In this document: positions 1 to 64,000 of the stretch, piece by piece | Position numbering within the stretch: the stretch's first letter is position 1 | Layout: every line of letters begins with the position of its first letter | NCBI RefSeq assembly: GCF_018100925.1 | Contig: NZ_JAGJEH010000001.1 | Span: 1-64,000 of the forward strand | Reading direction: 5' to 3' | From: Pseudoalteromonas luteoviolacea | Lineage (GTDB): Bacteria > Pseudomonadota > Gammaproteobacteria > Enterobacterales > Alteromonadaceae | Length of the DNA stretch: 64,000 nt | Position numbers and translations under genes: made by a program | Notes under the pieces: generated by a model | Databases searched by the model: none | What the model saw: the letters and a program-made list of their open reading frames with translations, nothing else | What the model was told of the DNA's origin: nothing

Positions 1-1
1 G

Positions 2-3000
2 AATGACGGTACGCTGACTTTATCCGTGACCTTAACGGACACCGCAGGCAATGCAGCCACAGCAGTGACCGCCAGCAGCACGTTAGATACTACAAGCCCA
101 ATGGTAACGACGTTCAGCGCCTCTGATCCTACGCTTAAAGTCGGAGAAACGGCGACTGTTTCAATTACATTAAGCGAAACCAGCAATGATTTTTCTGTCG
201 AAGACATCAGTGTATCCGGTGGCACCCTAAGTAATTTTTCGGCAAGTTCTGGTACGCAATATAGTGTTGTGTTTACGCCTAACGAAAATACAGAAGCCAA
301 TGCTACTTTAGACATTAATGCGAGTAAATTTACAGACAGTGCAGGTAATGCCAATACAGCTGCACAACAGTTGATCTTGAGTGTTGATACCAGCATTCCT
401 AGTGGGCATGCAGTAGATATCGATCAGACATTGATCAACCGTGACAATGAATCTGCATTGAGTTTTACGTTAACTGGTTTAGAGGGGACAGGCACGTTTA
501 CTTACAGCGTAACAGACTCAAATAATCAGTCTGTTACGGGCAATGGGAATATTAATGCTGCTACGGCTCAGGTATCTGCGGTTAATGTCAGTAACTTAGC
601 AGAAGGTACTTTAACGTTAGCGGTGATTATCACTGATGCGGCTGGGAACAGTGCTAGCCTTATCTCTGATACAGTTACCAAAAAATACAATGTGGCACCA
701 ACACTTAGTGGGGATCCTGCGAATTCCATTGCGCAAGGGCAAGCATATAGCTTTACCCCAACTCTGGTTGACCCTGATGAACAAGACACACATACCTATA
801 GCGTTACAAATTTACCCAATTGGCTAACCTTCAATTCGGGCACAGGAAGCCTTTCTGGTACCCCAGCGGATTCAGATGTAGGTCAGTACAATGGTATTTT
901 GATCTCCGTGAGCGATGGAACGGATACAGCCTCCTTGACGAGCTTTAATCTTGAAGTAACCAATGTCAATGATGCACCGAATGGCACAGCCTTTAGTTTT
1001 TCTACAGAAGAAGCGGGGCTGCTAAGTATTAGCGCACAGGCGGGCTTGTTGAGTACGGCAACCGATGACGATACTGATAGTGGCGATACATTAATAGTAG
1101 AGCAGGTTTCAGCCCCGTCATTTGGTCAGTTAACGCTGAACACAGACGGTAGCTTTACCTATCAACATGATGGAAGTGAAAACCACGCAGATCAGTTTAC
1201 TTTCCGAGTCAAAGACGCATCCAATTCAGTTTCTGATACCTACACGGTATCCATTACGGTAACGCCTGTCGCAGATGCGCCTACGGCTGTTAATGACGTA
1301 CTTACAGTGACAGAGGACAATTCAGGAACTTTAGATCTGCTGGCCAATGACAGCGACCCTGAGCAGGATATCGTAGCATCGTCAGCAACTGTGATCACAG
1401 CCCCAACAAAAGGCACAGTCACCATATTAAACGGCGTTGCAACATATTCGCCAAATAGCGATGAGAATGGAAGTGATTCGTTTACCTATGCGGTAAAAGA
1501 TGCACAGCAAAACACTTCTAACACTGCAACAGTATCGGTGACTATTACTGCTCAAAATGACCTTCCAGTGGCAAAAGAGTTGGTGATCAATACTTCCGAA
1601 GATACCGATTCAGATCCGCTTCAGGTGCGTGCTCAAACCACGGATATTGAAGATGGCATTCCTACGGGAGATTTAGCAATAGCTTCACAGCCTGCCAAAG
1701 GTTCGGTGGCAATTGATCAACTGCAAGGGACATTTACTTATCAACCAAGCGCAAATCAAACGGGCGCAGACAGCTTTACGTATACCGTGGCAGATAGTGC
1801 TGGCGACGTGTCTGCACCAATGACCGTTACGGTCAACATAGGTGCAATAAATGATAAGCCAGTAGCTGTTGGAGATAGCGTGACGACCAACGAGGATGTC
1901 AGCACTACGTTATCAATTCTATCCAACGATAGCGATGTTGAAGATCAAGGCTTTAATGGCGCCAACATTACACTTGAAGATCAAGGAAATGGCGCAGGAA
2001 ATTACGCAAAAGCGGTGGTCACGATTCAAGCCGATGGGCAGTTAAGTATTGCACCTGTTGCAGATCAAAACGGTGTGCTTACGTTTAACTATACACTGAC
2101 CGATAGCGAAGGGTTAGTGTCAGATCCGGCGACAGTCAACGTGACGCTTACACCGGTCAATGATGCGCCAGTGGCGAACGACAATACGGCGAGCTTGCAA
2201 GAAGAAGGGTCTTTTGAAGTCAATGTTCTGGGTAACGATACTGATGTTGATGATAATGACAGCTTTAATCTATCAAGTGTTACGGTTATTGACCAACCTC
2301 AATTCGGTCAGGCAGTTGCAAACGCACAAGGCGCTATCGTCTATACACCTAATGAGCATTACTTTGGTGACGATTCATTTACTTACACAGTTCAAGATAC
2401 AGCGGGAGCAACATCGAACAAAGCAATAGTCACTATGACAGTGACCCCTGTCAACGACGCTCCAGTGGCACAAGCGCAAGCCCTTAGTTTAGATGAAGAT
2501 GCCAGCTTAGTTGTGACGTTAAATGCCACGGACCAAGAAAATGATTCACTGAGTTACCGAATTTTAACGGGTGTCTCCAACGGTACATTAGTACAGCAGT
2601 CAGGTACAACTTGGTTATATACCCCAACGTCAGATTTTAATGGTGGCGATAATTTCACCTTTGTAGCTAATGATGGCACTGACGACTCTGAAGCTGCCAG
2701 TGTAACCTTGACCGTAAATCCCATTAATGACCAACCAACGGTGACAAGTCAACAAGTTAATGTGGATGAAGAAACTGCCATTGCTATTACTTTGAGTGCT
2801 CAGGATATCGATAATGACAGCCTGACCTATCAAATTGTAAGTGAACCAAATAGGGGGACTTACCTACTCAGTAATAATGTTGTGACCTACACGGGTAATC
2901 TAAACGACTTTGGCGAGGATAGCTTTACGTTTAAAGTCAATGATGGGCAAATTGACTCCGACCTTGCGACGGTCAATATCACCATTAATAACATCAATGA

Positions 3001-6000
3001 CGCACCGGAAATATCGGGTACGCCGAGTGAGCAGGTAAACGAAGACAGCACATATAATTTTGTGCCAACCGCAGACGATAAAGATGGTGATGCTCTGTCG
3101 TTCACGATTGAAAATAGGCCAAACTGGCTTAGTTTTAATACCGCAACAGGGGCGTTAACAGGCATTCCAGAGAATAGCCATGTTGGAGTGTATAACAATA
3201 TTGTGATCAGCGTATCTGATGGGGAGCTTTCGACTTCACTAACTGCGTTTTCAATTACAGTAAATAATACCAACGATGCGCCGACTATCGGCGGTGTTCC
3301 ATTAACATCTGTGGACGAAGACAGTGCGTATAGCTTTACGCCTGTAGCGGCCGATGTTGATGGCGATACGTTGAGTTTCAGTGTTCAAAATGCGCCTGCT
3401 TGGGCTAGCTTTAACCCTTCAACAGGCGCACTTACAGGTACACCACAAGATCATGATGTCGGTAATTATACAAACATTACGGTGTCAGTGAGTGATGGCC
3501 AAGCGTCAGCGACATTGGCGGCCTTTGATATTGCGGTCAATAATACCAATGACTCACCTGTCGGTCTTAACCGTAGTTTCAACGTCAATGAAGGTGGATC
3601 ATTAGGTGTTGATGCTAGCAATGGCTTACTCAGCAGTAACTTTGTATTTGACGACGACCTTGATAGCGCCGATTTTCTATCAATTGTTGATATCAGTCAG
3701 CCATCATTCGGCACACTTACTATCAATGCTGATGGTAGTTTCACATATCAGCACGATGATAGCGAAACACAAAACGATAACTTCACTTACCGAATTCAAG
3801 ACAGCTTTGGGACATTGTCAAATGTTGTCACCGCAAGTATTTCAATTGCGCCAGTTTCTGAAGCACCTATCGTGCAAGACGACAGTGCGCAAACGAATGA
3901 AGACACGGCAGTTACCATCAACTTGCTGGACAATGACTCGGATCCTGAAGGGGATATCGTGGCCTCTTCGGCAATCGTAGTTGATCAGCCAACAATTGGT
4001 GCTGTTTCAATTGAAAATGGTGTAGCGACTTACACGCCCAACTTAGATGTAAATGGCTCTGACCTATTTACCTATATTGTATCTGATCAAACGTCAAATA
4101 ACTCGGAGAAAGCGACGGTATCGATCGTCATTTCCCCCGTAAATGATAGGCCTCAGGTACAAGCGATCAATGCAAATATTGAAGAAGATGCACAGCAAAC
4201 AAGTATCAATGTAAGAGCATTTGCAACAGATGTTGAAGATGGCATTCCCACCGGCGCGATAGCACTGGTAGCACAGCCCGTCAAAGGAAGTGTAGTAGTT
4301 AACAACGCAGCAGGAGCCATAAATTATACGCCGTTTGAAAATGAAGAAGGGGCTGACAGCTTTACTTACACCATAGCTGATAGCAATGGCACAGTATCTG
4401 AATTGGGCAGTGTTTCTATCAATATTGGTCAAGTGAACGATGCGCCAATTGCGACTGATGACAGTATTAATACACTAGAAGATACACAAGTCACTCTAAG
4501 CGTATTGAGTAATGATAATGATGTCGAAGATGCGGGTTTCAATGGCGCGAATATCACATTGCAAAATGACGGAACGTTTGATTTTGCAATCGTATCAATA
4601 TTGGCTGATGGCCGCTTGCAAATCGACCCTGTACAAGATCAAAATGGTCAGTTTAATTTCACATATACTTTAACTGACAGTGAAGGGTTAAGCTCTTTAC
4701 CAGCCACTGTCACACTCACAATAGACGCGGTCAACGATGCTCCAGTAGCCACTGACGATACTGCATCGCTTGATGAAGAGGGGGTTTTTGCCGTCAATGT
4801 CTTAGGTAATGACCTAGATGTAGATGGTAACAATGAACTTGATGTATCAACTGTGACCGTAGTCACGCCGCCGACAAAAGGGCAAACGACCATCGATAGC
4901 TTAGGCCGTATCGTCTACAGTGCCAGCACAAATGAAGTGGGCAATGATAGCTTCACTTACACTGTCAGGGACAAAGCTGGGGCGTTGTCTAATATTGCGA
5001 CTGTTGTGATGACGATAGACAATGTCAATGACGCACCTCAGGCGCAAGATGACCGCTATTCTGAAGAAACCTTTGATGAGGCTACTGGAACTTACCGCTT
5101 GGCTGTTTTGAGTAACGACAGTGATGTTGATATTGGTGATTCACTTACCCTGTTGAGTGCACAGGCTTCAGTGGGCAATGTGCAGGTCCAAGGAAGTGAG
5201 CTTATTTATACACCAGAAGCTTCTTTCAATGGTGTCGTTATTATCGAGTATGTTGTTAAAGATGAAGTGGGGGAGATAAGTCGCGCGATAGCTGAGCTTA
5301 CGGTAAATAGAAATGATGCACAGGGCACGCCACCCTCAATCACCGTACCGGCTGATGTGAATGTAGACGCAACCGCATTGTTTACCAAAGTGAACCTGGG
5401 GAACGCCACTGCTACCGACAGCAATGGCAACGTGATTGGTGTGTCACTCGTCGACAATAACGTGTTGTTCCCTCCTGGCCGGCACCTTGCCACTTGGAGA
5501 GCTGAGGACAGCAATGGCTTGAGTACATTTGCAACTCAGAATGTATTCGTCAACCCGTTAATTTCTTTGGCTAAAGATGTTCTGCTTTCAGAAGGCCAGA
5601 GCTTTACTTTAGGCGTTTATTTAAATGGAGAGGCTGCTCAATACCCTGTGGAAGTTCCTTATACAATTTCTGGATCTGCAACGAGCGCAGACCATACATT
5701 ATCCGATGGTTCAATCACCATCAATTCGGGCATCGAAGGACATATCACATTCAATATTTTTGAAGACGGGCAAAGCGAAGGTAACGAATCCATTATTGTG
5801 ACGTTGGATGAAACGTTAAATAGAGGAGCCAAATTCACCACGCAAATTACCATTGTTGAAGATAATGTCGCACCTGATATCGAATTAAGTGCCTCTCAAA
5901 ATAATGAGCGACGTACCACTGTGACTGCCAATGAACAGTTAGTAACCATTTCCGCACAGGTTACAGATCCTAACTTAGGCGATACAGTTTCATTGCAGTG

Positions 6001-8026
6001 GGCACCGTTAAATACCGAACTACAAAATATCAGCACTGTCGAAAATGAATTTGTATTTTCCCCACAGGCGCTGACAACAGGTGTTTATGGTGTTTCGATT
6101 ACGGCATTAGATAATGGGCAGCCAAGTCTTTCAAGCACCGCTCAAATATATCTAGAAGTGGTCCCCGAATTGGCAGTTTTGACTGGCCAAGATACAGATG
6201 GAGACCTGATCCCAGACAACGAAGAAGGTCACACAGATTCTGACAATGATGGTATTCCCGATTACCAAGATGCAATCACCGATTGTAACGTTATGCAAGA
6301 GCAGGTGACTGAGTCTTCGCAATTTTTAATTGAAGGCGAGCCGGGCGTATGTATTCGAAAAGGAGTGACTATTGCACAAAATAGTACCGGTGGGGTGCAG
6401 TTGCTACCAGAAGAAGTTCAAGCGGATGATGTGGCAACAAATATAGGTGGCCTATTTGATTTTATCGCTGTTGGCCTTCCTCAAGCTGGAGACAGTTATA
6501 GCATTGTTATTCCGCAGCGCAATCCGATACCAGTCAATGCTGTATATCGCAAGTTGAAAGGCACCCAGTGGGTTGATTTTGCAGTTGATGAGCAAAATAA
6601 AATATTTTCGTCATTAGGAGAGCCTGGCTATTGTGCTCCTCCGGGTAGTGATGTGTGGCAAGCTGGCTTAACTGAGGGGCATTGGTGCGTAAAACTACAA
6701 ATTGTGGATGGTGGCCCCAATGATGATGATGGCATTGCCAATGGTAGTATTATTGATCCAGGAGGTGTCGCGGTGATCAGCAATGGCAATAATCTACCAG
6801 TTGCGATATCTGATGAGTTAACAGTAGGGGCTGGTCAATCAATTCAAATTGATGTGTTGGCGAATGATTCAGATGGCGATGGAGATGCTCTGACTATTAC
6901 GAGTGCCTCAGTCGATTTTGGCGTGGTTATAATTGAAGACAATAAGCTGATTTATACTCCGCCACTGACATTTGTGGGATTAGCCACAATTCAATACAGT
7001 ATTACTGACGGCCAAGGAGGTACAGCAAGTAGCACAGTTACAGTTAATTTAGCGGTGAATTCAGCACCAAGGACTCAGCTTGACCAAGCTTCGACAACAG
7101 ATAGGGCTGCAATAACCATCAATGTACTTGACAATGACTTTGACGTAGATGGTGATACGTTCTCAATCATAGAAGCGATTGCGCAAAATGGCGCCGTAAG
7201 CATCAATGATGATGGGACATTAACCTATACACCCAGATCCGGTTTTGAAGGTGTCGATATCGTTACTTACACAGTTGTGGATAGCAAAGGGGCAATATCT
7301 CAAGGGATGGCGCAGGTGACGGTAACTGCGTACAAAGCTGTCAATATTGAAAATAAATCGTCAGGTAGCCTAGGAGGAGGCCTAATAGTGATACTTTCTG
7401 CGTTAATAATACGAAGACGAAAAGCAATATTACCTAGCTTTGCTTTGGTTTCAATGAGTTGTTTACTTTCTAACACTGCGTATGCAGATAGCTGGACTTT
7501 AAAGGGGACTTTAGGCGAAGCGAGAGCCAGTGATAGAGTTGATAATAATAACTCCGGTTTACAAATAAAGAATGTGGACGATACAAGTGAATCGTGGTCA
7601 GTTAGTAGCTATTACGAGCTATTACCGAGTTGGCATGTTGGTATTGGGTATGTTGATTTAGGACAAGGGCGAGTTGATTTTGAAGGGACGAGTTTGTCTC
7701 CAGCCGAGGCTCATATTGCGGTGTCGCGCATAGCACCCGTTTTACCTGAAGGGTTTACTGTGCAGGTCAACTACGATTTGTTTACCTGGAATAATATTTC
7801 AAGTGAAGTATTTGTTGGTGCATTTGACTGGGAATACAAGATAAACAGCACGCGAGATAATCGTTTTTTGCAAAGTTATGAAGCGGGTGAAACAAATGCT
7901 TTTATGGGGGCTGAGTTGGGATATAAGTTCAATCAACGCCTTGAGGTAGGAGTTCAATATCGTTACTTTGATATTAGTGAAAACAACATCAGTGATTTTT
8001 CGTTGTTTGTCGGAGTACAATTTTAA
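2..8026 (+). CDS. Giant cadherin/Ig-repeat surface protein with C-terminal outer-membrane barrel (5' end outside window)
   Basis: The frame is already open at base 2, so the start lies upstream. About fifteen tandem modules of roughly 95-100 residues follow, each joined by a V/I-N-D-x-P linker and rich in Asp/Asn (calcium-binding cadherin/Ig-like type, as in large RTX-type adhesins). After them come an HYR-like module (about 5335-5560), a Calx-beta-like module (about 5565-5865), a thrombospondin type-3 calcium motif (DTDGD...DSDNDGIPD, about 6190-6260) and two more cadherin-like modules. Near the 3' end, 7363-7425 encodes a Gly-Gly-Gly, hydrophobic, Arg-Arg-Arg segment like a GlyGly-CTERM sorting tail. 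It runs straight into a second signal-peptide-like stretch ending AYA-D, then about 180 residues of alternating beta strands ending in Phe, as in OmpA/OmpW-type barrels. Likely a surface adhesin or matrix protein. The N-terminus and any secretion system are not visible. Confidence 0.85.
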   Translation, partial: NDGTLTLSVTLTDTAGNAATAVTASSTLDTTSPMVTTFSASDPTLKVGETATVSITLSETSNDFSVEDISVSGGTLSNFSASSGTQYSVVFTPNENTEANATLDINASKFTDSAGNANTAAQQLILSVDTSIPSGHAVDIDQTLINRDNESALSFTLTGLEGTGTFTYSVTDSNNQSVTGNGNINAATAQVSAVNVSNLAEGTLTLAVIITDAAGNSASLISDTVTKKYNVAPTLSGDPANSIAQGQAYSFTPTLVDPDEQDTHTYSVTNLPNWLTFNSGTGSLSGTPADSDVGQYNGILISVSDGTDTASLTSFNLEVTNVNDAPNGTAFSFSTEEAGLLSISAQAGLLSTATDDDTDSGDTLIVEQVSAPSFGQLTLNTDGSFTYQHDGSENHADQFTFRVKDASNSVSDTYTVSITVTPVADAPTAVNDVLTVTEDNSGTLDLLANDSDPEQDIVASSATVITAPTKGTVTILNGVATYSPNSDENGSDSFTYAVKDAQQNTSNTATVSVTITAQNDLPVAKELVINTSEDTDSDPLQVRAQTTDIEDGIPTGDLAIASQPAKGSVAIDQLQGTFTYQPSANQTGADSFTYTVADSAGDVSAPMTVTVNIGAINDKPVAVGDSVTTNEDVSTTLSILSNDSDVEDQGFNGANITLEDQGNGAGNYAKAVVTIQADGQLSIAPVADQNGVLTFNYTLTDSEGLVSDPATVNVTLTPVNDAPVANDNTASLQEEGSFEVNVLGNDTDVDDNDSFNLSSVTVIDQPQFGQAVANAQGAIVYTPNEHYFGDDSFTYTVQDTAGATSNKAIVTMTVTPVNDAPVAQAQALSLDEDASLVVTLNATDQENDSLSYRILTGVSNGTLVQQSGTTWLYTPTSDFNGGDNFTFVANDGTDDSEAASVTLTVNPINDQPTVTSQQVNVDEETAIAITLSAQDIDNDSLTYQIVSEPNRGTYLLSNNVVTYTGNLNDFGEDSFTFKVNDGQIDSDLATVNITINNINDAPEISGTPSEQVNEDSTYNFVPTADDKDGDALSFTIENRPNWLSFNTATGALTGIPENSHVGVYNNIVISVSDGELSTSLTAFSITVNNTNDAPTIGGVPLTSVDEDSAYSFTPVAADVDGDTLSFSVQNAPAWASFNPSTGALTGTPQDHDVGNYTNITVSVSDGQASATLAAFDIAVNNTNDSPVGLNRSFNVNEGGSLGVDASNGLLSSNFVFDDDLDSADFLSIVDISQPSFGTLTINADGSFTYQHDDSETQNDNFTYRIQDSFGTLSNVVTASISIAPVSEAPIVQDDSAQTNEDTAVTINLLDNDSDPEGDIVASSAIVVDQPTIGAVSIENGVATYTPNLDVNGSDLFTYIVSDQTSNNSEKATVSIVISPVNDRPQVQAINANIEEDAQQTSINVRAFATDVEDGIPTGAIALVAQPVKGSVVVNNAAGAINYTPFENEEGADSFTYTIADSNGTVSELGSVSINIGQVNDAPIATDDSINTLEDTQVTLSVLSNDNDVEDAGFNGANITLQNDGTFDFAIVSILADGRLQIDPVQDQNGQFNFTYTLTDSEGLSSLPATVTLTIDAVNDAPVATDDTASLDEEGVFAVNVLGNDLDVDGNNELDVSTVTVVTPPTKGQTTIDSLGRIVYSASTNEVGNDSFTYTVRDKAGALSNIATVVMTIDNVNDAPQAQDDRYSEETFDEATGTYRLAVLSNDSDVDIGDSLTLLSAQASVGNVQVQGSELIYTPEASFNGVVIIEYVVKDEVGEISRAIAELTVNRNDAQGTPPSITVPADVNVDATALFTKVNLGNATATDSNGNVIGVSLVDNNVLFPPGRHLATWRAEDSNGLSTFATQNVFVNPLISLAKDVLLSEGQSFTLGVYLNGEAAQYPVEVPYTISGSATSADHTLSDGSITINSGIEGHITFNIFEDGQSEGNESIIVTLDETLNRGAKFTTQITIVEDNVAPDIELSASQNNERRTTVTANEQLVTISAQVTDPNLGDTVSLQWAPLNTELQNISTVENEFVFSPQALTTGVYGVSITALDNGQPSLSSTAQIYLEVVPELAVLTGQDTDGDLIPDNEEGHTDSDNDGIPDYQDAITDCNVMQEQVTESSQFLIEGEPGVCIRKGVTIAQNSTGGVQLLPEEVQADDVATNIGGLFDFIAVGLPQAGDSYSIVIPQRNPIPVNAVYRKLKGTQWVDFAVDEQNKIFSSLGEPGYCAPPGSDVWQAGLTEGHWCVKLQIVDGGPNDDDGIANGSIIDPGGVAVISNGNNLPVAISDELTVGAGQSIQIDVLANDSDGDGDALTITSASVDFGVVIIEDNKLIYTPPLTFVGLATIQYSITDGQGGTASSTVTVNLAVNSAPRTQLDQASTTDRAAITINVLDNDFDVDGDTFSIIEAIAQNGAVSINDDGTLTYTPRSGFEGVDIVTYTVVDSKGAISQGMAQVTVTAYKAVNIENKSSGSLGGGLIVILSALIIRRRKAILPSFALVSMSCLLSNTAYADSWTLKGTLGEARASDRVDNNNSGLQIKNVDDTSESWSVSSYYELLPSWHVGIGYVDLGQGRVDFEGTSLSPAEAHIAVSRIAPVLPEGFTVQVNYDLFTWNNISSEVFVGAFDWEYKINSTRDNRFLQSYEAGETNAFMGAELGYKFNQRLEVGVQYRYFDISENNISDFSLFVGVQF
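979..5030 (+). repeat. Segmental duplication of a five-module block inside the giant repeat protein
   Basis: Modules encoded at about 979-2455 and about 3559-5030 correspond one to one and in the same order. Matching signatures include DPEQDIVASSA/DPEGDIVASSA, DIEDGIPTGD/DVEDGIPTGA, DVEDQGFNGANITL/DVEDAGFNGANITL and EEGSFEVNVLGND/EEGVFAVNVLGND. Neighbouring modules within a block are much less alike than the two copies, so a unit of about five modules was duplicated as a block. The spacer between the copies (about 2456-3558) holds further, different modules. Confidence 0.75.
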
Positions 8027-8032
8027 GTTAAC

Positions 8033-8075
8033 TAGACTGTCAGAGAGCAATCGCTCACTGACAGTCTAATTTTAA
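8033..8075 (+). terminator. Terminator of the giant repeat gene
   Basis: Perfect 11-bp stem, TAGACTGTCAG (8033-8043) with CTGACAGTCTA (8058-8068), plus an inner GAGC/GCTC pairing, followed by ATTTTAATT. It begins 7 bases after the stop codon. Confidence 0.85.
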
Positions 8076-8530
8076 TTGCATTTTCCAGCTTAAGTATCAT
8101 GCTAATTCTGAGTGTCAGAATTTCTCCTACCTCTTGTTTAAAATCGATCAATGACGGTGCTTATATGTAATTAATGTTACATAAAATTGTTAAAGGTTAC
8201 AGCCCCAGTATTAGTTTAATCGTTTGCATCGGCTCACTTAAGTATCTAAGAGTGTGAGTTCTTTCTCTAGGTTGTTGAATAAGCGTCAATAAGAATAATC
8301 TAATATTATGTGTTGATTTTGTTATCAGTGTGAATTTTTTGGGGTGTTTTTGTGGGTGTTTTGTGGTTTTTGTTCTTTTATTATTTGTAGTATGTCTTGG
8401 GTAGTATTTTCCACATCTTATATTGGCAATGAAAAGATTAATATAAACGACGATTAATTTGTTTTTTGTTGATCTTAATTTCACTAAAGTGTATAAACTC
8501 ACTTAATTTAAAGTGGTCTGATGTTTTTAA
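8076..8530. other. AT-rich intergenic region with a G/T-only tract
   Basis: No supported gene. The notable element is a 40-base run containing only G and T on the plus strand (8335-8374), with short runs of G. The promoter of the ligase-like gene should lie here, but I cannot place one with confidence. Confidence 0.5.
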
Positions 8531-10213
8531 ATGGAATTAATGCGCCGATATATGAGTTCTGCTCTTTTTGATAGTTCATACTTATCGAATTCAGTAGCTT
8601 TAAAAACCTTCGTAATTATATTTTCATGTGTAATTTCGGTTGCGTATTATGAGGGTTTTTACTACCAATATAATCATCCTAAATGGATGGCTTTTGACGT
8701 TTTTTGTACTCTTGTTTTTATATATGCTATCCGCTCTTGCAACGCTGTTAAGCTTAATTTAATAGGTGTAACAATTAGCATGTTAGTTTTATACATGCTT
8801 GTTTCTTTAGCTTGGGCTCCAAACACGTTTGAATCCCTGTTGTTTATCTGTAGGTTTTTAGCTTATACCTTATCGATACATATAATCGTTTCTTCTTTCT
8901 CTAAAGAAAAGCTATTTGGCATACTAACTGATAGCGTTCTATATACTTCTATATTTTTTAGCGCTGCTACGATTTACGAAAGATATTGGTTGGACATTCC
9001 TTATTCAAGCCAAAACTTCTCTCCAATAGGGTTTGTGAATTACCTAGGTCATGTATTAAATATCTGGATCCCAATACTGGTTTTATCTATTTACAGTAAG
9101 CGTAAATCTTTCCCTCATTTGCTGTGTGGCCTTATCAGTTTGGCATTTCTAATGCACTTGTTGGTTGAGTCAAACATTCGGGGCACTATCCTAGGGCTGT
9201 TGCTGGGAGAAATAGTGGTCATATGTACTATTTTGCTCAAAACAAAAAAAATACCTATTAAGTATTTTTCAATTTCAGTTGCATTTTTGTGCGCGATAGT
9301 GAGTTTTAACGCTATTGATGAGTTGGGTTTATCAAAACTGGAAAGGCAGTTTAAATCGATTCAGTCATTGGACACTGGAAGAGAGGATTTGTTTTTGAAT
9401 ACATTAGATATGATCAAGGACAATCCGCATGGAGTCGGCGTAAACAGCTTTGAATTAATTCACCAGAAATACGCAAAAGCGGGCACAGAAAACTCTTCTC
9501 CTTATATTACTGAGCTAAGTATATTGAAAACACCTTATAACATATTGTTAAAATTCTACAGTGAACTTGGGTTTATAGGTGGCTCTTTATTTTTAGTAAT
9601 TTTTGGCTTTATTTTCGTTCAGGCGTTTGTAAATTTGTTGAAAGGGGATTACGTAGATGCTTGGATCTTTATGGCTGTATTCTCCTTGTACTTCCATTCT
9701 ATGTTTAGCTCTGTATTTTTAACTCCTGCAAGTTTGTTTTTTTCGATTTTTTTATTCTCGCTTATGCTTTTGAGAGGAAATAACTACTTTTCCAGAACTG
9801 TTAGTTTGGAAATAAAACCCGTTCTTCTATATCTACCGATAATCATAATTTTAGGCTATTTGTCTACCTTAAAAACAATATCAGGAAACTTGTCGACTAC
9901 AGGGTACCGCCTAGGTGAAACAGATAGGGTGAAGCATGCACTTGAAGTGAATCCTTATGATTATTTTGCGGCACTAAGATTGTTTGAACTGTATTTGATA
10001 ATGGAGCGTAACGAAGAAAAAGCGTTAAAAAGCTTAGAGCATGCAATAGAACTATATCCTTACAATTTATATATGTTAATTCGAGCTGCCGAGGTTGCTG
10101 CTCAAATTGGGCTTAATGATAAAGCTGAAGCGTATAAAGCGCGCGCTTTAGAGATAAACCCACACAATAATCAAGCTTTATCAGTAAACACGGGAGGGAA
10201 GTTACGAGAATAA
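8531..10213 (+). CDS. O-antigen ligase/polymerase-family membrane protein with C-terminal TPRs
   Basis: A 560-residue polytopic protein with about ten or more hydrophobic segments. The features of the Wzy/WaaL superfamily (Wzy_C) are visible: an Arg-Gly motif in ESNIRGTILG (about residue 214) at the edge of a membrane segment, a large soluble loop, then PYNILLKFYSELGFIGG (about 334), the usual HN-x-x-L...E-x-G-x-x-G site. Residues about 467-557 form two to three TPR-like helical pairs. The family moves lipid-linked glycans onto lipid A (WaaL), polymerises them (Wzy) or links them to protein (PglL/PilO-type). No LPS or capsule genes are nearby; a lipoprotein and a collagen follow on the same strand, which makes a protein-glycosylation role attractive but unproven. 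The gene looks AT-richer than its neighbours, as transferred glycan genes often do. Start is uncertain: ATGs at 8531, 8540 and 8552 all lack a clear SD. Confidence 0.75.
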   Translation: MELMRRYMSSALFDSSYLSNSVALKTFVIIFSCVISVAYYEGFYYQYNHPKWMAFDVFCTLVFIYAIRSCNAVKLNLIGVTISMLVLYMLVSLAWAPNTFESLLFICRFLAYTLSIHIIVSSFSKEKLFGILTDSVLYTSIFFSAATIYERYWLDIPYSSQNFSPIGFVNYLGHVLNIWIPILVLSIYSKRKSFPHLLCGLISLAFLMHLLVESNIRGTILGLLLGEIVVICTILLKTKKIPIKYFSISVAFLCAIVSFNAIDELGLSKLERQFKSIQSLDTGREDLFLNTLDMIKDNPHGVGVNSFELIHQKYAKAGTENSSPYITELSILKTPYNILLKFYSELGFIGGSLFLVIFGFIFVQAFVNLLKGDYVDAWIFMAVFSLYFHSMFSSVFLTPASLFFSIFLFSLMLLRGNNYFSRTVSLEIKPVLLYLPIIIILGYLSTLKTISGNLSTTGYRLGETDRVKHALEVNPYDYFAALRLFELYLIMERNEEKALKSLEHAIELYPYNLYMLIRAAEVAAQIGLNDKAEAYKARALEINPHNNQALSVNTGGKLRE

Positions 10214-10294
10214 ATAGCAAAACTAATACACCCTCACTTTCAAAAGTACCGAGTTCATTGATGAACGTTATTTTATTAAAGGAAAACAACGAAA

Positions 10295-10609
10295 ATGAAT
10301 AAATTACATTATCTCGCCCTGACGCTACTCGCTTGTCTTAGCGTTTCAGGATGTGGCGGTAGTGGTGATAAAGCGTCAAATGACGCAGGCAACCAACCTG
10401 TTGTTCAACCGGACCCAAAACCGGATCCAAAACCGAATCCAGACCCCGATAAAGGAGTCGCAGATCATACTGTGAAGCAATCTAAATTAGGTAGCAGCCG
10501 CATCCAGGAAACAACTTCAGGTGCACATGATTTAGCCGCGACAGTCTCTATTGTTACTAAAAAAGCAAGCTCTGAAAACTATAGCTTGTCGAATGCCGCA
10601 ACGAACTAA
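10295..10609 (+). CDS. Small proline-rich lipoprotein
   Basis: A 104-residue protein with a lipoprotein signal: hydrophobic stretch and lipobox SVSGC with Cys20, then GGSGD. A Pro-Asp-Pro-Lys repeat (residues about 37-53) forms an extended spacer and is followed by a polar tail of about 50 residues without a recognised domain. An AAAGGA Shine-Dalgarno sequence precedes the ATG. It lies 81 bases after the ligase-like gene and 29 bases before the collagen gene, so the three genes probably share a transcript. A 13-codon ORF (10261-10302) overlaps its start and could couple translation, but has no SD of its own. Function unknown; it may be an anchor or accessory for the collagen. Confidence 0.8.
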   Translation: MNKLHYLALTLLACLSVSGCGGSGDKASNDAGNQPVVQPDPKPDPKPNPDPDKGVADHTVKQSKLGSSRIQETTSGAHDLAATVSIVTKKASSENYSLSNAATN

Positions 10610-10638
10610 TTAAATTAAAGAATAAATAAAGGGAATAT

Positions 10639-13600
10639 ATGTTTACTAAAAATGCGATAGCAGTTGCCCTTGCAGCTGTGAGCGCTATGTCTGCGCCTGC
10701 AATTGCCGCTCAGCTTAACCATCAAGGTACATTAACTAATTCAAATACTCAGGAAGCTGTGAACGGCACGGTTTCAATGACGTTTAAGTTGTACTCACAA
10801 GATCAGGTTGTTTGGGAGTCGACAGAAAATGTTGACGTAGTCGACGGTGCATACTCAATCAGACTTGGCCAAAACAATGCGATTGATGCAGCAGTATTTA
10901 AAAACAAAGACCTAGAACTTGGGATCACAGTCGGTGATGATTCAGAAATGTCACCGCGTTTGAGCATTGATACAGCGCCAAGTGCTTATTACGCAGATAT
11001 CGCCAGTAAAGTTGAAGGTGAAGTTGATGCTACATCGGTCTCAGTCGGTGGTAACGTGATTATTGACGAAAATGGTCAATGGAAAGGAGACACAACAGGG
11101 CTGCGCGGTGCGGATGGTATTGACGGCATTAATGGTAAAGACGGCGTTGATGGTAAAGATGGTGCTGATGGTAAAGATGGTGCTGATGGGCAACCTGGTG
11201 CGCAAGGTGAAAAAGGTGATACTGGTGCACCTGGCGAAAAAGGTGACACAGGCGCCCCAGGTGAAAAGGGTGAAAAAGGTGATACCGGGGCCCAAGGGGA
11301 AAAGGGTGATAAAGGCCTTCAGGTAAAAGGTGCGTGGAGTGACACTTCGGCATATGCAGTGGATGACGTCGTTTCTTTTGGTGGGAGTATCTATATTGCG
11401 GTAGCTGCGATAAGTGCGCCAGAAGATGAACAGACAAATCTAGACCCGGTATCAGCGCCAAATGTGTGGAGTTTATTAGTCGCTAAAGGTGAGCAAGGCG
11501 CTCAGGGCGAGCAAGGTGAGCAAGGTATTCAAGGTCTGCCTGGTGAACAGGGTGCGCCTGGCACTGCTGGTGAGAAAGGCGAAAAGGGCGAAAAAGGTGA
11601 GCAGGGCATCCAGGGTATTCAAGGTATTCAGGGGATCCAAGGTGAACAAGGTATCCAAGGTGTGCCCGGTGAAAAAGGCGAGCAAGGTATTCAAGGTGAA
11701 CAAGGCGTTCAAGGTATCCAAGGCGAAAAAGGTGACCGAGGCTTGCAAGTCAGAGGTGAGTGGAGTGGCAGTGCAGCATATGCTATCGACGATGTAGTTT
11801 CTTTTGAAGGCAGTGTATATATTTCTATTGTTGAGGTAGCTGCACCAGCTGAAGGAGGCATCAATTTAGCACCGATCGCCTCACCAGGAGTTTGGACTTT
11901 GCTTATCGCTAAAGGTGAGCAAGGACTTCAAGGTGAAAGAGGCCTGCAAGGTGAAAAAGGCGACGCTGGTTCCCAAGGTGAAAAAGGTCTGCAAGGTGAT
12001 AAAGGCGACAAGGGTGACAAAGGCGAAGCAGGTGCTCAAGGTATCCCTGGTGAGAAAGGTGACCAAGGCTTACAAGGCTTAAAAGGTGACAAAGGTGATA
12101 CCGGTCTTCAAGGTATTCAAGGTATTCAAGGTATCCAAGGTCTTCGCGGTGAGAAAGGTGAACAAGGCGAGCAGGGTATTCAGGGTACTCAGGGTATTCA
12201 AGGCGATAAAGGTGATAAGGGTGACAAAGGTGATAAGGGTGATCGTGGTCTTGTCATCAAAGGCAATTGGAGTGCAACAGAGGCTTATAACGTAGATGAT
12301 ATTGTTGTACACGCGAACAATGCCTATGTCGCCAGAATCGCAGTTTCTGCGGTGGTTGAAGGAAATGAACCTAATTTACCACCTTCTAACACCAATAATA
12401 GTTGGTTGTTATTATTTAATGGTGTGGGTTCAGGTCTGGCAGGTAAAGATGGCCTAGACGGAGCTAAGGGTGAACAGGGTATTCAAGGCCTTCCTGGTGA
12501 ACCTGGTGCTGCTGGTGAAAAAGGTGACAAAGGTGAGCAAGGTATTCAAGGTATTCAAGGTCTTCCTGGTGCGCAAGGTATCCAAGGTGAAAAAGGTGAC
12601 CAAGGTCTACAAGGCCTGAAGGGTGACAAAGGAGATCCTGGTGCACAAGGTATTCAGGGTATTCAAGGAGAAAAAGGTGACCAAGGTATTCAGGGTATTC
12701 AAGGTGAAAAAGGGGACAAAGGGGACAAAGGCGATAAAGGTGATCGCGGCTTAAGTATCAAAGGAAGCTGGAGTGCGACAGAAGGCTATCAAGTTGACGA
12801 TGTTGTTGTTCATGAAAATAACGCTTATGTTGCTCGACTAGTCATCGCGGCTGTAGTTGAGGGTGACGAGCCAAACCTTCCACCATCAAATACTAACAAC
12901 AGTTGGCTGCTATTGTTTAATGGCGTTGGCTCGGGTTTAGCCGGTAAAGATGGTCTAGATGGTGAAAAGGGTGCACCAGGTGAAAAAGGTGAACCAGGAA
13001 CACCGGGAGCTCCAGGTGCACCGGGCGAAAAAGGTGAAAAGGGCGAACCTGGTGAAAAAGGCCAAGATGGAGCTAACGGCCTAAATGGTAAAGATGGTGC
13101 CAATGGTAAAGATGGCGAAAAAGGTGAAAAGGGCGAACCTGGTGAAAAAGGCCAAAAGGGTGATAAAGGCCTACAAGTCGTAGGTGCTTGGTCTTCAACT
13201 GCCGCTTATTCAGTTGATGACGTTGTTACCTTTGAAGGTAGTGCTTACATTGCAAAAGTTGCTATCCCAGCTGGTGAGCAAGCAAACTTATCACCGAAAG
13301 ACGGATCAGCACAATGGGTGTTATTTGCATCTAAAGGTGATACTGGTATTCAGTTTATTGCTGGCGGTTATAATTTAGTTACAGAGTTTGTTGCAGGCGA
13401 TGTGATCACATATATGGGAAGTGCATATATTGCAACGCAAAACACAGTAGCTGTACCTCCGACAGACCCTCAGGGTAATCTGCAGCAGCCGTGGCAGTTA
13501 CTTGCGAAAGGCGCAAGTTATGATGAGTCTCAGTTTGCACTAAAAGCTGATTTACCAGATATGACCGTGTATGTGACAAAAGCTGAATTCACTTCTGGCT

Positions 13601-15036
13601 TAGAATCAAAAGCAGACAGCATTACGGTAACAGGCTTACTTGAAACTAAAGTGGACAAAGCGACCTTTGATACGGCATTGGCAGGCAAAGCCAATCAAAC
13701 AGCAGTAGATACAGCGCTTGGTCTGAAAGCCAACAAAGCGGACATGGATACGGCATTGGCAGGCAAAGCCAATCAAACAGCAGTAGATACAGCGCTTGGT
13801 CTGAAAGCCAACAAATCGGACATGGATACGGCATTAGCAGGCAAAGCCAATCAAACAGCAGTAGATACAGCGCTTGGTCTGAAAGCCAACAAAGCGGACA
13901 TGGATACGGCATTGGCAGGTAAAGCCAATCAAACAGCAGTAGATACGGCGCTTGGTCTGAAAGCCAACAAAGCGGACATGGATACGGCATTAGCAGGCAA
14001 AGCCAATCAAACAGCAGTAGATACAGCACTTGGTCTGAAAGCCAATAAAGTGGACGTAAATACAGCATTAGCAGGAAAAGCCAATCAAACTGCTGTAAAT
14101 AATGCACTTGCGTTGAAAGCTAATAAGGCAGATATGGATTCAGCTTTGGCAGGTAAAGCCAATCAAACAGCTGTAAATAATGCACTTGCGTTGAAAGCAA
14201 ATAAGGCGGATGTGGATTCGGCTTTGGCGGGTAAAGCAAATCAAACAACGGTAGATACAGCGCTTGGCCTGAAAGCTAACAAGGCGGATATGGATACCGC
14301 ATTGGCAGGAAAAGCTAACCAAACTGATGTTGATAATGCCGTTTTACATGTCATGAAGTACAACCCAGCGAAAATCACATGGACAGAATCGCATTCATAT
14401 GAAGCGGGTGAGTTAACAAGGTTCCCATTTACTGGTCACATGTATATTGCATTGAAAGATGTACCTAATGATCAGGGGATCAGACCAAATTCACATACAG
14501 ATTATTGGACTGTATTTTTAGAAGGGACCGCTCCGGCTGATTTGAAGTTCATATTTGCTACTAGTCAGACATACACCGCCGATTTGGGAGGTACTGTGGG
14601 TGCAGATGCTAAGTGTCAAGCGGCCGCTAATGCGAGTAATTTGCTACCGAAAGGGAATTATCATGCGATAATACTTGGAAACTATTCAAGTAGTGGATAC
14701 TTTTTCAACAGTGGGGTTACTTATTACCGCCCTGATCTTAAAGTAGCCGCAGCGAATTTGACTTCGTTTTCACAAATGACTAGCCTGAACGTTCCAATTA
14801 ACCTTGATGAAAATGGTAATCAAGTTAGTGGTTATGCGTGGACAAACATGGTCTCGTCAGGCGCGAGACATAACTGGCAAGCATGTGGCGGGTTTTCTTC
14901 AAGATATGGAATGTGGGATATGTATGTTCGAGATGGCTCTATGATTGGTAATGTGGATAGCACAGACTCAACGTGGAGATCCCATTCGAATCAAACTTGT
15001 GACCAACAGGCGAGATTGTACTGCGTTCAAAATTAA
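10639..15036 (+). CDS. Secreted bacterial collagen with binding modules, trimeric-type coiled coil and DUF1554 head
   Basis: 1465 residues. A signal peptide ending PAIAA is followed by an N-terminal beta domain (about 25-130) of the kind found in many secreted 'LNHQG...' proteins. Five Gly-X-Y blocks (about residues 154-228, 283-367, 425-536, 598-703, 766-844) are rich in GEKGD, GDKGD and GIQGIQ triplets; Lys-Gly-Asp/Glu pairs can stabilise a triple helix without hydroxyproline. Between and after them are seven modules of about 55 residues with the pattern W-S-x-x-x-x-Y-x-V-D-D-V-V-x-x-x-x-x-x-Y-x-A, resembling CBM5/12-type folds. Residues about 1011-1233 are a 13-residue-period helical repeat (see the repeat entry). 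The last 165 residues (IFATSQTYTADLGG...ADAKC...RLYCVQN) look like DUF1554, a C-type-lectin-like domain. AAAGGGA precedes the ATG. Likely a trimeric surface stalk with a binding head. Confidence 0.85.
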   Translation: MFTKNAIAVALAAVSAMSAPAIAAQLNHQGTLTNSNTQEAVNGTVSMTFKLYSQDQVVWESTENVDVVDGAYSIRLGQNNAIDAAVFKNKDLELGITVGDDSEMSPRLSIDTAPSAYYADIASKVEGEVDATSVSVGGNVIIDENGQWKGDTTGLRGADGIDGINGKDGVDGKDGADGKDGADGQPGAQGEKGDTGAPGEKGDTGAPGEKGEKGDTGAQGEKGDKGLQVKGAWSDTSAYAVDDVVSFGGSIYIAVAAISAPEDEQTNLDPVSAPNVWSLLVAKGEQGAQGEQGEQGIQGLPGEQGAPGTAGEKGEKGEKGEQGIQGIQGIQGIQGEQGIQGVPGEKGEQGIQGEQGVQGIQGEKGDRGLQVRGEWSGSAAYAIDDVVSFEGSVYISIVEVAAPAEGGINLAPIASPGVWTLLIAKGEQGLQGERGLQGEKGDAGSQGEKGLQGDKGDKGDKGEAGAQGIPGEKGDQGLQGLKGDKGDTGLQGIQGIQGIQGLRGEKGEQGEQGIQGTQGIQGDKGDKGDKGDKGDRGLVIKGNWSATEAYNVDDIVVHANNAYVARIAVSAVVEGNEPNLPPSNTNNSWLLLFNGVGSGLAGKDGLDGAKGEQGIQGLPGEPGAAGEKGDKGEQGIQGIQGLPGAQGIQGEKGDQGLQGLKGDKGDPGAQGIQGIQGEKGDQGIQGIQGEKGDKGDKGDKGDRGLSIKGSWSATEGYQVDDVVVHENNAYVARLVIAAVVEGDEPNLPPSNTNNSWLLLFNGVGSGLAGKDGLDGEKGAPGEKGEPGTPGAPGAPGEKGEKGEPGEKGQDGANGLNGKDGANGKDGEKGEKGEPGEKGQKGDKGLQVVGAWSSTAAYSVDDVVTFEGSAYIAKVAIPAGEQANLSPKDGSAQWVLFASKGDTGIQFIAGGYNLVTEFVAGDVITYMGSAYIATQNTVAVPPTDPQGNLQQPWQLLAKGASYDESQFALKADLPDMTVYVTKAEFTSGLESKADSITVTGLLETKVDKATFDTALAGKANQTAVDTALGLKANKADMDTALAGKANQTAVDTALGLKANKSDMDTALAGKANQTAVDTALGLKANKADMDTALAGKANQTAVDTALGLKANKADMDTALAGKANQTAVDTALGLKANKVDVNTALAGKANQTAVNNALALKANKADMDSALAGKANQTAVNNALALKANKADVDSALAGKANQTTVDTALGLKANKADMDTALAGKANQTDVDNAVLHVMKYNPAKITWTESHSYEAGELTRFPFTGHMYIALKDVPNDQGIRPNSHTDYWTVFLEGTAPADLKFIFATSQTYTADLGGTVGADAKCQAAANASNLLPKGNYHAIILGNYSSSGYFFNSGVTYYRPDLKVAAANLTSFSQMTSLNVPINLDENGNQVSGYAWTNMVSSGARHNWQACGGFSSRYGMWDMYVRDGSMIGNVDSTDSTWRSHSNQTCDQQARLYCVQN
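13669..14334 (+). repeat. 78-bp tandem repeats (8 units plus a half) coding a coiled coil
   Basis: Units start at 13669, 13747, 13825, 13903, 13981, 14059, 14137, 14215 and 14293. Each codes 26 residues made of two 13-residue halves, TALAGKANQTAVD and TALGLKANKADMD. The first five units are nearly identical in DNA; later ones are more diverged. All preserve the reading frame. The pattern (Ala/Leu spacing, Asn, Lys) is like the trimeric coiled coils of phage fibres and trimeric autotransporters. Confidence 0.95.
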
Positions 15037-15050
15037 ATACCATTAACAGT

Positions 15051-15078
15051 AAAAGCTTATTCATTGAATAGGCTTTTT
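15051..15078 (+). terminator. Terminator of the collagen gene
   Basis: AAAAGCTTATTC (15051-15062) pairs with GAATAGGCTTTT (15066-15077) with one G-U pair and a 3-base loop, ending in a T run. Lies 15 bases after the stop. Confidence 0.8.
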
Positions 15079-15610
15079 GGACTGGTGGGAATTGGTCGAT
15101 ATTTAGAACTGAACTAACGATAACCAGTTTTAAAATGGGTAGTTGTAAGGTCAGTTCTAACTTAGGTTCTTTTCAGTCCAAACTGCTTTACTAATAAAGA
15201 GCGTTTCCATCGGTGTTCTGCGACAGCAGGTTTTACCTTGATGGAGTCGCTCATTTATTCATTATTCTTGTGAACCATCCAAATCTGCTTTGAAGCCTGA
15301 CCTCTTTGGAGTTGCATAGCATATGCAACAATGACTAACTCGATTTCTTACCTTGGTTACTCTATGGCTTTGATTGAGTGCAGCTTTATCACGGCAGGTT
15401 TTTTTACTTGCAAGCAACAGTTAAATAAACTCAGTCATACGTCTTTATACTGAGGTGAAGTTGAGTAAGCAGATTTTGTGTTTAATCACAGGCGGATAGC
15501 AAGAGCCATTGGAGTTACCAGTTTGGTTTGTATAAGAGACTTTAATTAAACTGGTAACTTTATTTGAAAAGTAAAATGTCAGATCAGGCTGTTTATGGTC
15601 ATAGCCATTC
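15079..15610. other. Intergenic region with coding-like scraps and inverted repeats
   Basis: No intact gene. On the plus strand 15157-15273 reads as an open stretch containing ATAGFTLMESLI, which looks like a prepilin cleavage motif (G/FTLxE), but stops five residues later. On the minus strand the same DNA holds a 30-codon ATG ORF. Inverted repeats: GTTGCATA/TATGCAAC (15311-15329) and TTACCAGTTT/AAACTGGTAA (15515-15557). It may be a gene remnant or a dispersed repeat; I cannot decide. Confidence 0.4.
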
Positions 15611-16363
15611 CTAATTTATGCGAACTTCAAACTTTTTAGAATAACGTTGTTGAATTGCTCGCGCTCGACTGCTGTCAGCGAATCGACTATCTAGAGTACC
15701 GTGGTTAAAGCGCTCCATGAATACTTCACCTTCACATGACTTTTTAGTATTGAGCACAGAGTCATTTAGACCTTCAAGCGACGCTAAGTCTATACTTAAG
15801 CTGCCGTCATCATTGGTATCAATATAATTTTCAACAACACTGGCCTCATTACCATCATTCTTTTTGCATCTTATTGTAAGTTTTGCATCAAGTTGGGTAT
15901 TATTTTGTTTGTTATCTGACCAACTAACTTCAAGTGTATCTGTTTTATGAAAAGATTGGTTTTCTTGAGGGGTAATAATCGTAAATGGCTTTGGCATAAT
16001 CAGCGTGGTCTTTAGCGCGTCGCCAAATGAATCTCTCGTCAGGGTCACTACATATCTAGTGCCTTCTTCGGAAATATTGAACACAGCACGATAATCAATA
16101 TCAAAAAAGTCATCGTCTCTTTTTAATTCCTTGGTAACACCTGCGGCATTGGCCTCTAGCCTGTCTCTGCCAGTCAGCTTAATATTACTGCCATGTCTGC
16201 TGCTGACATTGAGCTCAGCAATAACACGGCTATCGTTGCCTTGTGATGTAACATATATATCGGCCCAGATGGATTCTGTTTCGACATTCTTAGATTCTGT
16301 GGTATCAGTGGAGCATCCTGCTAAAAGTAGAAGAGGTATAGCTGCGAACGATTTTATTTTCAT
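15611..16363 (-). CDS. Hypothetical lipoprotein
   Basis: 250 residues beginning with a short signal and lipobox LLAGC (Cys17), so a membrane-anchored lipoprotein. The remainder is hydrophilic and predicted beta-rich, with two cysteines in the C-terminal half (in RCKK and SCEG) that could form a disulfide. A segment near the middle (FTIITPQENQSF...LEVSW) resembles the strand pattern of an Ig/fibronectin-like sandwich. I recognise no family. It is transcribed alone and converges with the collagen gene. ATG start at 16361-16363. Confidence 0.75.
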   Translation of the reverse strand: MKIKSFAAIPLLLLAGCSTDTTESKNVETESIWADIYVTSQGNDSRVIAELNVSSRHGSNIKLTGRDRLEANAAGVTKELKRDDDFFDIDYRAVFNISEEGTRYVVTLTRDSFGDALKTTLIMPKPFTIITPQENQSFHKTDTLEVSWSDNKQNNTQLDAKLTIRCKKNDGNEASVVENYIDTNDDGSLSIDLASLEGLNDSVLNTKKSCEGEVFMERFNHGTLDSRFADSSRARAIQQRYSKKFEVRIN

Positions 16364-16861
16364 TTTGGTACCCGCGATAAAAAAGTGTACCTAATATTAG
16401 TATTCTTTTAATTAAACTAAAATACAATATAACAATTTTAAACAAATTAAATGTGTTGTGTATTTAATCGCTTTTGAGATGTTATGCAGAGAAGTTAAGT
16501 TGAACTTCCATGTTCAGGTAAAAATCTAGTTCACTTTATTGGAACAATATGAATATAAAATGGATTTTTGCATTTAGCAATATTAAAAGCATAAAACATG
16601 CGAATTTACATATGGTTATAAAACCATATTGGTACTTTAGGTTTATCGGTTAGGTAATTTTGTTGCAGATCTCAACCAATAAATGCGTTTCTGTATTTTT
16701 TGTGACCAGCTACTCACGTTGTGGCAATCTTGATGAGATCACCACTTATGATGGCTATTGATAAATAGATGAACAAACAAAAGTTCCTGCCTGACTCATA
16801 ATTTACTATCTGCACGCCTTACCAATTGTTTCCACTTTTTCCGTGTATTTCTGACTAGATT
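16364..16861. other. Intergenic region, AT-rich, one perfect small hairpin
   Basis: No supported gene. ATATGGTT (16610-16617) pairs with AACCATAT (16622-16629). A 34-codon ATG ORF spans the hairpin but lacks a good SD. It should contain the promoter of the lipoprotein gene and the end of the hydrolase transcript. Confidence 0.45.
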
Positions 16862-19081
16862 CTAATTCCTTGTTTGTGTCAATAACACTGTACTTGACTC
16901 TAACTCAGTATCTTCCATGGTATTGTTTTTTTTCGAAATGTATTCTCGTGGTATGCCCATATCAACGCCATTGTAGTCACATACTCCTTGAGGAAAAATA
17001 CGCTGTAATTCGTCGATATATAAGGACATATCAATGACTCCGTATACACCGCTTTCAATGGCTGTTTTCACTGGCATAAGTGGGCATTTGAACATTGCAC
17101 CATCCCAATGACCCCCAGCTTCAATTCTGCTTGTACTAAACATAGGAAAACGGGCTTGGCACGCACCTTCCAAATTATTATTCCATTTGCCATTAAAAAC
17201 GCCCTGACCAGAAGCAAATACGGAACCATCTTGGTCAAAGCAGCTGTCTTCCAAATTATCTGGCTTCGCATCAAGCACGTCCTGACTACTCGACGATTGT
17301 AATTTGGTTAACCAAGTGTCCATCATATCGAACGCTTGCTTAGTCGGATTATAGTCTTTGTGCGCGACCCAGATAATGTGATTTTTGCTGTGGCCGCGTG
17401 CTTGCTCAATGCGTAAACGACTATAGAAAGAGGCAGACATATGGTGCATATCTAATTCGTTTTCCAGATAGTGCCTCGCATCGATCACAGGAATGTCAAT
17501 TTGGCCAATAAACACTTGTCCGGAATGATAGGCCTGTTGCATGGCTTCAATTGAACCGCTATGTCTCGGTGCGATGTCATTAATAGGAGTGGTAATATTG
17601 TGGTTGCCCCATAAAGTGAGCCAGATTGGCAGCTTGTGACCGAGTGGCAAGACAATTTCTTCTTGTTGCATTTGGTGTTGGGGCTTCCATGCACCAATAT
17701 TGGCATTGAGGTGTAAAAATTCATCAATCGTAATTTTTTTGTCCTTAAGTGCATTTAACCCATATTGAACGCCAATATTGTCCCAAGTGCTGAGGCCAAG
17801 CCCATGTTCATCGACACCAAATACATGTGACATGTCTTGCCAATAACTCCAGTTAGTCTGATCTACAACGTATTGTGTAAAGTGTTCTCTAATAAAACCT
17901 TGTCTGGGATTGTTTATAAAGGCGGAAAGGCCAAAATAGCCATTAATGCATTCACTACTGCCTTTGGGGAAGCTTGGTACAAATCCAGACATGAGCTGAT
18001 TAATCGGCTGCAAAAACCCGCCCTTTTGCGGGAAACCGTTGATGGCATTCATACCCTCAATAAGTCGGCGCCTCTCCCAGTTGCGCCAAGCCTTTTTGTC
18101 TTGTGCTCTGAAGGTGAAGTAATTATTAAGTAGATCGCAATCCAGTGCGTAAACGGTTTGGGTGATCATGTCTGGATAGCTGTATAGTGGAATTAAACCA
18201 TCCAGAATACCAGTGCTATTTTGCGCAATTAAGTATTGTGCCAATCCACCGCCAGAACCGCCTACACCAACAGTGTAAAGGGGGTTGCCATATAAGCTTG
18301 TAAATTGTTTTTTTACTCTTCGCGCGGTGTCTTCTGCCAATAGCATGTTATAGGTATAACTGGTTTTATTGCCACTTGAACTAATAACTGCATAGCCATC
18401 CAGCAACTGTTGCGCTTGTCGTGTCATGACTCGAGACGCTTTTTGTCGGCCTTGTCTAAACCCGATCCCTGAGCCACCATTAAATTGATAAACTAGGCGC
18501 TTATTCCATTTACTTTTGGCGAGCCGATCACCGACTTCAACGCTTTTAATGGGCATGACAATCGTATAGATAAAGCGATTAATGGTTCCTTGTTCGACTC
18601 TGAATAAAGGCGTTTTAGTTTGTTTTGCAGTATTCACATCGTTTATTTTTACAGCTTTAAAAACATTGTTGTTTTTGACCAATGTGTAGTATTTAATTCT
18701 TGTTTTGACGCCACAATCTTTACTGTATCCGATAATTTTATCATCTTTATATACAGGTATACCGAGTGCCTGATGATTGTCTATTTCAGGCTGGCCAAGT
18801 AAGGAGTCTCGGGACATACAGTAAAATGGGTATTGATTGGGACCAGAGTATAAGTTGGTATTAGGCCCAATACCGTTGATAGGTATTGGAAACTGATAAT
18901 ACTCTTGGGGTCTTTTAATTTGAGAAATATGGCTTTTAAAGTCCAGTAAGTGGTTTGCGTGTGCTTGCGCACTATTTTGCACCGCAAATTTACGGTCTTC
19001 ATTGGTTAGGTCCTGATATAGCCAAAAAGCAAAACTTGCAAAGACAAGAATAGTGACGGCCAACACGAACTTTTTAATCAT
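16862..19081 (-). CDS. Secreted or membrane-anchored alpha/beta hydrolase-like protein, DUF6351 type
   Basis: About 739 residues. A hydrophobic N-terminus (MIKKFVLAVTILVFASFAFW) acts as signal or anchor. The nucleophile-elbow-like GVGGSGGGLAQYL places a serine at about residue 276, and the layout (long N-terminal part, a large mixed region with several Cys, His and Asp residues in the C-terminal half such as SRIEAGGHWDG) fits DUF6351, a tannase-like hydrolase family with no well-defined substrate. I chose the ATG at 19081 because AGAGGTG lies 5 bases upstream; an ATG six codons earlier lacks an SD. Monocistronic by spacing. The catalytic Asp and His are not identified with certainty. Confidence 0.7.
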   Translation of the reverse strand: MIKKFVLAVTILVFASFAFWLYQDLTNEDRKFAVQNSAQAHANHLLDFKSHISQIKRPQEYYQFPIPINGIGPNTNLYSGPNQYPFYCMSRDSLLGQPEIDNHQALGIPVYKDDKIIGYSKDCGVKTRIKYYTLVKNNNVFKAVKINDVNTAKQTKTPLFRVEQGTINRFIYTIVMPIKSVEVGDRLAKSKWNKRLVYQFNGGSGIGFRQGRQKASRVMTRQAQQLLDGYAVISSSGNKTSYTYNMLLAEDTARRVKKQFTSLYGNPLYTVGVGGSGGGLAQYLIAQNSTGILDGLIPLYSYPDMITQTVYALDCDLLNNYFTFRAQDKKAWRNWERRRLIEGMNAINGFPQKGGFLQPINQLMSGFVPSFPKGSSECINGYFGLSAFINNPRQGFIREHFTQYVVDQTNWSYWQDMSHVFGVDEHGLGLSTWDNIGVQYGLNALKDKKITIDEFLHLNANIGAWKPQHQMQQEEIVLPLGHKLPIWLTLWGNHNITTPINDIAPRHSGSIEAMQQAYHSGQVFIGQIDIPVIDARHYLENELDMHHMSASFYSRLRIEQARGHSKNHIIWVAHKDYNPTKQAFDMMDTWLTKLQSSSSQDVLDAKPDNLEDSCFDQDGSVFASGQGVFNGKWNNNLEGACQARFPMFSTSRIEAGGHWDGAMFKCPLMPVKTAIESGVYGVIDMSLYIDELQRIFPQGVCDYNGVDMGIPREYISKKNNTMEDTELESSTVLLTQTRN

Positions 19082-19299
19082 ACGCACCTCTATGATCATA
19101 CCACTACTTATAAGTTTAGAATTGCTCCGTCACATGTGTTGTTATATGTTTGTTATTTAAGGTAAACCGGAAAACATTAATATATAAAACAGCGTATTAT
19201 TAAACATGGATGAATATAAAAGTGGCAATAAAGTGGAAGCTAATAATTGGATGTGCAATAAAAATTAACAACAGATCAGCGAGTCACTGGGTTGTGCAA

Positions 19300-19333
19300 T
19301 TGCCACTTTACAGCCGGGCTGTGGCAACTTTTT
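19300..19333. terminator. Hairpin between two minus-strand genes
   Basis: TTGCCAC (19300-19306) pairs with GTGGCAA (19321-19327), with inner CAG/CTG, then CTTTTTA on the plus strand. It lies just after the stop of the 19343-19969 gene, so it may end that transcript although the T run is on the other strand. Confidence 0.5.
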
Positions 19334-19342
19334 ATGAGGCGA

Positions 19343-19969
19343 CTATTTGCTAAAGTCAATGGAATCAAATCGTTTTTGAAGTGATTTTCTGTGCTCCTGT
19401 TCTTCCTCAATATAGGTGCCGGACAGCATCTCTTCACGCTGCATTTCAAGCATACTGCGTTTATCGTCAATTACTGCTGTGAGCTTTTCTTTGTCTGAAG
19501 CACGCAGATCGGTGGAGTTGTTTATGTCTTGCTCCATCAGATCAAGCATTTCAATTCGTACACCAAGCTCTTTATATTGCAAAAAGTTGATGCCTAAACT
19601 GCCGAAAAGTAACGCTTCGTTAATCTCATGCTGCTCTATCTCAACTTCAATGGGCATCTCCATGATCCCGATTGTCGCCTCTTGATAAAGCTGAATTGCG
19701 TATGAGCGTTCGTCTAAATCTGGATCAACCTTATTTTTAGCGTTTTCAAGTGCGCGTTCGTAGTAGGCTTTGGCTTGTTCCGATATTTCCTCATTATTGG
19801 TATTAAGTGATACAGGCATCACATGGTCGGGGTCGGTGGTAGTTGGTTTGGGGTTGAGTACGTCTTGCATTAGTGATGCAAATTTCGAGTGTTTATCAAT
19901 GCTTTGCTGATCTGTATTTTGCTGGGTTTGAAAGATCCGATTTTGATTTAACGTTGAGATGCTATTCAT
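19343..19969 (-). CDS. Hypothetical cytoplasmic helical protein
   Basis: 208 residues, no signal peptide or membrane segment. The N-terminal 70 residues are polar, Gln/Asn/Thr-rich and probably disordered; the rest is strongly helical and acidic (EQAKAYYERALENAKNK; EVEIEQHEINEALLFG; LDLMEQDINNS; MLEMQREEML), suggesting a helical bundle or coiled coil. I recognise no family. The ATG at 19969 is preferred because AAGG sits ten bases upstream; the frame extends 16 codons further 5' without an SD. Stands alone between a hydrolase and a TonB receptor. Confidence 0.65.
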   Translation of the reverse strand: MNSISTLNQNRIFQTQQNTDQQSIDKHSKFASLMQDVLNPKPTTTDPDHVMPVSLNTNNEEISEQAKAYYERALENAKNKVDPDLDERSYAIQLYQEATIGIMEMPIEVEIEQHEINEALLFGSLGINFLQYKELGVRIEMLDLMEQDINNSTDLRASDKEKLTAVIDDKRSMLEMQREEMLSGTYIEEEQEHRKSLQKRFDSIDFSK

Positions 19970-20181
19970 TTCCGTGCCTTTAGAAAGCGAAATAGAAACT
20001 TTACCGATAGGCGGCAAAGACGGGATTAATACGATGTAAGTTAAGCAACTTATAGACCAAAAGTAGCTAGCGCTGAGCAGGGGCTTGGTAATTAAAGCAT
20101 TAATATTGAAAAATGGAATTTAGACAGCGTTATTTAGAGGCTATAGGTGAGTCGAAATTACTTTATGATTTCTGGAATGTT

Positions 20182-20206
20182 AAAAGGCGGCAATTTACCG
20201 CCTTTT
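20182..20206 (-). terminator. Terminator of the TonB receptor gene
   Basis: AAAAGGCGG (20182-20190) pairs with CCGCCTTTT (20198-20206), loop of 7; the T run is present on both strands. Twelve bases after the stop of the receptor gene. Confidence 0.85.
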
Positions 20207-20217
20207 ATTGTCGCTAA

Positions 20218-22671
20218 TTAGAACTGATAGTTAACAGTCAGTTTAGCGTTGCGCTCGTTACCAGGTAAACCACCTAAGAACAGCGCTTTGCTGTAGTAAG
20301 TTTCATCAGCTAAGTTTTCAATGTTAAGCTGTACGTGGACGCTGTCTAAATAATATGCAGCAGACATATCCCAACGTGTGAAGCTGTCGATTTTTGCTGT
20401 CGGCAAACCAAAAGAAGGGTGGTTTACCGTGCGTTCTCCAACGTATTGCATGCCTAAGCTTAGTTCTAGCTCTCCGCCCATCACTTGAGGAAGTGTATGC
20501 GTTAACCATGTGCCAGCCATTTTTTCAGGGATCCCTTTTTTGGGGGCTTCCCTTTTATCCGGATCTATCTCTTGATGACGAATTGACACTGCATCTTGGT
20601 ACGTTGCATTGACATTCAATTTCCATGCTTCAGCCAGCGCTAGGTTTAAGTCAAACTCAACACCTTTGGTTGTTTCATTGTTGTCATATTTGTAGCGAGG
20701 GATCCCGGCATTGAATTCAGGACCTTTTTGCTCGTCATATTCAGGATTTGCATAACGTAAGTTTGTACGTTTGGTATCAAATACGACAATTGAACCTAGT
20801 AAGTCTTCATCAAATGCGGTAAAGCGAATACCGATATCGAGTGTTTCTGACTCTGAATCAGGTGGATTTGGTACAGATACATTGTTACTGATAGATGAAA
20901 GCACACCAAATGCAGTACGGCCTTTACCGACATTAATAAACGCTGATAGCTCAGGGATTACTTGGTAGTTAACGCCAAATGTGTAAGTCATACCTGAGTC
21001 ATCTGTATCGTTTTCTGGCTCTACTCCTTGTGCGCGAGCCGTACCTAAATGCTGGTATTCTTGCTCAATTTTGGTGTATGCGACCCCGGCGCGCATAGTT
21101 AATGCGTCCGTTAAATATAGAACTTCCTGTGCACCAATACCGTAAGCAGTCAGTGATTTATCATAATTACTTCTTACGATAGGATCGTAATCCATAAATT
21201 CGCCAGCCCCCCAGTTAGGGTTACGGATATCTAAAATGTAAGGAATGGCATTGCCTGATTTGTTACCATCGGCATCATAAGCAGACCATTGTTTGAATGA
21301 CATATCTCGGTTTTCATAGTTAGCACTGATGAGATGTTCACCACTGATATCACCAAAGTTCCAACCAATTTGCAGATCACCAAAATACTGCCAAGTTTGT
21401 TCATCAGATACTGCACGGCGGTACTCTTGACGACGTGCTGCAAAAGGATGCAACTGACCATCTTCTGTGACTAACGGCGCTCGTGGTGTTGTATTGATGT
21501 TACCTGAGCGTTCCCAGTAAACATAGTTGTATGAACCTGTTTGACGCACTAAGTCAGAATCATATTGACGCCATAACACTTGCTGGGTAAGTGTTGACTC
21601 TTCACCTAAGTGCCAATCATGACGAAGCTTAAAGCGCAACTCTTTACCTTCATTAGGCGTTGAAAGCGGAGACACTAAACTCGTATCACCTAAATCAATT
21701 GGTCTAAGGCCATCACTTGTAGAAATAGAAGCAGCAAGTTGTTCACGCTGTGCGTCGGTAAGTTGGATCCCTAAATATTCAACAATACCATTTTCGTCAG
21801 TAAACTTACTTTCATTTGGTAAGTCAGCACCTGTTAGCTTTCTTGGATCGCCACTGATGCTATCCCAGTTTACGATACGAACAGGGTCGCCAACAGAGTC
21901 TACTTGAACTGCATCATCTATATAGGCTGCTGAAAATAGTAGTGAGTGGTCGTTCGACGCTTCAAACTTAAGGCTCGCATAGACTTCATCGCGGTCCTGT
22001 TGCAGATCTCGGTAGCCATCACTGCGCTCGTGGTTAAGAACCACACGGTATGCTAAGTCGTCAGTAATGGCATTGGTTGCATCAAGCATCAAGCCATATG
22101 TGTTCCAGCTGCCTACTTTTGTGCTGATTTCGTAAGCTTCTTCAAACTGTGGCTTTTTCTCAATCAAGTTGACAACACCACCTGCCGCACCAATACCGTA
22201 AAGACCTGTTGCAGGACCTTTAAGTACTTCCATGCTTTCAATGTTTGTCATAGAGCGAGTTGGGTTGTAATTGTTACCAAGGCTTGCACCGCCGTACATG
22301 CCGTCATAAGTGTAGTTTACGCCTAGACCACGGATCGCAAGGTTGTCACCGATACCATAGTTATTACCAGCTTGAGTAAAACCACTGACGTTTCTGATTG
22401 CATCTTGCAGCGTATTTGCTGTTTGAGAGTCAAGTAAATCCTTATCAACAATAACCACAGCAGCAGGTGTTTGCATTAATGCCATGTTTGATTTGGTCGC
22501 AGTACCTGATTCTAAGATCAGTGCGTTATGTTTGTTATAAACGCTGATGCGCTCAATATCGTCTTGGGCTTTGTCAGCAGCATGCGCTGATGCAACAACA
22601 CCACCTAGTAAAGCAACTTTAACAGCTGTTGCCAGAACACTTTTTGAATTCAGTGAACGAGAGAATTGCAT
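20218..22671 (-). CDS. TonB-dependent siderophore receptor
   Basis: 817 residues. Signal peptide ending SAHA-AD, a TonB-box-like segment (ERISVYNK), a plug domain (about residues 55-165: TPAAVVIVDKDLLDSQ, QDAIRNVSGFTQ, LAIRGLGVNYTYDG, ESMEVLKGPATGLYGIGAAGGVVNLIEK) and a 22-strand barrel region ending in the aromatic residue Phe (LTVNYQF). The plug motifs are those of outer-membrane ferric-siderophore receptors (FhuA/FpvA-like). The ligand cannot be told from sequence. The ATG at 22671 is preferred because TGGAGTG lies 6 bases upstream; an upstream TTG (22692) is unlikely. A Fur-box-like palindrome precedes the gene, so iron repression is expected. No siderophore biosynthesis genes adjoin it. 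Confidence 0.92.
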   Translation of the reverse strand: MQFSRSLNSKSVLATAVKVALLGGVVASAHAADKAQDDIERISVYNKHNALILESGTATKSNMALMQTPAAVVIVDKDLLDSQTANTLQDAIRNVSGFTQAGNNYGIGDNLAIRGLGVNYTYDGMYGGASLGNNYNPTRSMTNIESMEVLKGPATGLYGIGAAGGVVNLIEKKPQFEEAYEISTKVGSWNTYGLMLDATNAITDDLAYRVVLNHERSDGYRDLQQDRDEVYASLKFEASNDHSLLFSAAYIDDAVQVDSVGDPVRIVNWDSISGDPRKLTGADLPNESKFTDENGIVEYLGIQLTDAQREQLAASISTSDGLRPIDLGDTSLVSPLSTPNEGKELRFKLRHDWHLGEESTLTQQVLWRQYDSDLVRQTGSYNYVYWERSGNINTTPRAPLVTEDGQLHPFAARRQEYRRAVSDEQTWQYFGDLQIGWNFGDISGEHLISANYENRDMSFKQWSAYDADGNKSGNAIPYILDIRNPNWGAGEFMDYDPIVRSNYDKSLTAYGIGAQEVLYLTDALTMRAGVAYTKIEQEYQHLGTARAQGVEPENDTDDSGMTYTFGVNYQVIPELSAFINVGKGRTAFGVLSSISNNVSVPNPPDSESETLDIGIRFTAFDEDLLGSIVVFDTKRTNLRYANPEYDEQKGPEFNAGIPRYKYDNNETTKGVEFDLNLALAEAWKLNVNATYQDAVSIRHQEIDPDKREAPKKGIPEKMAGTWLTHTLPQVMGGELELSLGMQYVGERTVNHPSFGLPTAKIDSFTRWDMSAAYYLDSVHVQLNIENLADETYYSKALFLGGLPGNERNAKLTVNYQF

Positions 22672-22736
22672 ATTACACTCCAAACTTCGCAATATGATTG
22701 TTTATTCGCAGAGAGCGCGCATACTAACAGTGATGA

Positions 22737-22759
22737 CAAATGATAACAACTCTCATTTG
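22737..22759 (-). promoter_or_regulatory. Predicted Fur box upstream of the siderophore receptor
   Basis: CAAATGATAAC...TCTCATTTG is a 23-base near-palindrome (8 of 11 positions symmetric; perfect outer arms CAAATGA/TCATTTG), close to the AATGATAAT-type Fur consensus. It lies about 65 bases before the receptor ATG, where it would cover the promoter. Confidence 0.65.
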
Positions 22760-22796
22760 CGTTTAATAAAAGTTGCTAAAGTTAATGTTTGTTATC

Positions 22797-22890
22797 GATT
22801 TATTTATTTGTTTTTTTTGTGTGGTTTTTGGGTTTTTTTATTGTTTTAAATTGTGTTTTTATGGTTTTGTTTTTGGTGTTTGATGTGAAT
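22797..22890 (-). other. Strand-asymmetric tract between the WYL regulator and receptor genes
   Basis: The plus strand is almost only T and G here, so the minus-strand transcript leaving the regulator gene would be A/C-rich and G-poor, as in Rho-utilisation regions. No strong hairpin follows the regulator stop. A Rho-dependent end is an inference. Confidence 0.35.
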
Positions 22891-22948
22891 TTTGTTGCAT
22901 TGTTTAATGGGGCAGCTACAGGTCTTATAAGAAGAAAAACTAAGCAAC

Positions 22949-23641
22949 TTAAGTTTTGCATTGCTCTGAACGGACGATTTCAATGTAATGAGCCATACTT
23001 TTGGTTTGCTCAAACTCAAATTGCACATCGATTTGTTCAAGACTATCTATTCTGTCCAATCTGAATTCTCGATACGCTTGTCGCAATAAACAAAAAGCAA
23101 TGATTGTCCATTTTCCGCCCCAGTAAACAAGGCCCAATGGCTCGATGGTTCTGTTACTCGGCTGGCCTTTCGCATCTTGATAACTCAAACAAAGCTGGTG
23201 CTTAGATTCGATGGCAGAGCGTATCATTTGACTGTGATGTTGATCTTTTTCAGCATGGGTAAAACCGACTGCAAGAAACGGCAGGTTGTCACTTAGTTGC
23301 TTTAAGTGAGGTGGCAACACCGCTTCGATTTTTGCGATGGCCGAGTGCGCTTGTTGTGCTAGTTGTGGATCCGTCCAAGCTTGCAGCATTCGGCTACCGA
23401 TGAGTAAAGCTTGCAACTCTTGAGGAGAGAACATCATCGGCGGCAGATCACAATCTTTGATAAGATAGCCAATCCCGGCTTCCCCCTCGACGGGTACACC
23501 TGATGTTTGTAGATTTTGAATATCGCGGTAAATTGTGCGCTCAGACACGGCTAACCTGTCAGCCAGTTGCTTGGCTGTGACAGCCACTTTACGTCCTTTT
23601 AAATGGTTAACCAGCTGAAATAGTCGCTCTGATTTATGCAC
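22949..23641 (-). CDS. YafY-family WYL-domain transcriptional regulator
   Basis: 230 residues. An N-terminal HTH_11-type winged helix (residues about 5-60: ERLFQLVNHLKGRK, TAKQLADRLAVSERTIYRDIQNLQ) is followed by a linker and a WYL domain (about 135-225) with LCLSYQD, RTIEPLGLVYWGGKWTIIAFC and EFRLDRIDSLEQID, close to the YafY subgroup. WYL domains sense small ligands; these regulators often control a small neighbouring enzyme. GTG start at 23641 with GAGG six bases upstream. It is the second gene of an operon, 19 bases after the ABM-like gene, and probably regulates it and itself. Confidence 0.88.
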   Translation of the reverse strand: MHKSERLFQLVNHLKGRKVAVTAKQLADRLAVSERTIYRDIQNLQTSGVPVEGEAGIGYLIKDCDLPPMMFSPQELQALLIGSRMLQAWTDPQLAQQAHSAIAKIEAVLPPHLKQLSDNLPFLAVGFTHAEKDQHHSQMIRSAIESKHQLCLSYQDAKGQPSNRTIEPLGLVYWGGKWTIIAFCLLRQAYREFRLDRIDSLEQIDVQFEFEQTKSMAHYIEIVRSEQCKT

Positions 23642-23660
23642 AATTTACCTCTTCGTTTAA

Positions 23661-23978
23661 TTAAGCAGTACACTCACTTTGCTGTAGTATCCCATGATGG
23701 CTAATGCCAACAGACTCTTTATCGACCAGCGCACAAAATGCTTTGCACACTTCAACTTCTTCAAATGCACGTTGCATGTGCTGGTTGTCTTCCATACATT
23801 CCCAATAGCTAATATCGATGAATGTATCAGTATTTGCTTGTTGGGCCAACGAACGATAAATAAACCCCTTTTGCTTTTCGGCAAATTCCTCAAATGCCGC
23901 GCTCTTTTCTAACAGCTGCTCGATAGTGACGCCTGAGTTTAACTTAAAAGTGACAATTTCAATGATATTTTGAGTCAT
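23661..23978 (-). CDS. Small ABM/dimeric alpha-beta-barrel family protein
   Basis: 105 residues with the length and beta-alpha-beta-beta pattern of antibiotic-biosynthesis-monooxygenase-like ferredoxin-fold proteins: IIEIVTFKLN, EQLLEKSAAFEEFAEKQKGF, SLAQQANTDTFIDISYWE and HMQRAFEE. Members act as homodimers; activities range from quinone monooxygenation to heme degradation, and many have none known. An AAGGAGC SD precedes the ATG. First gene of a two-gene operon with the YafY-type regulator; three phased TGTCA boxes lie just upstream. The substrate cannot be inferred. Confidence 0.75.
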   Translation of the reverse strand: MTQNIIEIVTFKLNSGVTIEQLLEKSAAFEEFAEKQKGFIYRSLAQQANTDTFIDISYWECMEDNQHMQRAFEEVEVCKAFCALVDKESVGISHHGILQQSECTA

Positions 23979-24024
23979 GGTAGTTGCTCCTTGTTGTTGA
24001 TGCAGTAATTAAAGCAAAAAGGAG

Positions 24025-24050
24025 TGTCAGCTATTGTCAGGAGTGTGTCA
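24025..24050. promoter_or_regulatory. Three phased TGTCA boxes, candidate operator of the WYL regulator
   Basis: TGTCA occurs at 24025-24029, 24035-24039 and 24046-24050, spaced 10 and 11 bases (one helical turn each), 47-72 bases upstream of the operon start; an inverted TGACA is at 24093-24097. Spacing and position fit an autoregulatory site. Confidence 0.45.
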
Positions 24051-24274
24051 TTGGAGTTTTAATAAGGGAATACTGTAACTGCTCCATAAATGTGACAGGT
24101 GCACGCAGTTTAGCCCCAGCAATAACTCAAGGAATAAGATCTGATGACTGTAATATATCAGTCTGGGCATGCTTAAAGAGTAGGCCTGATTTCCAACGTT
24201 AAATGTTAGAAAGCTTTGGTTATTGCGGGCAGAAAAATAGATCCTTTATAGTTGATTAGCTAACTGCGTTGTTA

Positions 24275-24309
24275 GTGTGGCGCACCACAGCGGTGCACCA
24301 CACTTTTTT
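24275..24309 (+). terminator. Strong hairpin at the end of the interrupted small gene
   Basis: GTGTGGCGCACC (24275-24286) pairs with GGTGCACCACAC (24292-24303) with one mismatch, followed by TTTTTT on the plus strand. It abuts the 3' end of the minus-strand pseudogene and may act in both directions. Confidence 0.65.
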
Positions 24310-24604
24310 AAGCAAGGTTGTATGAGGGAACCAGTGTGAAGGTTCGTGTTTCATCAAATATCACTTCAACAGGGCCTTTTTCCGCATCTACTTTGATGCT
24401 ATCTCCCAAGTCTGGATCGCCATTGTAGTTTGTTACGCTGACAACAAAATTAGGACAGGGGGCTTTTAGAATACACGTCGCCTCACTTGGCACTGCGTTT
24501 TGGGTTTTATCATAAACCACTGGTGGCTCGTTGCCATCGGAAAGTACAAATTACTCTTGTTGAAAAGATCTGTTCGAAATAATGGCTTTATATTCTTTAG
24601 ACAT
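24308..24604 (-). pseudogene. Small gene interrupted by one in-frame TAA
   Basis: An ATG at 24604 with AAAGGA eight bases upstream opens a frame of 98 codons that is broken only by TAA at codon 18 (24551-24553). Reading through, the product is about 97 residues: MSKEYKAIISNRSFQQE, stop, FVLSDGNEPPVVYD and a beta-rich acidic domain with two Cys (CILKAPC). The downstream 70-codon part could restart at 24520, but no SD is seen there. A recent nonsense mutation, or a sequencing error, is the simplest reading; TAA is not a recoding stop. No family recognised. Confidence 0.65.
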
Positions 24605-24691
24605 TTTTGAATCCTTTAAGAAACCAGTTCATAAGTTGTCTAACTTTAGTTTGTATAATTTTGTGGTTCTATTACATCTTATTACATATAA

Positions 24692-24934
24692 AACAGCTCA
24701 AATAATGAGTCTTTCACAACTGTAGACAAATACACTCTAGCTACAGAGCAATCCATCGCTACCGTAACTCCCTTTTTATCAATATCAAAAAGCGCCAGAG
24801 AAGTTGGGCTTGAGTTACTTTTTCAAGACAAACGAATAAGGTGGTTTAATTTACTAAGCTACTTGCACGCCTTCCTCTCATTTATATTTATATTTCTTAT
24901 AGGTCTAGGCCTAAGGAACCGATTTAGAATCTAA
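24692..24934 (+). pseudogene. 3' remnant of a membrane-protein gene
   Basis: An open stretch of 80 codons without any start, bounded upstream by TAA (24689-24691). It ends with TVTPFLSISKSAREVGLELL, then WFNLLSYLHAFLSFIFIFLI and the positively charged tail GLGLRNRFRI, a clear C-terminal transmembrane segment with a cytoplasmic Arg-rich end as in ion-channel or pentapeptide-type membrane proteins. A good terminator follows 6 bases after the stop. The 5' part of the gene is missing. Confidence 0.6.
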
Positions 24935-24940
24935 TCAAAC

Positions 24941-24966
24941 AAGCCCCGTAAATGCGGGGTTTTTTA
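24941..24966 (+). terminator. Terminator left from the remnant membrane-protein gene
   Basis: CCCCG (24944-24948) pairs with CGGGG (24955-24959), flanked by AAG and TTTTTT: a classic intrinsic terminator with no intact gene upstream of it. Confidence 0.85.
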
Positions 24967-24994
24967 TTGCCTAATAAAAGATAAAAACACGGTC

Positions 24995-25093
24995 ATGAAT
25001 TTAATAGAGCAGCTCAAAAAGCAGGAAGGTCTCTGAAAGCATCCCAATCACCGTACAGGCGACAAGTTAACTATTGAGTATGGAAGAGGTTAG
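24995..25093 (+). pseudogene. Broken GH24 (phage lysozyme/endolysin) gene fragment
   Basis: From ATG 24995 the frame reads MNLIEQLKKQEGL, a TGA stop (25034-25036), then KHPNHRTGDKLTIEYGRG and TAG (25091-25093). This matches the start of T4/lambdoid-type lysozymes, where E of the EG motif is catalytic and a Thr-Gly-Lys-Leu-Thr-Ile-Gly-Tyr-Gly-Arg block follows. The gene is interrupted by a nonsense codon and truncated soon after. It suggests a prophage relic. Confidence 0.55.
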
Positions 25094-25337
25094 CTAATGC
25101 TGGTTTTAGCCGAGGGAAGCAAAAGTGCTTCGGTAAAAATAAATACTCGCTTTAGCTCATGGACCTAGAAGCCAAAACTACAAGTGTGATATGTAACAGG
25201 TCTTAAGATAGCGGTAACACATAAAGTTTCTAAAAGATTGTATTAATTGACTGATATGGCGAATAAATAGCGCAGCCAAATAGCTAGTAAGCTGCGCCTT
25301 TGTTTTTAGTGTGGCAGGTAACAGAGCTGCCTTTTCA
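25094..25337. other. Non-coding region after the gene relics
   Basis: No supported gene. GCGCAGC (25270-25276) pairs with GCTGCGC (25291-25297); the minus strand continues TATTTATT, so it probably terminates the small minus-strand gene at 25338-25622. GAAGCA/TGCTTC forms a second small hairpin near 25118. Confidence 0.45.
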
Positions 25338-25622
25338 TTAGTTATCGTTAAGATCTAACGCTTCTAGTTCTTGGCCAAGAAACTTGAGTCCGGCTTTGGT
25401 TAGGACGATTTGTGTGATTTGTACCGTACTTTGACGAGCAAGCTTTTCGTTGACAAAGAAGTGTACGACTTCTTTAAGTGCGTTTTCTTGTTGCTCAGTG
25501 GGCGCATTTGCGTCGGGGTGTACGTTACTAAATGTAGGGGTTGCTCCGTTAGGAAAGCTTTGGAGTAATAATTTACCTAGTGGTACTGCGTGACTTTTAA
25601 AGGTTTCTAAATTGTCAGACAT
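25338..25622 (-). CDS. Small hypothetical cytoplasmic protein
   Basis: 94 residues, soluble, no signal. The N-terminal half is loop-rich with a Pro/Thr/Asn segment (FPNGATPTFSNVHPDANAPT); the C-terminal half is helical (ENALKEVVHFFVNEKLAR; LTKAGLKFLGQELEALDL) and could be a small helix-turn-helix-like or helical-hairpin unit, but I recognise no family. ATG with a strong GGAGG SD ten bases away; that SD is paired in a hairpin (see next entry). Transcribed alone. Confidence 0.65.
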   Translation of the reverse strand: MSDNLETFKSHAVPLGKLLLQSFPNGATPTFSNVHPDANAPTEQQENALKEVVHFFVNEKLARQSTVQITQIVLTKAGLKFLGQELEALDLNDN

Positions 25623-25629
25623 GTGTTTT

Positions 25630-25646
25630 CCTCCGTGTTATGGAGG
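25630..25646 (-). promoter_or_regulatory. Hairpin that sequesters the ribosome binding site
   Basis: On the minus strand CCTCC, seven bases, GGAGG forms a 5-bp stem whose 3' arm is the complete Shine-Dalgarno sequence of the 94-residue protein. Opening of the stem would be needed for efficient initiation. Confidence 0.45.
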
Positions 25647-25898
25647 TTTTATCGTACACAGCTTTCAATAAAATAAGGAGCTAAAAAATGTACCAAAATG
25701 TATATGGACTTCGTCATGCACATTTAATAATTTAGTTGCAAAAGTGGACCTAGCTCAGTCGTGCATGCAACCTAATTCCCTGCGTTGATGATGAAGAACG
25801 TTAGATTTGTCTGAAAAACAGTGGAGTTTGGCAATTTTTTATTAACACCTAGCCGCTAATTTAGGTAAACTCGCCGCCTGCATTTATTGGAGGTAAGT

Positions 25899-26525
25899 AT
25901 GGAATTATCAGCATGGCTCAGTTTGGCTCTGATCTGCACATTAGGCGCTATGTCACCTGGACCAAGTTTGGCTGTTGTACTGAAACACAGCATAAATAGT
26001 GGACCAAGCGCAGGAATATCTGCGAGTGTGGCGCATGCGTTGGGTGTTGGCAGCTACGCGGCATTGTCGGTGTTGGGATTGGCAAGTTTGATTGCGCAGT
26101 TTCCTGCGTTATATACAGCGCTGTTATATGTGGGTGCAGCCTATTTAGCGTATCTGGGTTATATGATTTTGACCAGCAAACCCTCTGCGAGTAACGGTAC
26201 AGAGACCAGAACTGCGACCAAAACTGAGTGGTATATTGCGGCAAAAGAAGGGTTTACGGTTGCATTTGTTAACCCAAAAACGGCTATCTTTTTTGTTGCT
26301 TTGTTTTCTCAGTTTATAGACCCAGAGGCGATGACTTTTACCGTGGCATTTTTAATGTGCTTTACCGTGTTTATCATAGACGCTATCTGGTTTATTTTTG
26401 TTTCGATTGCTGCATCATCTGCCAATGACCGCTTTAATTTAAACTCAAAGCAAGGTGTTATATCGAAGATCCTCGGCGCAGCGTTTATTTTGTTGGCTGC
26501 CAGAGTACTGTACCAGACGCTCTAA
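25899..26525 (+). CDS. LysE/RhtB-family amino-acid exporter
   Basis: 208 residues with about six hydrophobic segments. The family signature near the N-terminus is present (LICTLGAMSPGPSLAVVLKHS), as are AGISASVAHALGVGSYAALS and the central AAKEGFTVAFVNPKTAIFFVALFSQF. Members export amino acids such as Lys, Arg, Thr or homoserine lactone across the inner membrane by proton antiport; the substrate is not predictable here. ATG at 25899 chosen: GGAGG lies five bases upstream. An upstream TTG in frame overlaps that SD and is unlikely. Monocistronic, ended by a shared bidirectional terminator. Confidence 0.9.
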   Translation: MELSAWLSLALICTLGAMSPGPSLAVVLKHSINSGPSAGISASVAHALGVGSYAALSVLGLASLIAQFPALYTALLYVGAAYLAYLGYMILTSKPSASNGTETRTATKTEWYIAAKEGFTVAFVNPKTAIFFVALFSQFIDPEAMTFTVAFLMCFTVFIIDAIWFIFVSIAASSANDRFNLNSKQGVISKILGAAFILLAARVLYQTL

Positions 26526-26544
26526 GACTTCAACCGAGCTTGTT

Positions 26545-26570
26545 GATTGCGGCATAAATATGCCGCAATC
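26545..26570. terminator. Bidirectional terminator between LysE and PilZ-like genes
   Basis: Perfect 11-bp stem GATTGCGGCAT/ATGCCGCAATC with a 4-base loop, between two convergent genes. Confidence 0.85.
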
Positions 26571-26574
26571 TTAT

Positions 26575-27210
26575 TTAGATTTGAGATTGCAAAAAGTGGC
26601 TGATAACCAGTAGCTTCAACATAGGATTGTCGCGAGTGTGCTGGTTAAATTGTAGGGCAATATAGTGCTCATCTCTGGCGATTGCGCGTTCCAAAAACAC
26701 ATGAATATGTAAATTATCCGCAAGCTCTAAATAAGCGTGTTTGTTGGTAAAGTGCTGCAAATGTTCACTGCCACTCAGTGGAAAAGAGGCAATGCAAGCT
26801 CCTGACAAAGACAAGCTTTGGATTGGACAGACAATTTTCGGATACGTGAGTGCCAAAGTAATGGTGGGCGATGGGAAAAACCGCCAATTTCTTGGGCATT
26901 TCCCGGTATCAATAATTTCGGGCAACTTGTTTATAAGCGCCAACAGCGTAGTCACTTTTTGATTTTTGGCAGCGTTTTCATTTTCCAAATCACCCTGTAA
27001 AACACTTTGAATATTGAGCGCTTTTATTGCTGCGTATTGGTTATGGGCGAGGTATAAAGCAAGCGGCTCAACCAACCACAATTGATAAAGACGTCGTTTG
27101 ACTTCAGATGCAGGTAAAGATTCATTACTGTCTATTAATTCATCTTCACTGATTTTGTGACTTTCGACAACTTCATGAAGTAGTTTTAACTCATCCTGTG
27201 TCAATTTCAT
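26575..27210 (-). CDS. PilZ-like domain protein, tentative
   Basis: 211 residues, cytoplasmic. The N-terminal half is helical (KLTQDELKLLHEVVES; DELIDSNESLPASEVKRRLYQLW). The C-terminal half is beta-rich, with CPIQSLSLSGACIASFPL resembling the D/N-x-S-x-x-G-A strand of PilZ c-di-GMP-binding domains, and IALQF near the end. The canonical RxxxR is not obvious, so c-di-GMP binding is doubtful. The ATG at 27210 is used; a TTG three codons earlier is possible and the SD is weak. Converges with the LysE gene; downstream of the large lipoprotein gene on the same strand but separated from it by a terminator. Confidence 0.5.
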   Translation of the reverse strand: MKLTQDELKLLHEVVESHKISEDELIDSNESLPASEVKRRLYQLWLVEPLALYLAHNQYAAIKALNIQSVLQGDLENENAAKNQKVTTLLALINKLPEIIDTGKCPRNWRFFPSPTITLALTYPKIVCPIQSLSLSGACIASFPLSGSEHLQHFTNKHAYLELADNLHIHVFLERAIARDEHYIALQFNQHTRDNPMLKLLVISHFLQSQI

Positions 27211-27278
27211 AGTAAACAACCCGACTACGCAACTATGAAAAATTAAGCAATATATATACCTTTGTGTATCGCTTTAAG

Positions 27279-27304
27279 TTGGCGCGGCACAAGTACCGCG
27301 CCAA
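27279..27304 (-). terminator. Terminator of the large lipoprotein gene
   Basis: Perfect 9-bp stem TTGGCGCGG (27279-27287) with CCGCGCCAA (27296-27304), loop of 8, sixteen bases after the stop. T run weak. Confidence 0.7.
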
Positions 27305-27319
27305 ACATATGTTGCGCTG

Positions 27320-30300
27320 TTATCTGCGCATACTGCCACTAAATCTTGAATGATGTTCAGGGCTCGTTGAGTCAGTAAAGTCAGTTGGATGCTCAAGTTT
27401 TATGACGTCAACATTCCAACCATCGTCGAGCATGCTTGTGGGTGTGATCACATACGCCTCCACATCCAACCCGGCACTTGGCGTGACGGCTTGTAAATGC
27501 AATTGCCCAAGGATAATTTTCCACGTAAATGCCCTGTTTTTACCTTGGCTCACAAAGTCCAGTGTTCCGTCATTTTTAAAGTCGAGATAGCTGGTGGTAT
27601 TGCCATTAATTAAGGCAAAGCGTTCATAGCTAATTTTCATGCTGTCAAAGTAAGGTTGGTCGCTACTCGATTTGGTGCGAACCACGGCACCTAACTCTTC
27701 ATTGTCTTTCCAATGGATGACATCTGGACCCGCCTGATGCATAAAGAATGACACGTCATCGGTATCGAGTTGATTCACCTCAAAGGTTAGCTCTGCCAAG
27801 CCTGTATCGGTATTGTAGGTATAAGAGCCGTAGTTGATACCCGGGCCGTCAGAGTTTGCTGGGTCATACTCGGCTTCAAAAAACTTGTTGTCTGGCATAA
27901 ACACCGATACCCAAATTTTACTGGTGGTAAGTGGGTACTCAACAAATCCACCGACTCTGGGGTCATTTTCATCAAGCAACCGCTCAAACACGACGGGTGA
28001 CTCACCGGAGATCTCCAAGGTCATTGTATTACCTTCAACGCTGGCTTTGTGCGATAAATTTGGGTCATAACCAAACTCGCCGTTCTGGTCGATGATTAGA
28101 TCAACAGAGAGATCCTTACTGGTTTCATCCCAGCTGAGTGACCCTATTTCCATTCCGGTAGAACCGCTTGGATCATCGGTTGTATCTATTTCCATATGTA
28201 CCCAAACGCCATCTCTGATGATTATGACGAAGTTTGGTGAGCTAGGCTGGTACCAAGCACCATCTATGGCGTATTGCATGCTCGCCGGCGGTGGGATCTG
28301 ATTATTTTGCGATGCCTTTGCTTGCTCAAAATAGAGGTTTCTCACTTCGCCTAGTTCGCAACTGGTACCTTCGAAGTAAGCACATACTTTTATGTAATCC
28401 CTATCAAATTCTTGGATTTCAGTAACACCCACTGAGCCCATTTGGTCGATGCGTAACTTGCCATCAGCAATGGAGTAATCTGCCTGATCTCCCGTACCAA
28501 GCTGTACTTTGCGGCTAGTGGAGCCGTCTTCATTTGTCGTGGTATAAAACCAGTTGGAAAGTACCTGCTGATTTTCAATGAAATATAAGTAACGTTGGTT
28601 CATCCAATAATACTCAAATTTATCGAGCGTAGAGGCGGACTTTTTGTATTTTAAAATAGTTGAATTTTCATATGAATTACCAAAGGCAACCTCAAAGTGT
28701 TGACGTACATACCAAGTATCACCGTGTACGCTGATCACTTCATATCTTTGATGGTCATACACGCTGCACATATCGCTAGTGGCATTTTCAGGGCATTGAC
28801 GCACAAAGCTGTAACTCATACCATATTGATAATTCATTATATTTAGTGACCTACCAGATACACTCCAAGTGTGTGAACCTTTTTGTAGAAATGAATACGA
28901 GATGCCGTTAATGTAATTGTCGAAAAAGTAGTCTTGAGCATAAGCTACGCCGTAGTAGGGCCTAATGCGGCCTAAAATGTCATTCTCAGCTAATGTCACC
29001 TCTTGCTCAGGCATCATCAAGCCAGAGCGCCGTCTGTACTTTTCTGTGTCGGTTTTTTCCGTGGTCGCCCAAAATTGGAATCCAGACTCAATATTTTTGA
29101 TTAGCCAATACTTGAAAGTTTTTGCGGTAAGCTCATCCGTTGCTGTTAGGGTAATTGTCAATATATTATCCGTAATTGACCAAGTGAATGCTCGACTAGT
29201 ATCTGCTGGCATTTGTGCACTGCCAGTACCATCTTGATTAAAGGTCACTTTACTGGCGAAGCTTCCATTATCAAGAATGTACATCATGTTGATATACCAG
29301 TTGCCGCTAAAGTTAGTTGCAACTGGTGTGATGGTCTGGTTTTTCCCTATCATTGAGAGATCCATAGCGCGACTTACATCGCTGTTTACCAAGACCTCGT
29401 TACCAGTACTATCAGTGGAATATTCATCGCCAATAAAGGTGATGCTGATGGCTTTTGCAACCGGGCTTTCATCATACACAGTGAACGAGGCGCTTTTGTA
29501 TTTGTATTGGCAAGAGAAGTAGCTGCCATTGCTGTCTTTGCATGAGTAGGTTTTACTCATCACACCCGGCGCGAATGTGAGGGAAACAAGACCATTGTCA
29601 TCTTGGCTCCATGTCATATCGCCACTGGAATAATCGGCGAATGTACCTGTATTGTCTTGGTTAAACGTGGCTTCAAAAAATAGCTCACTGAACGTTTTGG
29701 TAGAGCCAAGTAAGTAGTCGCCATTAAAGTCTGACTGGCTGTTATCAACTAAATCACCATCTTGTTTTATGTCATTTTTAGTGCTTTCAATTAGTGTTGG
29801 ATTTTTATCATTTATGGTGTCTGTTAATTCGGTGACGGCGGTTGGCGAAGACACCAGCTCAAAAGTAGAGTTTACGCCTGAAGGTAGGCTAAATTGGTTG
29901 TCACCTTCTCCGTCTACCACAATTTTTATCAGTGCGGCGAGTGTGAGCTTTTCATCCGCATCAATCCCAACCAATACGTTATTGAGTGCTGATTCGGTTT
30001 CAGGCGTGCCGATTTCTCGGGTAATTAACGCATATTCAGAAGTGGTGACGTTGGTGATATTGACACCGAAATTTTCATCTTTATTTAAGACTCCATCTTC
30101 ACCAGCTTGGCTTTCAATCGCCGAAAAACTCGGCAGTTGCGAGTAAAATTCGACGTCTGATTGTGTGCTACCGCCTTTGGCTCGGATCCTCACCAAATCA
30201 TTTACCATAGACTCGTCAACATCGAGTTGATAGGTATAGGCACCAGTTGCATCTGCTGCGAGTTCAAAACTTTGATCTCCCACGTATACTGTCAGTGCCG

Positions 30301-30760
30301 CGTTGGGGATCGGTTCATCTGTAACAAGTCCAGTGATGGTTACGGACTTCACAATTCTAGCGACGCTTAGGTTGAAGTCCGCGCTTGCCGATGCGTTGTC
30401 ATCATCGGTAACGGTAACACGCAACGTCATTGTGGAGTCTTCAGAAATATCAGGGGTTGTAAAAGTGACAGTATTGGTGGCAGCATTCGATAACGTTGTT
30501 GTTGGTCCAGCAACAATTTGCCATGCAAATGTGTTTACTGTGCCATCGCTGTCAGAGGCTTGGGCTGTGAGCGTAACTTCTTTTTTTTCTTGTACAGAAC
30601 TTTCACCACTGATAGTGACTGTTGGTGCACTATTTTGCGGGGTACTTGGTGTAGAAGGTGTGGAAGGGGAGCTATCAGAACCACCCCCTCCGCATCCGGT
30701 GATCGATATACCTAACACCCAAGTGAGTATAAGGTGCATCCGTTTACGTGAATAAAACAT
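27320..30760 (-). CDS. Large multidomain surface lipoprotein with PKD-like domain
   Basis: About 1146 residues. Lipoprotein signal with lipobox SITGC (Cys23), then GGGGS and a Ser-Pro-Ser-Thr-Pro repeat linker. A PKD/REJ-like Ig domain follows (about 45-135: APTVTISGE...TLTAQASDSDGTVNTFAWQI). After a carboxypeptidase-regulatory-like segment (TITGLVTDEPIPNAALTVYV) the rest is a series of beta-rich units with recurring S-G-x-W-x and T-F-x-x-D-x-T-G patterns (for example FNQDNTGTFADY, FNQDGTGSAQM, DFKNDGTLDFV), like lipocalin- or copper-resistance-type strand repeats. Function unknown. I chose ATG 30760 because GGAGG is nine bases upstream; the frame stays open 24 codons further without an SD. 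Monocistronic. Confidence 0.8.
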   Translation of the reverse strand: MFYSRKRMHLILTWVLGISITGCGGGGSDSSPSTPSTPSTPQNSAPTVTISGESSVQEKKEVTLTAQASDSDGTVNTFAWQIVAGPTTTLSNAATNTVTFTTPDISEDSTMTLRVTVTDDDNASASADFNLSVARIVKSVTITGLVTDEPIPNAALTVYVGDQSFELAADATGAYTYQLDVDESMVNDLVRIRAKGGSTQSDVEFYSQLPSFSAIESQAGEDGVLNKDENFGVNITNVTTSEYALITREIGTPETESALNNVLVGIDADEKLTLAALIKIVVDGEGDNQFSLPSGVNSTFELVSSPTAVTELTDTINDKNPTLIESTKNDIKQDGDLVDNSQSDFNGDYLLGSTKTFSELFFEATFNQDNTGTFADYSSGDMTWSQDDNGLVSLTFAPGVMSKTYSCKDSNGSYFSCQYKYKSASFTVYDESPVAKAISITFIGDEYSTDSTGNEVLVNSDVSRAMDLSMIGKNQTITPVATNFSGNWYINMMYILDNGSFASKVTFNQDGTGSAQMPADTSRAFTWSITDNILTITLTATDELTAKTFKYWLIKNIESGFQFWATTEKTDTEKYRRRSGLMMPEQEVTLAENDILGRIRPYYGVAYAQDYFFDNYINGISYSFLQKGSHTWSVSGRSLNIMNYQYGMSYSFVRQCPENATSDMCSVYDHQRYEVISVHGDTWYVRQHFEVAFGNSYENSTILKYKKSASTLDKFEYYWMNQRYLYFIENQQVLSNWFYTTTNEDGSTSRKVQLGTGDQADYSIADGKLRIDQMGSVGVTEIQEFDRDYIKVCAYFEGTSCELGEVRNLYFEQAKASQNNQIPPPASMQYAIDGAWYQPSSPNFVIIIRDGVWVHMEIDTTDDPSGSTGMEIGSLSWDETSKDLSVDLIIDQNGEFGYDPNLSHKASVEGNTMTLEISGESPVVFERLLDENDPRVGGFVEYPLTTSKIWVSVFMPDNKFFEAEYDPANSDGPGINYGSYTYNTDTGLAELTFEVNQLDTDDVSFFMHQAGPDVIHWKDNEELGAVVRTKSSSDQPYFDSMKISYERFALINGNTTSYLDFKNDGTLDFVSQGKNRAFTWKIILGQLHLQAVTPSAGLDVEAYVITPTSMLDDGWNVDVIKLEHPTDFTDSTSPEHHSRFSGSMRR

Positions 30761-31100
30761 GTTCTTGTTCCTCCGAAACACACGATACAAACTGTGCAGG
30801 TTTTCTGAATCAGTATTGGGTTCAATAAGCATAGTAAATGGGTGAAATTCGTACAGTTGAATTGCTAAAATGAGGAGAAAAAGTTGTCGGTGTTTCGCTA
30901 ATTTACAAAAGTCAGGTGAGAAGTTGCAGACCCGACTTGGCTGTCAGGACGCTTTTTAATGAGCGTTGAATTGGAGGGGACCACAAAGCCGCCGAAACAT
31001 ACAATATCAAGTTGCGTATATTCTTAAAACTCAGTATGTTGGCTCTATTAAGTAGCTTGAGCTAGGTGTTCATTTTTAATAACAAGCAATAGGAATTCAA

Positions 31101-32132
31101 ATGTTGTATTCATCTCCGTTATCTTCAGGCAGCAAAATTGCTGTCACCGCATTTTCGTCGGGTGTTGCTGCACCTTGTCACCCGAGGTTAAATATCGTCT
31201 TACAAGATCTGAAAAATCGTGGGTTTGAAGTACTGGAAGGCCAATGTTTGCGAGAAGATAAACTGCATGTCAGTGCACCACTTGAAGCGCGGGTAGCGGA
31301 GCTTATGGCATTTTTATGCGACGATAGTATCGACGCAATTATGGCGCCTTGGGGTGGAGAAATTGCGATGGATATATTACCCAGGTTAGATTGGCAACGA
31401 TTGAAAACCGCTAAACCAAAATGGCTTATGGGCTTTTCAGATATCAGTACAGTTCTAACATCAATCAGTTGCAAACTAGGCTGGGCAACGTGCCACTGCA
31501 CTAACTTAATGCAGTTGGGACTGAATCAAACTGACGAATTAACAGCTAAAGTATTCGAGCATTTGGCCACCCCCATTGGCGGTGAATTCAAGCAAGCGGC
31601 TGCGCAATTTTTTGAACGACGCCATGCAGACTATAGTAAGGATCCGACAGCTGCTTTTAATCTATCAGAACCAAGCCAGTGGAAAATATTAAATAATGCG
31701 TACCATGATGAAGTTGAATTTACAGGCCGTTTAATCGGTGGGTGCATAGACACGCATATGGTGCTGTATGGCTCTGATTATTTCTTGCCTCACAAAAATC
31801 TAATCAGTAGAGAAGATAAAGTTATATACTATTTTGAGAATGGGGAGCTAACCCCGACACAGTATTTTAGGGCATTTCAAAGTTTGAAACTCAAAGGTGC
31901 ATTTGACAATGCCTCGGGTATTTTAGTCGGCCGAAATGCAGCACAAGTGACACGTGGAGAAGGGTACGACGATTTAATCGCTTTGCAGCAATCATTGGGC
32001 GAGCTTGAAATTCCTGTACTGTATGATGTTGATGTCAGCCACCAAGCGCCCAATCTCACTATGGTTAATGGCGCTTTGGCAAATGTTAAATTGAAAAATG
32101 GGTTGGGAGAAATTAGCCAAAAGTTGATTTAA
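31101..32132 (+). CDS. S66-family LD-carboxypeptidase/MccF-like serine peptidase
   Basis: 343 residues, cytoplasmic. S66 features by hand: N-terminal KIAVTAFSSGV, the IMAPWGGEIAMDILPRLDW strand-loop, the nucleophile motif LMGFSDISTV (Ser in GFSD), YYFENGE with the likely catalytic Glu, and VDVSHQAPNLT with the likely catalytic His. The family includes LdcA (murein tetrapeptide recycling) and MccF (cleavage of microcin C7); the spacing and the long insert look more MccF-like. AGGA lies upstream of the ATG. Stands alone before the efflux pair. Confidence 0.85.
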   Translation: MLYSSPLSSGSKIAVTAFSSGVAAPCHPRLNIVLQDLKNRGFEVLEGQCLREDKLHVSAPLEARVAELMAFLCDDSIDAIMAPWGGEIAMDILPRLDWQRLKTAKPKWLMGFSDISTVLTSISCKLGWATCHCTNLMQLGLNQTDELTAKVFEHLATPIGGEFKQAAAQFFERRHADYSKDPTAAFNLSEPSQWKILNNAYHDEVEFTGRLIGGCIDTHMVLYGSDYFLPHKNLISREDKVIYYFENGELTPTQYFRAFQSLKLKGAFDNASGILVGRNAAQVTRGEGYDDLIALQQSLGELEIPVLYDVDVSHQAPNLTMVNGALANVKLKNGLGEISQKLI

Positions 32133-32189
32133 CCGCGCCTCAGGCACGGCAAGTCCTCGCCTCATTTCTCTACGTGTTTTTAAATGCAA

Positions 32190-32220
32190 GTTAGCTATTT
32201 TTGTGGTGAAAATAGCTAAC
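32190..32220 (+). terminator. Terminator-like inverted repeat after the S66 peptidase gene
   Basis: Perfect 12-bp inverted repeat, GTTAGCTATTTT (32190-32201) with AAAATAGCTAAC (32209-32220). A-T-rich base of stem, no T run after it. Confidence 0.65.
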
Positions 32221-32407
32221 CATCTTATGATATATCGCACTTCTAAAACTTAATTGTTTTCTTTTAGACACGGAAATTGACACATCGAGCAACTATATTG
32301 GTGAGCGCACTAATATACCGATGATTGAATAAATTGAAGGCTATCATCTGCTAGATTAGTGGGTTTGTCGCAATTTAAGCGTTTGTAAAACGCTTTCATA
32401 GTATCTT

Positions 32408-32428
32408 CTTTAAAAACAATTATCATTT
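32408..32428 (+). promoter_or_regulatory. Weak Fur-box-like half site before the RND adaptor
   Basis: ATTATCATTT matches the right half of the Fur consensus exactly, the left half poorly. It sits directly before the SD (GAGGTG) of the adaptor gene. Confidence 0.25.
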
Positions 32429-32439
32429 GAGGTGCAAAA

Positions 32440-33519
32440 ATGCGTTGTATTCCTGCGTTTATATCCGTTGTTGCTTTATCCGTTCTTGCGGCTTGGTCAA
32501 CATCAACATGGAGCACGCCAGTAGAAGTTGCGGTTTTTCAAGCCAAGGATCTTCAGTATAAAAATAAACTGACTTTGAGCGGAACCGTTGAAGCGAAACA
32601 AAATGCCACACTTGCGAGTTTAGAGGCCGGCGTTGTCAACGAGTTGTTGGTGGAAGTAGGCGATGTAGTTAAACGCGGTCAAGCCCTTTTAAAACTAGAT
32701 CCGACATTGGCAAAGTTGAGATTGGAGCAAAGTGAAGCGTCAGTTGAATCCGCTGATGTTGCGCTTTTAGAGTCTAAACGCCAACTTGATGAGGTTGAGT
32801 CTCTCTCCAAAAAGCAATTTGTAGCACCGACTTTACTTGCAGAGCGTCGTGCTGATGTCGCTGCATCAAAAGCAGCATTAGCAAAAGCAAAAGCGGCTTT
32901 AGCAATGGATAAGGAAACACTAAGAAGGCAAACTCTGTTTGCGCCTTTTGACGGTGTTGTGATGAAGCGTAATGTCGATTTAGGTGAATGGGTTACAACG
33001 CAGACGCATACTTTAACACTGGTTTCTGTAGGAGATTTACGACTCAAAGTCGCGGTACCTCAAGAATATATAAATGCTTTTTCAAACAATAATATAAATG
33101 AATTAGTTATTCAGCCAGATCACGATCAAAGCAAATTTATAGCGGCAAAAGTGCAAGCAATTGTGCCGGTTATTAATGAGCAAACTCGTAGTTTTGTTGT
33201 TCATGTTGAAGTACCTAAGCAAGAATCGTTTATTGCGGGTATGTCGGCGCAAGCGCAATTTGAATTGCCTAGTACAGGTACTCAAGCAGTATGGGTGCCA
33301 AAGTCGGCACTTAAGTATCATCCAGATGGCGCTTTGAGTGTCTTTGTTGCCAATGGAAACTCCGCTACTCGCCATACGGTTAGAGTACTAGAGCAGCGCG
33401 GTGAACAAGTACTTATTTCAGTTGTGTCAGGCGATAGCACTGTACTAAGCGGACCAATTATTATGACTGCTGTTCAACTGCTAAAAAATGGCAGTGAGAT
33501 CACGGTGAGTAAGGACTAG
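32440..33519 (+). CDS. RND efflux periplasmic adaptor (membrane-fusion protein)
   Basis: 359 residues. Signal peptide, then the split biotinyl-lipoyl domain (ASLEAGVVNELLVEVGDVVKRGQ; second half around LFAPFDGVVMKRNVDLGEWV), an alpha-helical hairpin between them (about residues 90-160, Ala/Lys/Glu heptads: LRLEQSEASVESADVALLES), a beta-barrel domain and a C-terminal membrane-proximal domain. The adaptor links the inner-membrane pump to an outer-membrane channel. GAGGTG precedes the ATG. Five bases separate it from the pump gene, so they are co-transcribed. No outer-membrane channel gene is present nearby; the pump probably uses a TolC-type protein from elsewhere. Confidence 0.92.
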   Translation: MRCIPAFISVVALSVLAAWSTSTWSTPVEVAVFQAKDLQYKNKLTLSGTVEAKQNATLASLEAGVVNELLVEVGDVVKRGQALLKLDPTLAKLRLEQSEASVESADVALLESKRQLDEVESLSKKQFVAPTLLAERRADVAASKAALAKAKAALAMDKETLRRQTLFAPFDGVVMKRNVDLGEWVTTQTHTLTLVSVGDLRLKVAVPQEYINAFSNNNINELVIQPDHDQSKFIAAKVQAIVPVINEQTRSFVVHVEVPKQESFIAGMSAQAQFELPSTGTQAVWVPKSALKYHPDGALSVFVANGNSATRHTVRVLEQRGEQVLISVVSGDSTVLSGPIIMTAVQLLKNGSEITVSKD

Positions 33520-33524
33520 CAGAT

Positions 33525-36500
33525 ATGATTGAAAGCGCCGTTAAACGCGGTACCTTAGTTGCCGTTATCTCTTTGATTATCTGTATTTTGGGGCTGGTGA
33601 CAGCGTTAAAAATTCCAGTACAGATGATCCCCGACCTTGAAGTCAGAACCATAACGGTTCAAACAGGCTGGCCAGGTGCAACGCCACAAGATGTTGAAAA
33701 AGAAATCCTCGTTGAGCAAGAGCGATATCTACGCAGTTTGCCAAACCTCAAACGCATGGTGTCCTATTCTCAAATGGGATCTGCACGGATCCAACTGGAG
33801 TTTCCGTTTGGTGTTGATGTCAATGACGCCTTGATTCGTGTCAACAATGCCCTTAGCCAAGTTCCCAGCTATCCGGAAAACGTTGATCAACCAAGGTTGT
33901 ATTCGAGCTCTTTTTCGTCCAATGCTTTTATGCATTTTGTGCTAAAGCCGCAAACTGGAAATCCGCTTGATTTAGATGTCGATATGCTCAGAGATTTTGC
34001 CGAAGATTTCGTAAGGCCACGAATGGAGAGTATACCCGGTGTGTCAGAGGTAGGTGTTGGTGGTGGTGCAGCTAGACAAGTACAGATTAATGTTGATCCT
34101 AGTCGCTTGGCCCAACGTGGGTTAAGTGTAACAGATTTAAGAAATGCCATCCGTTCGCGCAATCGCGATGCATCGGCAGGCGACATTGAAAGCGGCCCAA
34201 GTCGTTATTTATTACGTATGGTTGGACGTTTTGAGCAGCTGAATGAGCTTGATGATTTGATTATTTCTGAGCGCGATGGTGTGATCACCAAGCTCCGAGA
34301 TGTTGCCGTTGTGTCGCTAGACCATTTTGAATTACGTGGTATTTCATACTCAGATGGTGAGCGTACTTTAAGGTTGTCAGTACGTCGTGAAAGTGGCTCA
34401 AATGTTATTGATATTAAGCAGCAAATGCTGCCAGTGATTGAGCAAATTAACCAAGAATTGTTAGCGCAAAATGGCTTAGAGCTGATCCTAATGAGTGACG
34501 ATGTTCAATATGTTGAAAGCTCACTTAAAAATGTGTGGACTAATTTGGCATTAGGTGCGTTGCTCGCAACCTTGGTGATGTTTTTATTTTTACGCTCAGG
34601 GCGTGCCACATTGGTTGGCGTGATGGGCATACCAATTTGTACTGTTGCAGCCTTCCTAGGCTTAACGCTATTTGACCGTACCATTAATGTTATTTCGCTT
34701 GCCGGAGTGGCCTTTGCAATTGGTATGACCGTCGACAATACCATCGTAGTACTTGAAGCCATAGTGCAAGCAAACAGGCGCGGCACGAGTAAATTGCACG
34801 CTGCAATTAAAGGTGTAAAAGAAGTTTGGCCTGCGGTTTTGGCTTCGACTGCGACAACAGTGTTAGTATTTGCGCCAATCTTATTTGTTCAACAAGAAGC
34901 TGGTCAGCTCTACTCCGACATTGCGATTGCCGTATCGTCTGCAATTATTGCCTCTATGCTGGTGGCTATTTTTATTGTACCGACAACATTGGCAAATTTA
35001 CCTAATCGTAAAGATGAGATGAAAACTGTCACACTTTCAAAGCGTTGGCTTGCACTGGTGTCGTTTTGCGTGGCATCAAAAGCCAGAGCAACAGCCATCA
35101 CTGCAAGTTTTGTGGTTGTGACACTTGGTGCTGCATATGCCTTAATGCCCGCTGCTGAATATTTACCTGAAGGTGAAGAACCTAAAGCGTTTTCAATGAT
35201 GATTGCACCGCCAAGTTATAACCTGTCAGAAATGAAAGAGATAGGTGATGAGCTGCGTGTTTATTTTAATGGCCATATTAATGCATCGAGTGACGCATTT
35301 GATAAAGGCGAGACGGACATGCCGCCACTGGCTTACTACTCGATGTCAGTATCTATTGGCCGTATTTGGTTTTTAAGTGCTCCGACGGACCCAAATAATA
35401 TCCAGGCTATGATGGATGCAATCACGGCTAAGTTCAGAAGTTATGAAAATATGCGTGCTTTCTCTGCTAGGGGGTCAATTATTTCAAGTAATGATGGTGG
35501 CACACGTGCAGTAGCGGTTGATATTGCTGGGAGCAATTTAACGGACTTGTACCGCGCAGCTGAAGCAGTATACGAGCAAGCTCAAGTAACATTTGAAAAC
35601 CCACAAATTAACTCAGACCCTCGGGCACTGAGCCTAGATCAACCGCTTATTGAGATTAAACCCAAATGGCAAAGGCTTGCTGAGCTTGGGATCAGTCCAA
35701 ATGAATTTGGTTATACAATTTCGTCATTGAGTGACGGTGCGTATGTTGATGAGTTTATTTTGAACGATGACAAAATAGATATGTTTATTTTCAGTCATCA
35801 AAAGGAAAAGCAAACCATTGAGCAACTGGCCACTTCACCCATTGTTACGCCATCTGGGGATGTGTTGCCACTGAGCGCATTGGCTGATTTAGTGGAAAGT
35901 AAAAACAGTGATAGCTTGCGCCGTGTAGATGGCAAGCGAACGGTGACTGTATATATCATTCCACCTCGAGATGTGGCATTGGAAACCGCCGAAGAGATTG
36001 TGCGTACCGAGTTACTACCAACTCTTTGGCAACAAGGGAAAATTGCGCAAGGTACTAAAGTTTCTATCAGTGGTGCGGCCGACCAATTGGAAGCGACACA
36101 AGCCTCGTTATCGAGCAACTTTATTGTGGCCTTAGTACTGAGTTATTTGTTATTAGTGGCGATATTTACGCATTGGAGTTACCCATTGTTTATTCTAGCC
36201 ACTGTGCCATTAGGTATGGCAGGGGGCTTACTGGGGTTGATTTCCGTAAATGGCGTTAATGTGTTGCTGGCAAATTTTGGAATGACACCATTCCACCAAC
36301 CCTTTGATATGATCACCATGTTGGGCTTCCTTATTTTATTGGGGACTGTGGTAAATAACCCTATTTTGATAGTAGATCAAACTCGAAAGTTGATTGTAGA
36401 TCAGGGGATGGAAGTTGTTGCAGCAGTCAAACAGGCGGTTGCAACGCGACTTAAACCGATATTAATGTCGACTGCGACCACATTATTTGGTCTTGCACCT

Positions 36501-36647
36501 TTGGTGTTTATACCAGGAGATGGCACTGAGTTATACCGGGGTGTTGGTATTATCGTATTGTGCGGCATAGTGTTCTCGATGTTGCTTAGCCTGACGTTTT
36601 TACCGGCGCTGCTGGTCAGTGTGCTGAGTAACAAGCGGGTGCGATAA
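33525..36647 (+). CDS. RND-family efflux transporter permease (AcrB/HAE1-like)
   Basis: 1040 residues with the twelve-helix, two-large-loop layout of RND pumps: TM1 at the N-terminus, QTGWPGATPQDVEKEI in the first porter domain, TM2-6 around residues 335-480, a second porter loop, TM8-12 around 860-1030. By hand alignment the proton-relay pair of AcrB TM4 (Asp-Asp) reads VDN and the TM10 Lys position reads VNN (GTVVNNPILIVD), the pattern of a distinct RND clade rather than of AcrB itself. Driven by proton or sodium influx; substrate unknown. Starts five bases after the adaptor stop and ends at a strong terminator. Confidence 0.92.
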   Translation: MIESAVKRGTLVAVISLIICILGLVTALKIPVQMIPDLEVRTITVQTGWPGATPQDVEKEILVEQERYLRSLPNLKRMVSYSQMGSARIQLEFPFGVDVNDALIRVNNALSQVPSYPENVDQPRLYSSSFSSNAFMHFVLKPQTGNPLDLDVDMLRDFAEDFVRPRMESIPGVSEVGVGGGAARQVQINVDPSRLAQRGLSVTDLRNAIRSRNRDASAGDIESGPSRYLLRMVGRFEQLNELDDLIISERDGVITKLRDVAVVSLDHFELRGISYSDGERTLRLSVRRESGSNVIDIKQQMLPVIEQINQELLAQNGLELILMSDDVQYVESSLKNVWTNLALGALLATLVMFLFLRSGRATLVGVMGIPICTVAAFLGLTLFDRTINVISLAGVAFAIGMTVDNTIVVLEAIVQANRRGTSKLHAAIKGVKEVWPAVLASTATTVLVFAPILFVQQEAGQLYSDIAIAVSSAIIASMLVAIFIVPTTLANLPNRKDEMKTVTLSKRWLALVSFCVASKARATAITASFVVVTLGAAYALMPAAEYLPEGEEPKAFSMMIAPPSYNLSEMKEIGDELRVYFNGHINASSDAFDKGETDMPPLAYYSMSVSIGRIWFLSAPTDPNNIQAMMDAITAKFRSYENMRAFSARGSIISSNDGGTRAVAVDIAGSNLTDLYRAAEAVYEQAQVTFENPQINSDPRALSLDQPLIEIKPKWQRLAELGISPNEFGYTISSLSDGAYVDEFILNDDKIDMFIFSHQKEKQTIEQLATSPIVTPSGDVLPLSALADLVESKNSDSLRRVDGKRTVTVYIIPPRDVALETAEEIVRTELLPTLWQQGKIAQGTKVSISGAADQLEATQASLSSNFIVALVLSYLLLVAIFTHWSYPLFILATVPLGMAGGLLGLISVNGVNVLLANFGMTPFHQPFDMITMLGFLILLGTVVNNPILIVDQTRKLIVDQGMEVVAAVKQAVATRLKPILMSTATTLFGLAPLVFIPGDGTELYRGVGIIVLCGIVFSMLLSLTFLPALLVSVLSNKRVR

Positions 36648-36652
36648 ACACT

Positions 36653-36678
36653 AAAAAAGGAGCTTCGGCTCCTTTTTT
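36653..36678 (+). terminator. Terminator of the RND operon
   Basis: AAAAAAGGAGC, TTCG tetraloop, GCTCCTTTTTT: a near-ideal intrinsic terminator five bases after the stop. Confidence 0.95.
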
Positions 36679-37312
36679 ATGAGCAATTGAAAACTAAGAT
36701 AGTTCAGTTACCTGAGTATGCCTCTTAAACGCCAGTGCTATGGATATAGAGTCGCGATAGCACTTTATAAACTTCACAGCGCAGCGTGAAGCTGCCTCCT
36801 TATAAAGAAGCTTAAACAATAGCAAGCCGGTTTTTGAGTCTTGATAGGGTATCTCGACACTGTGCTTTATTGTTTTGGTGTTTAATTAGACCAAGTTATC
36901 TCTAGTACTTTACTAACTACACATTTTTTCCCGTAAATCTAAGCGTCTCTTATGGCGTGGCAAACAAGGCGTTTGGAAAATAATGGATACATTAGTGGCG
37001 AGGCTTTATTGGCTCTGTTTCTTTTAGTCAATTTCGTACCTTGCCCTAATTACAAAACGCCACTTGTACCCCCAATATTGTTGTACTTTTCATGGTTTTT
37101 AGTGATTAATTTTGGCGATTAAAAAGTTTTAATTGAGTATGGTCGTCGTATGTCTTTCTATTTACAAAATTTTATCTGTTTGTTTTTAAAGCTTATAATT
37201 TTTGTCTTCCGATGTTTTTTTACAAAAACGTATTAATCGGCCCATTTGGGCGCACTTACGTGATGGCCAGTGCAAAATTGCACTCAGTTCCAACGTTATG
37301 AGGGCAAACACA
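36679..37312. other. Long intergenic region with two adjacent hairpins
   Basis: No supported gene. GTGCTAT/ATAGCAC (36735-36763) is followed at once by a nested structure: outer CTTTATAA/TTATAAAG (36763-36807) around inner CTTCAC/GTGAAG (36772-36791). The rest is AT-rich and should hold the promoter of the DUF2306 gene. The frame of that gene is open back to 37202, but from a TTG without an SD. Confidence 0.4.
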
Positions 37313-38194
37313 ATGGAAAATACGTCTTTAAATATATCAAGCAACGCGTCGCAATCTCCGACTGTACAGGGCAGTAAAGCAAGCTCAAAACGGGCTAATC
37401 AATGGCTGAAATACTCAACGACTTTTTGGTTTCTTGCTGTGTTAGCGGGTCAGTGGTTTTTCTTTTACTACATTATCGCGTTTTACGGGTTTTCAGTTAT
37501 CAACAACAATATGGAGATATGGAACGTGTGGGAAGTGTTTGGTAAAACACCATACAAAGCGGGTGACTTTGCTGGCAACGCAGCTTTTGCAGCACATGCT
37601 ATTGGAGCCGGGGTTGTGGCGTTTGGTGGGGCATTGCAATTGATGCCGCAAATGCGTCGTTACTTTCCAAAATTTCACAAAATAAATGGTTATCTATATT
37701 TGTTAACCGTGTTTGCTTTGTCTATATCAGGATTCTATTTGGTATGGATCAGAGATCAGCACCCAATCACTCTTGACGGCATTGGGACCAGTATCAATGG
37801 TATATTGATTCTTACTTTTACTTATTTTTGCGCCAAAACAGCGATTAAAAAAGATATTCGAAATCACAAGAAATGGGCAATTCGTTTATTTTTGGTGTCA
37901 AATGCGCAGTGGATTTTAAGGATCGGTGTCTTTAGCTACTTAATCACTGGTACAACTATGGGCCTTGCCCCGGCGTTTGGCGACCCGTTTTTCCCTATGT
38001 GGACTTTTGGTTGCTTTGTGGTCCCGTTAGCAATGGCTGAATTGTATTTCTTTGCCAGTGAGACGCAAAATCAAAAGGTAAAATGGTTGGCTGCGGGTTG
38101 TTTATGTGTGCTGACACTATTGATGTTGGTTGGGATCGTGGGCTTTACACCTTTCTTATTAAAAGTAATGTCAGGTGATGCGATCTCTATATAG
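37313..38194 (+). CDS. DUF2306 membrane protein
   Basis: 293 residues with about seven to eight transmembrane segments. After a polar, probably cytoplasmic N-terminus (about 35 residues), the pattern FAAHAIGAGVVAFGGALQL, FHKINGYLYLL and HKKWAIRLFLVSNAQWILRI matches DUF2306, a family with conserved His residues suggestive of a cytochrome-like or heme-associated integral membrane protein; no function is established. ATG at 37313 preferred: AGGG lies eight bases upstream. Monocistronic. Confidence 0.8.
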   Translation: MENTSLNISSNASQSPTVQGSKASSKRANQWLKYSTTFWFLAVLAGQWFFFYYIIAFYGFSVINNNMEIWNVWEVFGKTPYKAGDFAGNAAFAAHAIGAGVVAFGGALQLMPQMRRYFPKFHKINGYLYLLTVFALSISGFYLVWIRDQHPITLDGIGTSINGILILTFTYFCAKTAIKKDIRNHKKWAIRLFLVSNAQWILRIGVFSYLITGTTMGLAPAFGDPFFPMWTFGCFVVPLAMAELYFFASETQNQKVKWLAAGCLCVLTLLMLVGIVGFTPFLLKVMSGDAISI

Positions 38195-38236
38195 AGGTAA
38201 TCATCAATCGTACTTGATGTTACCATAACTAAGTTT

Positions 38237-38256
38237 AGGCAAGCGTAGGCTTGCCT
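38237..38256. terminator. Bidirectional terminator between convergent genes
   Basis: Perfect 8-bp stem AGGCAAGC/GCTTGCCT with loop GTAG, between the DUF2306 and coiled-coil genes. Confidence 0.75.
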
Positions 38257-38285
38257 TATGCGTATTTTTCGGTTTGTCTGTTTGA

Positions 38286-39068
38286 TTAATTGTTGATGTC
38301 GTCGACTTTTTTAACCGCTTCTAGATAACGACTTTCAATGAATTTATTTTCCTTAGTCAGGTGTTTAATTTTTTGTTTGGCTTGTTGTAGTTCAGCTTCA
38401 ATGGCCTTGGCGTCAACCCCGTCGCTTTGCTCTGGTAAATCGACAGAAAGTTGGTCAATAAGCTGATTCTGTTCGGCAATTTGGCGTTCATACTGTTGCA
38501 CTAACGCTTGGATCTCTAGTTCATTTGGCGATTCTCCACTGACTTGAGCCGATTTCATATCCGTTTTCAATTGAGCGATTTCTTTATGTAAGTTGCTGTT
38601 CTCTTCCTTCAAGCTACCCACAGACTGGAATTGATCTTCCAATTTTGTTTTGGCGTATTTTAGTTTTTTACCACTGATGGTTAAGTCACCTTTAAGGCGC
38701 TTGATCAGTTTGTGAGAGCGTGAGAGTTTTTTATTGAGTTCATTGATAGAAGCTTGCTCTTCTTTGGTTATATGATCGGCGGTAGAGGCGCGAATTTGTG
38801 CAAGCTGTTGCTCTAGATTTGCTTGTACGTGTAAAAGCTCAGAGATGGTTTGTTCATGTTGTTGATTGAACTGCGTGGCGCGCTCCACAGAATCTTTGCA
38901 CAGTGCGACCACCTCTTCAGATCCGGCGTTATTTGAGCTAGCGTTCATAAATACCGCTGCGAATTGTCTAAACTCTCTTAAAATCAACAACAAAATATAA
39001 AACCAAGCCGCTAAAATTAGCAGACCAAAATTTAAGGCTATATATTGGTAAACTTCTATCGGCAGCAT
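38286..39068 (-). CDS. Membrane-anchored coiled-coil protein
   Basis: 260 residues. One N-terminal transmembrane helix (FGLLILAAWFYILLLIL), then a long cytoplasmic alpha-helical coiled coil (about residues 60-255) dominated by Gln, Glu, Lys and Leu heptads (HEQTISELLHVQANLEQQL; LNKKLSRSHKLIKRLKG; LEIQALVQQYERQIAEQNQ). I recognise no family. Divergent from the response-regulator gene, with 100 bases between starts, so the two may share regulation and could act together as a localisation scaffold and signal receiver, but that is inference. Confidence 0.75.
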   Translation of the reverse strand: MLPIEVYQYIALNFGLLILAAWFYILLLILREFRQFAAVFMNASSNNAGSEEVVALCKDSVERATQFNQQHEQTISELLHVQANLEQQLAQIRASTADHITKEEQASINELNKKLSRSHKLIKRLKGDLTISGKKLKYAKTKLEDQFQSVGSLKEENSNLHKEIAQLKTDMKSAQVSGESPNELEIQALVQQYERQIAEQNQLIDQLSVDLPEQSDGVDAKAIEAELQQAKQKIKHLTKENKFIESRYLEAVKKVDDINN

Positions 39069-39168
39069 GGCAGCTATTCATCGCTTCATTGATTATCAAT
39101 AAGATAAGTTTAGTTTTACTGGGAAATTCTGCCTATACTGAATAGGAAATTTTAAGTTTGAGGTGAAT

Positions 39169-40065
39169 GTGAAAGTTCTGATAGTTGATGATAGCCATGC
39201 GACATGCGAAATTATCAGGCGCGCACTTCAGCAGTTTACGTATCGGAAATTATTTATTTCTTGCGAAAATAGTGTTGATGATGCACTTGAACGCATAGAG
39301 TTGTGGCAACCTCATATTATTTTAACTGATTGGCATATGCCAGATAAGTCAGGTATTGAGTTACTTAAGGTGGTTAGCGCAACGTATCCTGAATTGCCTG
39401 TGGGTATGATCTCAACGGTTGATGACGAAGAGCAAATTAATTATGCCAAGTCGATGGGCTGTGCATTTTTCTTATCTAAGCCTTTTGCTGATAGTGAGCT
39501 GCGGAAAATTTTGCTGCCAATAGTCCAGGAACTTGAAGTTCGAGAGTTAATGGTAGAGCAAGAGACCCCGCTGCGAGAGGGGCTTGCTTTACCTAAAACG
39601 GATTTCTTGGAGCGATTGATGCAAAAAAATATCAATGCATCATTGACACTGAAACCCATACGTTCTCAGTCTTTGGATGAAAGTAAATTACCTTGTGTTA
39701 TGGTTGTATATGCAGAGCGAGGTAGCCAGAAAGTGCGTGTGATCTGCGTGCTTGATGTATATGCCACGTGCGTTTTGGCCAGTAGTGTTGAAGTGATCCC
39801 AGAAGAGGAAGCGCAAAAAGCGATTCATATGAATCAAATAAACGAGTCAATTATGAATGCCTGCAAAGAGGCGTTAGCAAAAACTGCCTACGCATTTTTA
39901 GATAATCAAAGCAAAATGAGTTTGTTTGTGAGGAGTTGTAAGTGTGTCAATAGCCTTCATCCAAAACTTGAAATGCTCTACAACTACCCACTTGATAGCC
40001 GTATTGACCTATGTTGTGAAAGAGAGGGAATGGCACAAGGTAAAATGTTGATTGTGGGTGTCTGA
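39169..40065 (+). CDS. Response regulator with unusual C-terminal domain
   Basis: 298 residues. A complete receiver domain (residues about 1-125): acidic pair in LIVDDSH, phospho-acceptor Asp in LTDWHMPD, Ser/Thr in MISTVDD and the conserved Lys in LSKPF. The C-terminal 170 residues are not a DNA-binding domain; VRVICVLDVYATCVLASS followed by INESIMNACKEALAKTAYAFL resembles the strand-helix layout of CheX/CheC-type proteins, so a role in chemotaxis or phosphatase-like signalling is possible. No kinase gene is adjacent. GTG start at 39169 preferred with GAGG five bases upstream; the frame also has a GTG two codons earlier. Confidence 0.85.
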   Translation: MKVLIVDDSHATCEIIRRALQQFTYRKLFISCENSVDDALERIELWQPHIILTDWHMPDKSGIELLKVVSATYPELPVGMISTVDDEEQINYAKSMGCAFFLSKPFADSELRKILLPIVQELEVRELMVEQETPLREGLALPKTDFLERLMQKNINASLTLKPIRSQSLDESKLPCVMVVYAERGSQKVRVICVLDVYATCVLASSVEVIPEEEAQKAIHMNQINESIMNACKEALAKTAYAFLDNQSKMSLFVRSCKCVNSLHPKLEMLYNYPLDSRIDLCCEREGMAQGKMLIVGV

Positions 40066-40099
40066 CTTCAATTGTGATTTTAAACAACCGACCTAGCAT

Positions 40100-41137
40100 T
40101 TATTCGATAGGACTCGATTGTTTGGCTTTTTTTCGGTATTTAGCAGGGGTTGTATCTGAAAACTTTTTAAATGCGATATAAAATGTTGACTGATTATTAT
40201 AGCCACACAATTCAGATATTTGTTTTAAACTCATGCTCGTGTCTTTACGTAAAAGTTGTTTTGCCAGTGTTATTCGATACTGATTAATATAGGATGTAAA
40301 TGAAACGCCCAAGTTATCATTTAAAACTTGCGAAAGGTGCGGCACAGAAACCTTTAGTCTATTTGCGACTTGAGACAAACTAAGGTTTGGGCATTTATAC
40401 AATTCGTCTTCTTCCATCATTTTTTCTAGCCGCGATAATATAGGGGCTGCCAAATCATGTGGTATTTTTTTACTGGCGTATTTTTCTTTTGTTGTGTTGA
40501 GTCTTCTTGCCATCAAAACTTCAAGGCTGAGGTAAGTAGAGAGTAAAAAGCATACGATGGCTACATAAATGGATGTGTAAGTGCTAAAAATATACGCTAG
40601 CCAAAGTGCAGTAGTGCAGCACAAAACAACGATTGCAACTCGACCATTTTGATCTGCCGTGATATCTAAAGATTTATTTATAACTACAGGAGTAATAGCC
40701 AGTAGAGAAGCAAATAAATAGCCAAACCAGATATACCCAATAACAGTGGAAATGTGTGCACTCCATAACAAGGTGTAATAGTCATACGGCCAAGTGATGC
40801 CAATAATAAGAGCAAGGCTAGTTGGGGGAAGTAGATGAATTTTCCAGTTAATATTTTTTGACGTTTTTAGCTTGAAAGTTTGCTTTATGTACGCAAACAA
40901 TAAGGGAGCTGCTAAAAAATAGCTCGTTAAGCCCAGTTGCAAGAATGTATTGCTTTGCTCTAGATAAAAGAATAAAGGTTGGCTCATCCGAATACAAACC
41001 ATGAGGGACACACCGACCAATAATTTATTAACTAGATTAAGGGGTTTTAACCTGAATAAGTAAATGCTTAAAGCCAACGAGTTGACTGCGCCGATGGCAC
41101 TCAAGAAGAACAAAAAAGTGGTGGCATCTAAAACCAT
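40100..41137 (-). CDS. Membrane-anchored AraC-family regulator
   Basis: 345 residues. The N-terminal 220 residues contain about six to seven transmembrane segments (LFFLSAIGAVNSLALSIYLF; YFLAAPLLFAYI; LALIIGITW; IWFGYLFASLLAITPV; VAIVVLCCTTALWLAYIF), the 7TM-type sensor seen in Bacteroidetes/Gammaproteobacteria AraC proteins. The C-terminal 105 residues form a double HTH_18 domain: LSLSQVANRLKVSVPHLSQV and MSLKQISELCGYNNQSTFYI, ending FKKFSDTTPAKYRKK. It would sense a membrane or periplasmic signal and bind DNA from the membrane. Convergent with the response regulator. Confidence 0.88.
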   Translation of the reverse strand: MVLDATTFLFFLSAIGAVNSLALSIYLFRLKPLNLVNKLLVGVSLMVCIRMSQPLFFYLEQSNTFLQLGLTSYFLAAPLLFAYIKQTFKLKTSKNINWKIHLLPPTSLALIIGITWPYDYYTLLWSAHISTVIGYIWFGYLFASLLAITPVVINKSLDITADQNGRVAIVVLCCTTALWLAYIFSTYTSIYVAIVCFLLSTYLSLEVLMARRLNTTKEKYASKKIPHDLAAPILSRLEKMMEEDELYKCPNLSLSQVANRLKVSVPHLSQVLNDNLGVSFTSYINQYRITLAKQLLRKDTSMSLKQISELCGYNNQSTFYIAFKKFSDTTPAKYRKKAKQSSPIE

Positions 41138-41329
41138 GAAACTCTCTACTACATATTTGTTTTTATTTTATGACTGGGAGTAGCTGGTTTCAATTGCAAA
41201 ACTTGCATAAGAAAAGGGGTTGATTTTAATAATTTATTTGTTCAATTTTCTGTTTAATATCAGTTTATCCCAGTAAATAATCAGCAATAAATAAAAGAGT
41301 TTGAGTGGTAAATACTTATGAATAATAGA

Positions 41330-41367
41330 GATACGGCGCGATATGGGTATTATTACCGCGGCGTATC
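41330..41367 (-). terminator. Terminator-like hairpin after dbpA
   Basis: GATACGGCGCG (41330-41340) pairs with CGCGGCGTATC (41357-41367) with one mismatch, seventeen bases after the dbpA stop. Confidence 0.55.
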
Positions 41368-41384
41368 GCTATTAGTAATGAGAG

Positions 41385-42785
41385 TTATTGAGTCACTTTC
41401 CTTGCTCTAAATTGACGACCTTTCATTTTTCCTTCTGAAATAATCTTCAAGGCTTTATTGGCGAGTTTACGCTCAATGGCGACATACGAGGTGATTGCTG
41501 TTACCTTAATTTTACCGATTTGAGAGCCTTGTATTGATTTGTCCGCTGTCAAAGCTCCTAAGATATCTCCAGGTCGTAATTTGGCTTTTTTTCCACCGTC
41601 AATCTGTAATGTAACCATCGGAGCTCGTGCAATTTGATTACCAAACACATCGTCATTGGGTAGGTTAATCGGATCAATGGTTTGCGCTAAGTAGTCTTCC
41701 AATGCGTTGACTTTGTGAGACTCTTTGTAACTCATTATAGAGCATGCCACACCTGAATTCCCTGCGCGTCCAGTACGACCGACTCGGTGAACATGCACTT
41801 CTGGATCGTGTGCAATATGATAGTTAAGCACCATGTCGACATGATCAACGTCAATTCCGCGGGCTGCGACATCTGTGGCAACCAAGATCGTCAGGCTTTT
41901 GTTTGCAAATCGTACTAGGGTACGGTCTCGGTCTTTTTGCTCAAGGTCACCGTGAAGAGCGGCACTATCAAACCCTATTTGTTTGAGGTTATCGCAAACA
42001 GATTGGCATTCGGCCTTAGTATTACAAAAAATGACAGCAGAACTTGGTTGAAATTGCAGTAGTAACTTTTGCGCAGCAACCAGTCGTGCATCATTATCTT
42101 GTACTTCGTAAAAGTATTGCTCAATTGAACTGTGATCATGGGTTGCTTCAACAGTGACCTTTTCAGCGTTTTGCATAATATGCTTTGCTAGCTGCTCTAT
42201 TCTAGGTGGGTAGGTCGCACTAAATAGCAAGTTTTGTCGTTTTGTAGGGCAGTGCTCTAGGATACATTTAATGGCATCTTCGAAGCCCATTTCGAGCATT
42301 CTATCAGCTTCATCCAAGACGAAAGTATTTACCTCTTCTAGAGATAGCCTGCCTTTTCGTAAATGTTCTTCAATTCTACCTGGAGTGCCAACAACGATAT
42401 GAGCGCCATGTTCCAATGAACCTATTTGAGGACCCATGGGTGCACCACCGCATAAGGCGAGTACTTTAATGTTATGGATAGCTCTGGCGAGTTTACGAAT
42501 TTCGACAGCAACTTGGTCTGCCAGTTCTCGAGTAGGACAAACAACGAGCGCTTGTACACGAAAACGTTTTACGTTGAGGTTATGCAGCAAGCCAAGCGAA
42601 AACGCAGCTGTTTTCCCCGAGCCTGTCTTTCCTTGTCCGATAAGATCTTTGCCTGCCAAGATCTTAGGCAGTGTTTGAGCTTGAATTTCCGTCATGGCTG
42701 TATAGCCAAGAGAGGTTAGGTTATCTAATAGGGCGTTTGAAAGTGACAAACTAGAAAAAAGAGGCTGAGACAAAACAAGTATCAT
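41385..42785 (-). CDS. dbpA: ATP-dependent RNA helicase DbpA
   Basis: 466 residues, close to E. coli DbpA. DEAD-box motifs in order: Q motif (GYTAMTEIQAQTLP), Walker A GKTGSGKT (52-59), PTRELA, DEAD (LDEADRMLEMGF), SAT, VATDVAARGID and HRVGRTGRAG. The C-terminal 75 residues (VTLQIDGGKKAKLRPGDILGAL...VAIERKLANKALK) are the DbpA RNA-binding domain that recognises hairpin 92 of 23S rRNA in late 50S assembly. ATG at 42785; SD weak. Monocistronic. Confidence 0.95.
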   Translation of the reverse strand: MILVLSQPLFSSLSLSNALLDNLTSLGYTAMTEIQAQTLPKILAGKDLIGQGKTGSGKTAAFSLGLLHNLNVKRFRVQALVVCPTRELADQVAVEIRKLARAIHNIKVLALCGGAPMGPQIGSLEHGAHIVVGTPGRIEEHLRKGRLSLEEVNTFVLDEADRMLEMGFEDAIKCILEHCPTKRQNLLFSATYPPRIEQLAKHIMQNAEKVTVEATHDHSSIEQYFYEVQDNDARLVAAQKLLLQFQPSSAVIFCNTKAECQSVCDNLKQIGFDSAALHGDLEQKDRDRTLVRFANKSLTILVATDVAARGIDVDHVDMVLNYHIAHDPEVHVHRVGRTGRAGNSGVACSIMSYKESHKVNALEDYLAQTIDPINLPNDDVFGNQIARAPMVTLQIDGGKKAKLRPGDILGALTADKSIQGSQIGKIKVTAITSYVAIERKLANKALKIISEGKMKGRQFRARKVTQ

Positions 42786-42956
42786 CTATTTTGAAATAAA
42801 GGCGGATTATACCACGCACTATGTGCCGATAGAATCTTTACATGGTGGCGTTTGTTTTTCAGTCAAGGTGAAACAGTGGGGTTTGCGATAAGAGAAACCC
42901 CACTTGCCTTAGCCTGTTTGTGTTTAGTAAAAAATTTGCAGCTGTATGAGTGATGT

Positions 42957-43976
42957 TTACCCAATAACTTTTTTGAACTTCAATAGCCAAACGCCAAACA
43001 ATATCTCAAAAATGACCGCAAAAGTGATGCCTGTGCCAGCGAAGATATATTTTTCTTTGAATGGCAGCACTTGGTTGGTGATTAAATAGTCTCCGCTAAC
43101 AAAAGTGATGGCTGCGAAAGCAATAAGTAGACAAATGATAATAGGGTAATCAATATACGGATTGATATTGAATTTTACATAATTTCCACATTTACCACAT
43201 GTAATCATTGTGGGTAAACCAGCCTTAAATACATCGATGAAACCAATGTTACTGCCACATTTTTTGCAAGTGTTCGTTGAATGCTCATCTGAGCGAGTTG
43301 TTCTGGGCGCTGCTGGCAAATCTATATTCTTTAAAAAATGTGCTCTCAAATTACCATAGTTTGATTGGCACTCTCCAGATATTGGCTCGATTATTTCTGC
43401 TGCTTCAATAAGATATAAGCCATTGTCGATACAATAATTCAGCGCTCTCAATAAAGAGTCTAAACCGTCTTCATCAATTAGCTCTGCAATATTGCTCTGA
43501 TTTTCCAGCAGCCACCCTTTAAATGCGCCGACATTTTGTAGTACCCCACTTGCACTGTAATTACCTGACATAAGCATCGATGTATCGGCATCGAATTTCG
43601 CTAGCGGAGAGTCTTCGAGAGAAGAAAAGCTTTGGAAAAGTGTGTGTATAGAAGGTATTTCCTCGGCCAAGAAGCAAATCGCTGAATTTCGAGCATACCA
43701 ATATGGATGCAGAAAACCTGCGACACTGGCAATAGCAAATGAGAAATAAGCCGCAAAGTTTTCAGCCGTTATTGGTTCACCGGAGGGAGTCGATTCATCC
43801 ATATACCAAGGAATAATGAACTCATTAAAGAGTTCAAGAAACTGCTCTTGAACTTTGCTATCTGAACTCACTTCTGTCGCTCTAGATTGCAGCAACCCAG
43901 GGTGTTCAAGAATATCAAAAACATACCTCTGTATTTCTTTTTTCGAAATGCAATGAAAAGTTACATCGTAGGACAC
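42957..43976 (-). CDS. Unknown protein with zinc ribbon and two C-terminal membrane helices
   Basis: About 339 residues. A mostly helical N-terminal region of about 210 residues (FDILEHPGLLQSRATEV; FLELFNEFIIPWYM; YFSFAIASVAGFLHPYWYARN) is followed by a zinc ribbon, CKKC-x23-CGKC, then two transmembrane helices (IIICLLIAFAAITFV; GITFAVIFEILFGVWLL) and a basic tail. No family recognised. GTG at 43976 preferred (TTGGAG eight bases upstream); the frame also allows a TTG seven codons earlier. Monocistronic. Confidence 0.65.
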   Translation of the reverse strand: MSYDVTFHCISKKEIQRYVFDILEHPGLLQSRATEVSSDSKVQEQFLELFNEFIIPWYMDESTPSGEPITAENFAAYFSFAIASVAGFLHPYWYARNSAICFLAEEIPSIHTLFQSFSSLEDSPLAKFDADTSMLMSGNYSASGVLQNVGAFKGWLLENQSNIAELIDEDGLDSLLRALNYCIDNGLYLIEAAEIIEPISGECQSNYGNLRAHFLKNIDLPAAPRTTRSDEHSTNTCKKCGSNIGFIDVFKAGLPTMITCGKCGNYVKFNINPYIDYPIIICLLIAFAAITFVSGDYLITNQVLPFKEKYIFAGTGITFAVIFEILFGVWLLKFKKVIG

Positions 43977-44262
43977 TAGTATTGCTCCAAACTCCAAGTG
44001 ACATTATTTACGCAGTGGTATGACGCAAATTTTTATACGCAACATGATAGCAAGAAAGTACTAAAAGTCCTTATTTACGCAATATTTAATTTGCGCTATG
44101 AGTGCCATTTTTTAATTGGGGAAGAAAACTTATTATCTGGAGTTTTAGGCAGGTGTATTGGCATGAGTTGGAACTGAGGTCGTTTTATACTTAGCTTAAA
44201 TTATTCATGGCGCGATTTTACTGCGCCACTTGCATCTATTTAGCAAACGGCGCGGCGTAGCT

Positions 44263-44622
44263 TTAGGCTAAGGCTTGGTCAACACCTTTAGGGTTGGGGC
44301 CGTAATCGTTGCTATCTTGATCGCCTTCTTGAATCGCAAAAATAATTAGCACAATGGCACCTATCAGTGGTAATAGAGTTATCAGAATCCACCATCCCGA
44401 GCGACCTGTGTCATGTAAACGACGAATGGAGACTGCTATACTAGGTACAAGTACTGCTAGAGCATAAATAATACTTAAAAATGATGTGCCGAGCACGCCA
44501 TCTAAAAAGCCAAATACGATAGAAAAAATAAAGTTGAATAAAAAGAACATCCAATACTCTTTTCTTCTCGCTCGTCCATTAAATACCACGTAATTCTTCA
44601 ACACGGATATATACCATTCCAT
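44263..44622 (-). CDS. DUF805 inner-membrane protein (YhaH-like)
   Basis: 119 residues, three to four transmembrane helices. Diagnostic motifs of DUF805: FNGRARRKEYW near the N-terminus, PSIAVSIRRLHDTGRSGWW in the middle, and the polar tail GDQDSNDYGPNPKG. Function unknown; widespread small membrane proteins. AAGGA ten bases before ATG. Monocistronic. Confidence 0.92.
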   Translation of the reverse strand: MEWYISVLKNYVVFNGRARRKEYWMFFLFNFIFSIVFGFLDGVLGTSFLSIIYALAVLVPSIAVSIRRLHDTGRSGWWILITLLPLIGAIVLIIFAIQEGDQDSNDYGPNPKGVDQALA

Positions 44623-45006
44623 TTTTGGTTCCTTAATTATATTTTATTTGTATTTAAGAGAGTGAAATGTGGCATATCCAATCACATTTCATTGAATGCA
44701 GCAGTTTTTTCTGGGCTTACAATTCAAGCTCTCTCAGGTAGAGAAAGTAAATCAAATAATTAATTGTAACAAGAGGTAACAATAAATAGTTATTACTATA
44801 TGAAATTATTTATTTTAATTTGGCGGTTATAGAAATGTTTTACTAGGTGCTTTGATATTGCCAGCTCAATGTATTGACTGTTCATTTTCAAAGTGTGGAC
44901 GATATCTTTGTGTTAAAAAAGGCCACGGTTATTTCACAGGCATTTCACATGTCCTGACGCAAAATCCACTTATCAAAATTACAACGAATGTATTTAAGGA
45001 GTGGAC
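44623..45006. other. Divergent promoter region
   Basis: AT-rich region between the DUF805 gene and the ABC operon. A TTGACT (44874-44879) could be a -35 box, but no -10 box at the right distance is convincing. No other feature seen. Confidence 0.4.
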
Positions 45007-45657
45007 ATGGGTGTTAAGTTAGACGTACGTCAATTAGATCACACCATTAAGTTGGTAAACGGTGAGCCATTACACTTGCTAAAAGCGGTTTCAATGTCTG
45101 TAGAAGCAGGAGAGCAGATTGCTATTGTGGGAGCTTCTGGCTCAGGGAAGTCAACATTGCTCTCTTTACTGGCAGGGCTTGAGACGCTGCAAACTGGGGA
45201 GATCAGCTATCAAGAAAGAAATCAGGATGTGGCTGAAATTAATAGCGTTTCGGGCTTTGTGTTTCAGCACTTTCACTTATTACCAGAGTTGAATGCACTG
45301 CAAAATGTGGCGTTGCCCTTATTATTACGCGGTGAAAAAAGTGCACAGCAACAAGCTCTTGAGAAATTGAAGCTCGTACAAATGGAAGCGCAAGCACATC
45401 AGCCGGTTACCAAGCTCAGTGGCGGAGAGCAACAGCGCGTGGCGATAGCGCGTGCACTTTGCAGCGAGCCTCAAATTATTTTTGCAGATGAGCCGACCGG
45501 CAACTTAGATAAAAACACGGCTGAGCAGGTTTTTTCACATATGCAAAATGGAGCAAGGTCGACAGGCACCACCATGGTCGTGGTTACTCATGATCTGAAT
45601 TTGGCAGCAAAGTTAGACAAAATCTATCATCTTGAAAGTGGAGATTTAAAGCTATGA
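45007..45657 (+). CDS. ABC transporter ATP-binding protein (YbbA/LolD-like)
   Basis: 216 residues, single nucleotide-binding domain. Walker A IVGASGSGKSTLLSLLAGL, Q loop FVFQHFHLLPELNALQNVALPL, signature KLSGGEQQRVAIARAL, Walker B IIFADEPTGNLD and the H loop VVVTHD. The PELNALQNV and ADEPTGNLD forms are typical of the MacB/LolD/YbbA group that works with FtsX-type permeases. ATG at 45007 preferred: AAGGAG six bases upstream; a GTG two codons earlier overlaps that SD. Its stop overlaps the permease start (ATGA). Confidence 0.92.
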   Translation: MGVKLDVRQLDHTIKLVNGEPLHLLKAVSMSVEAGEQIAIVGASGSGKSTLLSLLAGLETLQTGEISYQERNQDVAEINSVSGFVFQHFHLLPELNALQNVALPLLLRGEKSAQQQALEKLKLVQMEAQAHQPVTKLSGGEQQRVAIARALCSEPQIIFADEPTGNLDKNTAEQVFSHMQNGARSTGTTMVVVTHDLNLAAKLDKIYHLESGDLKL

Positions 45658-48188
45658 TTGACGCGCATATCATAGATGCTGAGCGCGAGTCCAAACTTAG
45701 CCTGAGTCGCTCTAGCATAATGCTTATCAAAATATTTCTTTTGCAGGTTCGTCAAGGCAAGCACCTTGTTACTTTATTGAGTTTGGCTTTGCTCTTTTTA
45801 TATCTAAGTCTGACAAGTTTGCTTGGACAAGGTGTAGACAAATATCTTAATCACAATCTGCAAACCATGTTGGGTGCAGATACTCAGCTCTCAGTAACTC
45901 GTGATTGGCACGATTCTGAAACGCAATGGGTGACTAATCATGCTAGCTCAAAGACATTTATACAAAGTTACCAAGTGACACTAAGCCAAGGCGGTGCTTA
46001 TAGTCATGCGAAATTAAAAGCGGTCGATAGTGCTTACCCATTAACTGGACAAGTGACTATCTCAACCAATGAGCAACTTACTACGTCACAGATATCTAAA
46101 GGGCCGGAGCTCGGGGAGATCTGGCTAGAACCGCATTTAGCGCGAGCGCTTGATGTACGCATTGGCGATGAGATCCGTTTAGGAAGTGAAACCTTGATTG
46201 TGAGCGCACTTTTACTGAATGAGCCTGATAGGATCATTCAAGGTTATAGTAGCGACAGGCGAGCATTGGTGTCCGAGCGGAGCTTGGTCGCACTCAACAT
46301 GCAGCCAGAAGAGCGTCAGGTTTTGGTCAATCACGATAGCGATTTTAAATCAACTCATCTCAAACAACTGCAGACAAGTAGCGCCGACTTAAAGGTTACC
46401 AGCAAGCTGCTGAATAACTATCCAATGGCACATGCGTGGCAAAGAGTACAAAACTTCATGGGTCTTATTAGCTTTGTCATCGTGCTGCTGACATGTTTGT
46501 GTCTGTGGTTGAGCCAAAGAAGTCATATAGAGCCAATACAAGGCGTGTTAGCGGTTATGTTGGCCAATGGCGTGAAACGCCAGCACGTACCTCTGTTAGT
46601 GATGGTCTTAATGATCGGCATTTTGTTGCTCAGTTTTGTACCAGCCCTATTGGTCGCAATGATTGGTGCAACTTTTATTGAGCAGTTAATCCAACAGAAT
46701 GTATTTGAGACTTTTGAGCTGATGTGGGGAGTGACTGGAATAGGTCATGCGCTGCTAATGAGTGTATTACTCTACTGCCTGCTGACAATTCCCAATTGGA
46801 TTAAATTACTTAAAAGCACTGTGCGGGACCTATTGGAAAAACGAGAAGATGGTGCTGTTGCTTTTGTTGTTAGCGGCTTGTGTCCTTTGCTATCACTGTT
46901 GGCTGTTGTTTTGCTCAATACCGACAATTGGATTTTGACTGGCTTGTTATTGGCTGGGCTTGGGGTCTGCTTAGTGTTGTTACTCACCCTAACTTGGGGA
47001 ATACTGAGTCTTGCAAATCGCTGCCTGGTTGGTAGGGGTGGCGTGTTTGCATTTGTATTGCTTTTGATGAAACAGCGGATGAGTGTAAAAATCATCCAAA
47101 TTCTGGCTCTGGGACTCAGCGCAACACTCTTACTATTGTGTCTGAGGGTCGGTCAAGATGTAAATCGGGTGCTAGATCGAGCGCTGTTTGAAGATCAAGG
47201 TAATGTATTTGTCACACAAGCTAATTTCACTCAAAAACAAGCAATTTCTCAATTCTCTATACAACATGGTGGTGAAGTTAAGCAATTTAAAGCATTTCAA
47301 AGTGCGAGAGTAACCCATGTGAATGACGTATTGCTGGCACAAATAGATGCGCCATCAAGTGACTCTAAAACGCGTCTCGAGCGTGATATCAATTTACATT
47401 GGCAAGTAAGTCAGCCTGACAATATCAATGTTGTCAGTGGGGAGTGGCAACCATCGAATGAACAAGGTTTACCGTCAATTTCAATGGAGCAAGAGGTATT
47501 CGATGAGTTAAATCTTGCGTTAGGAGATGTGTTGACCTTGCAAGTGGGCACACAAAGCCAAAAGTTTAATATAGCATCAGTGCATCACTACCGCTCTGGC
47601 TCCGACATGATCACATTTTGGTTTGTGGTTCATCAGGATGCTGTGCCGGTTGCGAGTGAGCCGACTCTATATATGGGCAGTGTAGATTTACCTCAATCAG
47701 GTTTAGATAGCTTAGGTAAGATCTGGCAAGCGCATCCTAGTATTCGTATGTTGCGGGTCGAAGAATTGATTTCAAGAGTACGTAATACTGTTCAGACATT
47801 TATGTACTTGACGCTAGCATACGGAATATTCATCGCAATAATGAGCAACTTGCTTGTGGTTGCTTCCATACAGACACATTTGCAGCGCGACAAACTGAAA
47901 AACGGCTTACTGTTAAGTTTTGGCCTGACAGAAAAGCAGGGGCGAAACATGCTGATCACGGAGTGGGCAATATTAACCGTGATACCTGTAGCATGTGCAT
48001 TGGCTTCAGTTTATCTGTTCATTGGTCAAATTTATCAGCAGGGTTTCGGCCTCGCATATCGACCTAACGACTTTATGTTATTCCTTGAGTCAGTTGCGAT
48101 AGTGATGACAATTGCTTTGGGTGGAATATGTCTTAGCCGAAAGCAGCTCAAGCAAAGCGTTGTTACCCTGTTAGAGCAGCGCGGTTAA
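45654..48188 (+). CDS. FtsX-family ABC permease (YbbP-like)
   Basis: 844 residues. One N-terminal transmembrane helix, a long periplasmic MacB-like domain (about 60-270), then a cluster of membrane helices, a second periplasmic domain (about 515-690) and a C-terminal FtsX domain of three helices: the ten-helix double-FtsX layout of E. coli YbbP. With its ATPase it probably moves or extracts a lipid-like or peptide substrate across or from the inner membrane. Translation is coupled to the ATPase by the ATGA overlap. The NRPS gene follows on the same strand, but a strong terminator lies between, so a transport role for the NRPS product is only possible. Confidence 0.88.
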   Translation: MIDAHIIDAERESKLSLSRSSIMLIKIFLLQVRQGKHLVTLLSLALLFLYLSLTSLLGQGVDKYLNHNLQTMLGADTQLSVTRDWHDSETQWVTNHASSKTFIQSYQVTLSQGGAYSHAKLKAVDSAYPLTGQVTISTNEQLTTSQISKGPELGEIWLEPHLARALDVRIGDEIRLGSETLIVSALLLNEPDRIIQGYSSDRRALVSERSLVALNMQPEERQVLVNHDSDFKSTHLKQLQTSSADLKVTSKLLNNYPMAHAWQRVQNFMGLISFVIVLLTCLCLWLSQRSHIEPIQGVLAVMLANGVKRQHVPLLVMVLMIGILLLSFVPALLVAMIGATFIEQLIQQNVFETFELMWGVTGIGHALLMSVLLYCLLTIPNWIKLLKSTVRDLLEKREDGAVAFVVSGLCPLLSLLAVVLLNTDNWILTGLLLAGLGVCLVLLLTLTWGILSLANRCLVGRGGVFAFVLLLMKQRMSVKIIQILALGLSATLLLLCLRVGQDVNRVLDRALFEDQGNVFVTQANFTQKQAISQFSIQHGGEVKQFKAFQSARVTHVNDVLLAQIDAPSSDSKTRLERDINLHWQVSQPDNINVVSGEWQPSNEQGLPSISMEQEVFDELNLALGDVLTLQVGTQSQKFNIASVHHYRSGSDMITFWFVVHQDAVPVASEPTLYMGSVDLPQSGLDSLGKIWQAHPSIRMLRVEELISRVRNTVQTFMYLTLAYGIFIAIMSNLLVVASIQTHLQRDKLKNGLLLSFGLTEKQGRNMLITEWAILTVIPVACALASVYLFIGQIYQQGFGLAYRPNDFMLFLESVAIVMTIALGGICLSRKQLKQSVVTLLEQRG

Positions 48189-48196
48189 ATACAAAT

Positions 48197-48240
48197 TTTG
48201 CAATGTAGCAAGCACGCTACATTGCAAATCTTCTTTTCTC
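48197..48240 (+). terminator. Terminator of the ABC operon
   Basis: Perfect 13-bp stem TTTGCAATGTAGC/GCTACATTGCAAA with a 6-base loop, followed by TCTTCTTTTCTC. Confidence 0.85.
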
Positions 48241-48495
48241 CCTCAAAATTAGCCACTGCCTCGCCAACCCAGCTTAAGAGCAAGTCTATGCTCGCTTCTT
48301 TAAACATGCTTTGTTTACTCATCAACTAGTCATTTATCCGCAAATCATCGAGTGACCTGCTCCATTGAATTGAAATCTTACAGTTATTATTTTGTTGCAA
48401 AAATTTTATTATTTTAATGTGTTGGCATATTGAGGTGTTCATTCCTTAATCGGCAATGGACAGAAATTAACAAGGAAAAAACGTAGTGATTAATT
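48241..48495 (+). other. NRPS upstream region
   Basis: AT-rich, with no gene. Should hold the NRPS promoter. AAGGA (48472-48476) lies some twenty bases before the ATG, rather far for an SD. Confidence 0.4.
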
Positions 48496-51400
48496 ATGAA
48501 AGCTAAAAATGTGTTAAAGCAACTCTATGCATCAGGCATTGAGTTGATTCTTGAAAACGAGCGACTTGTCACTAAGTCAAACACTCCTCCCACCGACAAA
48601 CAAGCTACATTGATAAATCAATATGAACAGCGGCTAATCGATTACATTAAGTTGCAAGATACTCATTGGCGAACGCGGTTGTCTGGGTATGAACCTATGA
48701 TTCTGCATAGCATGTGCTTGCCTTGTGAGCAGCGAGGAGTGTTTACTCAATACTGGCAATATAGTGAGTTAAAACAGCCGAAAGTCAGCACAAAACAAGC
48801 ACAGTTCCTATTACAAAGCCGGGTTCTTTACGCGTTAAATCAGGCACTTTCAACATATTCAGGCCAAGCTGATAACCTAGTTAAAGTGTTTTTACCAGAG
48901 GACTCAGCCGATGGCTTTCAAGTATGTCCTGTCCGAAGTACCGCACAGGGAAAGTCATTAACGCTTGAGCAATTTACCAAATTATATCGTCAAGATATTG
49001 AAGTTGGATACTTAGATACAAGCGCTTTGAATTCCTACAATCTAGAATCTGAATGTGAGGTGGTATGGCAGGGTTTGCAGGAAGCGGAAAATCACTCACC
49101 GAGCCTCACAGAAAAACAAAAAATAGGTATTGATATTCGGCTTTTAGATCGAAAAGTTGTTTTCACGTGGCGCTGGAATGGCCAGCTAATAAGTGAACGG
49201 TCCGTTAAAGTTATCTCAGAAATCTTTGCGTCTTATCTAGTGGGAACGCCTGCCAGCATCCCGGAATTTTCAGCAATAAAAAACAGCTATCAAGAAGATA
49301 AAAGTGCTTTGCAGTTATTTGCTCAGGTTTCCTCGCTTTATTCCGATAAAGTGGCTGTGCGCTGCCAAGAGCGGCAGCTAACATATCGGGAGCTAAAGCA
49401 GCAGGCAGAAAGTATTGCGGCTTCATTGCAATCAGCTGGAATGCTCGCTGGGGACCGTATTGTAGTGATCCTGCCCCGCAATATAGACCTTTTACTGGCA
49501 ATAGTGGGGATATTATTTACGGGGGCTGTGTATATCCCTGTTTCTCCAAAAGAGTCTGAAGAAAGAGTAAACACTGTTGTTGAACAAAGTGGCGCCAAGG
49601 CAGTGATCTGTCTTGATTTCAAATCGACATTGGTTTGTCGGCAGTTTACCTTAGAGCAATTGCGTTCGCGTTCGGATAAAGCTTATCAAGGTGCAGAGGT
49701 AGCTGCTGACAGCCCTTTTTATATCAACTTTTCTTCGGGCTCGACGGGAAAGCCTAAAGGGATCGTGTGTTCACATCAAGGGATCACGAGGTTAGTCATT
49801 AATCCAAACTTTACTGTGCTCGATGAGAACACCAATATGCTGTGTATTGCCAACCAAAGTTTTGATGCGTTTGCGTTTGAAATATGGGGGGCTCTGCTAA
49901 ACGGTGGTTGTCTTTATATGCTGGAAGAGGCGTGTGTAACACCTGAAAATCTAGGCACATTGTTTAGCACGCAGGTTAATACCTGCTTTTTAACGGCCGC
50001 ATTATTTCATACCCTAGTCGACATTGACCCTTGTCTGTTTTCTGGATTAAAGCAATTACTGGTCGGGGGGGACGTAGTATTACCCTCAAAGGTAAAACTG
50101 GTGTACCAAAACAATTCAGATATACAGATTGTAAATGCCTATGGCCCTACAGAAAATACCGTATTTACAAGCACCTTTTTAATTCCAAAAACTTGGTCGA
50201 GCAACCAGCCATTGCCCATTGGACTACCGATTAATGGCACTGCGGTAGCCATCGTGTCTGACAAAGGGGCGTATTTACCACATGGTTGTGTAGGTGAGAT
50301 CGTTACAGCAGGTTCTGGACTGGCTTTAGGATACTTGAACAAATCACAAGAGTCGGGGCGGTTTGTCTCGATGGACTGTGGAGACAAGCCACTGCGGGTG
50401 TATAAAACTGGCGATTTGGGCTTTATTGATAGCCAAGGGGATATACGGTTTATTGGCCGACGAGATGCGCAAGTGAAAATTAACGGGTATCGAGTAGAGT
50501 TGCAGGCGATAGACCAAACGCTAGAGGCACTTCCAGAAATAAAGCAAGCACATACACTTGCCATTGCGGCTGCAAATGGACATAAGCTGGTAAGTTTTAT
50601 TCAGCTTAATGAGCCTCACCATCAAAACGACGCAAATTGTGAGAGTGTGCTGGTGCATTACCTTGAAGCAGAGCTACCTGCGCATATGGTACCGAGCAGT
50701 CTTTGTTTTATAACTCACATTCCACTGACCTTAAATGGTAAATTGGATAAACAGTCTCTCATTGAGCTGTTTACCCAACAAAGCCAATCACAATACGTGG
50801 CACCAACCACGCCTTTGCAAATTGAGCTGTGCAAGTTATTTGCGCAAGTATTACATGTCAAACGCCTCGGTATCGCGGACGATCTGATTCAACTGGGGGG
50901 AAACTCGTTGATGTTTCTTCGCATTTTGGCAATTTGCAGAGAAACGTTGCAACTGGAGATCACCCTAAATGAGCTATTACTCAACCCAAATATTGCAGCG
51001 ATCTCGCACTTGGCACGTCGTAAAAATACGCCTTCTATCACAAAAGCAAGTGAGCAACAGCTGTCATTTGCCGAGGAGCGTTTGCTTTTTATTCAAGGAA
51101 TAAAGGAAGCCGAATGTGCTTACAATGCGCCTTTTTTGTTTGAACTAAGCCCCGAGTTTGATTGTGATAAATTCCTGTCTGCGTTTGAGCAAGTCGCTGC
51201 GCGACACACTATTTTAAAAACCCAATATCGTTGGAATGACGCGCGGCAAGTATACCCGAAAATATCAGAATCTAAGTATGCGTTGCACCATGAAAAAGTG
51301 GATTCAGAACAAGCGCTGCAAATGCGTCTCAAGTATTTTGCCAATGAACCTTTTGACTTGAGCGAGGAATTACCTGTTAAGTTCGTGCTATTGGAAAAAA

Positions 51401-54400
51401 CTGACAGCCGACAATTACTGCTCAATATTCACCATGTTGTGATTGACGGCTGGTCGTTGAACATTCTGTTCAATGAGTTGACATATTTTTATGCGGGTAA
51501 AGGGGAGGTATTACCACTTAAGATCAGCTATAGAGATTATGCCAGTTGGCAACGTGAAGAGCTTAAAGGAACGACAAAAGCGGATTTAACCGCTTTTTGG
51601 CAAAGGTATTTGGCTGGAAATGATACCTTGTTATTGCCCTATGATGCACCAAGAGGGAAAAGCTTTGATTACAAAGGTAAGAGTCAATACATCAAGTTAG
51701 ATAAGTCACTTTCTCAAGCCCTTCGGCAAAGTGCAAAAGCCCATAGCACAACGCTGTATCATGTGATGTTAAGCACCTTTTTTGCTCTGAGCCACAAACT
51801 TTCTCAGCAACATGATTTGATCCTTGGTACGCCATTTGAAAATAGATATGAACCTGAAACACAGTCATTAATTGGCTTCTTTGTTAACTCCTTACCAATC
51901 CGAGTTGTATTGCAAAATGACGATGTCTCATTACGAGAGTTGCTTCAACTGACAATTAACAGTGTTTCTGAAGTGCGTGAACACCAGGCGTTGCCACTCA
52001 ATGATATTGTACAGGCGACAGGCACTGAGTTTGACGCATCTCGCGCGCCCTTATTTCAAGTGTTATTTAGTGTACAAGCATTTTTAGCTCAAAAAGACCT
52101 GCCCTCTGGAATGACGCTTGAACATGTGCGTGCTTATACGGCCGCTAAGTACGACATGACCATTCTTATCGATGACAGCAAAACAGAGATCGAAATAGAT
52201 TGGAACTACGCAAGTGCCTTGTTTAAGTGTGAATCGGTGACGCGTTTTGCACAAATGTATAAGCGTGTATTGACGCAGTTTACAGAGCAGCCAAGCACAA
52301 AGCTCAGTGAACTCATTGTCATAGATGAAAAAGAACAGAGGTTGCTTTTAGATGTATGGGGCAGGCCACAGAACTCAAAGCCTCTGCGCCATTTATCGTT
52401 GCCAGCATTATTTGAAGAACAAGCCAATATTCATCCAGAACAAACGGCACTGAGGTATAAAGGTGAGTCACTGAGTTATCATCAGTTAAATAGCCGGGCA
52501 AACCAGCTTGCACACGGCTTACTGGCTTGTTTTAACCGTAGCTATTTACCACAGCAGGCACATATTGCGGTATTTAAAACTCGCGGTATCGACATGGTTG
52601 TCAGTGCGCTTGCGGTCCTTAAATTAGGTGCGGCTGTGGTTATGGTGTCACCAGACTACCCACAACATAGGATTGACACTATGTTGCAGGACTGTCAGCC
52701 TCTTTGTGTAATCACCGACGAACATCATGTAGATAAGATCCGCGATTTGGGTTGCGGTTGCGTTATTTTCCAGCAAGTTATGAGTAAGCAAAACTTAGCT
52801 CATAATCTAGCGTCAGTTGTAAACCTTGATACCATGGCTTATGTGATTTACACGTCTGGCACAACGGGGACTCCGAAGGGAGTGAAAACATCTCATCGTG
52901 GTGTGGTGTCTCTGATCCAAAATAATGGATATGTTGAATTCTCCTCTCAAGATCGACTAGTTCAGCTAGCCAATCCGAATTTTGATATGGCTTTATTTGA
53001 GACTTGGGGCGCGCTATGTCATGGTGCAACTTTGGTTATTCCCGAGCAACAGCAACCCAGTTTCGAGGATATCCGCGCATTATTGCGGCGTGAATCAATA
53101 ACGATATTGTGGCTAACTACGTCGCTATTTGATGGACTACATAGCTATGATCCCAGTTGTTTTGCGAACCTAAAGTATCTGATTTTTGGCGGGGAAGCAG
53201 CTAATTGTGATACTGTCGCTAAATTGCAGGCATCTGAGAGTTGCCCTGAATACTTAATAAATGGATATGGTCCATCTGAAAGTACCATTGTGACGACGCA
53301 CTGTTGTCATGGGTTTACGGGGACTAATGTACCTATTGGAAAACCTGCTAATTCGCGCAACGTCTATGTGCTGGATAGGCATAAAAGACCAGTACCAATA
53401 GGGGTGATCGGAGAGCTCTATGTGGCAGGGGAAGGTGTTTCTGACGGGTATTTAAATCGCCTTGAACTTACAAATGAACGTTTTTTGCCTGATCCGTTTA
53501 GTGACAGTGAAGATGGCAAAATGTATAGAACTGGGGATTTGGTACGTTGGCGATTAGATGGAAACCTTGAATACTTAGGACGCAATGACAATCAAGTTAA
53601 AATCAACGGTTATAGAATAGAGCTTGGCGAAATAGAAAACGTTTTATTGCAAAATTCGGACATCAACAGTGTTGCGGTTGTTGATGTAGAGCACCACGGT
53701 CACACATATTTGGTCGCTTATATCTGTAGCACTAATCAACAGCTCTCACTCAATGATGTTCGCAGCAATGCGGAGCAGCAGCTTCCGAGGTTTATGCACC
53801 CCAGTGAATATATTCAAATTGATAGTCTTCCCTATACATTAAATGGAAAGTTGGACAAAAACCGCTTACCCAAGGTCCATTTTGAATCGCAACGCAATTA
53901 CGTAGCACCAAGAGATCAATTTGAATTACAGCTATGCGCTTTATTTAGGCAGCTATTGGGAGCGCCTAAAGTAGGCATAGATGATGACTTTTTTGAACTG
54001 GGTGGACACTCTATGTTGGCGATGCAATTGGCACACAAGATAGAACACTTAACCGGACAAGCCTTTTCATTACGGTCATTATATAGCCACAGAACCGTGC
54101 GCCAGCTGTCAGAGTTCAAACCCAAAACGAAGCGTTTTGTTGAGCCTTCGCAATTTGCATTGCCTGTACATTTATCTCCGCTCAAGCGCAATATAGAGTG
54201 TGTACAAACGATATTCTTAACGGGTGCCACTGGATTTGTTGGACGTTATTTATTGGCACAGTTACTTACTGCTCCCGATGCAATAATTTACTGTCTAGTG
54301 AGAGCATCAGATAGCATACATGGCAAAGCGAGAATAGAGCAGAGCTTAAAGCAGGCTCATTTGTGGCGCGACGAATTTACAGGTCGGATCAATGCGGTTG

Positions 54401-55293
54401 AGGGTGATTTATCACAAGCAAAGCTGGGTATGAGCGAGCAAAGTTATACTCGTGTTGCCGAACAAGTTGATTTAATTATCCATGCGGCGACGTACATGGA
54501 TCACCTAGCACAATTTGAGCAAATGAAACCAGCTAACGTTGATAGTACGATAGAACTGATCACCTTGCAGCAGCACCGAAAGGCTAAGCGCTTACTGCAC
54601 ATTTCAACGACCGCGGTACTTAAACAGCGAGAAGTTGCAGATGAACTAACACCTTTGGAGCTACAAAGTCACACAGCGTGTGAGGGATATGTATCCACTA
54701 AATGGGCATCAGAGTTGCTGATTAAGCAAGCCCAGCAACGTGGTTTTGACATCAGTGTGATTCGATTGGGGTTAATATCTGGATGTGTTAATACGGGCTT
54801 AAGCGACCACGAACAGTGGCTAACCATGTTGATGAAATTAACCTCACACCTTGGGCTGTGTTTTGATGATAAGCGTTTTCAAACGAGTATTATACCTGTG
54901 AACTACGTTGCACAAGCCATTGGTACCTTGATATACCAATCAAAGCTATTACCGGTGTATCATCTATCAAACTCTCGAGAGCTCTATTTTGTCGATTTGG
55001 TACGCGCGCGCAACAAAGTACTTGAAGCACCTATCACACTGACCAGTTATAAGGACTTTATCGCGGCATTAGTTGCACTCAAAGAAACAGGAAAAGCAAT
55101 CACCGGAGAGTACTTGTTTACTGATGATATGCGGCAAGTATCAGCTGAGCATCATAGAGAGGAGTCGAGTGTTTTCGCACCAATTGATGCTACTAAAACT
55201 TGGCAGTCGTTGGAAAAGCTCAATTTGCCAATGCCAGCGTTGACGGACGTGATGATAGCGCAATATTTCGATGCCATTGAAAGCATAGAATAA
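48496..55293 (+). CDS. Stand-alone dimodular nonribosomal peptide synthetase with terminal reductase
   Basis: 2265 residues. Order: TubC-type docking helix pair (1-52), a condensation-like region without any HHxxxDG (about 55-250), A1 (about 275-770; SSGSTGKPKG at 412, NAYGPTEN, YKTGDLG, LNGKLDK), carrier T1 (GGNS, Ser804), C domain (HHVVIDG at 979), A2 (about 1325-1780; YTSGTTGTPKG at 1452, NGYGPSES, YRTGDL, LNGKLDK), T2 (GGHS, Ser1839) and a thioester reductase (TGATGFVG at 1909; YVSTK, Tyr2065/Lys2069). Hand-read specificity codes: A1 D-A-F-F-L-G-A-V-F-K (branched aliphatic, such as Val or Ile, likely); A2 D-M-F-W-I-G-G-I-V-K (unclear, hydrophobic). Predicted product: a dipeptide released as aldehyde, which can cyclise to a pyrazinone as in AusA of Staphylococcus. 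No phosphopantetheinyl transferase or tailoring gene is adjacent; followed by its own terminator. Confidence 0.92.
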   Translation: MKAKNVLKQLYASGIELILENERLVTKSNTPPTDKQATLINQYEQRLIDYIKLQDTHWRTRLSGYEPMILHSMCLPCEQRGVFTQYWQYSELKQPKVSTKQAQFLLQSRVLYALNQALSTYSGQADNLVKVFLPEDSADGFQVCPVRSTAQGKSLTLEQFTKLYRQDIEVGYLDTSALNSYNLESECEVVWQGLQEAENHSPSLTEKQKIGIDIRLLDRKVVFTWRWNGQLISERSVKVISEIFASYLVGTPASIPEFSAIKNSYQEDKSALQLFAQVSSLYSDKVAVRCQERQLTYRELKQQAESIAASLQSAGMLAGDRIVVILPRNIDLLLAIVGILFTGAVYIPVSPKESEERVNTVVEQSGAKAVICLDFKSTLVCRQFTLEQLRSRSDKAYQGAEVAADSPFYINFSSGSTGKPKGIVCSHQGITRLVINPNFTVLDENTNMLCIANQSFDAFAFEIWGALLNGGCLYMLEEACVTPENLGTLFSTQVNTCFLTAALFHTLVDIDPCLFSGLKQLLVGGDVVLPSKVKLVYQNNSDIQIVNAYGPTENTVFTSTFLIPKTWSSNQPLPIGLPINGTAVAIVSDKGAYLPHGCVGEIVTAGSGLALGYLNKSQESGRFVSMDCGDKPLRVYKTGDLGFIDSQGDIRFIGRRDAQVKINGYRVELQAIDQTLEALPEIKQAHTLAIAAANGHKLVSFIQLNEPHHQNDANCESVLVHYLEAELPAHMVPSSLCFITHIPLTLNGKLDKQSLIELFTQQSQSQYVAPTTPLQIELCKLFAQVLHVKRLGIADDLIQLGGNSLMFLRILAICRETLQLEITLNELLLNPNIAAISHLARRKNTPSITKASEQQLSFAEERLLFIQGIKEAECAYNAPFLFELSPEFDCDKFLSAFEQVAARHTILKTQYRWNDARQVYPKISESKYALHHEKVDSEQALQMRLKYFANEPFDLSEELPVKFVLLEKTDSRQLLLNIHHVVIDGWSLNILFNELTYFYAGKGEVLPLKISYRDYASWQREELKGTTKADLTAFWQRYLAGNDTLLLPYDAPRGKSFDYKGKSQYIKLDKSLSQALRQSAKAHSTTLYHVMLSTFFALSHKLSQQHDLILGTPFENRYEPETQSLIGFFVNSLPIRVVLQNDDVSLRELLQLTINSVSEVREHQALPLNDIVQATGTEFDASRAPLFQVLFSVQAFLAQKDLPSGMTLEHVRAYTAAKYDMTILIDDSKTEIEIDWNYASALFKCESVTRFAQMYKRVLTQFTEQPSTKLSELIVIDEKEQRLLLDVWGRPQNSKPLRHLSLPALFEEQANIHPEQTALRYKGESLSYHQLNSRANQLAHGLLACFNRSYLPQQAHIAVFKTRGIDMVVSALAVLKLGAAVVMVSPDYPQHRIDTMLQDCQPLCVITDEHHVDKIRDLGCGCVIFQQVMSKQNLAHNLASVVNLDTMAYVIYTSGTTGTPKGVKTSHRGVVSLIQNNGYVEFSSQDRLVQLANPNFDMALFETWGALCHGATLVIPEQQQPSFEDIRALLRRESITILWLTTSLFDGLHSYDPSCFANLKYLIFGGEAANCDTVAKLQASESCPEYLINGYGPSESTIVTTHCCHGFTGTNVPIGKPANSRNVYVLDRHKRPVPIGVIGELYVAGEGVSDGYLNRLELTNERFLPDPFSDSEDGKMYRTGDLVRWRLDGNLEYLGRNDNQVKINGYRIELGEIENVLLQNSDINSVAVVDVEHHGHTYLVAYICSTNQQLSLNDVRSNAEQQLPRFMHPSEYIQIDSLPYTLNGKLDKNRLPKVHFESQRNYVAPRDQFELQLCALFRQLLGAPKVGIDDDFFELGGHSMLAMQLAHKIEHLTGQAFSLRSLYSHRTVRQLSEFKPKTKRFVEPSQFALPVHLSPLKRNIECVQTIFLTGATGFVGRYLLAQLLTAPDAIIYCLVRASDSIHGKARIEQSLKQAHLWRDEFTGRINAVEGDLSQAKLGMSEQSYTRVAEQVDLIIHAATYMDHLAQFEQMKPANVDSTIELITLQQHRKAKRLLHISTTAVLKQREVADELTPLELQSHTACEGYVSTKWASELLIKQAQQRGFDISVIRLGLISGCVNTGLSDHEQWLTMLMKLTSHLGLCFDDKRFQTSIIPVNYVAQAIGTLIYQSKLLPVYHLSNSRELYFVDLVRARNKVLEAPITLTSYKDFIAALVALKETGKAITGEYLFTDDMRQVSAEHHREESSVFAPIDATKTWQSLEKLNLPMPALTDVMIAQYFDAIESIE

Positions 55294-55318
55294 AAAAGGA
55301 CCTTTGGGTCCTTTTCTA
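55294..55318 (+). terminator. Terminator of the NRPS gene
   Basis: AAAAGGACC (55294-55302), loop TTTG, GGTCCTTTT (55307-55315), directly after the stop. Confidence 0.9.
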
Positions 55319-55334
55319 GATGGGGTAGCTTGGT

Positions 55335-57026
55335 TTATTTGGTAGCAATTGGTGCTGGTACTTTTTTAAACTGATAGCCAAGTCCGTTTAACTTTCCAGG
55401 CTGGCTAAAGTCAAACACAGTACCAATGCCTCTTCCATATCCTTGTACCTGTAGTAAGTTGTCACCCACTACCTTTACTGTACGAGTAAAGCCATGTTTA
55501 ACCGAGACAAGCACTAAGGCTTGCAACTCTGGCGCGTACTCTAAGATAAGATCGCCGAGTATCGGGTTGTCGGACTGGATTTGATAGTACCCAAGTAACT
55601 GCTCAAGCTCTGGGGTCAACTGCGTAGTTACGAGCTTGCTAAATACGTGTGCGTAATCCTTTCCATCATAAAGAAAGCGAACTCCTTCAATGGCCTCGGT
55701 CGGCTTTATTTTTATATCGTAGTCTATTCCCTGAACTTGATAAGTTTGCGCTGCTACTTTTTTGAGCGGCTTATAGCCGAACCCTTCAGAGAAAACACTA
55801 AACTCGCCACTTGGATTTTGCTCGATAAATACACTGCTTGTGCCCACATAAACACCAGCTTCCAGCGTTTTACGGGACTCATCTAATTGCGGCGTTGATG
55901 TGTGCTCAAACGGGCCTGGTGCCTGTTGAGCCACCATGCTCGTTACTGCTTTGGCAATGTCTTCAACCGCACTTGCACCTACTCTGTTATTAGTTGTGAC
56001 AAACACGCCAAAGTTTAATTCAGGTACTATGTACATTGAACTTTCATAGCCCTGATAACTACCATCATGATTGATAGCGATATGGCCGTTAAATGGCTCA
56101 ATGAAGAAGCCCAGCCCCATTTGGTGGTCGCCATCTAGCTTCACGTGTTCATTTTGGACGTCGCGAACAGTTTTAATCAAAGATGCGGGCAAAATTGCAT
56201 GGCTGTTGTAATTCCAGCTATCTAATATTGCCTGCATGTAGCGCGCCATATCATTACCAGTAGAGATCATGCCACCTGCTGGGGTTGTTAGTGCCGCATA
56301 TTTTGGCTCAATTTGTGTGCCGCTATAACTTTCAGCCATCTTTGTCGGTAACGGCCCGTTTGGCAGATGGCTTAAAGTAGAGTCCATACCGAGTGGAGCA
56401 AAAAACTCTGATTGCAAGTATGCTTGCCAACTTTGCCCACTAACTCTTGAGACCAACAAACCTGCAAGGGCAAACGCATTATTGTTGTATGCTGAGATTG
56501 TGCCTCGATCCCAAACCAAGTATTCGTCGCTAAGCAACGCGGCCAGTAAATCTAGGTCTTGATCTGGCGTAGTCGTTGGTTCATCACCCCGATACCACCC
56601 CGAAGGGATCCCACTTTGATGGGTAAGCAAGTCACGTACAGTTATTTTACCATTGTTGTTTGGCAATACCTTAGGCCTGAAATCCGGTAGGTATTTGTAA
56701 ACACTGTCATCAAGAGATAACTTACCTTCATTAACGAGCTTTAAAACAGCAAGAGTAACAAAGGTTTTACTGATCGAAGCGATCCTAAACTGGGTATCTG
56801 ACGTCACAGGTTGTTGTGTCTGGGTATTGGCGAACCCAAACCCTTCCAACAAAATTGGCGTGTTGTCTTTAACTACAGCAATTGAAATTCCAGTGATTTT
56901 TTCTTCTGATAGCCTATTTTCAATTTGCTGGGTTATCTGGTTCAATTCAGGCTGAGTCAGTGCTAGAGCAGAGTGAATGACCGTAAAACCTGCGAGAAAG
57001 GTTGAGAGCAATGCTATTTTTTTCAT
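55335..57026 (-). CDS. Secreted serine hydrolase, beta-lactamase/PBP4* family
   Basis: 563 residues. Signal peptide ending SALA-L, so periplasmic or exported. Motifs of the class C beta-lactamase/DD-peptidase fold: SISK (Ser84-Lys87), YNN (Tyr180-Asn182) and H-D-G (in NHDGSYQGYESS). After the catalytic domain (to about residue 370) comes a C-terminal beta-rich domain of about 190 residues, as in many Pseudoalteromonas and Shewanella serine hydrolases. Activity could be D-peptidase, esterase or peptide hydrolase; a true beta-lactamase is unlikely. AAGGA before ATG. Convergent with the NRPS gene. Confidence 0.88.
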   Translation of the reverse strand: MKKIALLSTFLAGFTVIHSALALTQPELNQITQQIENRLSEEKITGISIAVVKDNTPILLEGFGFANTQTQQPVTSDTQFRIASISKTFVTLAVLKLVNEGKLSLDDSVYKYLPDFRPKVLPNNNGKITVRDLLTHQSGIPSGWYRGDEPTTTPDQDLDLLAALLSDEYLVWDRGTISAYNNNAFALAGLLVSRVSGQSWQAYLQSEFFAPLGMDSTLSHLPNGPLPTKMAESYSGTQIEPKYAALTTPAGGMISTGNDMARYMQAILDSWNYNSHAILPASLIKTVRDVQNEHVKLDGDHQMGLGFFIEPFNGHIAINHDGSYQGYESSMYIVPELNFGVFVTTNNRVGASAVEDIAKAVTSMVAQQAPGPFEHTSTPQLDESRKTLEAGVYVGTSSVFIEQNPSGEFSVFSEGFGYKPLKKVAAQTYQVQGIDYDIKIKPTEAIEGVRFLYDGKDYAHVFSKLVTTQLTPELEQLLGYYQIQSDNPILGDLILEYAPELQALVLVSVKHGFTRTVKVVGDNLLQVQGYGRGIGTVFDFSQPGKLNGLGYQFKKVPAPIATK

Positions 57027-57558
57027 GGTTGTCCTTAATTTATCTTGGATTGAGTTAGGCAGCTTAGATAGAGTAGCTAAGCAACTCTATTTGTAGACGA
57101 TTTAGGGACGTTTAAAATTAACTCAGGGTGCCAATTAAAGTAAGCACAATTGGGCAAGCCAATAGTTTTGAAGCTAAAGGCTAGGTCATTTTGCATTTTG
57201 AGAAAAATTTCTATTTTGCGAATTGCAAATTGCAAAATAGAAAATTAATTACTGAATTTTCGCATTTTAGAAATACTGATTTCATTGTTCCAATATTACG
57301 GTCAGATCTTTTTTTGAACATTTCTATTCAACCAATTCAACAACTTAAAATCAGAAAGTCGCCATATATCGAATTCACGAACTAAGGACGTGAAATTGAC
57401 ACATAAATGCTTGTTGTGGCTAATTCATGACTAGATGGCAACGAACACATATAAGACAAATTTAACATTACTAGTTTCAGTAGTTTGTGGAATCAAATAT
57501 TTTAATGGTTCGATTTTTGCGTATCAGTAAGGTAGTAGAAACGACTGATGGTGTGTTG
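57027..57558. other. Intergenic region with a 12-bp inverted repeat
   Basis: No supported gene; a 64-codon TTG ORF at 57191-57385 has no SD and no recognisable product. It holds the promoters of the hydrolase and of the propeller-like gene. Confidence 0.5.
57208..57243. promoter_or_regulatory. Inverted repeat, possible operator
   Basis: TTTCTATTTTGC (57208-57219) and GCAAAATAGAAA (57232-57243) are perfect 12-bp arms around a 12-base centre that itself contains TTGCAA. No T run, so a protein-binding site is likelier than a terminator. Between two divergent genes, 180-315 bases from their starts. Confidence 0.4.
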
Positions 57559-58767
57559 ATGAAAAAAACAGACAAATATTTTAGCAAGTTTGGGGTGGCG
57601 CTTTTATCTCTGGCGACAAGCTTTACTGTGTTTGCGGATGAAAACACCTGTTTAGATGGACTTTTTGCGATTGACAGGTTTTCGGGTGATGACCACAGTG
57701 CCATATATCACATAGATACCGATGCTCAGGTTAGTAGAGAAGTGCCAGGTGCTACATTTGCATCGAGCAATATTGCAGGACTGGGTGAGAAGCTATATAC
57801 CATGCAACGGATCGACAGCGACACAAACGCGTCTAAGCTGTATGAATTTGATATGCAGTCAATGCAGCAACGTGAGATCGCGGACACAACAAGCTTTCCG
57901 ATCAAGCGCTCGGCGGTTTCTCCATCGGGAGACTATTTATTAGCGACCAGCCAGACTTATATGTACCAATTTGACTTAACAACTGGAGAAAAAACAGTTT
58001 TGGGAAAAATGAAGTCTGGCAGTGCAACGTATGATGATTTTGATCATGGTGATATAGCGTATTCAGCAGATGGCAACTTCGTATATGTACTAAATGCAAA
58101 GGCACTTTACGTACTTGACGAAGCAACCATGACATTAAATGAAATCGGTGAGCACAACCTTCATTGGGCGTCGGGCTTAGCGGTTGACGAAAATGGCACC
58201 ATCTTTGTCTCTGCTAGAAACAGTGGTGAAAACGCAAAGATATATACACTGGACGGACAAACTGCCCAAGCCACCTATGTTATGGATGGTCCAGCACACA
58301 TTGCAGATTTAACCTATGTTCAAGGCTGTGGTGATACTTTACCTGTGATAGCAAACGCGCTCCAAAAAGAAATCGACAAGGCCAATCTATTTTGGCTAGC
58401 GAACGGAAACAGCAACAAAGTAGCGAATTTAACGGGCTTTAAAGACGGGACTTTTAACTTTAATGATCTAGGGTTTCCTGTAGAGTCGAAAGATAAGTTA
58501 AACAAACACAATCGTTTTACTAAAAATCCCAATGCCAACCGCTGCGCACGGATGTGGAACAACTTTTTAGAGCATCAATACACACTTAACCGTAATGGCA
58601 AAGGCAGAAAAAAAGCAGATGGCAGTACCAAGTGGTACTTTTCTACCGAGACTGGTGAGTATAAGGTGATAAAAGCAAGCAAAGGTAGCTGCCACTATGG
58701 TTATGCTTCTGGGGCACCGGGTAAAATCATATACAATTCAAAAACAGGCATTGTGTCTGTTCAGTAA
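57559..58767 (+). CDS. Secreted propeller-like protein with possible pilin-like C-terminus
   Basis: 402 residues. Signal peptide MKKTDKYFSK...TSFTVFADE. Residues about 30-280 contain repeated blades with SPSGDYLLATSQ, YSADGNFVYVLNA, LAVDENGTIFVSA, the spacing of a beta-propeller (NHL/YVTN-like). The C-terminal 140 residues (NRCARMWNNFLEHQY...TKWYF...GSCHYGYASG...IIYNSKTGIVSV) have the Cys pair, aromatic strand and final I-x-Y-x-x-x-x-G-x-V-x-V seen in type IV pilin-like heads, but no N-terminal pilin helix. ATG at 57559 preferred: it starts a canonical signal peptide; the frame opens 24 codons earlier at a GTG. No family identified with confidence. Confidence 0.65.
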   Translation: MKKTDKYFSKFGVALLSLATSFTVFADENTCLDGLFAIDRFSGDDHSAIYHIDTDAQVSREVPGATFASSNIAGLGEKLYTMQRIDSDTNASKLYEFDMQSMQQREIADTTSFPIKRSAVSPSGDYLLATSQTYMYQFDLTTGEKTVLGKMKSGSATYDDFDHGDIAYSADGNFVYVLNAKALYVLDEATMTLNEIGEHNLHWASGLAVDENGTIFVSARNSGENAKIYTLDGQTAQATYVMDGPAHIADLTYVQGCGDTLPVIANALQKEIDKANLFWLANGNSNKVANLTGFKDGTFNFNDLGFPVESKDKLNKHNRFTKNPNANRCARMWNNFLEHQYTLNRNGKGRKKADGSTKWYFSTETGEYKVIKASKGSCHYGYASGAPGKIIYNSKTGIVSVQ

Positions 58768-58791
58768 CACACTCTTTGAAGTCTCATCAGG

Positions 58792-58823
58792 GTAACGCAG
58801 CGCTTTCGCTGCGTTACTTTTTT
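58792..58823 (+). terminator. Terminator of the propeller-like gene
   Basis: Perfect 11-bp stem GTAACGCAGCG/CGCTGCGTTAC, loop CTTT, then TTTTTT. Confidence 0.95.
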
Positions 58824-58952
58824 GGTTAGGGTTTTTAAGCAAAAGATTTACAGCCTAACATGCAACCTTTTCCCTTTAAGGCATGTCTTAATTTTAATCT
58901 ATGCGCAGTCCCCGTCTGACTGTACCTGGCTTTTACTAATTTGAGGATTGTC

Positions 58953-59300
58953 ATGCAGCTCACTTTATCAGTTATTTTTGTTGTTTTTACATTTGGCTCA
59001 CTGAAAGCGTTTGGCACGACAAGTACTGAAGTACAACACTTGCTTGCATTTATTGAAGCTGCCAATTGTCAGTATGAGCGCAACGGCACAATGCATAGTG
59101 CTCAGGATGCAAAAGCTCATATATACAAAAAATACAATTATTATCAAGATGATATCAACTCAGCGGAGGACTTTATACGGTTGGCAGCAACTAAAAGTAG
59201 CCTCTCAGGCAAGCACTACCAAATACACTGCCCAAATAAACCAGTAACAAAAAGCAGTGAATGGTTGCTAGCGGAGCTTGCGAAGTATAGAGAGGAATAG
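58953..59300 (+). CDS. DUF5329-type small secreted protein
   Basis: 115 residues with a signal peptide (MQLTLSVIFVVFTFGSLKAF). The mature part matches DUF5329: EVQHLLAFIEAANCQYERNG, AHIYKKYNYYQDDINSAEDF, AATKSSLSGKHYQIHCPN, SSEWLLAELAKYR, with two cysteines that probably pair. Periplasmic, function unknown. ATG at 58953 preferred: GAGG six bases upstream; an upstream TTG overlaps that SD. Monocistronic between two terminated units. Confidence 0.8.
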   Translation: MQLTLSVIFVVFTFGSLKAFGTTSTEVQHLLAFIEAANCQYERNGTMHSAQDAKAHIYKKYNYYQDDINSAEDFIRLAATKSSLSGKHYQIHCPNKPVTKSSEWLLAELAKYREE

Positions 59301-59828
59301 CTCTTTATAAATGAAAGCTCTTAACTCAGGAGTTTATATTTTTCTTGCGATACCCTAAAAATGAATATGCATTTTAAAAGTGATATTTATAAGGGTGTTC
59401 TCACCGTTTTATTTTGAAAAGTGGAAATGGAGGTTTTTTGGAATAGAAAATTCTTTATTTTAATTTAATAACTTTGACCTTTTTATGATCAGATTACTGT
59501 TATCTATAATAATTTAATAACATAAAAAACCAACTGTTAATGATTAAATTATTCCAAGTGCAAGTTGTTTCCATTATAATACATCTTCAATTTAGAGCTT
59601 TGTATTTTAGAGGCTTTTAAATATATAAGGTACTTTCAAGCAGCTAGCGACGTGATACGTGGCTCATCAAAGTTGCGAGCCTTGCCAAACGCAGTTACCA
59701 CTAGTCTTTGTGACTAAAAAACACATTTAATCGAAATAAATAGAACCGGTTTAAGGATCACGTGAGTGATTTTTACCGGTTGTAGCGTATTTCAGTCATT
59801 GTTAACTTAGGGATGTAATAAACACAAT
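59301..59828 (+). other. Chemoreceptor upstream region, AT-rich then structured
   Basis: 59301-59640 is AT-rich and holds no supported gene; 59641-59790 is much more structured (see next entry). Confidence 0.5.
59641..59790 (+). ncRNA. Structured leader of the chemoreceptor gene, possible regulatory RNA
   Basis: Three stems in a row: GGCTC/GAGCC (59661-59681), TAGTC/GACTA with loop TTTGT (59702-59716, followed by six A), and a long one with outer AACCGGT/ACCGGTT (59744-59781) around ATCAC/GTGAT (59757-59770). It ends about 50 bases before the start. The core of the c-di-GMP-I riboswitch, common before chemoreceptors, is not present. Assignment as a regulatory RNA is inference. Confidence 0.35.
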
Positions 59829-61457
59829 ATGGCATTAAAAGACTTGTCAATTTCTAAACAGATCGGCTTAAGCTTTACGTCGGTATTTTTGGTCTTCTTG
59901 GGTGTAAGTTTGGTGACTTACAACGGACTAAAGGGGATCAGTGAGGACCTTGGGTTCATAGTACAAACGAGTATACCGTCAGTTGAAATCGTTAAAGATC
60001 TGCAAATAGAGCTGACCACCATTAGGAAAGATGAATTTGGTGTTGCCACAAACCCAAACCATCCAGAGTTGGACGAATGGTTAGTCACTTTGGATAAGTT
60101 AAAGTCAGGTATTAATAGTAAAATATCGGCCTATAGTAAATTAAACGTCTCGGATCAAGAGCGTTTCCAGTTTGATGCGTTTGAACGCGCGTGGCGAAAG
60201 TATGCGTCAGCGACGTCGAGTTTTAATCGATTAGTGCGCAGTGGAGATGTGACTAAGGCAAACGACATTGTGCTCAATAGTTATACTTTTTTTTCAGATG
60301 CTATGGAAGAGCTCACTAAACTTGGCAAAATAAACAGCGACAATGTTGGTCAAGCAGAAACATCAGCGATCCGTGCCGTTGGCACCGTGATAACTGTGAT
60401 TGTAATTTGTGCTTTGATATCAGCGGTGATGATCGCTTTGATTTGTTTTGTGCTCAGTGGTGCAATCAGAAAGCCATTGGAAAAGGCGAAGAATTTGGCT
60501 GGTAATATCGCCAATGGTGATTTGAGTTCAAGAATTGATACTCACGATCTAAGCGAAAATGAGCTAGGGTCATTGCTACTCTCTTTAGAGAGAATGCGTG
60601 AGCAGCTAAATAGTCTTGTGGTTAAAATTAATGACAGCGCTATCCAATTAACAACCGCAGTGGAAGAGGTCAATATGATCTCTGCGCAAAATGCCACGGG
60701 TATGCAAAACCAACAAAATGAGTTGCAATCAGTCGCGTCTGCAATGACAGAAATGCAAGCTGCAGTATCTGAAGTTGCCAAAAGCACGGAAATGGGGGCC
60801 GAGTCGGCCAATCAAGCCAACATGAAATCACGTGAAGGGAGCGCTGCGCTTAAAAGTAATATTGTACAGATCTCTAGTGTCGCAGACACCGTAACCCGAG
60901 CGGGTGACCTTGCAGAAAACCTCGAAAAAAACTCGCAAAATATCAATGTCGTCGTTGATGTTATCCGAGAAATTGCTGAACAGACGAATTTACTGGCATT
61001 AAATGCAGCCATTGAAGCTGCGCGCGCTGGTACACAGGGACGAGGCTTTGCCGTTGTTGCTGATGAAGTACGTTCATTAGCGCAAAGAACGCAAGATTCA
61101 ACAACTCAGATTGTCGAAATTGTGAGCGATTTGCAATTAAAATCAAAAGAGACGGGTGAAGCTACCAGAACGTGTCAAAAGGGCATCGACGTGTGTGTTC
61201 AACAAACTGAAACCGTGAGCAACACTATCACGAAAATCGAGCAAGAAATTGACAGCATAGCGGCGATGAGCACGCAAATCGCGGCTGCCTGCAATGAACA
61301 ATCAGTGGTTTCAGAAGAACTAAATCGCAATATCGAGAACATTAACGTAGCGGCTATTGAAATGACAGAAGGTGCAAATCAAACGTCACAAGCCTGTCAT
61401 GAAATCAGTGAACTTGCACATGGCCTAAAATCAAGTGTCGAGCAGTTTAAGCTGTAA
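59829..61457 (+). CDS. Methyl-accepting chemotaxis protein
   Basis: 542 residues. TM1 (about 12-32), periplasmic four-helix-bundle-type ligand domain (about 33-185), TM2 (about 186-212, [20 protein letters not shown]), HAMP (about 213-265, [20 protein letters not shown]) and a long cytoplasmic coiled coil with the signalling hairpin ([18 protein letters not shown] about 382, then [18 protein letters not shown]) that binds CheA/CheW. No C-terminal CheR-tethering pentapeptide is seen. Ligand unknown. ATG with a weak SD behind a long structured leader. Confidence 0.95.
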
Positions 61458-61557
61458 ATTATACCCTTTATTTAAAACTGGAATCGTTGAAGTAGCACTT
61501 TAGTTGAAAAAACTAAATGTTGTATATTAAAATCGACTCAGTAAACTAATATTTATG

Positions 61558-61584
61558 AAGCGAACTTATATGGTTCGCTTTTTT
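61558..61584 (+). terminator. Terminator of the chemoreceptor gene
   Basis: AAGCGAAC (61558-61565) with GTTCGCTT (61573-61580), loop of 7, then TTTT. Confidence 0.85.
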
Positions 61585-61769
61585 ATTTTTTCTGAACTCT
61601 GTTCAAGTTGAAAAATATTAAAGTTTTTTGTGTAAGTTTTTAGTTGTCATATTTGTGTGCTCTGTAATTGTATTAATTATTCTGTACAATTTGTAAGTTA
61701 TAATTATTTTATATCTTTTATTGTTTAGTTTTTTAAATTAGTGGTGTTGATTAAAATCAAGGAAAGACA

Positions 61770-62432
61770 GTGGTTAAGTGGGTCATATTTTTAATTTTTG
61801 TATCCTATTCTTTCGTTAATGAAGCAAAAAACTCGCAAAAAATTGTGTTGAATGTCCCCATCGTTGAGCAAGGTAAGAAGTTGTGTGGCCCTGCGACCAT
61901 AGAAATGATTTTTAAGTATTGGGGCGTTAAACACTATACTCAATATGATATAGCGGAGTCTATTTTACATCATTATGAAGATGCGCCGGTATTTGTTCGC
62001 TCAGGTATTTTGAACAACTATCCAAGAGATTGGGCCGATTATCCAGGTACCAAAGTCACTTATTTACAGGGGTTTTTAGAGCAATATGGCAAGACGCGGA
62101 GCATTACGCTAAGCAAAAAAATGGATGGGGCCGACAGCATGGATGAGAGGCGCGCTCAGTTGTTTAATCATGTTAAGACGTACATTGCCAGTGGGATCCC
62201 GGTAATTGTCTTTCAATATTGGGAGTTACCTAAATCGCAAAGCCATTATCGTGTGGTGGTTGGCTACGATGAGGCTAAGCGTTTAGTTTACTTAAATGAT
62301 GCAAAGCGGGCGCGGCGTGTTGTACAAACTTATGAAGAGTTTTTAAACTTATGGAATGTAGAGCACCCAAGATTGCGTTATTACGCCGTTGCTTTTAATA
62401 CTGAGCGTAAAAAAATTCAAATTCAGCTATAA
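61770..62432 (+). CDS. Secreted C39-like cysteine peptidase-fold protein
   Basis: 220 residues with a signal peptide (MVKWVIFLIFVSYSFVNEA). Peptidase_C39_2-like papain fold: VEQGKKLCGPATIEMIFKYWG with Cys39, SQSHYRVVVGYD with His159 and VYLNDAK with Asn176/Asp177 give a plausible catalytic triad. Secreted members are usually peptidases or inactive papain-like domains. GTG start with AAGGA six bases upstream. No bacteriocin or ABC partner is adjacent, so a leader-peptidase role is unlikely. Confidence 0.75.
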   Translation: MVKWVIFLIFVSYSFVNEAKNSQKIVLNVPIVEQGKKLCGPATIEMIFKYWGVKHYTQYDIAESILHHYEDAPVFVRSGILNNYPRDWADYPGTKVTYLQGFLEQYGKTRSITLSKKMDGADSMDERRAQLFNHVKTYIASGIPVIVFQYWELPKSQSHYRVVVGYDEAKRLVYLNDAKRARRVVQTYEEFLNLWNVEHPRLRYYAVAFNTERKKIQIQL

Positions 62433-62496
62433 ATATAGTTGGGCGGTGCCTTGGGGGGACTGACGGTAAACTTTGAATGGGTTAGTGAGGAATATC

Positions 62497-62946
62497 ATGA
62501 TCAGAAAAGGTCGTTCATCAGATATTGAGTCAGTTTTGCTGGTTTGGCTTGCTGCTTCTCAGCAAGCTCATCACTTTGTACCTGAAAGTTTTTGGCGTGA
62601 CCATCAAGATACCATGAGGCATGTCTATTTACCCAGTTCAGATAATTATGTGTATCTGGACAACCATGAAATTATCGGCTTTTATGCGCTAGTTGAAAAT
62701 ACCTTAGCTGCGATTTTTGTACTGCCAGAAAAACAGGGACGAGGCGTGGGTAAACGGCTGATCGCAGATGCAAAATCACGTTGTAATAATTTGGAACTGT
62801 CAGTTTATAAACGCAATATTGCCAGCGTGGCGTTTTATCAGCGACAAGGTTTTGAAATTATTGGTGAAGAAGAAGACCCAATGACAGGTCAGAATCAATA
62901 TATTATGTGTTGGCAGTGTGAGCAGGTCATTGACGCGGAGCAATAG
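62497..62946 (+). CDS. GNAT-family N-acetyltransferase
   Basis: 149 residues, one GNAT domain: N-terminal MIRKGRSSDIESVLLVWLAAS, central strands NYVYLDNHEIIGFYALVENTL, the acetyl-CoA pyrophosphate loop EKQGRGVGKRLIADA (Q/R-x-x-G-x-G/A) and SVYKRNIASVAFYQRQGFEIIGEE. Substrate unknown; the layout is like RimI/YafP-type proteins. ATG at 62497 preferred (GAGG seven bases upstream); the frame opens at a TTG eight codons earlier. Confidence 0.9.
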   Translation: MIRKGRSSDIESVLLVWLAASQQAHHFVPESFWRDHQDTMRHVYLPSSDNYVYLDNHEIIGFYALVENTLAAIFVLPEKQGRGVGKRLIADAKSRCNNLELSVYKRNIASVAFYQRQGFEIIGEEEDPMTGQNQYIMCWQCEQVIDAEQ

Positions 62947-63289
62947 CTGTGTAAACAGAGATACTTTAAATAAAAGCAGCCAAAGAGCTTGGTGTCTAAA
63001 GGCCACTTGGTTGTTACATAGCACAGTTGTATTGGTTGTTGTTTGTATAGCCAGCTTGATGGTTGTTATTTTTGACTTTCCTTTTGGGTTGATAGTGCCA
63101 TTGAGTTTGCTTGTTACTCCTGTGGTACCAAATTTCAGCGCAATGATAACTCGCAGCGCCGAGCTTCGAGCTTGTCAGCCGAATGGTTTTTTTAGTGTAT
63201 GTTCGAAAAAGGAACGAGATAAATACGGGCCATTTCGAGCAAAGCGACGTCGACAGCAGCATATACGCGCAAGTAAAAACTGGTTTTGA
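62918..63289 (+). CDS. Doubtful small membrane protein
   Basis: An open frame of 123 codons from a GTG that overlaps the GNAT gene by 29 bases; no SD. Two hydrophobic segments (STVVLVVVCIASLMVVIF; FGLIVPLSLLVTPVVP) and a basic tail (FRAKRRRQQHIRAS) would make a small inner-membrane protein, and codon use is not obviously random. The true start, if any, could be further in. Weakly supported. Confidence 0.3.
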   Translation: MSRSLTRSNSCVNRDTLNKSSQRAWCLKATWLLHSTVVLVVVCIASLMVVIFDFPFGLIVPLSLLVTPVVPNFSAMITRSAELRACQPNGFFSVCSKKERDKYGPFRAKRRRQQHIRASKNWF

Positions 63290-63421
63290 GTTCTAGTGGT
63301 TTGATATGCAAAAAGAATTGTAGTTATGTTGAATCGCGGACACTTTGTGGCCAAAAAATACGGATAGTCTAAACTACAACAAAAGTTCTGGATAATATTT
63401 AAACTATTTTGGTAAAAATGC

Positions 63422-63449
63422 TCGACAATAAAGATTTTCAGTGTATTAT
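63422..63449 (+). promoter_or_regulatory. Predicted sigma-70 promoter of the cold-shock gene
   Basis: TCGACA (63422-63427), 16-base spacer, TATTAT (63444-63449). It predicts a 5' leader of about 130 bases, the length usual for cspA-type thermosensing leaders. Confidence 0.5.
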
Positions 63450-63586
63450 ACGCCGCGTATGAAGATATTTGATTTATTTGTTGTTTGCGTTAGTTTCTGT
63501 TTTTGTCATAAAACCTAATTTTAGCCACTCACTTTACTTCCGATACTGTACACATTTTTTTTAATTTTAATATAAATAGGTAATTT

Positions 63587-63796
63587 ATGTCTCAAGTAAC
63601 AGGCACTGTAAAATGGTTTAACGAGTCAAAAGGTTTTGGCTTTATCGCACAAGAAAATGGTAACGACGACGTATTTGTTCACTTCAGAGCTATCCAGTCT
63701 GAAGGTTTCCGTACTTTGACTGAAGGTCAAAAAGTTAGCTTTACAGTAACTCAGGGCGCTAAAGGTCCTCAGGCTGAAAACGTAACTGTACTTTAA
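63587..63796 (+). CDS. Cold-shock protein (CspA family)
   Basis: 69 residues, one cold-shock domain: [15 protein letters not shown] with RNP1 KGFGFI (15-20) and DDVFVHF with RNP2 VFVHF (29-33), then [18 protein letters not shown]. Binds single-stranded RNA/DNA as chaperone; which paralogue (CspA, CspD) cannot be said. AGG seven bases before ATG. Preceded by a long AT-rich leader and followed by a terminator. Confidence 0.95.
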
Positions 63797-63808
63797 TCAG
63801 TTATGTCG

Positions 63809-63838
63809 AGGTGCGGCGAATCGCTGCACCTTGTTGTT
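63809..63838 (+). terminator. Terminator of the cold-shock gene
   Basis: AGGTGCGGCGA (63809-63819) pairs with TCGCTGCACCT (63821-63831) with one G-U pair, then TGTTGTTT. Confidence 0.8.
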
Positions 63839-64000
63839 TAATCTGCAAATCTTTCTCCTACCTTGCCAGCCAACATCGGCTTAAACCTCTCTATAATACC
63901 CAAATCGTTTTACATTCTCCTGAAAATATAGTTTTTATAACTGACGTGTAAGATATTGCTACGATTTCTTGATATGTCTGTTTATCGCTCAATTGCATTT

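Follow-up and report, generated by a model that had tools for sequence, protein, structure and literature searches.

A probable single-gene, reductase-ended dipeptide synthetase with a vestigial leader in the Pseudoalteromonas luteoviolacea group

What can an NRPS encoded by a single gene make, and can it start the synthesis by itself? The question is raised by a 64,000-nucleotide stretch of Pseudoalteromonas luteoviolacea DNA (the window), in which translation of the forward strand revealed one uninterrupted ORF of 2265 aa at 48496-55293. A preliminary description had read it as a stand-alone, AusA-type A-T-C-A-T-reductase and a candidate maker of a dipeptide aldehyde or pyrazinone. The features assigned to the gene in the present study are as follows (G066 denotes a Pseudoalteromonas relative described below).

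48496..55293, forward strand: NRPS gene, A-T-C-A-T-R after a vestigial leader (ORF, Pfam, motifs)
48496..48657, forward strand: TubC-type docking-like domain, residues 1-54 (weak Pfam TubC_N match, predicted H-E-E-H-H order, G066 relative)
48658..49293, forward strand: C-terminal lobe of a condensation domain, residues 55-266, with the HHxxxDG-bearing N-lobe missing (model fold match, G066 alignment)
49294..50799, forward strand: A1, code DAFFLGAVFK (Pfam, motifs, code mapping)
50803..51030, forward strand: T1, LGGNS with Ser804 (Pfam, motif)
51031..52365, forward strand: C domain, HHVVIDG at residues 979-985 (Pfam, motif)
52378..53880, forward strand: A2, code DMFWIGGIVK (Pfam, motifs, code mapping)
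53893..54135, forward strand: T2, LGGHS with Ser1839 (Pfam, motif)
54193..55290, forward strand: terminal thioester reductase, GATGFVG at 1910, Tyr2065 and Lys2069 (Pfam, TIGR01746, motifs)

Pfam matches comprised AMP-binding (twice), Condensation (852-1285), PP-binding (twice), and NAD_binding_4 (1908-2142), and the core motifs were intact, namely LGGNS at 800, HHVVIDG at 979, LGGHS at 1835, GATGFVG at 1910, and Tyr2065 and Lys2069. The A-T-C-A-T-R order proposed earlier, reductase residues included, was thus confirmed from A1 onward, whereas a docking-like domain and half a condensation domain in residues 1-266 had been overlooked. The T, C, and Tyr/Lys motifs were kept in all five orthologues (G000, the genome of the window, and G077, G004, G076, and G026), and the GxTG reductase pattern was matched in four of them, G004 carrying GASGFVG.

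By its model and alignments, the leader resembles a docking domain of the TubC type joined to just the C-terminal half of a condensation domain. Residues 1-54 gave a TubC_N (PF18563) match of 14.9 bits (E 0.03), below the cut-off of 26, and no TubC_N match was listed in the Pfam search for the leader of the G026 orthologue. Their predicted order in the AlphaFold leader model, which is of middling quality (mean pLDDT 65.5, pTM 0.57, 5 sequences), was helix-strand-strand-helix-helix. Among the best 50 matches listed, residues 69-256 of the model matched one lobe of C/E/Cy domains with Z 9.8-11.6, and the chain residues matched (e.g., 215-449 in 6ta8, 217-459 in 2xhg) correspond to the C-terminal lobe. 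Acyltransferase E2 cores matched the model nearly as well (Z up to 10.8 vs 11.6 for NRPS C/E domains), and the predicted fold by itself is that of one CAT-like lobe. The C-lobe reading is based on the residue range matched in the C/E/Cy chains and on the alignment with the G066 protein.

The G066 protein (L048) is a TubC_N-C-A-T subunit that harbored a docking domain (TubC_N, 42.8 bits), a full Condensation domain (75-464), A, and T, and its A domain was the best non-orthologous match to A1 (46%, 442 bits) in a convenience set searched with tblastn. Its C-lobe start (YWRNRLQGYEAMQLHS) aligns with HWRTRLSGYEPMILHS of the window NRPS, which directly follows the docking-like domain. Compared with the G066 protein, the leader lacks the HHxxxDG-bearing N-lobe, a stretch of about 200 residues, the deletion border being approximate because the MAFFT alignment split the docking part of the window NRPS. 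The G066 protein differs in its complete C domain, in the A-T-C-A-T subunit (two A, two T, one C) that precedes it, and in its code (DALWLGGTFK), and it runs off the contig end. The leaders of all five orthologues were alike in having no catalytic C-domain half before A1. Because the HHxxxDG-bearing half of the preceding C domain is gone, A1 should be a loading module, and the term "stand-alone" is apt in that a catalytic C domain is absent before A1 and the reductase ends the protein.

An upstream partner could still dock onto the retained N-terminal domain, a point against a self-starting enzyme. On that reading, the encoded protein would depend on another NRPS acting before it in trans, reached via the TubC-like domain, and the product would be larger than a dipeptide. 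We regard this as improbable: the docking-like N-terminus, the placement of the G066 relative after an A-T-C-A-T subunit, and the 47 C-domain matches in the own genome fit it, but the catalytic C half that would accept an upstream chain is absent, and no other NRPS gene lies adjacent in any of the five genomes examined.

A full-length search of 60 relatives recovered two orthologues (G004 and G026, 55% identity), and a leader search of 108 genus genomes gave matches in seven, representing the full-length protein in the five genomes above, a stop-containing remnant in G074, and a different protein in G066. A genome-contig scan, using two R-domain patterns only, gave just four loci, all in named public genomes (P. 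luteoviolacea NCIMB 1944, IPB1, S2607, Pseudoalteromonas sp. SMS1), which are those of G077, G004, G076, and G026. In 369 genomes drawn from the class, R matches with E of 1e-20 or lower were obtained for 20, counting the own genome, and the best one outside the own genome (194.5 bits) lay in a 5563-aa frame. The upstream ABC permease was found at an identity of at least 72% in 12 genomes, the next match being at 43%, and these 12 were taken as the clade set. Within it, the NRPS occupies one locus and was intact in five genomes, a remnant in one, and absent with the flanks kept in six. The G074 remnant (L047:4946-5305) consists of about 120 leader codons with one stop between intact flanks and represents a gene caught in decay.

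In a tree built from four flanking proteins, genomes with the NRPS lay to either side of the midpoint root, at least two changes being required if the G074 remnant is counted as present, and the branching of the five orthologues in the R tree agreed with it, the place of G026 being weakly supported (83/10). The simplest account is an ancient presence followed by losses, with transfer into the same site as an alternative. Identity between the two main lineages was 52-61% for A1, C, A2, and R, 38-54% for T1, and 68-75% for T2. In the catalytic and carrier domains, dN/dS from our own Nei-Gojobori script was 0.12-0.16 for G000-G077 and 0.04-0.13 for G004-G076, the latter ratios being rough because dS exceeded 1 in most domains of that pair; the corresponding leader values were 0.32 and 0.21 for the C-lobe remnant and 0.14 and 0.43 for the docking-like part. 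Judged from these comparisons, the conservation exceeds chance, and the P. luteoviolacea group has long carried the gene and kept it under purifying selection. A decaying gene without a product might be suspected from the G074 remnant and the absence in six clade genomes, yet this is very unlikely given the open frame, motifs, and low dN/dS of the intact copies.

The NRPS gene sits between a YbbAP-like ABC pair (upstream) and g57487/MCP, and its downstream neighbour is a convergent beta-lactamase-family gene (55335-57026). The gap behind the ABC permease gene contains the following feature.

48197..48228, no strand assigned: terminator-like hairpin of 13-14 pairs, lying after the ABC permease gene and before the NRPS gene (consensus scan only)

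A promoter scan listed no match in this gap, and the NRPS gene is probably its own transcript. The beta-lactamase-family gene was present in G000, G077, G022, G017, G079, G078, and G129 (as two tblastn pieces in G077 and G129) and gave no tblastn match in G004, G026, G076, G074, and G073; it varies independently of the NRPS. The ABC pair was rejected as a dedicated exporter, since the same pair is found at the locus in the seven clade genomes without an intact NRPS. Two PPTase matches were detected in the own genome, both on other contigs. Elsewhere in the window, a 1465-aa protein (10639-15036) combines a chitin-binding-type CBM5/12 match with ten stretches of collagen-like repeats, a 2666-aa adhesin-like giant (26-8026) consists mostly of repeated Ig/cadherin-like domains, and ORFs of 346 and 260 aa (42957-43997 and 38286-39068) had no Pfam match at E 0.001.

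For the substrates, code positions set by us were mapped on AusA A1, and the resulting codes predict substrates rather than demonstrate them. A1 showed DAFFLGAVFK in G000 and G077 and DAFFIGGVFK in G004, G076, and G026, while A2 showed DMFWIGGIVK in four of the five orthologues and DMFWVGAIVK in G026; under the same mapping, AusA has DAFWLGGTFK (A1) and DATSIGAVIK (A2). In the accessible parts of the respective papers, DAFFLGVTFK is associated with Ile/Val in cyanopeptolin synthesis (PMC2533009) and DAFWLGGTFK is listed for Val (PMC9113097); the papers searched for code strings gave no exact match to DMFWIGGIVK. Both codes look aliphatic, A1 pointing to Val/Ile/Leu, where Val may still apply, and two branched-chain residues are predicted, with low confidence for A2.

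Release would fall to the terminal R domain, which scored 234-240 bits (234 in the window protein) against the thioester reductase model TIGR01746 (cut-off 213) and has both the Rossmann motif and Tyr-x3-Lys, indicating membership. A second NRPS-type reductase over the same cut-off was detected in the own genome (G000:C12:467317-468153, L029) inside a 6751-aa frame, and comparable frames, likewise with an R match, are found in G022 (C3, 6723 aa) and G017 (C77, 6722 aa).

The best-scoring named relatives of the window R domain were the MxcG/MxaA terminal modules (myxochelin, myxalamid). In the three orthologues tested, the R domain scored 172-186 bits against the MxcG model vs 80-101 against the AusA model, and the window R domain gave 146 bits to MxaA vs 52 to the AusA R domain. 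MxcG and MxaA belong to longer pathways, unlike a two-module self-starting enzyme, and their R domains give four-electron release as an alcohol. On this score pattern, R may instead yield a dipeptidyl amino alcohol, with no aldehyde or pyrazinone. The dipeptidyl alcohol is a real alternative product, albeit a somewhat unlikely one in our estimation, because similarity does not fix the electron number and the window R domain lies nearest, in the tree described next, not to MxaA but to enzymes of Rhizobium and Eleftheria that are uncharacterised. A reductase phylogeny, proposed earlier as a check, was run with 40 rows (its bootstrap had not settled, and the own C12 R domain was entered once, the duplicate L122 being left out). 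It grouped the window R domain with those of Rhizobium leguminosarum (L095) and Eleftheria terrae (L096) with support of 99/100, and these were the nearest R domains found (35% and 33% identity). The Rhizobium enzyme is A-T-R only, unlike the A-T-C-A-T-R window NRPS, and the Eleftheria protein exceeds 3400 aa vs 2265 aa. The R domain of the Staphylococcus epidermidis AusA homologue, whose branch is very long, was placed in a different starred clade (97/91), and forcing the two together cost 23.9 log units (AU p 0.087, with AusA long-branched). The pLDDT of the R-domain model was 54.5. The scores, the tree, and the AU test do not discriminate between two- and four-electron release; the aldehyde or pyrazinone first proposed is plausible, as is the alcohol. 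Pyrazinone formation is described, in the accessible text, for the R-ended dipeptide enzyme AusA (PMC12153313) and for engineered NRPSs (PMC7586950). The accessible literature on aureusimines/pyrazinones (also in Pseudoalteromonas), AusA, Pseudoalteromonas NRPSs, P. luteoviolacea clusters, four-electron reductases, and docking or truncated C domains named no product for this gene, which may be among the clusters in Table S2 of Maansson 2016 (PMC5069768), whose accessible text reports an antiSMASH run on 13 strains of the P. luteoviolacea group.

The likeness to AusA holds for the layout, as both enzymes have A-T-C-A-T-R in one protein and a C-like stretch without HHxxxDG before A1, and reductive dipeptide release is predicted for the window NRPS as well; the kinship implied by "AusA-type" is not supported. 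The AusA equivalog model NF047350 was the top NCBIfam match of the whole window protein, but its score (1173 bits) was less than half of the cut-off (2500), compared with 4292 bits for the S. epidermidis homologue (L094). In a genome search, other NRPSs of relatives reached 1035 and 990 bits, values that were scored piecewise and are thus not strictly comparable with 1173. The C-A-T-R part scored 750 bits against the AusA model vs 538 against MxcG, the best AusA stretch being an A domain. Among tblastn rows, AusA ranked 4/93 for A1, 4/84 for A2, 33/42 for C, and 32/34 for R, in a convenience set of loci that included orthologue pieces (such as L049 and L050) and garbled protein-alignment rows. 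By these ranks, the A domains resemble AusA about as closely as those of other NRPSs do, whereas the C and R domains are not, matching those of AusA poorly. Furthermore, a PPTase gene (AusB) adjoins AusA in S. epidermidis and none adjoins the window NRPS, and AusA uses Val then an aromatic residue (accessible text of PMC12153313), whereas both codes here differ from those of AusA and the A2 code looks aliphatic. The N-terminal remnant of AusA is also shaped differently from the window leader: in the S. epidermidis homologue, a C-like stretch covers residues 9-177 (E 3e-9), and no HHxxxDG was found within it. The AusA-type synthetase (L094:1477-8637) lies with its PPTase gene in a record labelled as a 386-kb S. 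epidermidis plasmid.

AusA membership was thus rejected: the score, the codes, the neighbouring genes, and the C and R similarities all speak against it, and only the AU test allows a joint R clade. A true AusA relative gained by horizontal transfer, for which the layout, the top NF047350 match, the C-A-T-R score, the A-domain ranks, and the AU test could be cited, is accordingly highly improbable in view of the sub-threshold score approached by other NRPSs, the low C and R ranks, and the differing codes and neighbouring genes. The window NRPS appears AusA-like in logic without being established as a member of the AusA family, and the same layout combined with differently shaped C-like starts and dissimilar reductases may reflect parallel origins.

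Overall, a single-gene, self-starting dimodular NRPS with reductive dipeptide release, whose leader is the remnant of an elongation subunit, is considered the likely reading. It is supported by the missing catalytic C half before A1 in all five orthologues and the lack of an adjacent NRPS gene, by the intact motifs, purifying selection, and terminal R over the TIGR01746 cut-off, and by the TubC_N-C-A-T relative in G066, the genomic PPTases, and codes near Ile/Val codes. We infer the substrates, their order, the release chemistry, and the role and history of the leader as follows. A PPTase encoded elsewhere in the genome would prime T1 and T2, A1 would load the first amino acid (Val/Ile/Leu by its code) and A2 a second, aliphatic one, and the only complete C domain would join them. 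The NAD(P)H-dependent R would then release the dipeptide as an aldehyde, which could cyclise to a dihydropyrazinone or pyrazinone, or alternatively reduce it a second time to the alcohol. Both parts of the leader, the docking-like domain and the half C domain, would be leftovers of a former elongation subunit that lost its upstream partner and turned self-starting. NRPS structures contain a C-A platform, which the retained C-lobe may preserve, and the half C domain perhaps persists as such a platform for A1. More tentatively, self-starting dipeptide-reductase NRPSs may arise repeatedly by decapitation. In such an event, an internal elongation subunit would be parted from the subunit before it, shed the catalytic half of its leading C domain, become a loading module, and end in a separately derived reductase. 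The Pseudoalteromonas enzyme, which kept the docking-like domain and C-lobe, and AusA, with its C-like start lacking HHxxxDG, could then be two independent cases of the same architecture, a possibility we hold just as cautiously.

The window NRPS is thus genuine and selected, and it is probably a self-sufficient synthetase that releases a dipeptide reductively, its product being an orphan. It would add a marine gammaproteobacterial, reductase-ended dipeptide synthetase to a class whose products, among them the aureusimines and gut dipeptide aldehydes, have been considered as signals or protease inhibitors. A direct product search is possible because some strains carry the gene at this locus and others lack it, and a naturally shortened assembly line, in which a C domain is cut to one lobe before the loading module, may be useful for NRPS engineering.
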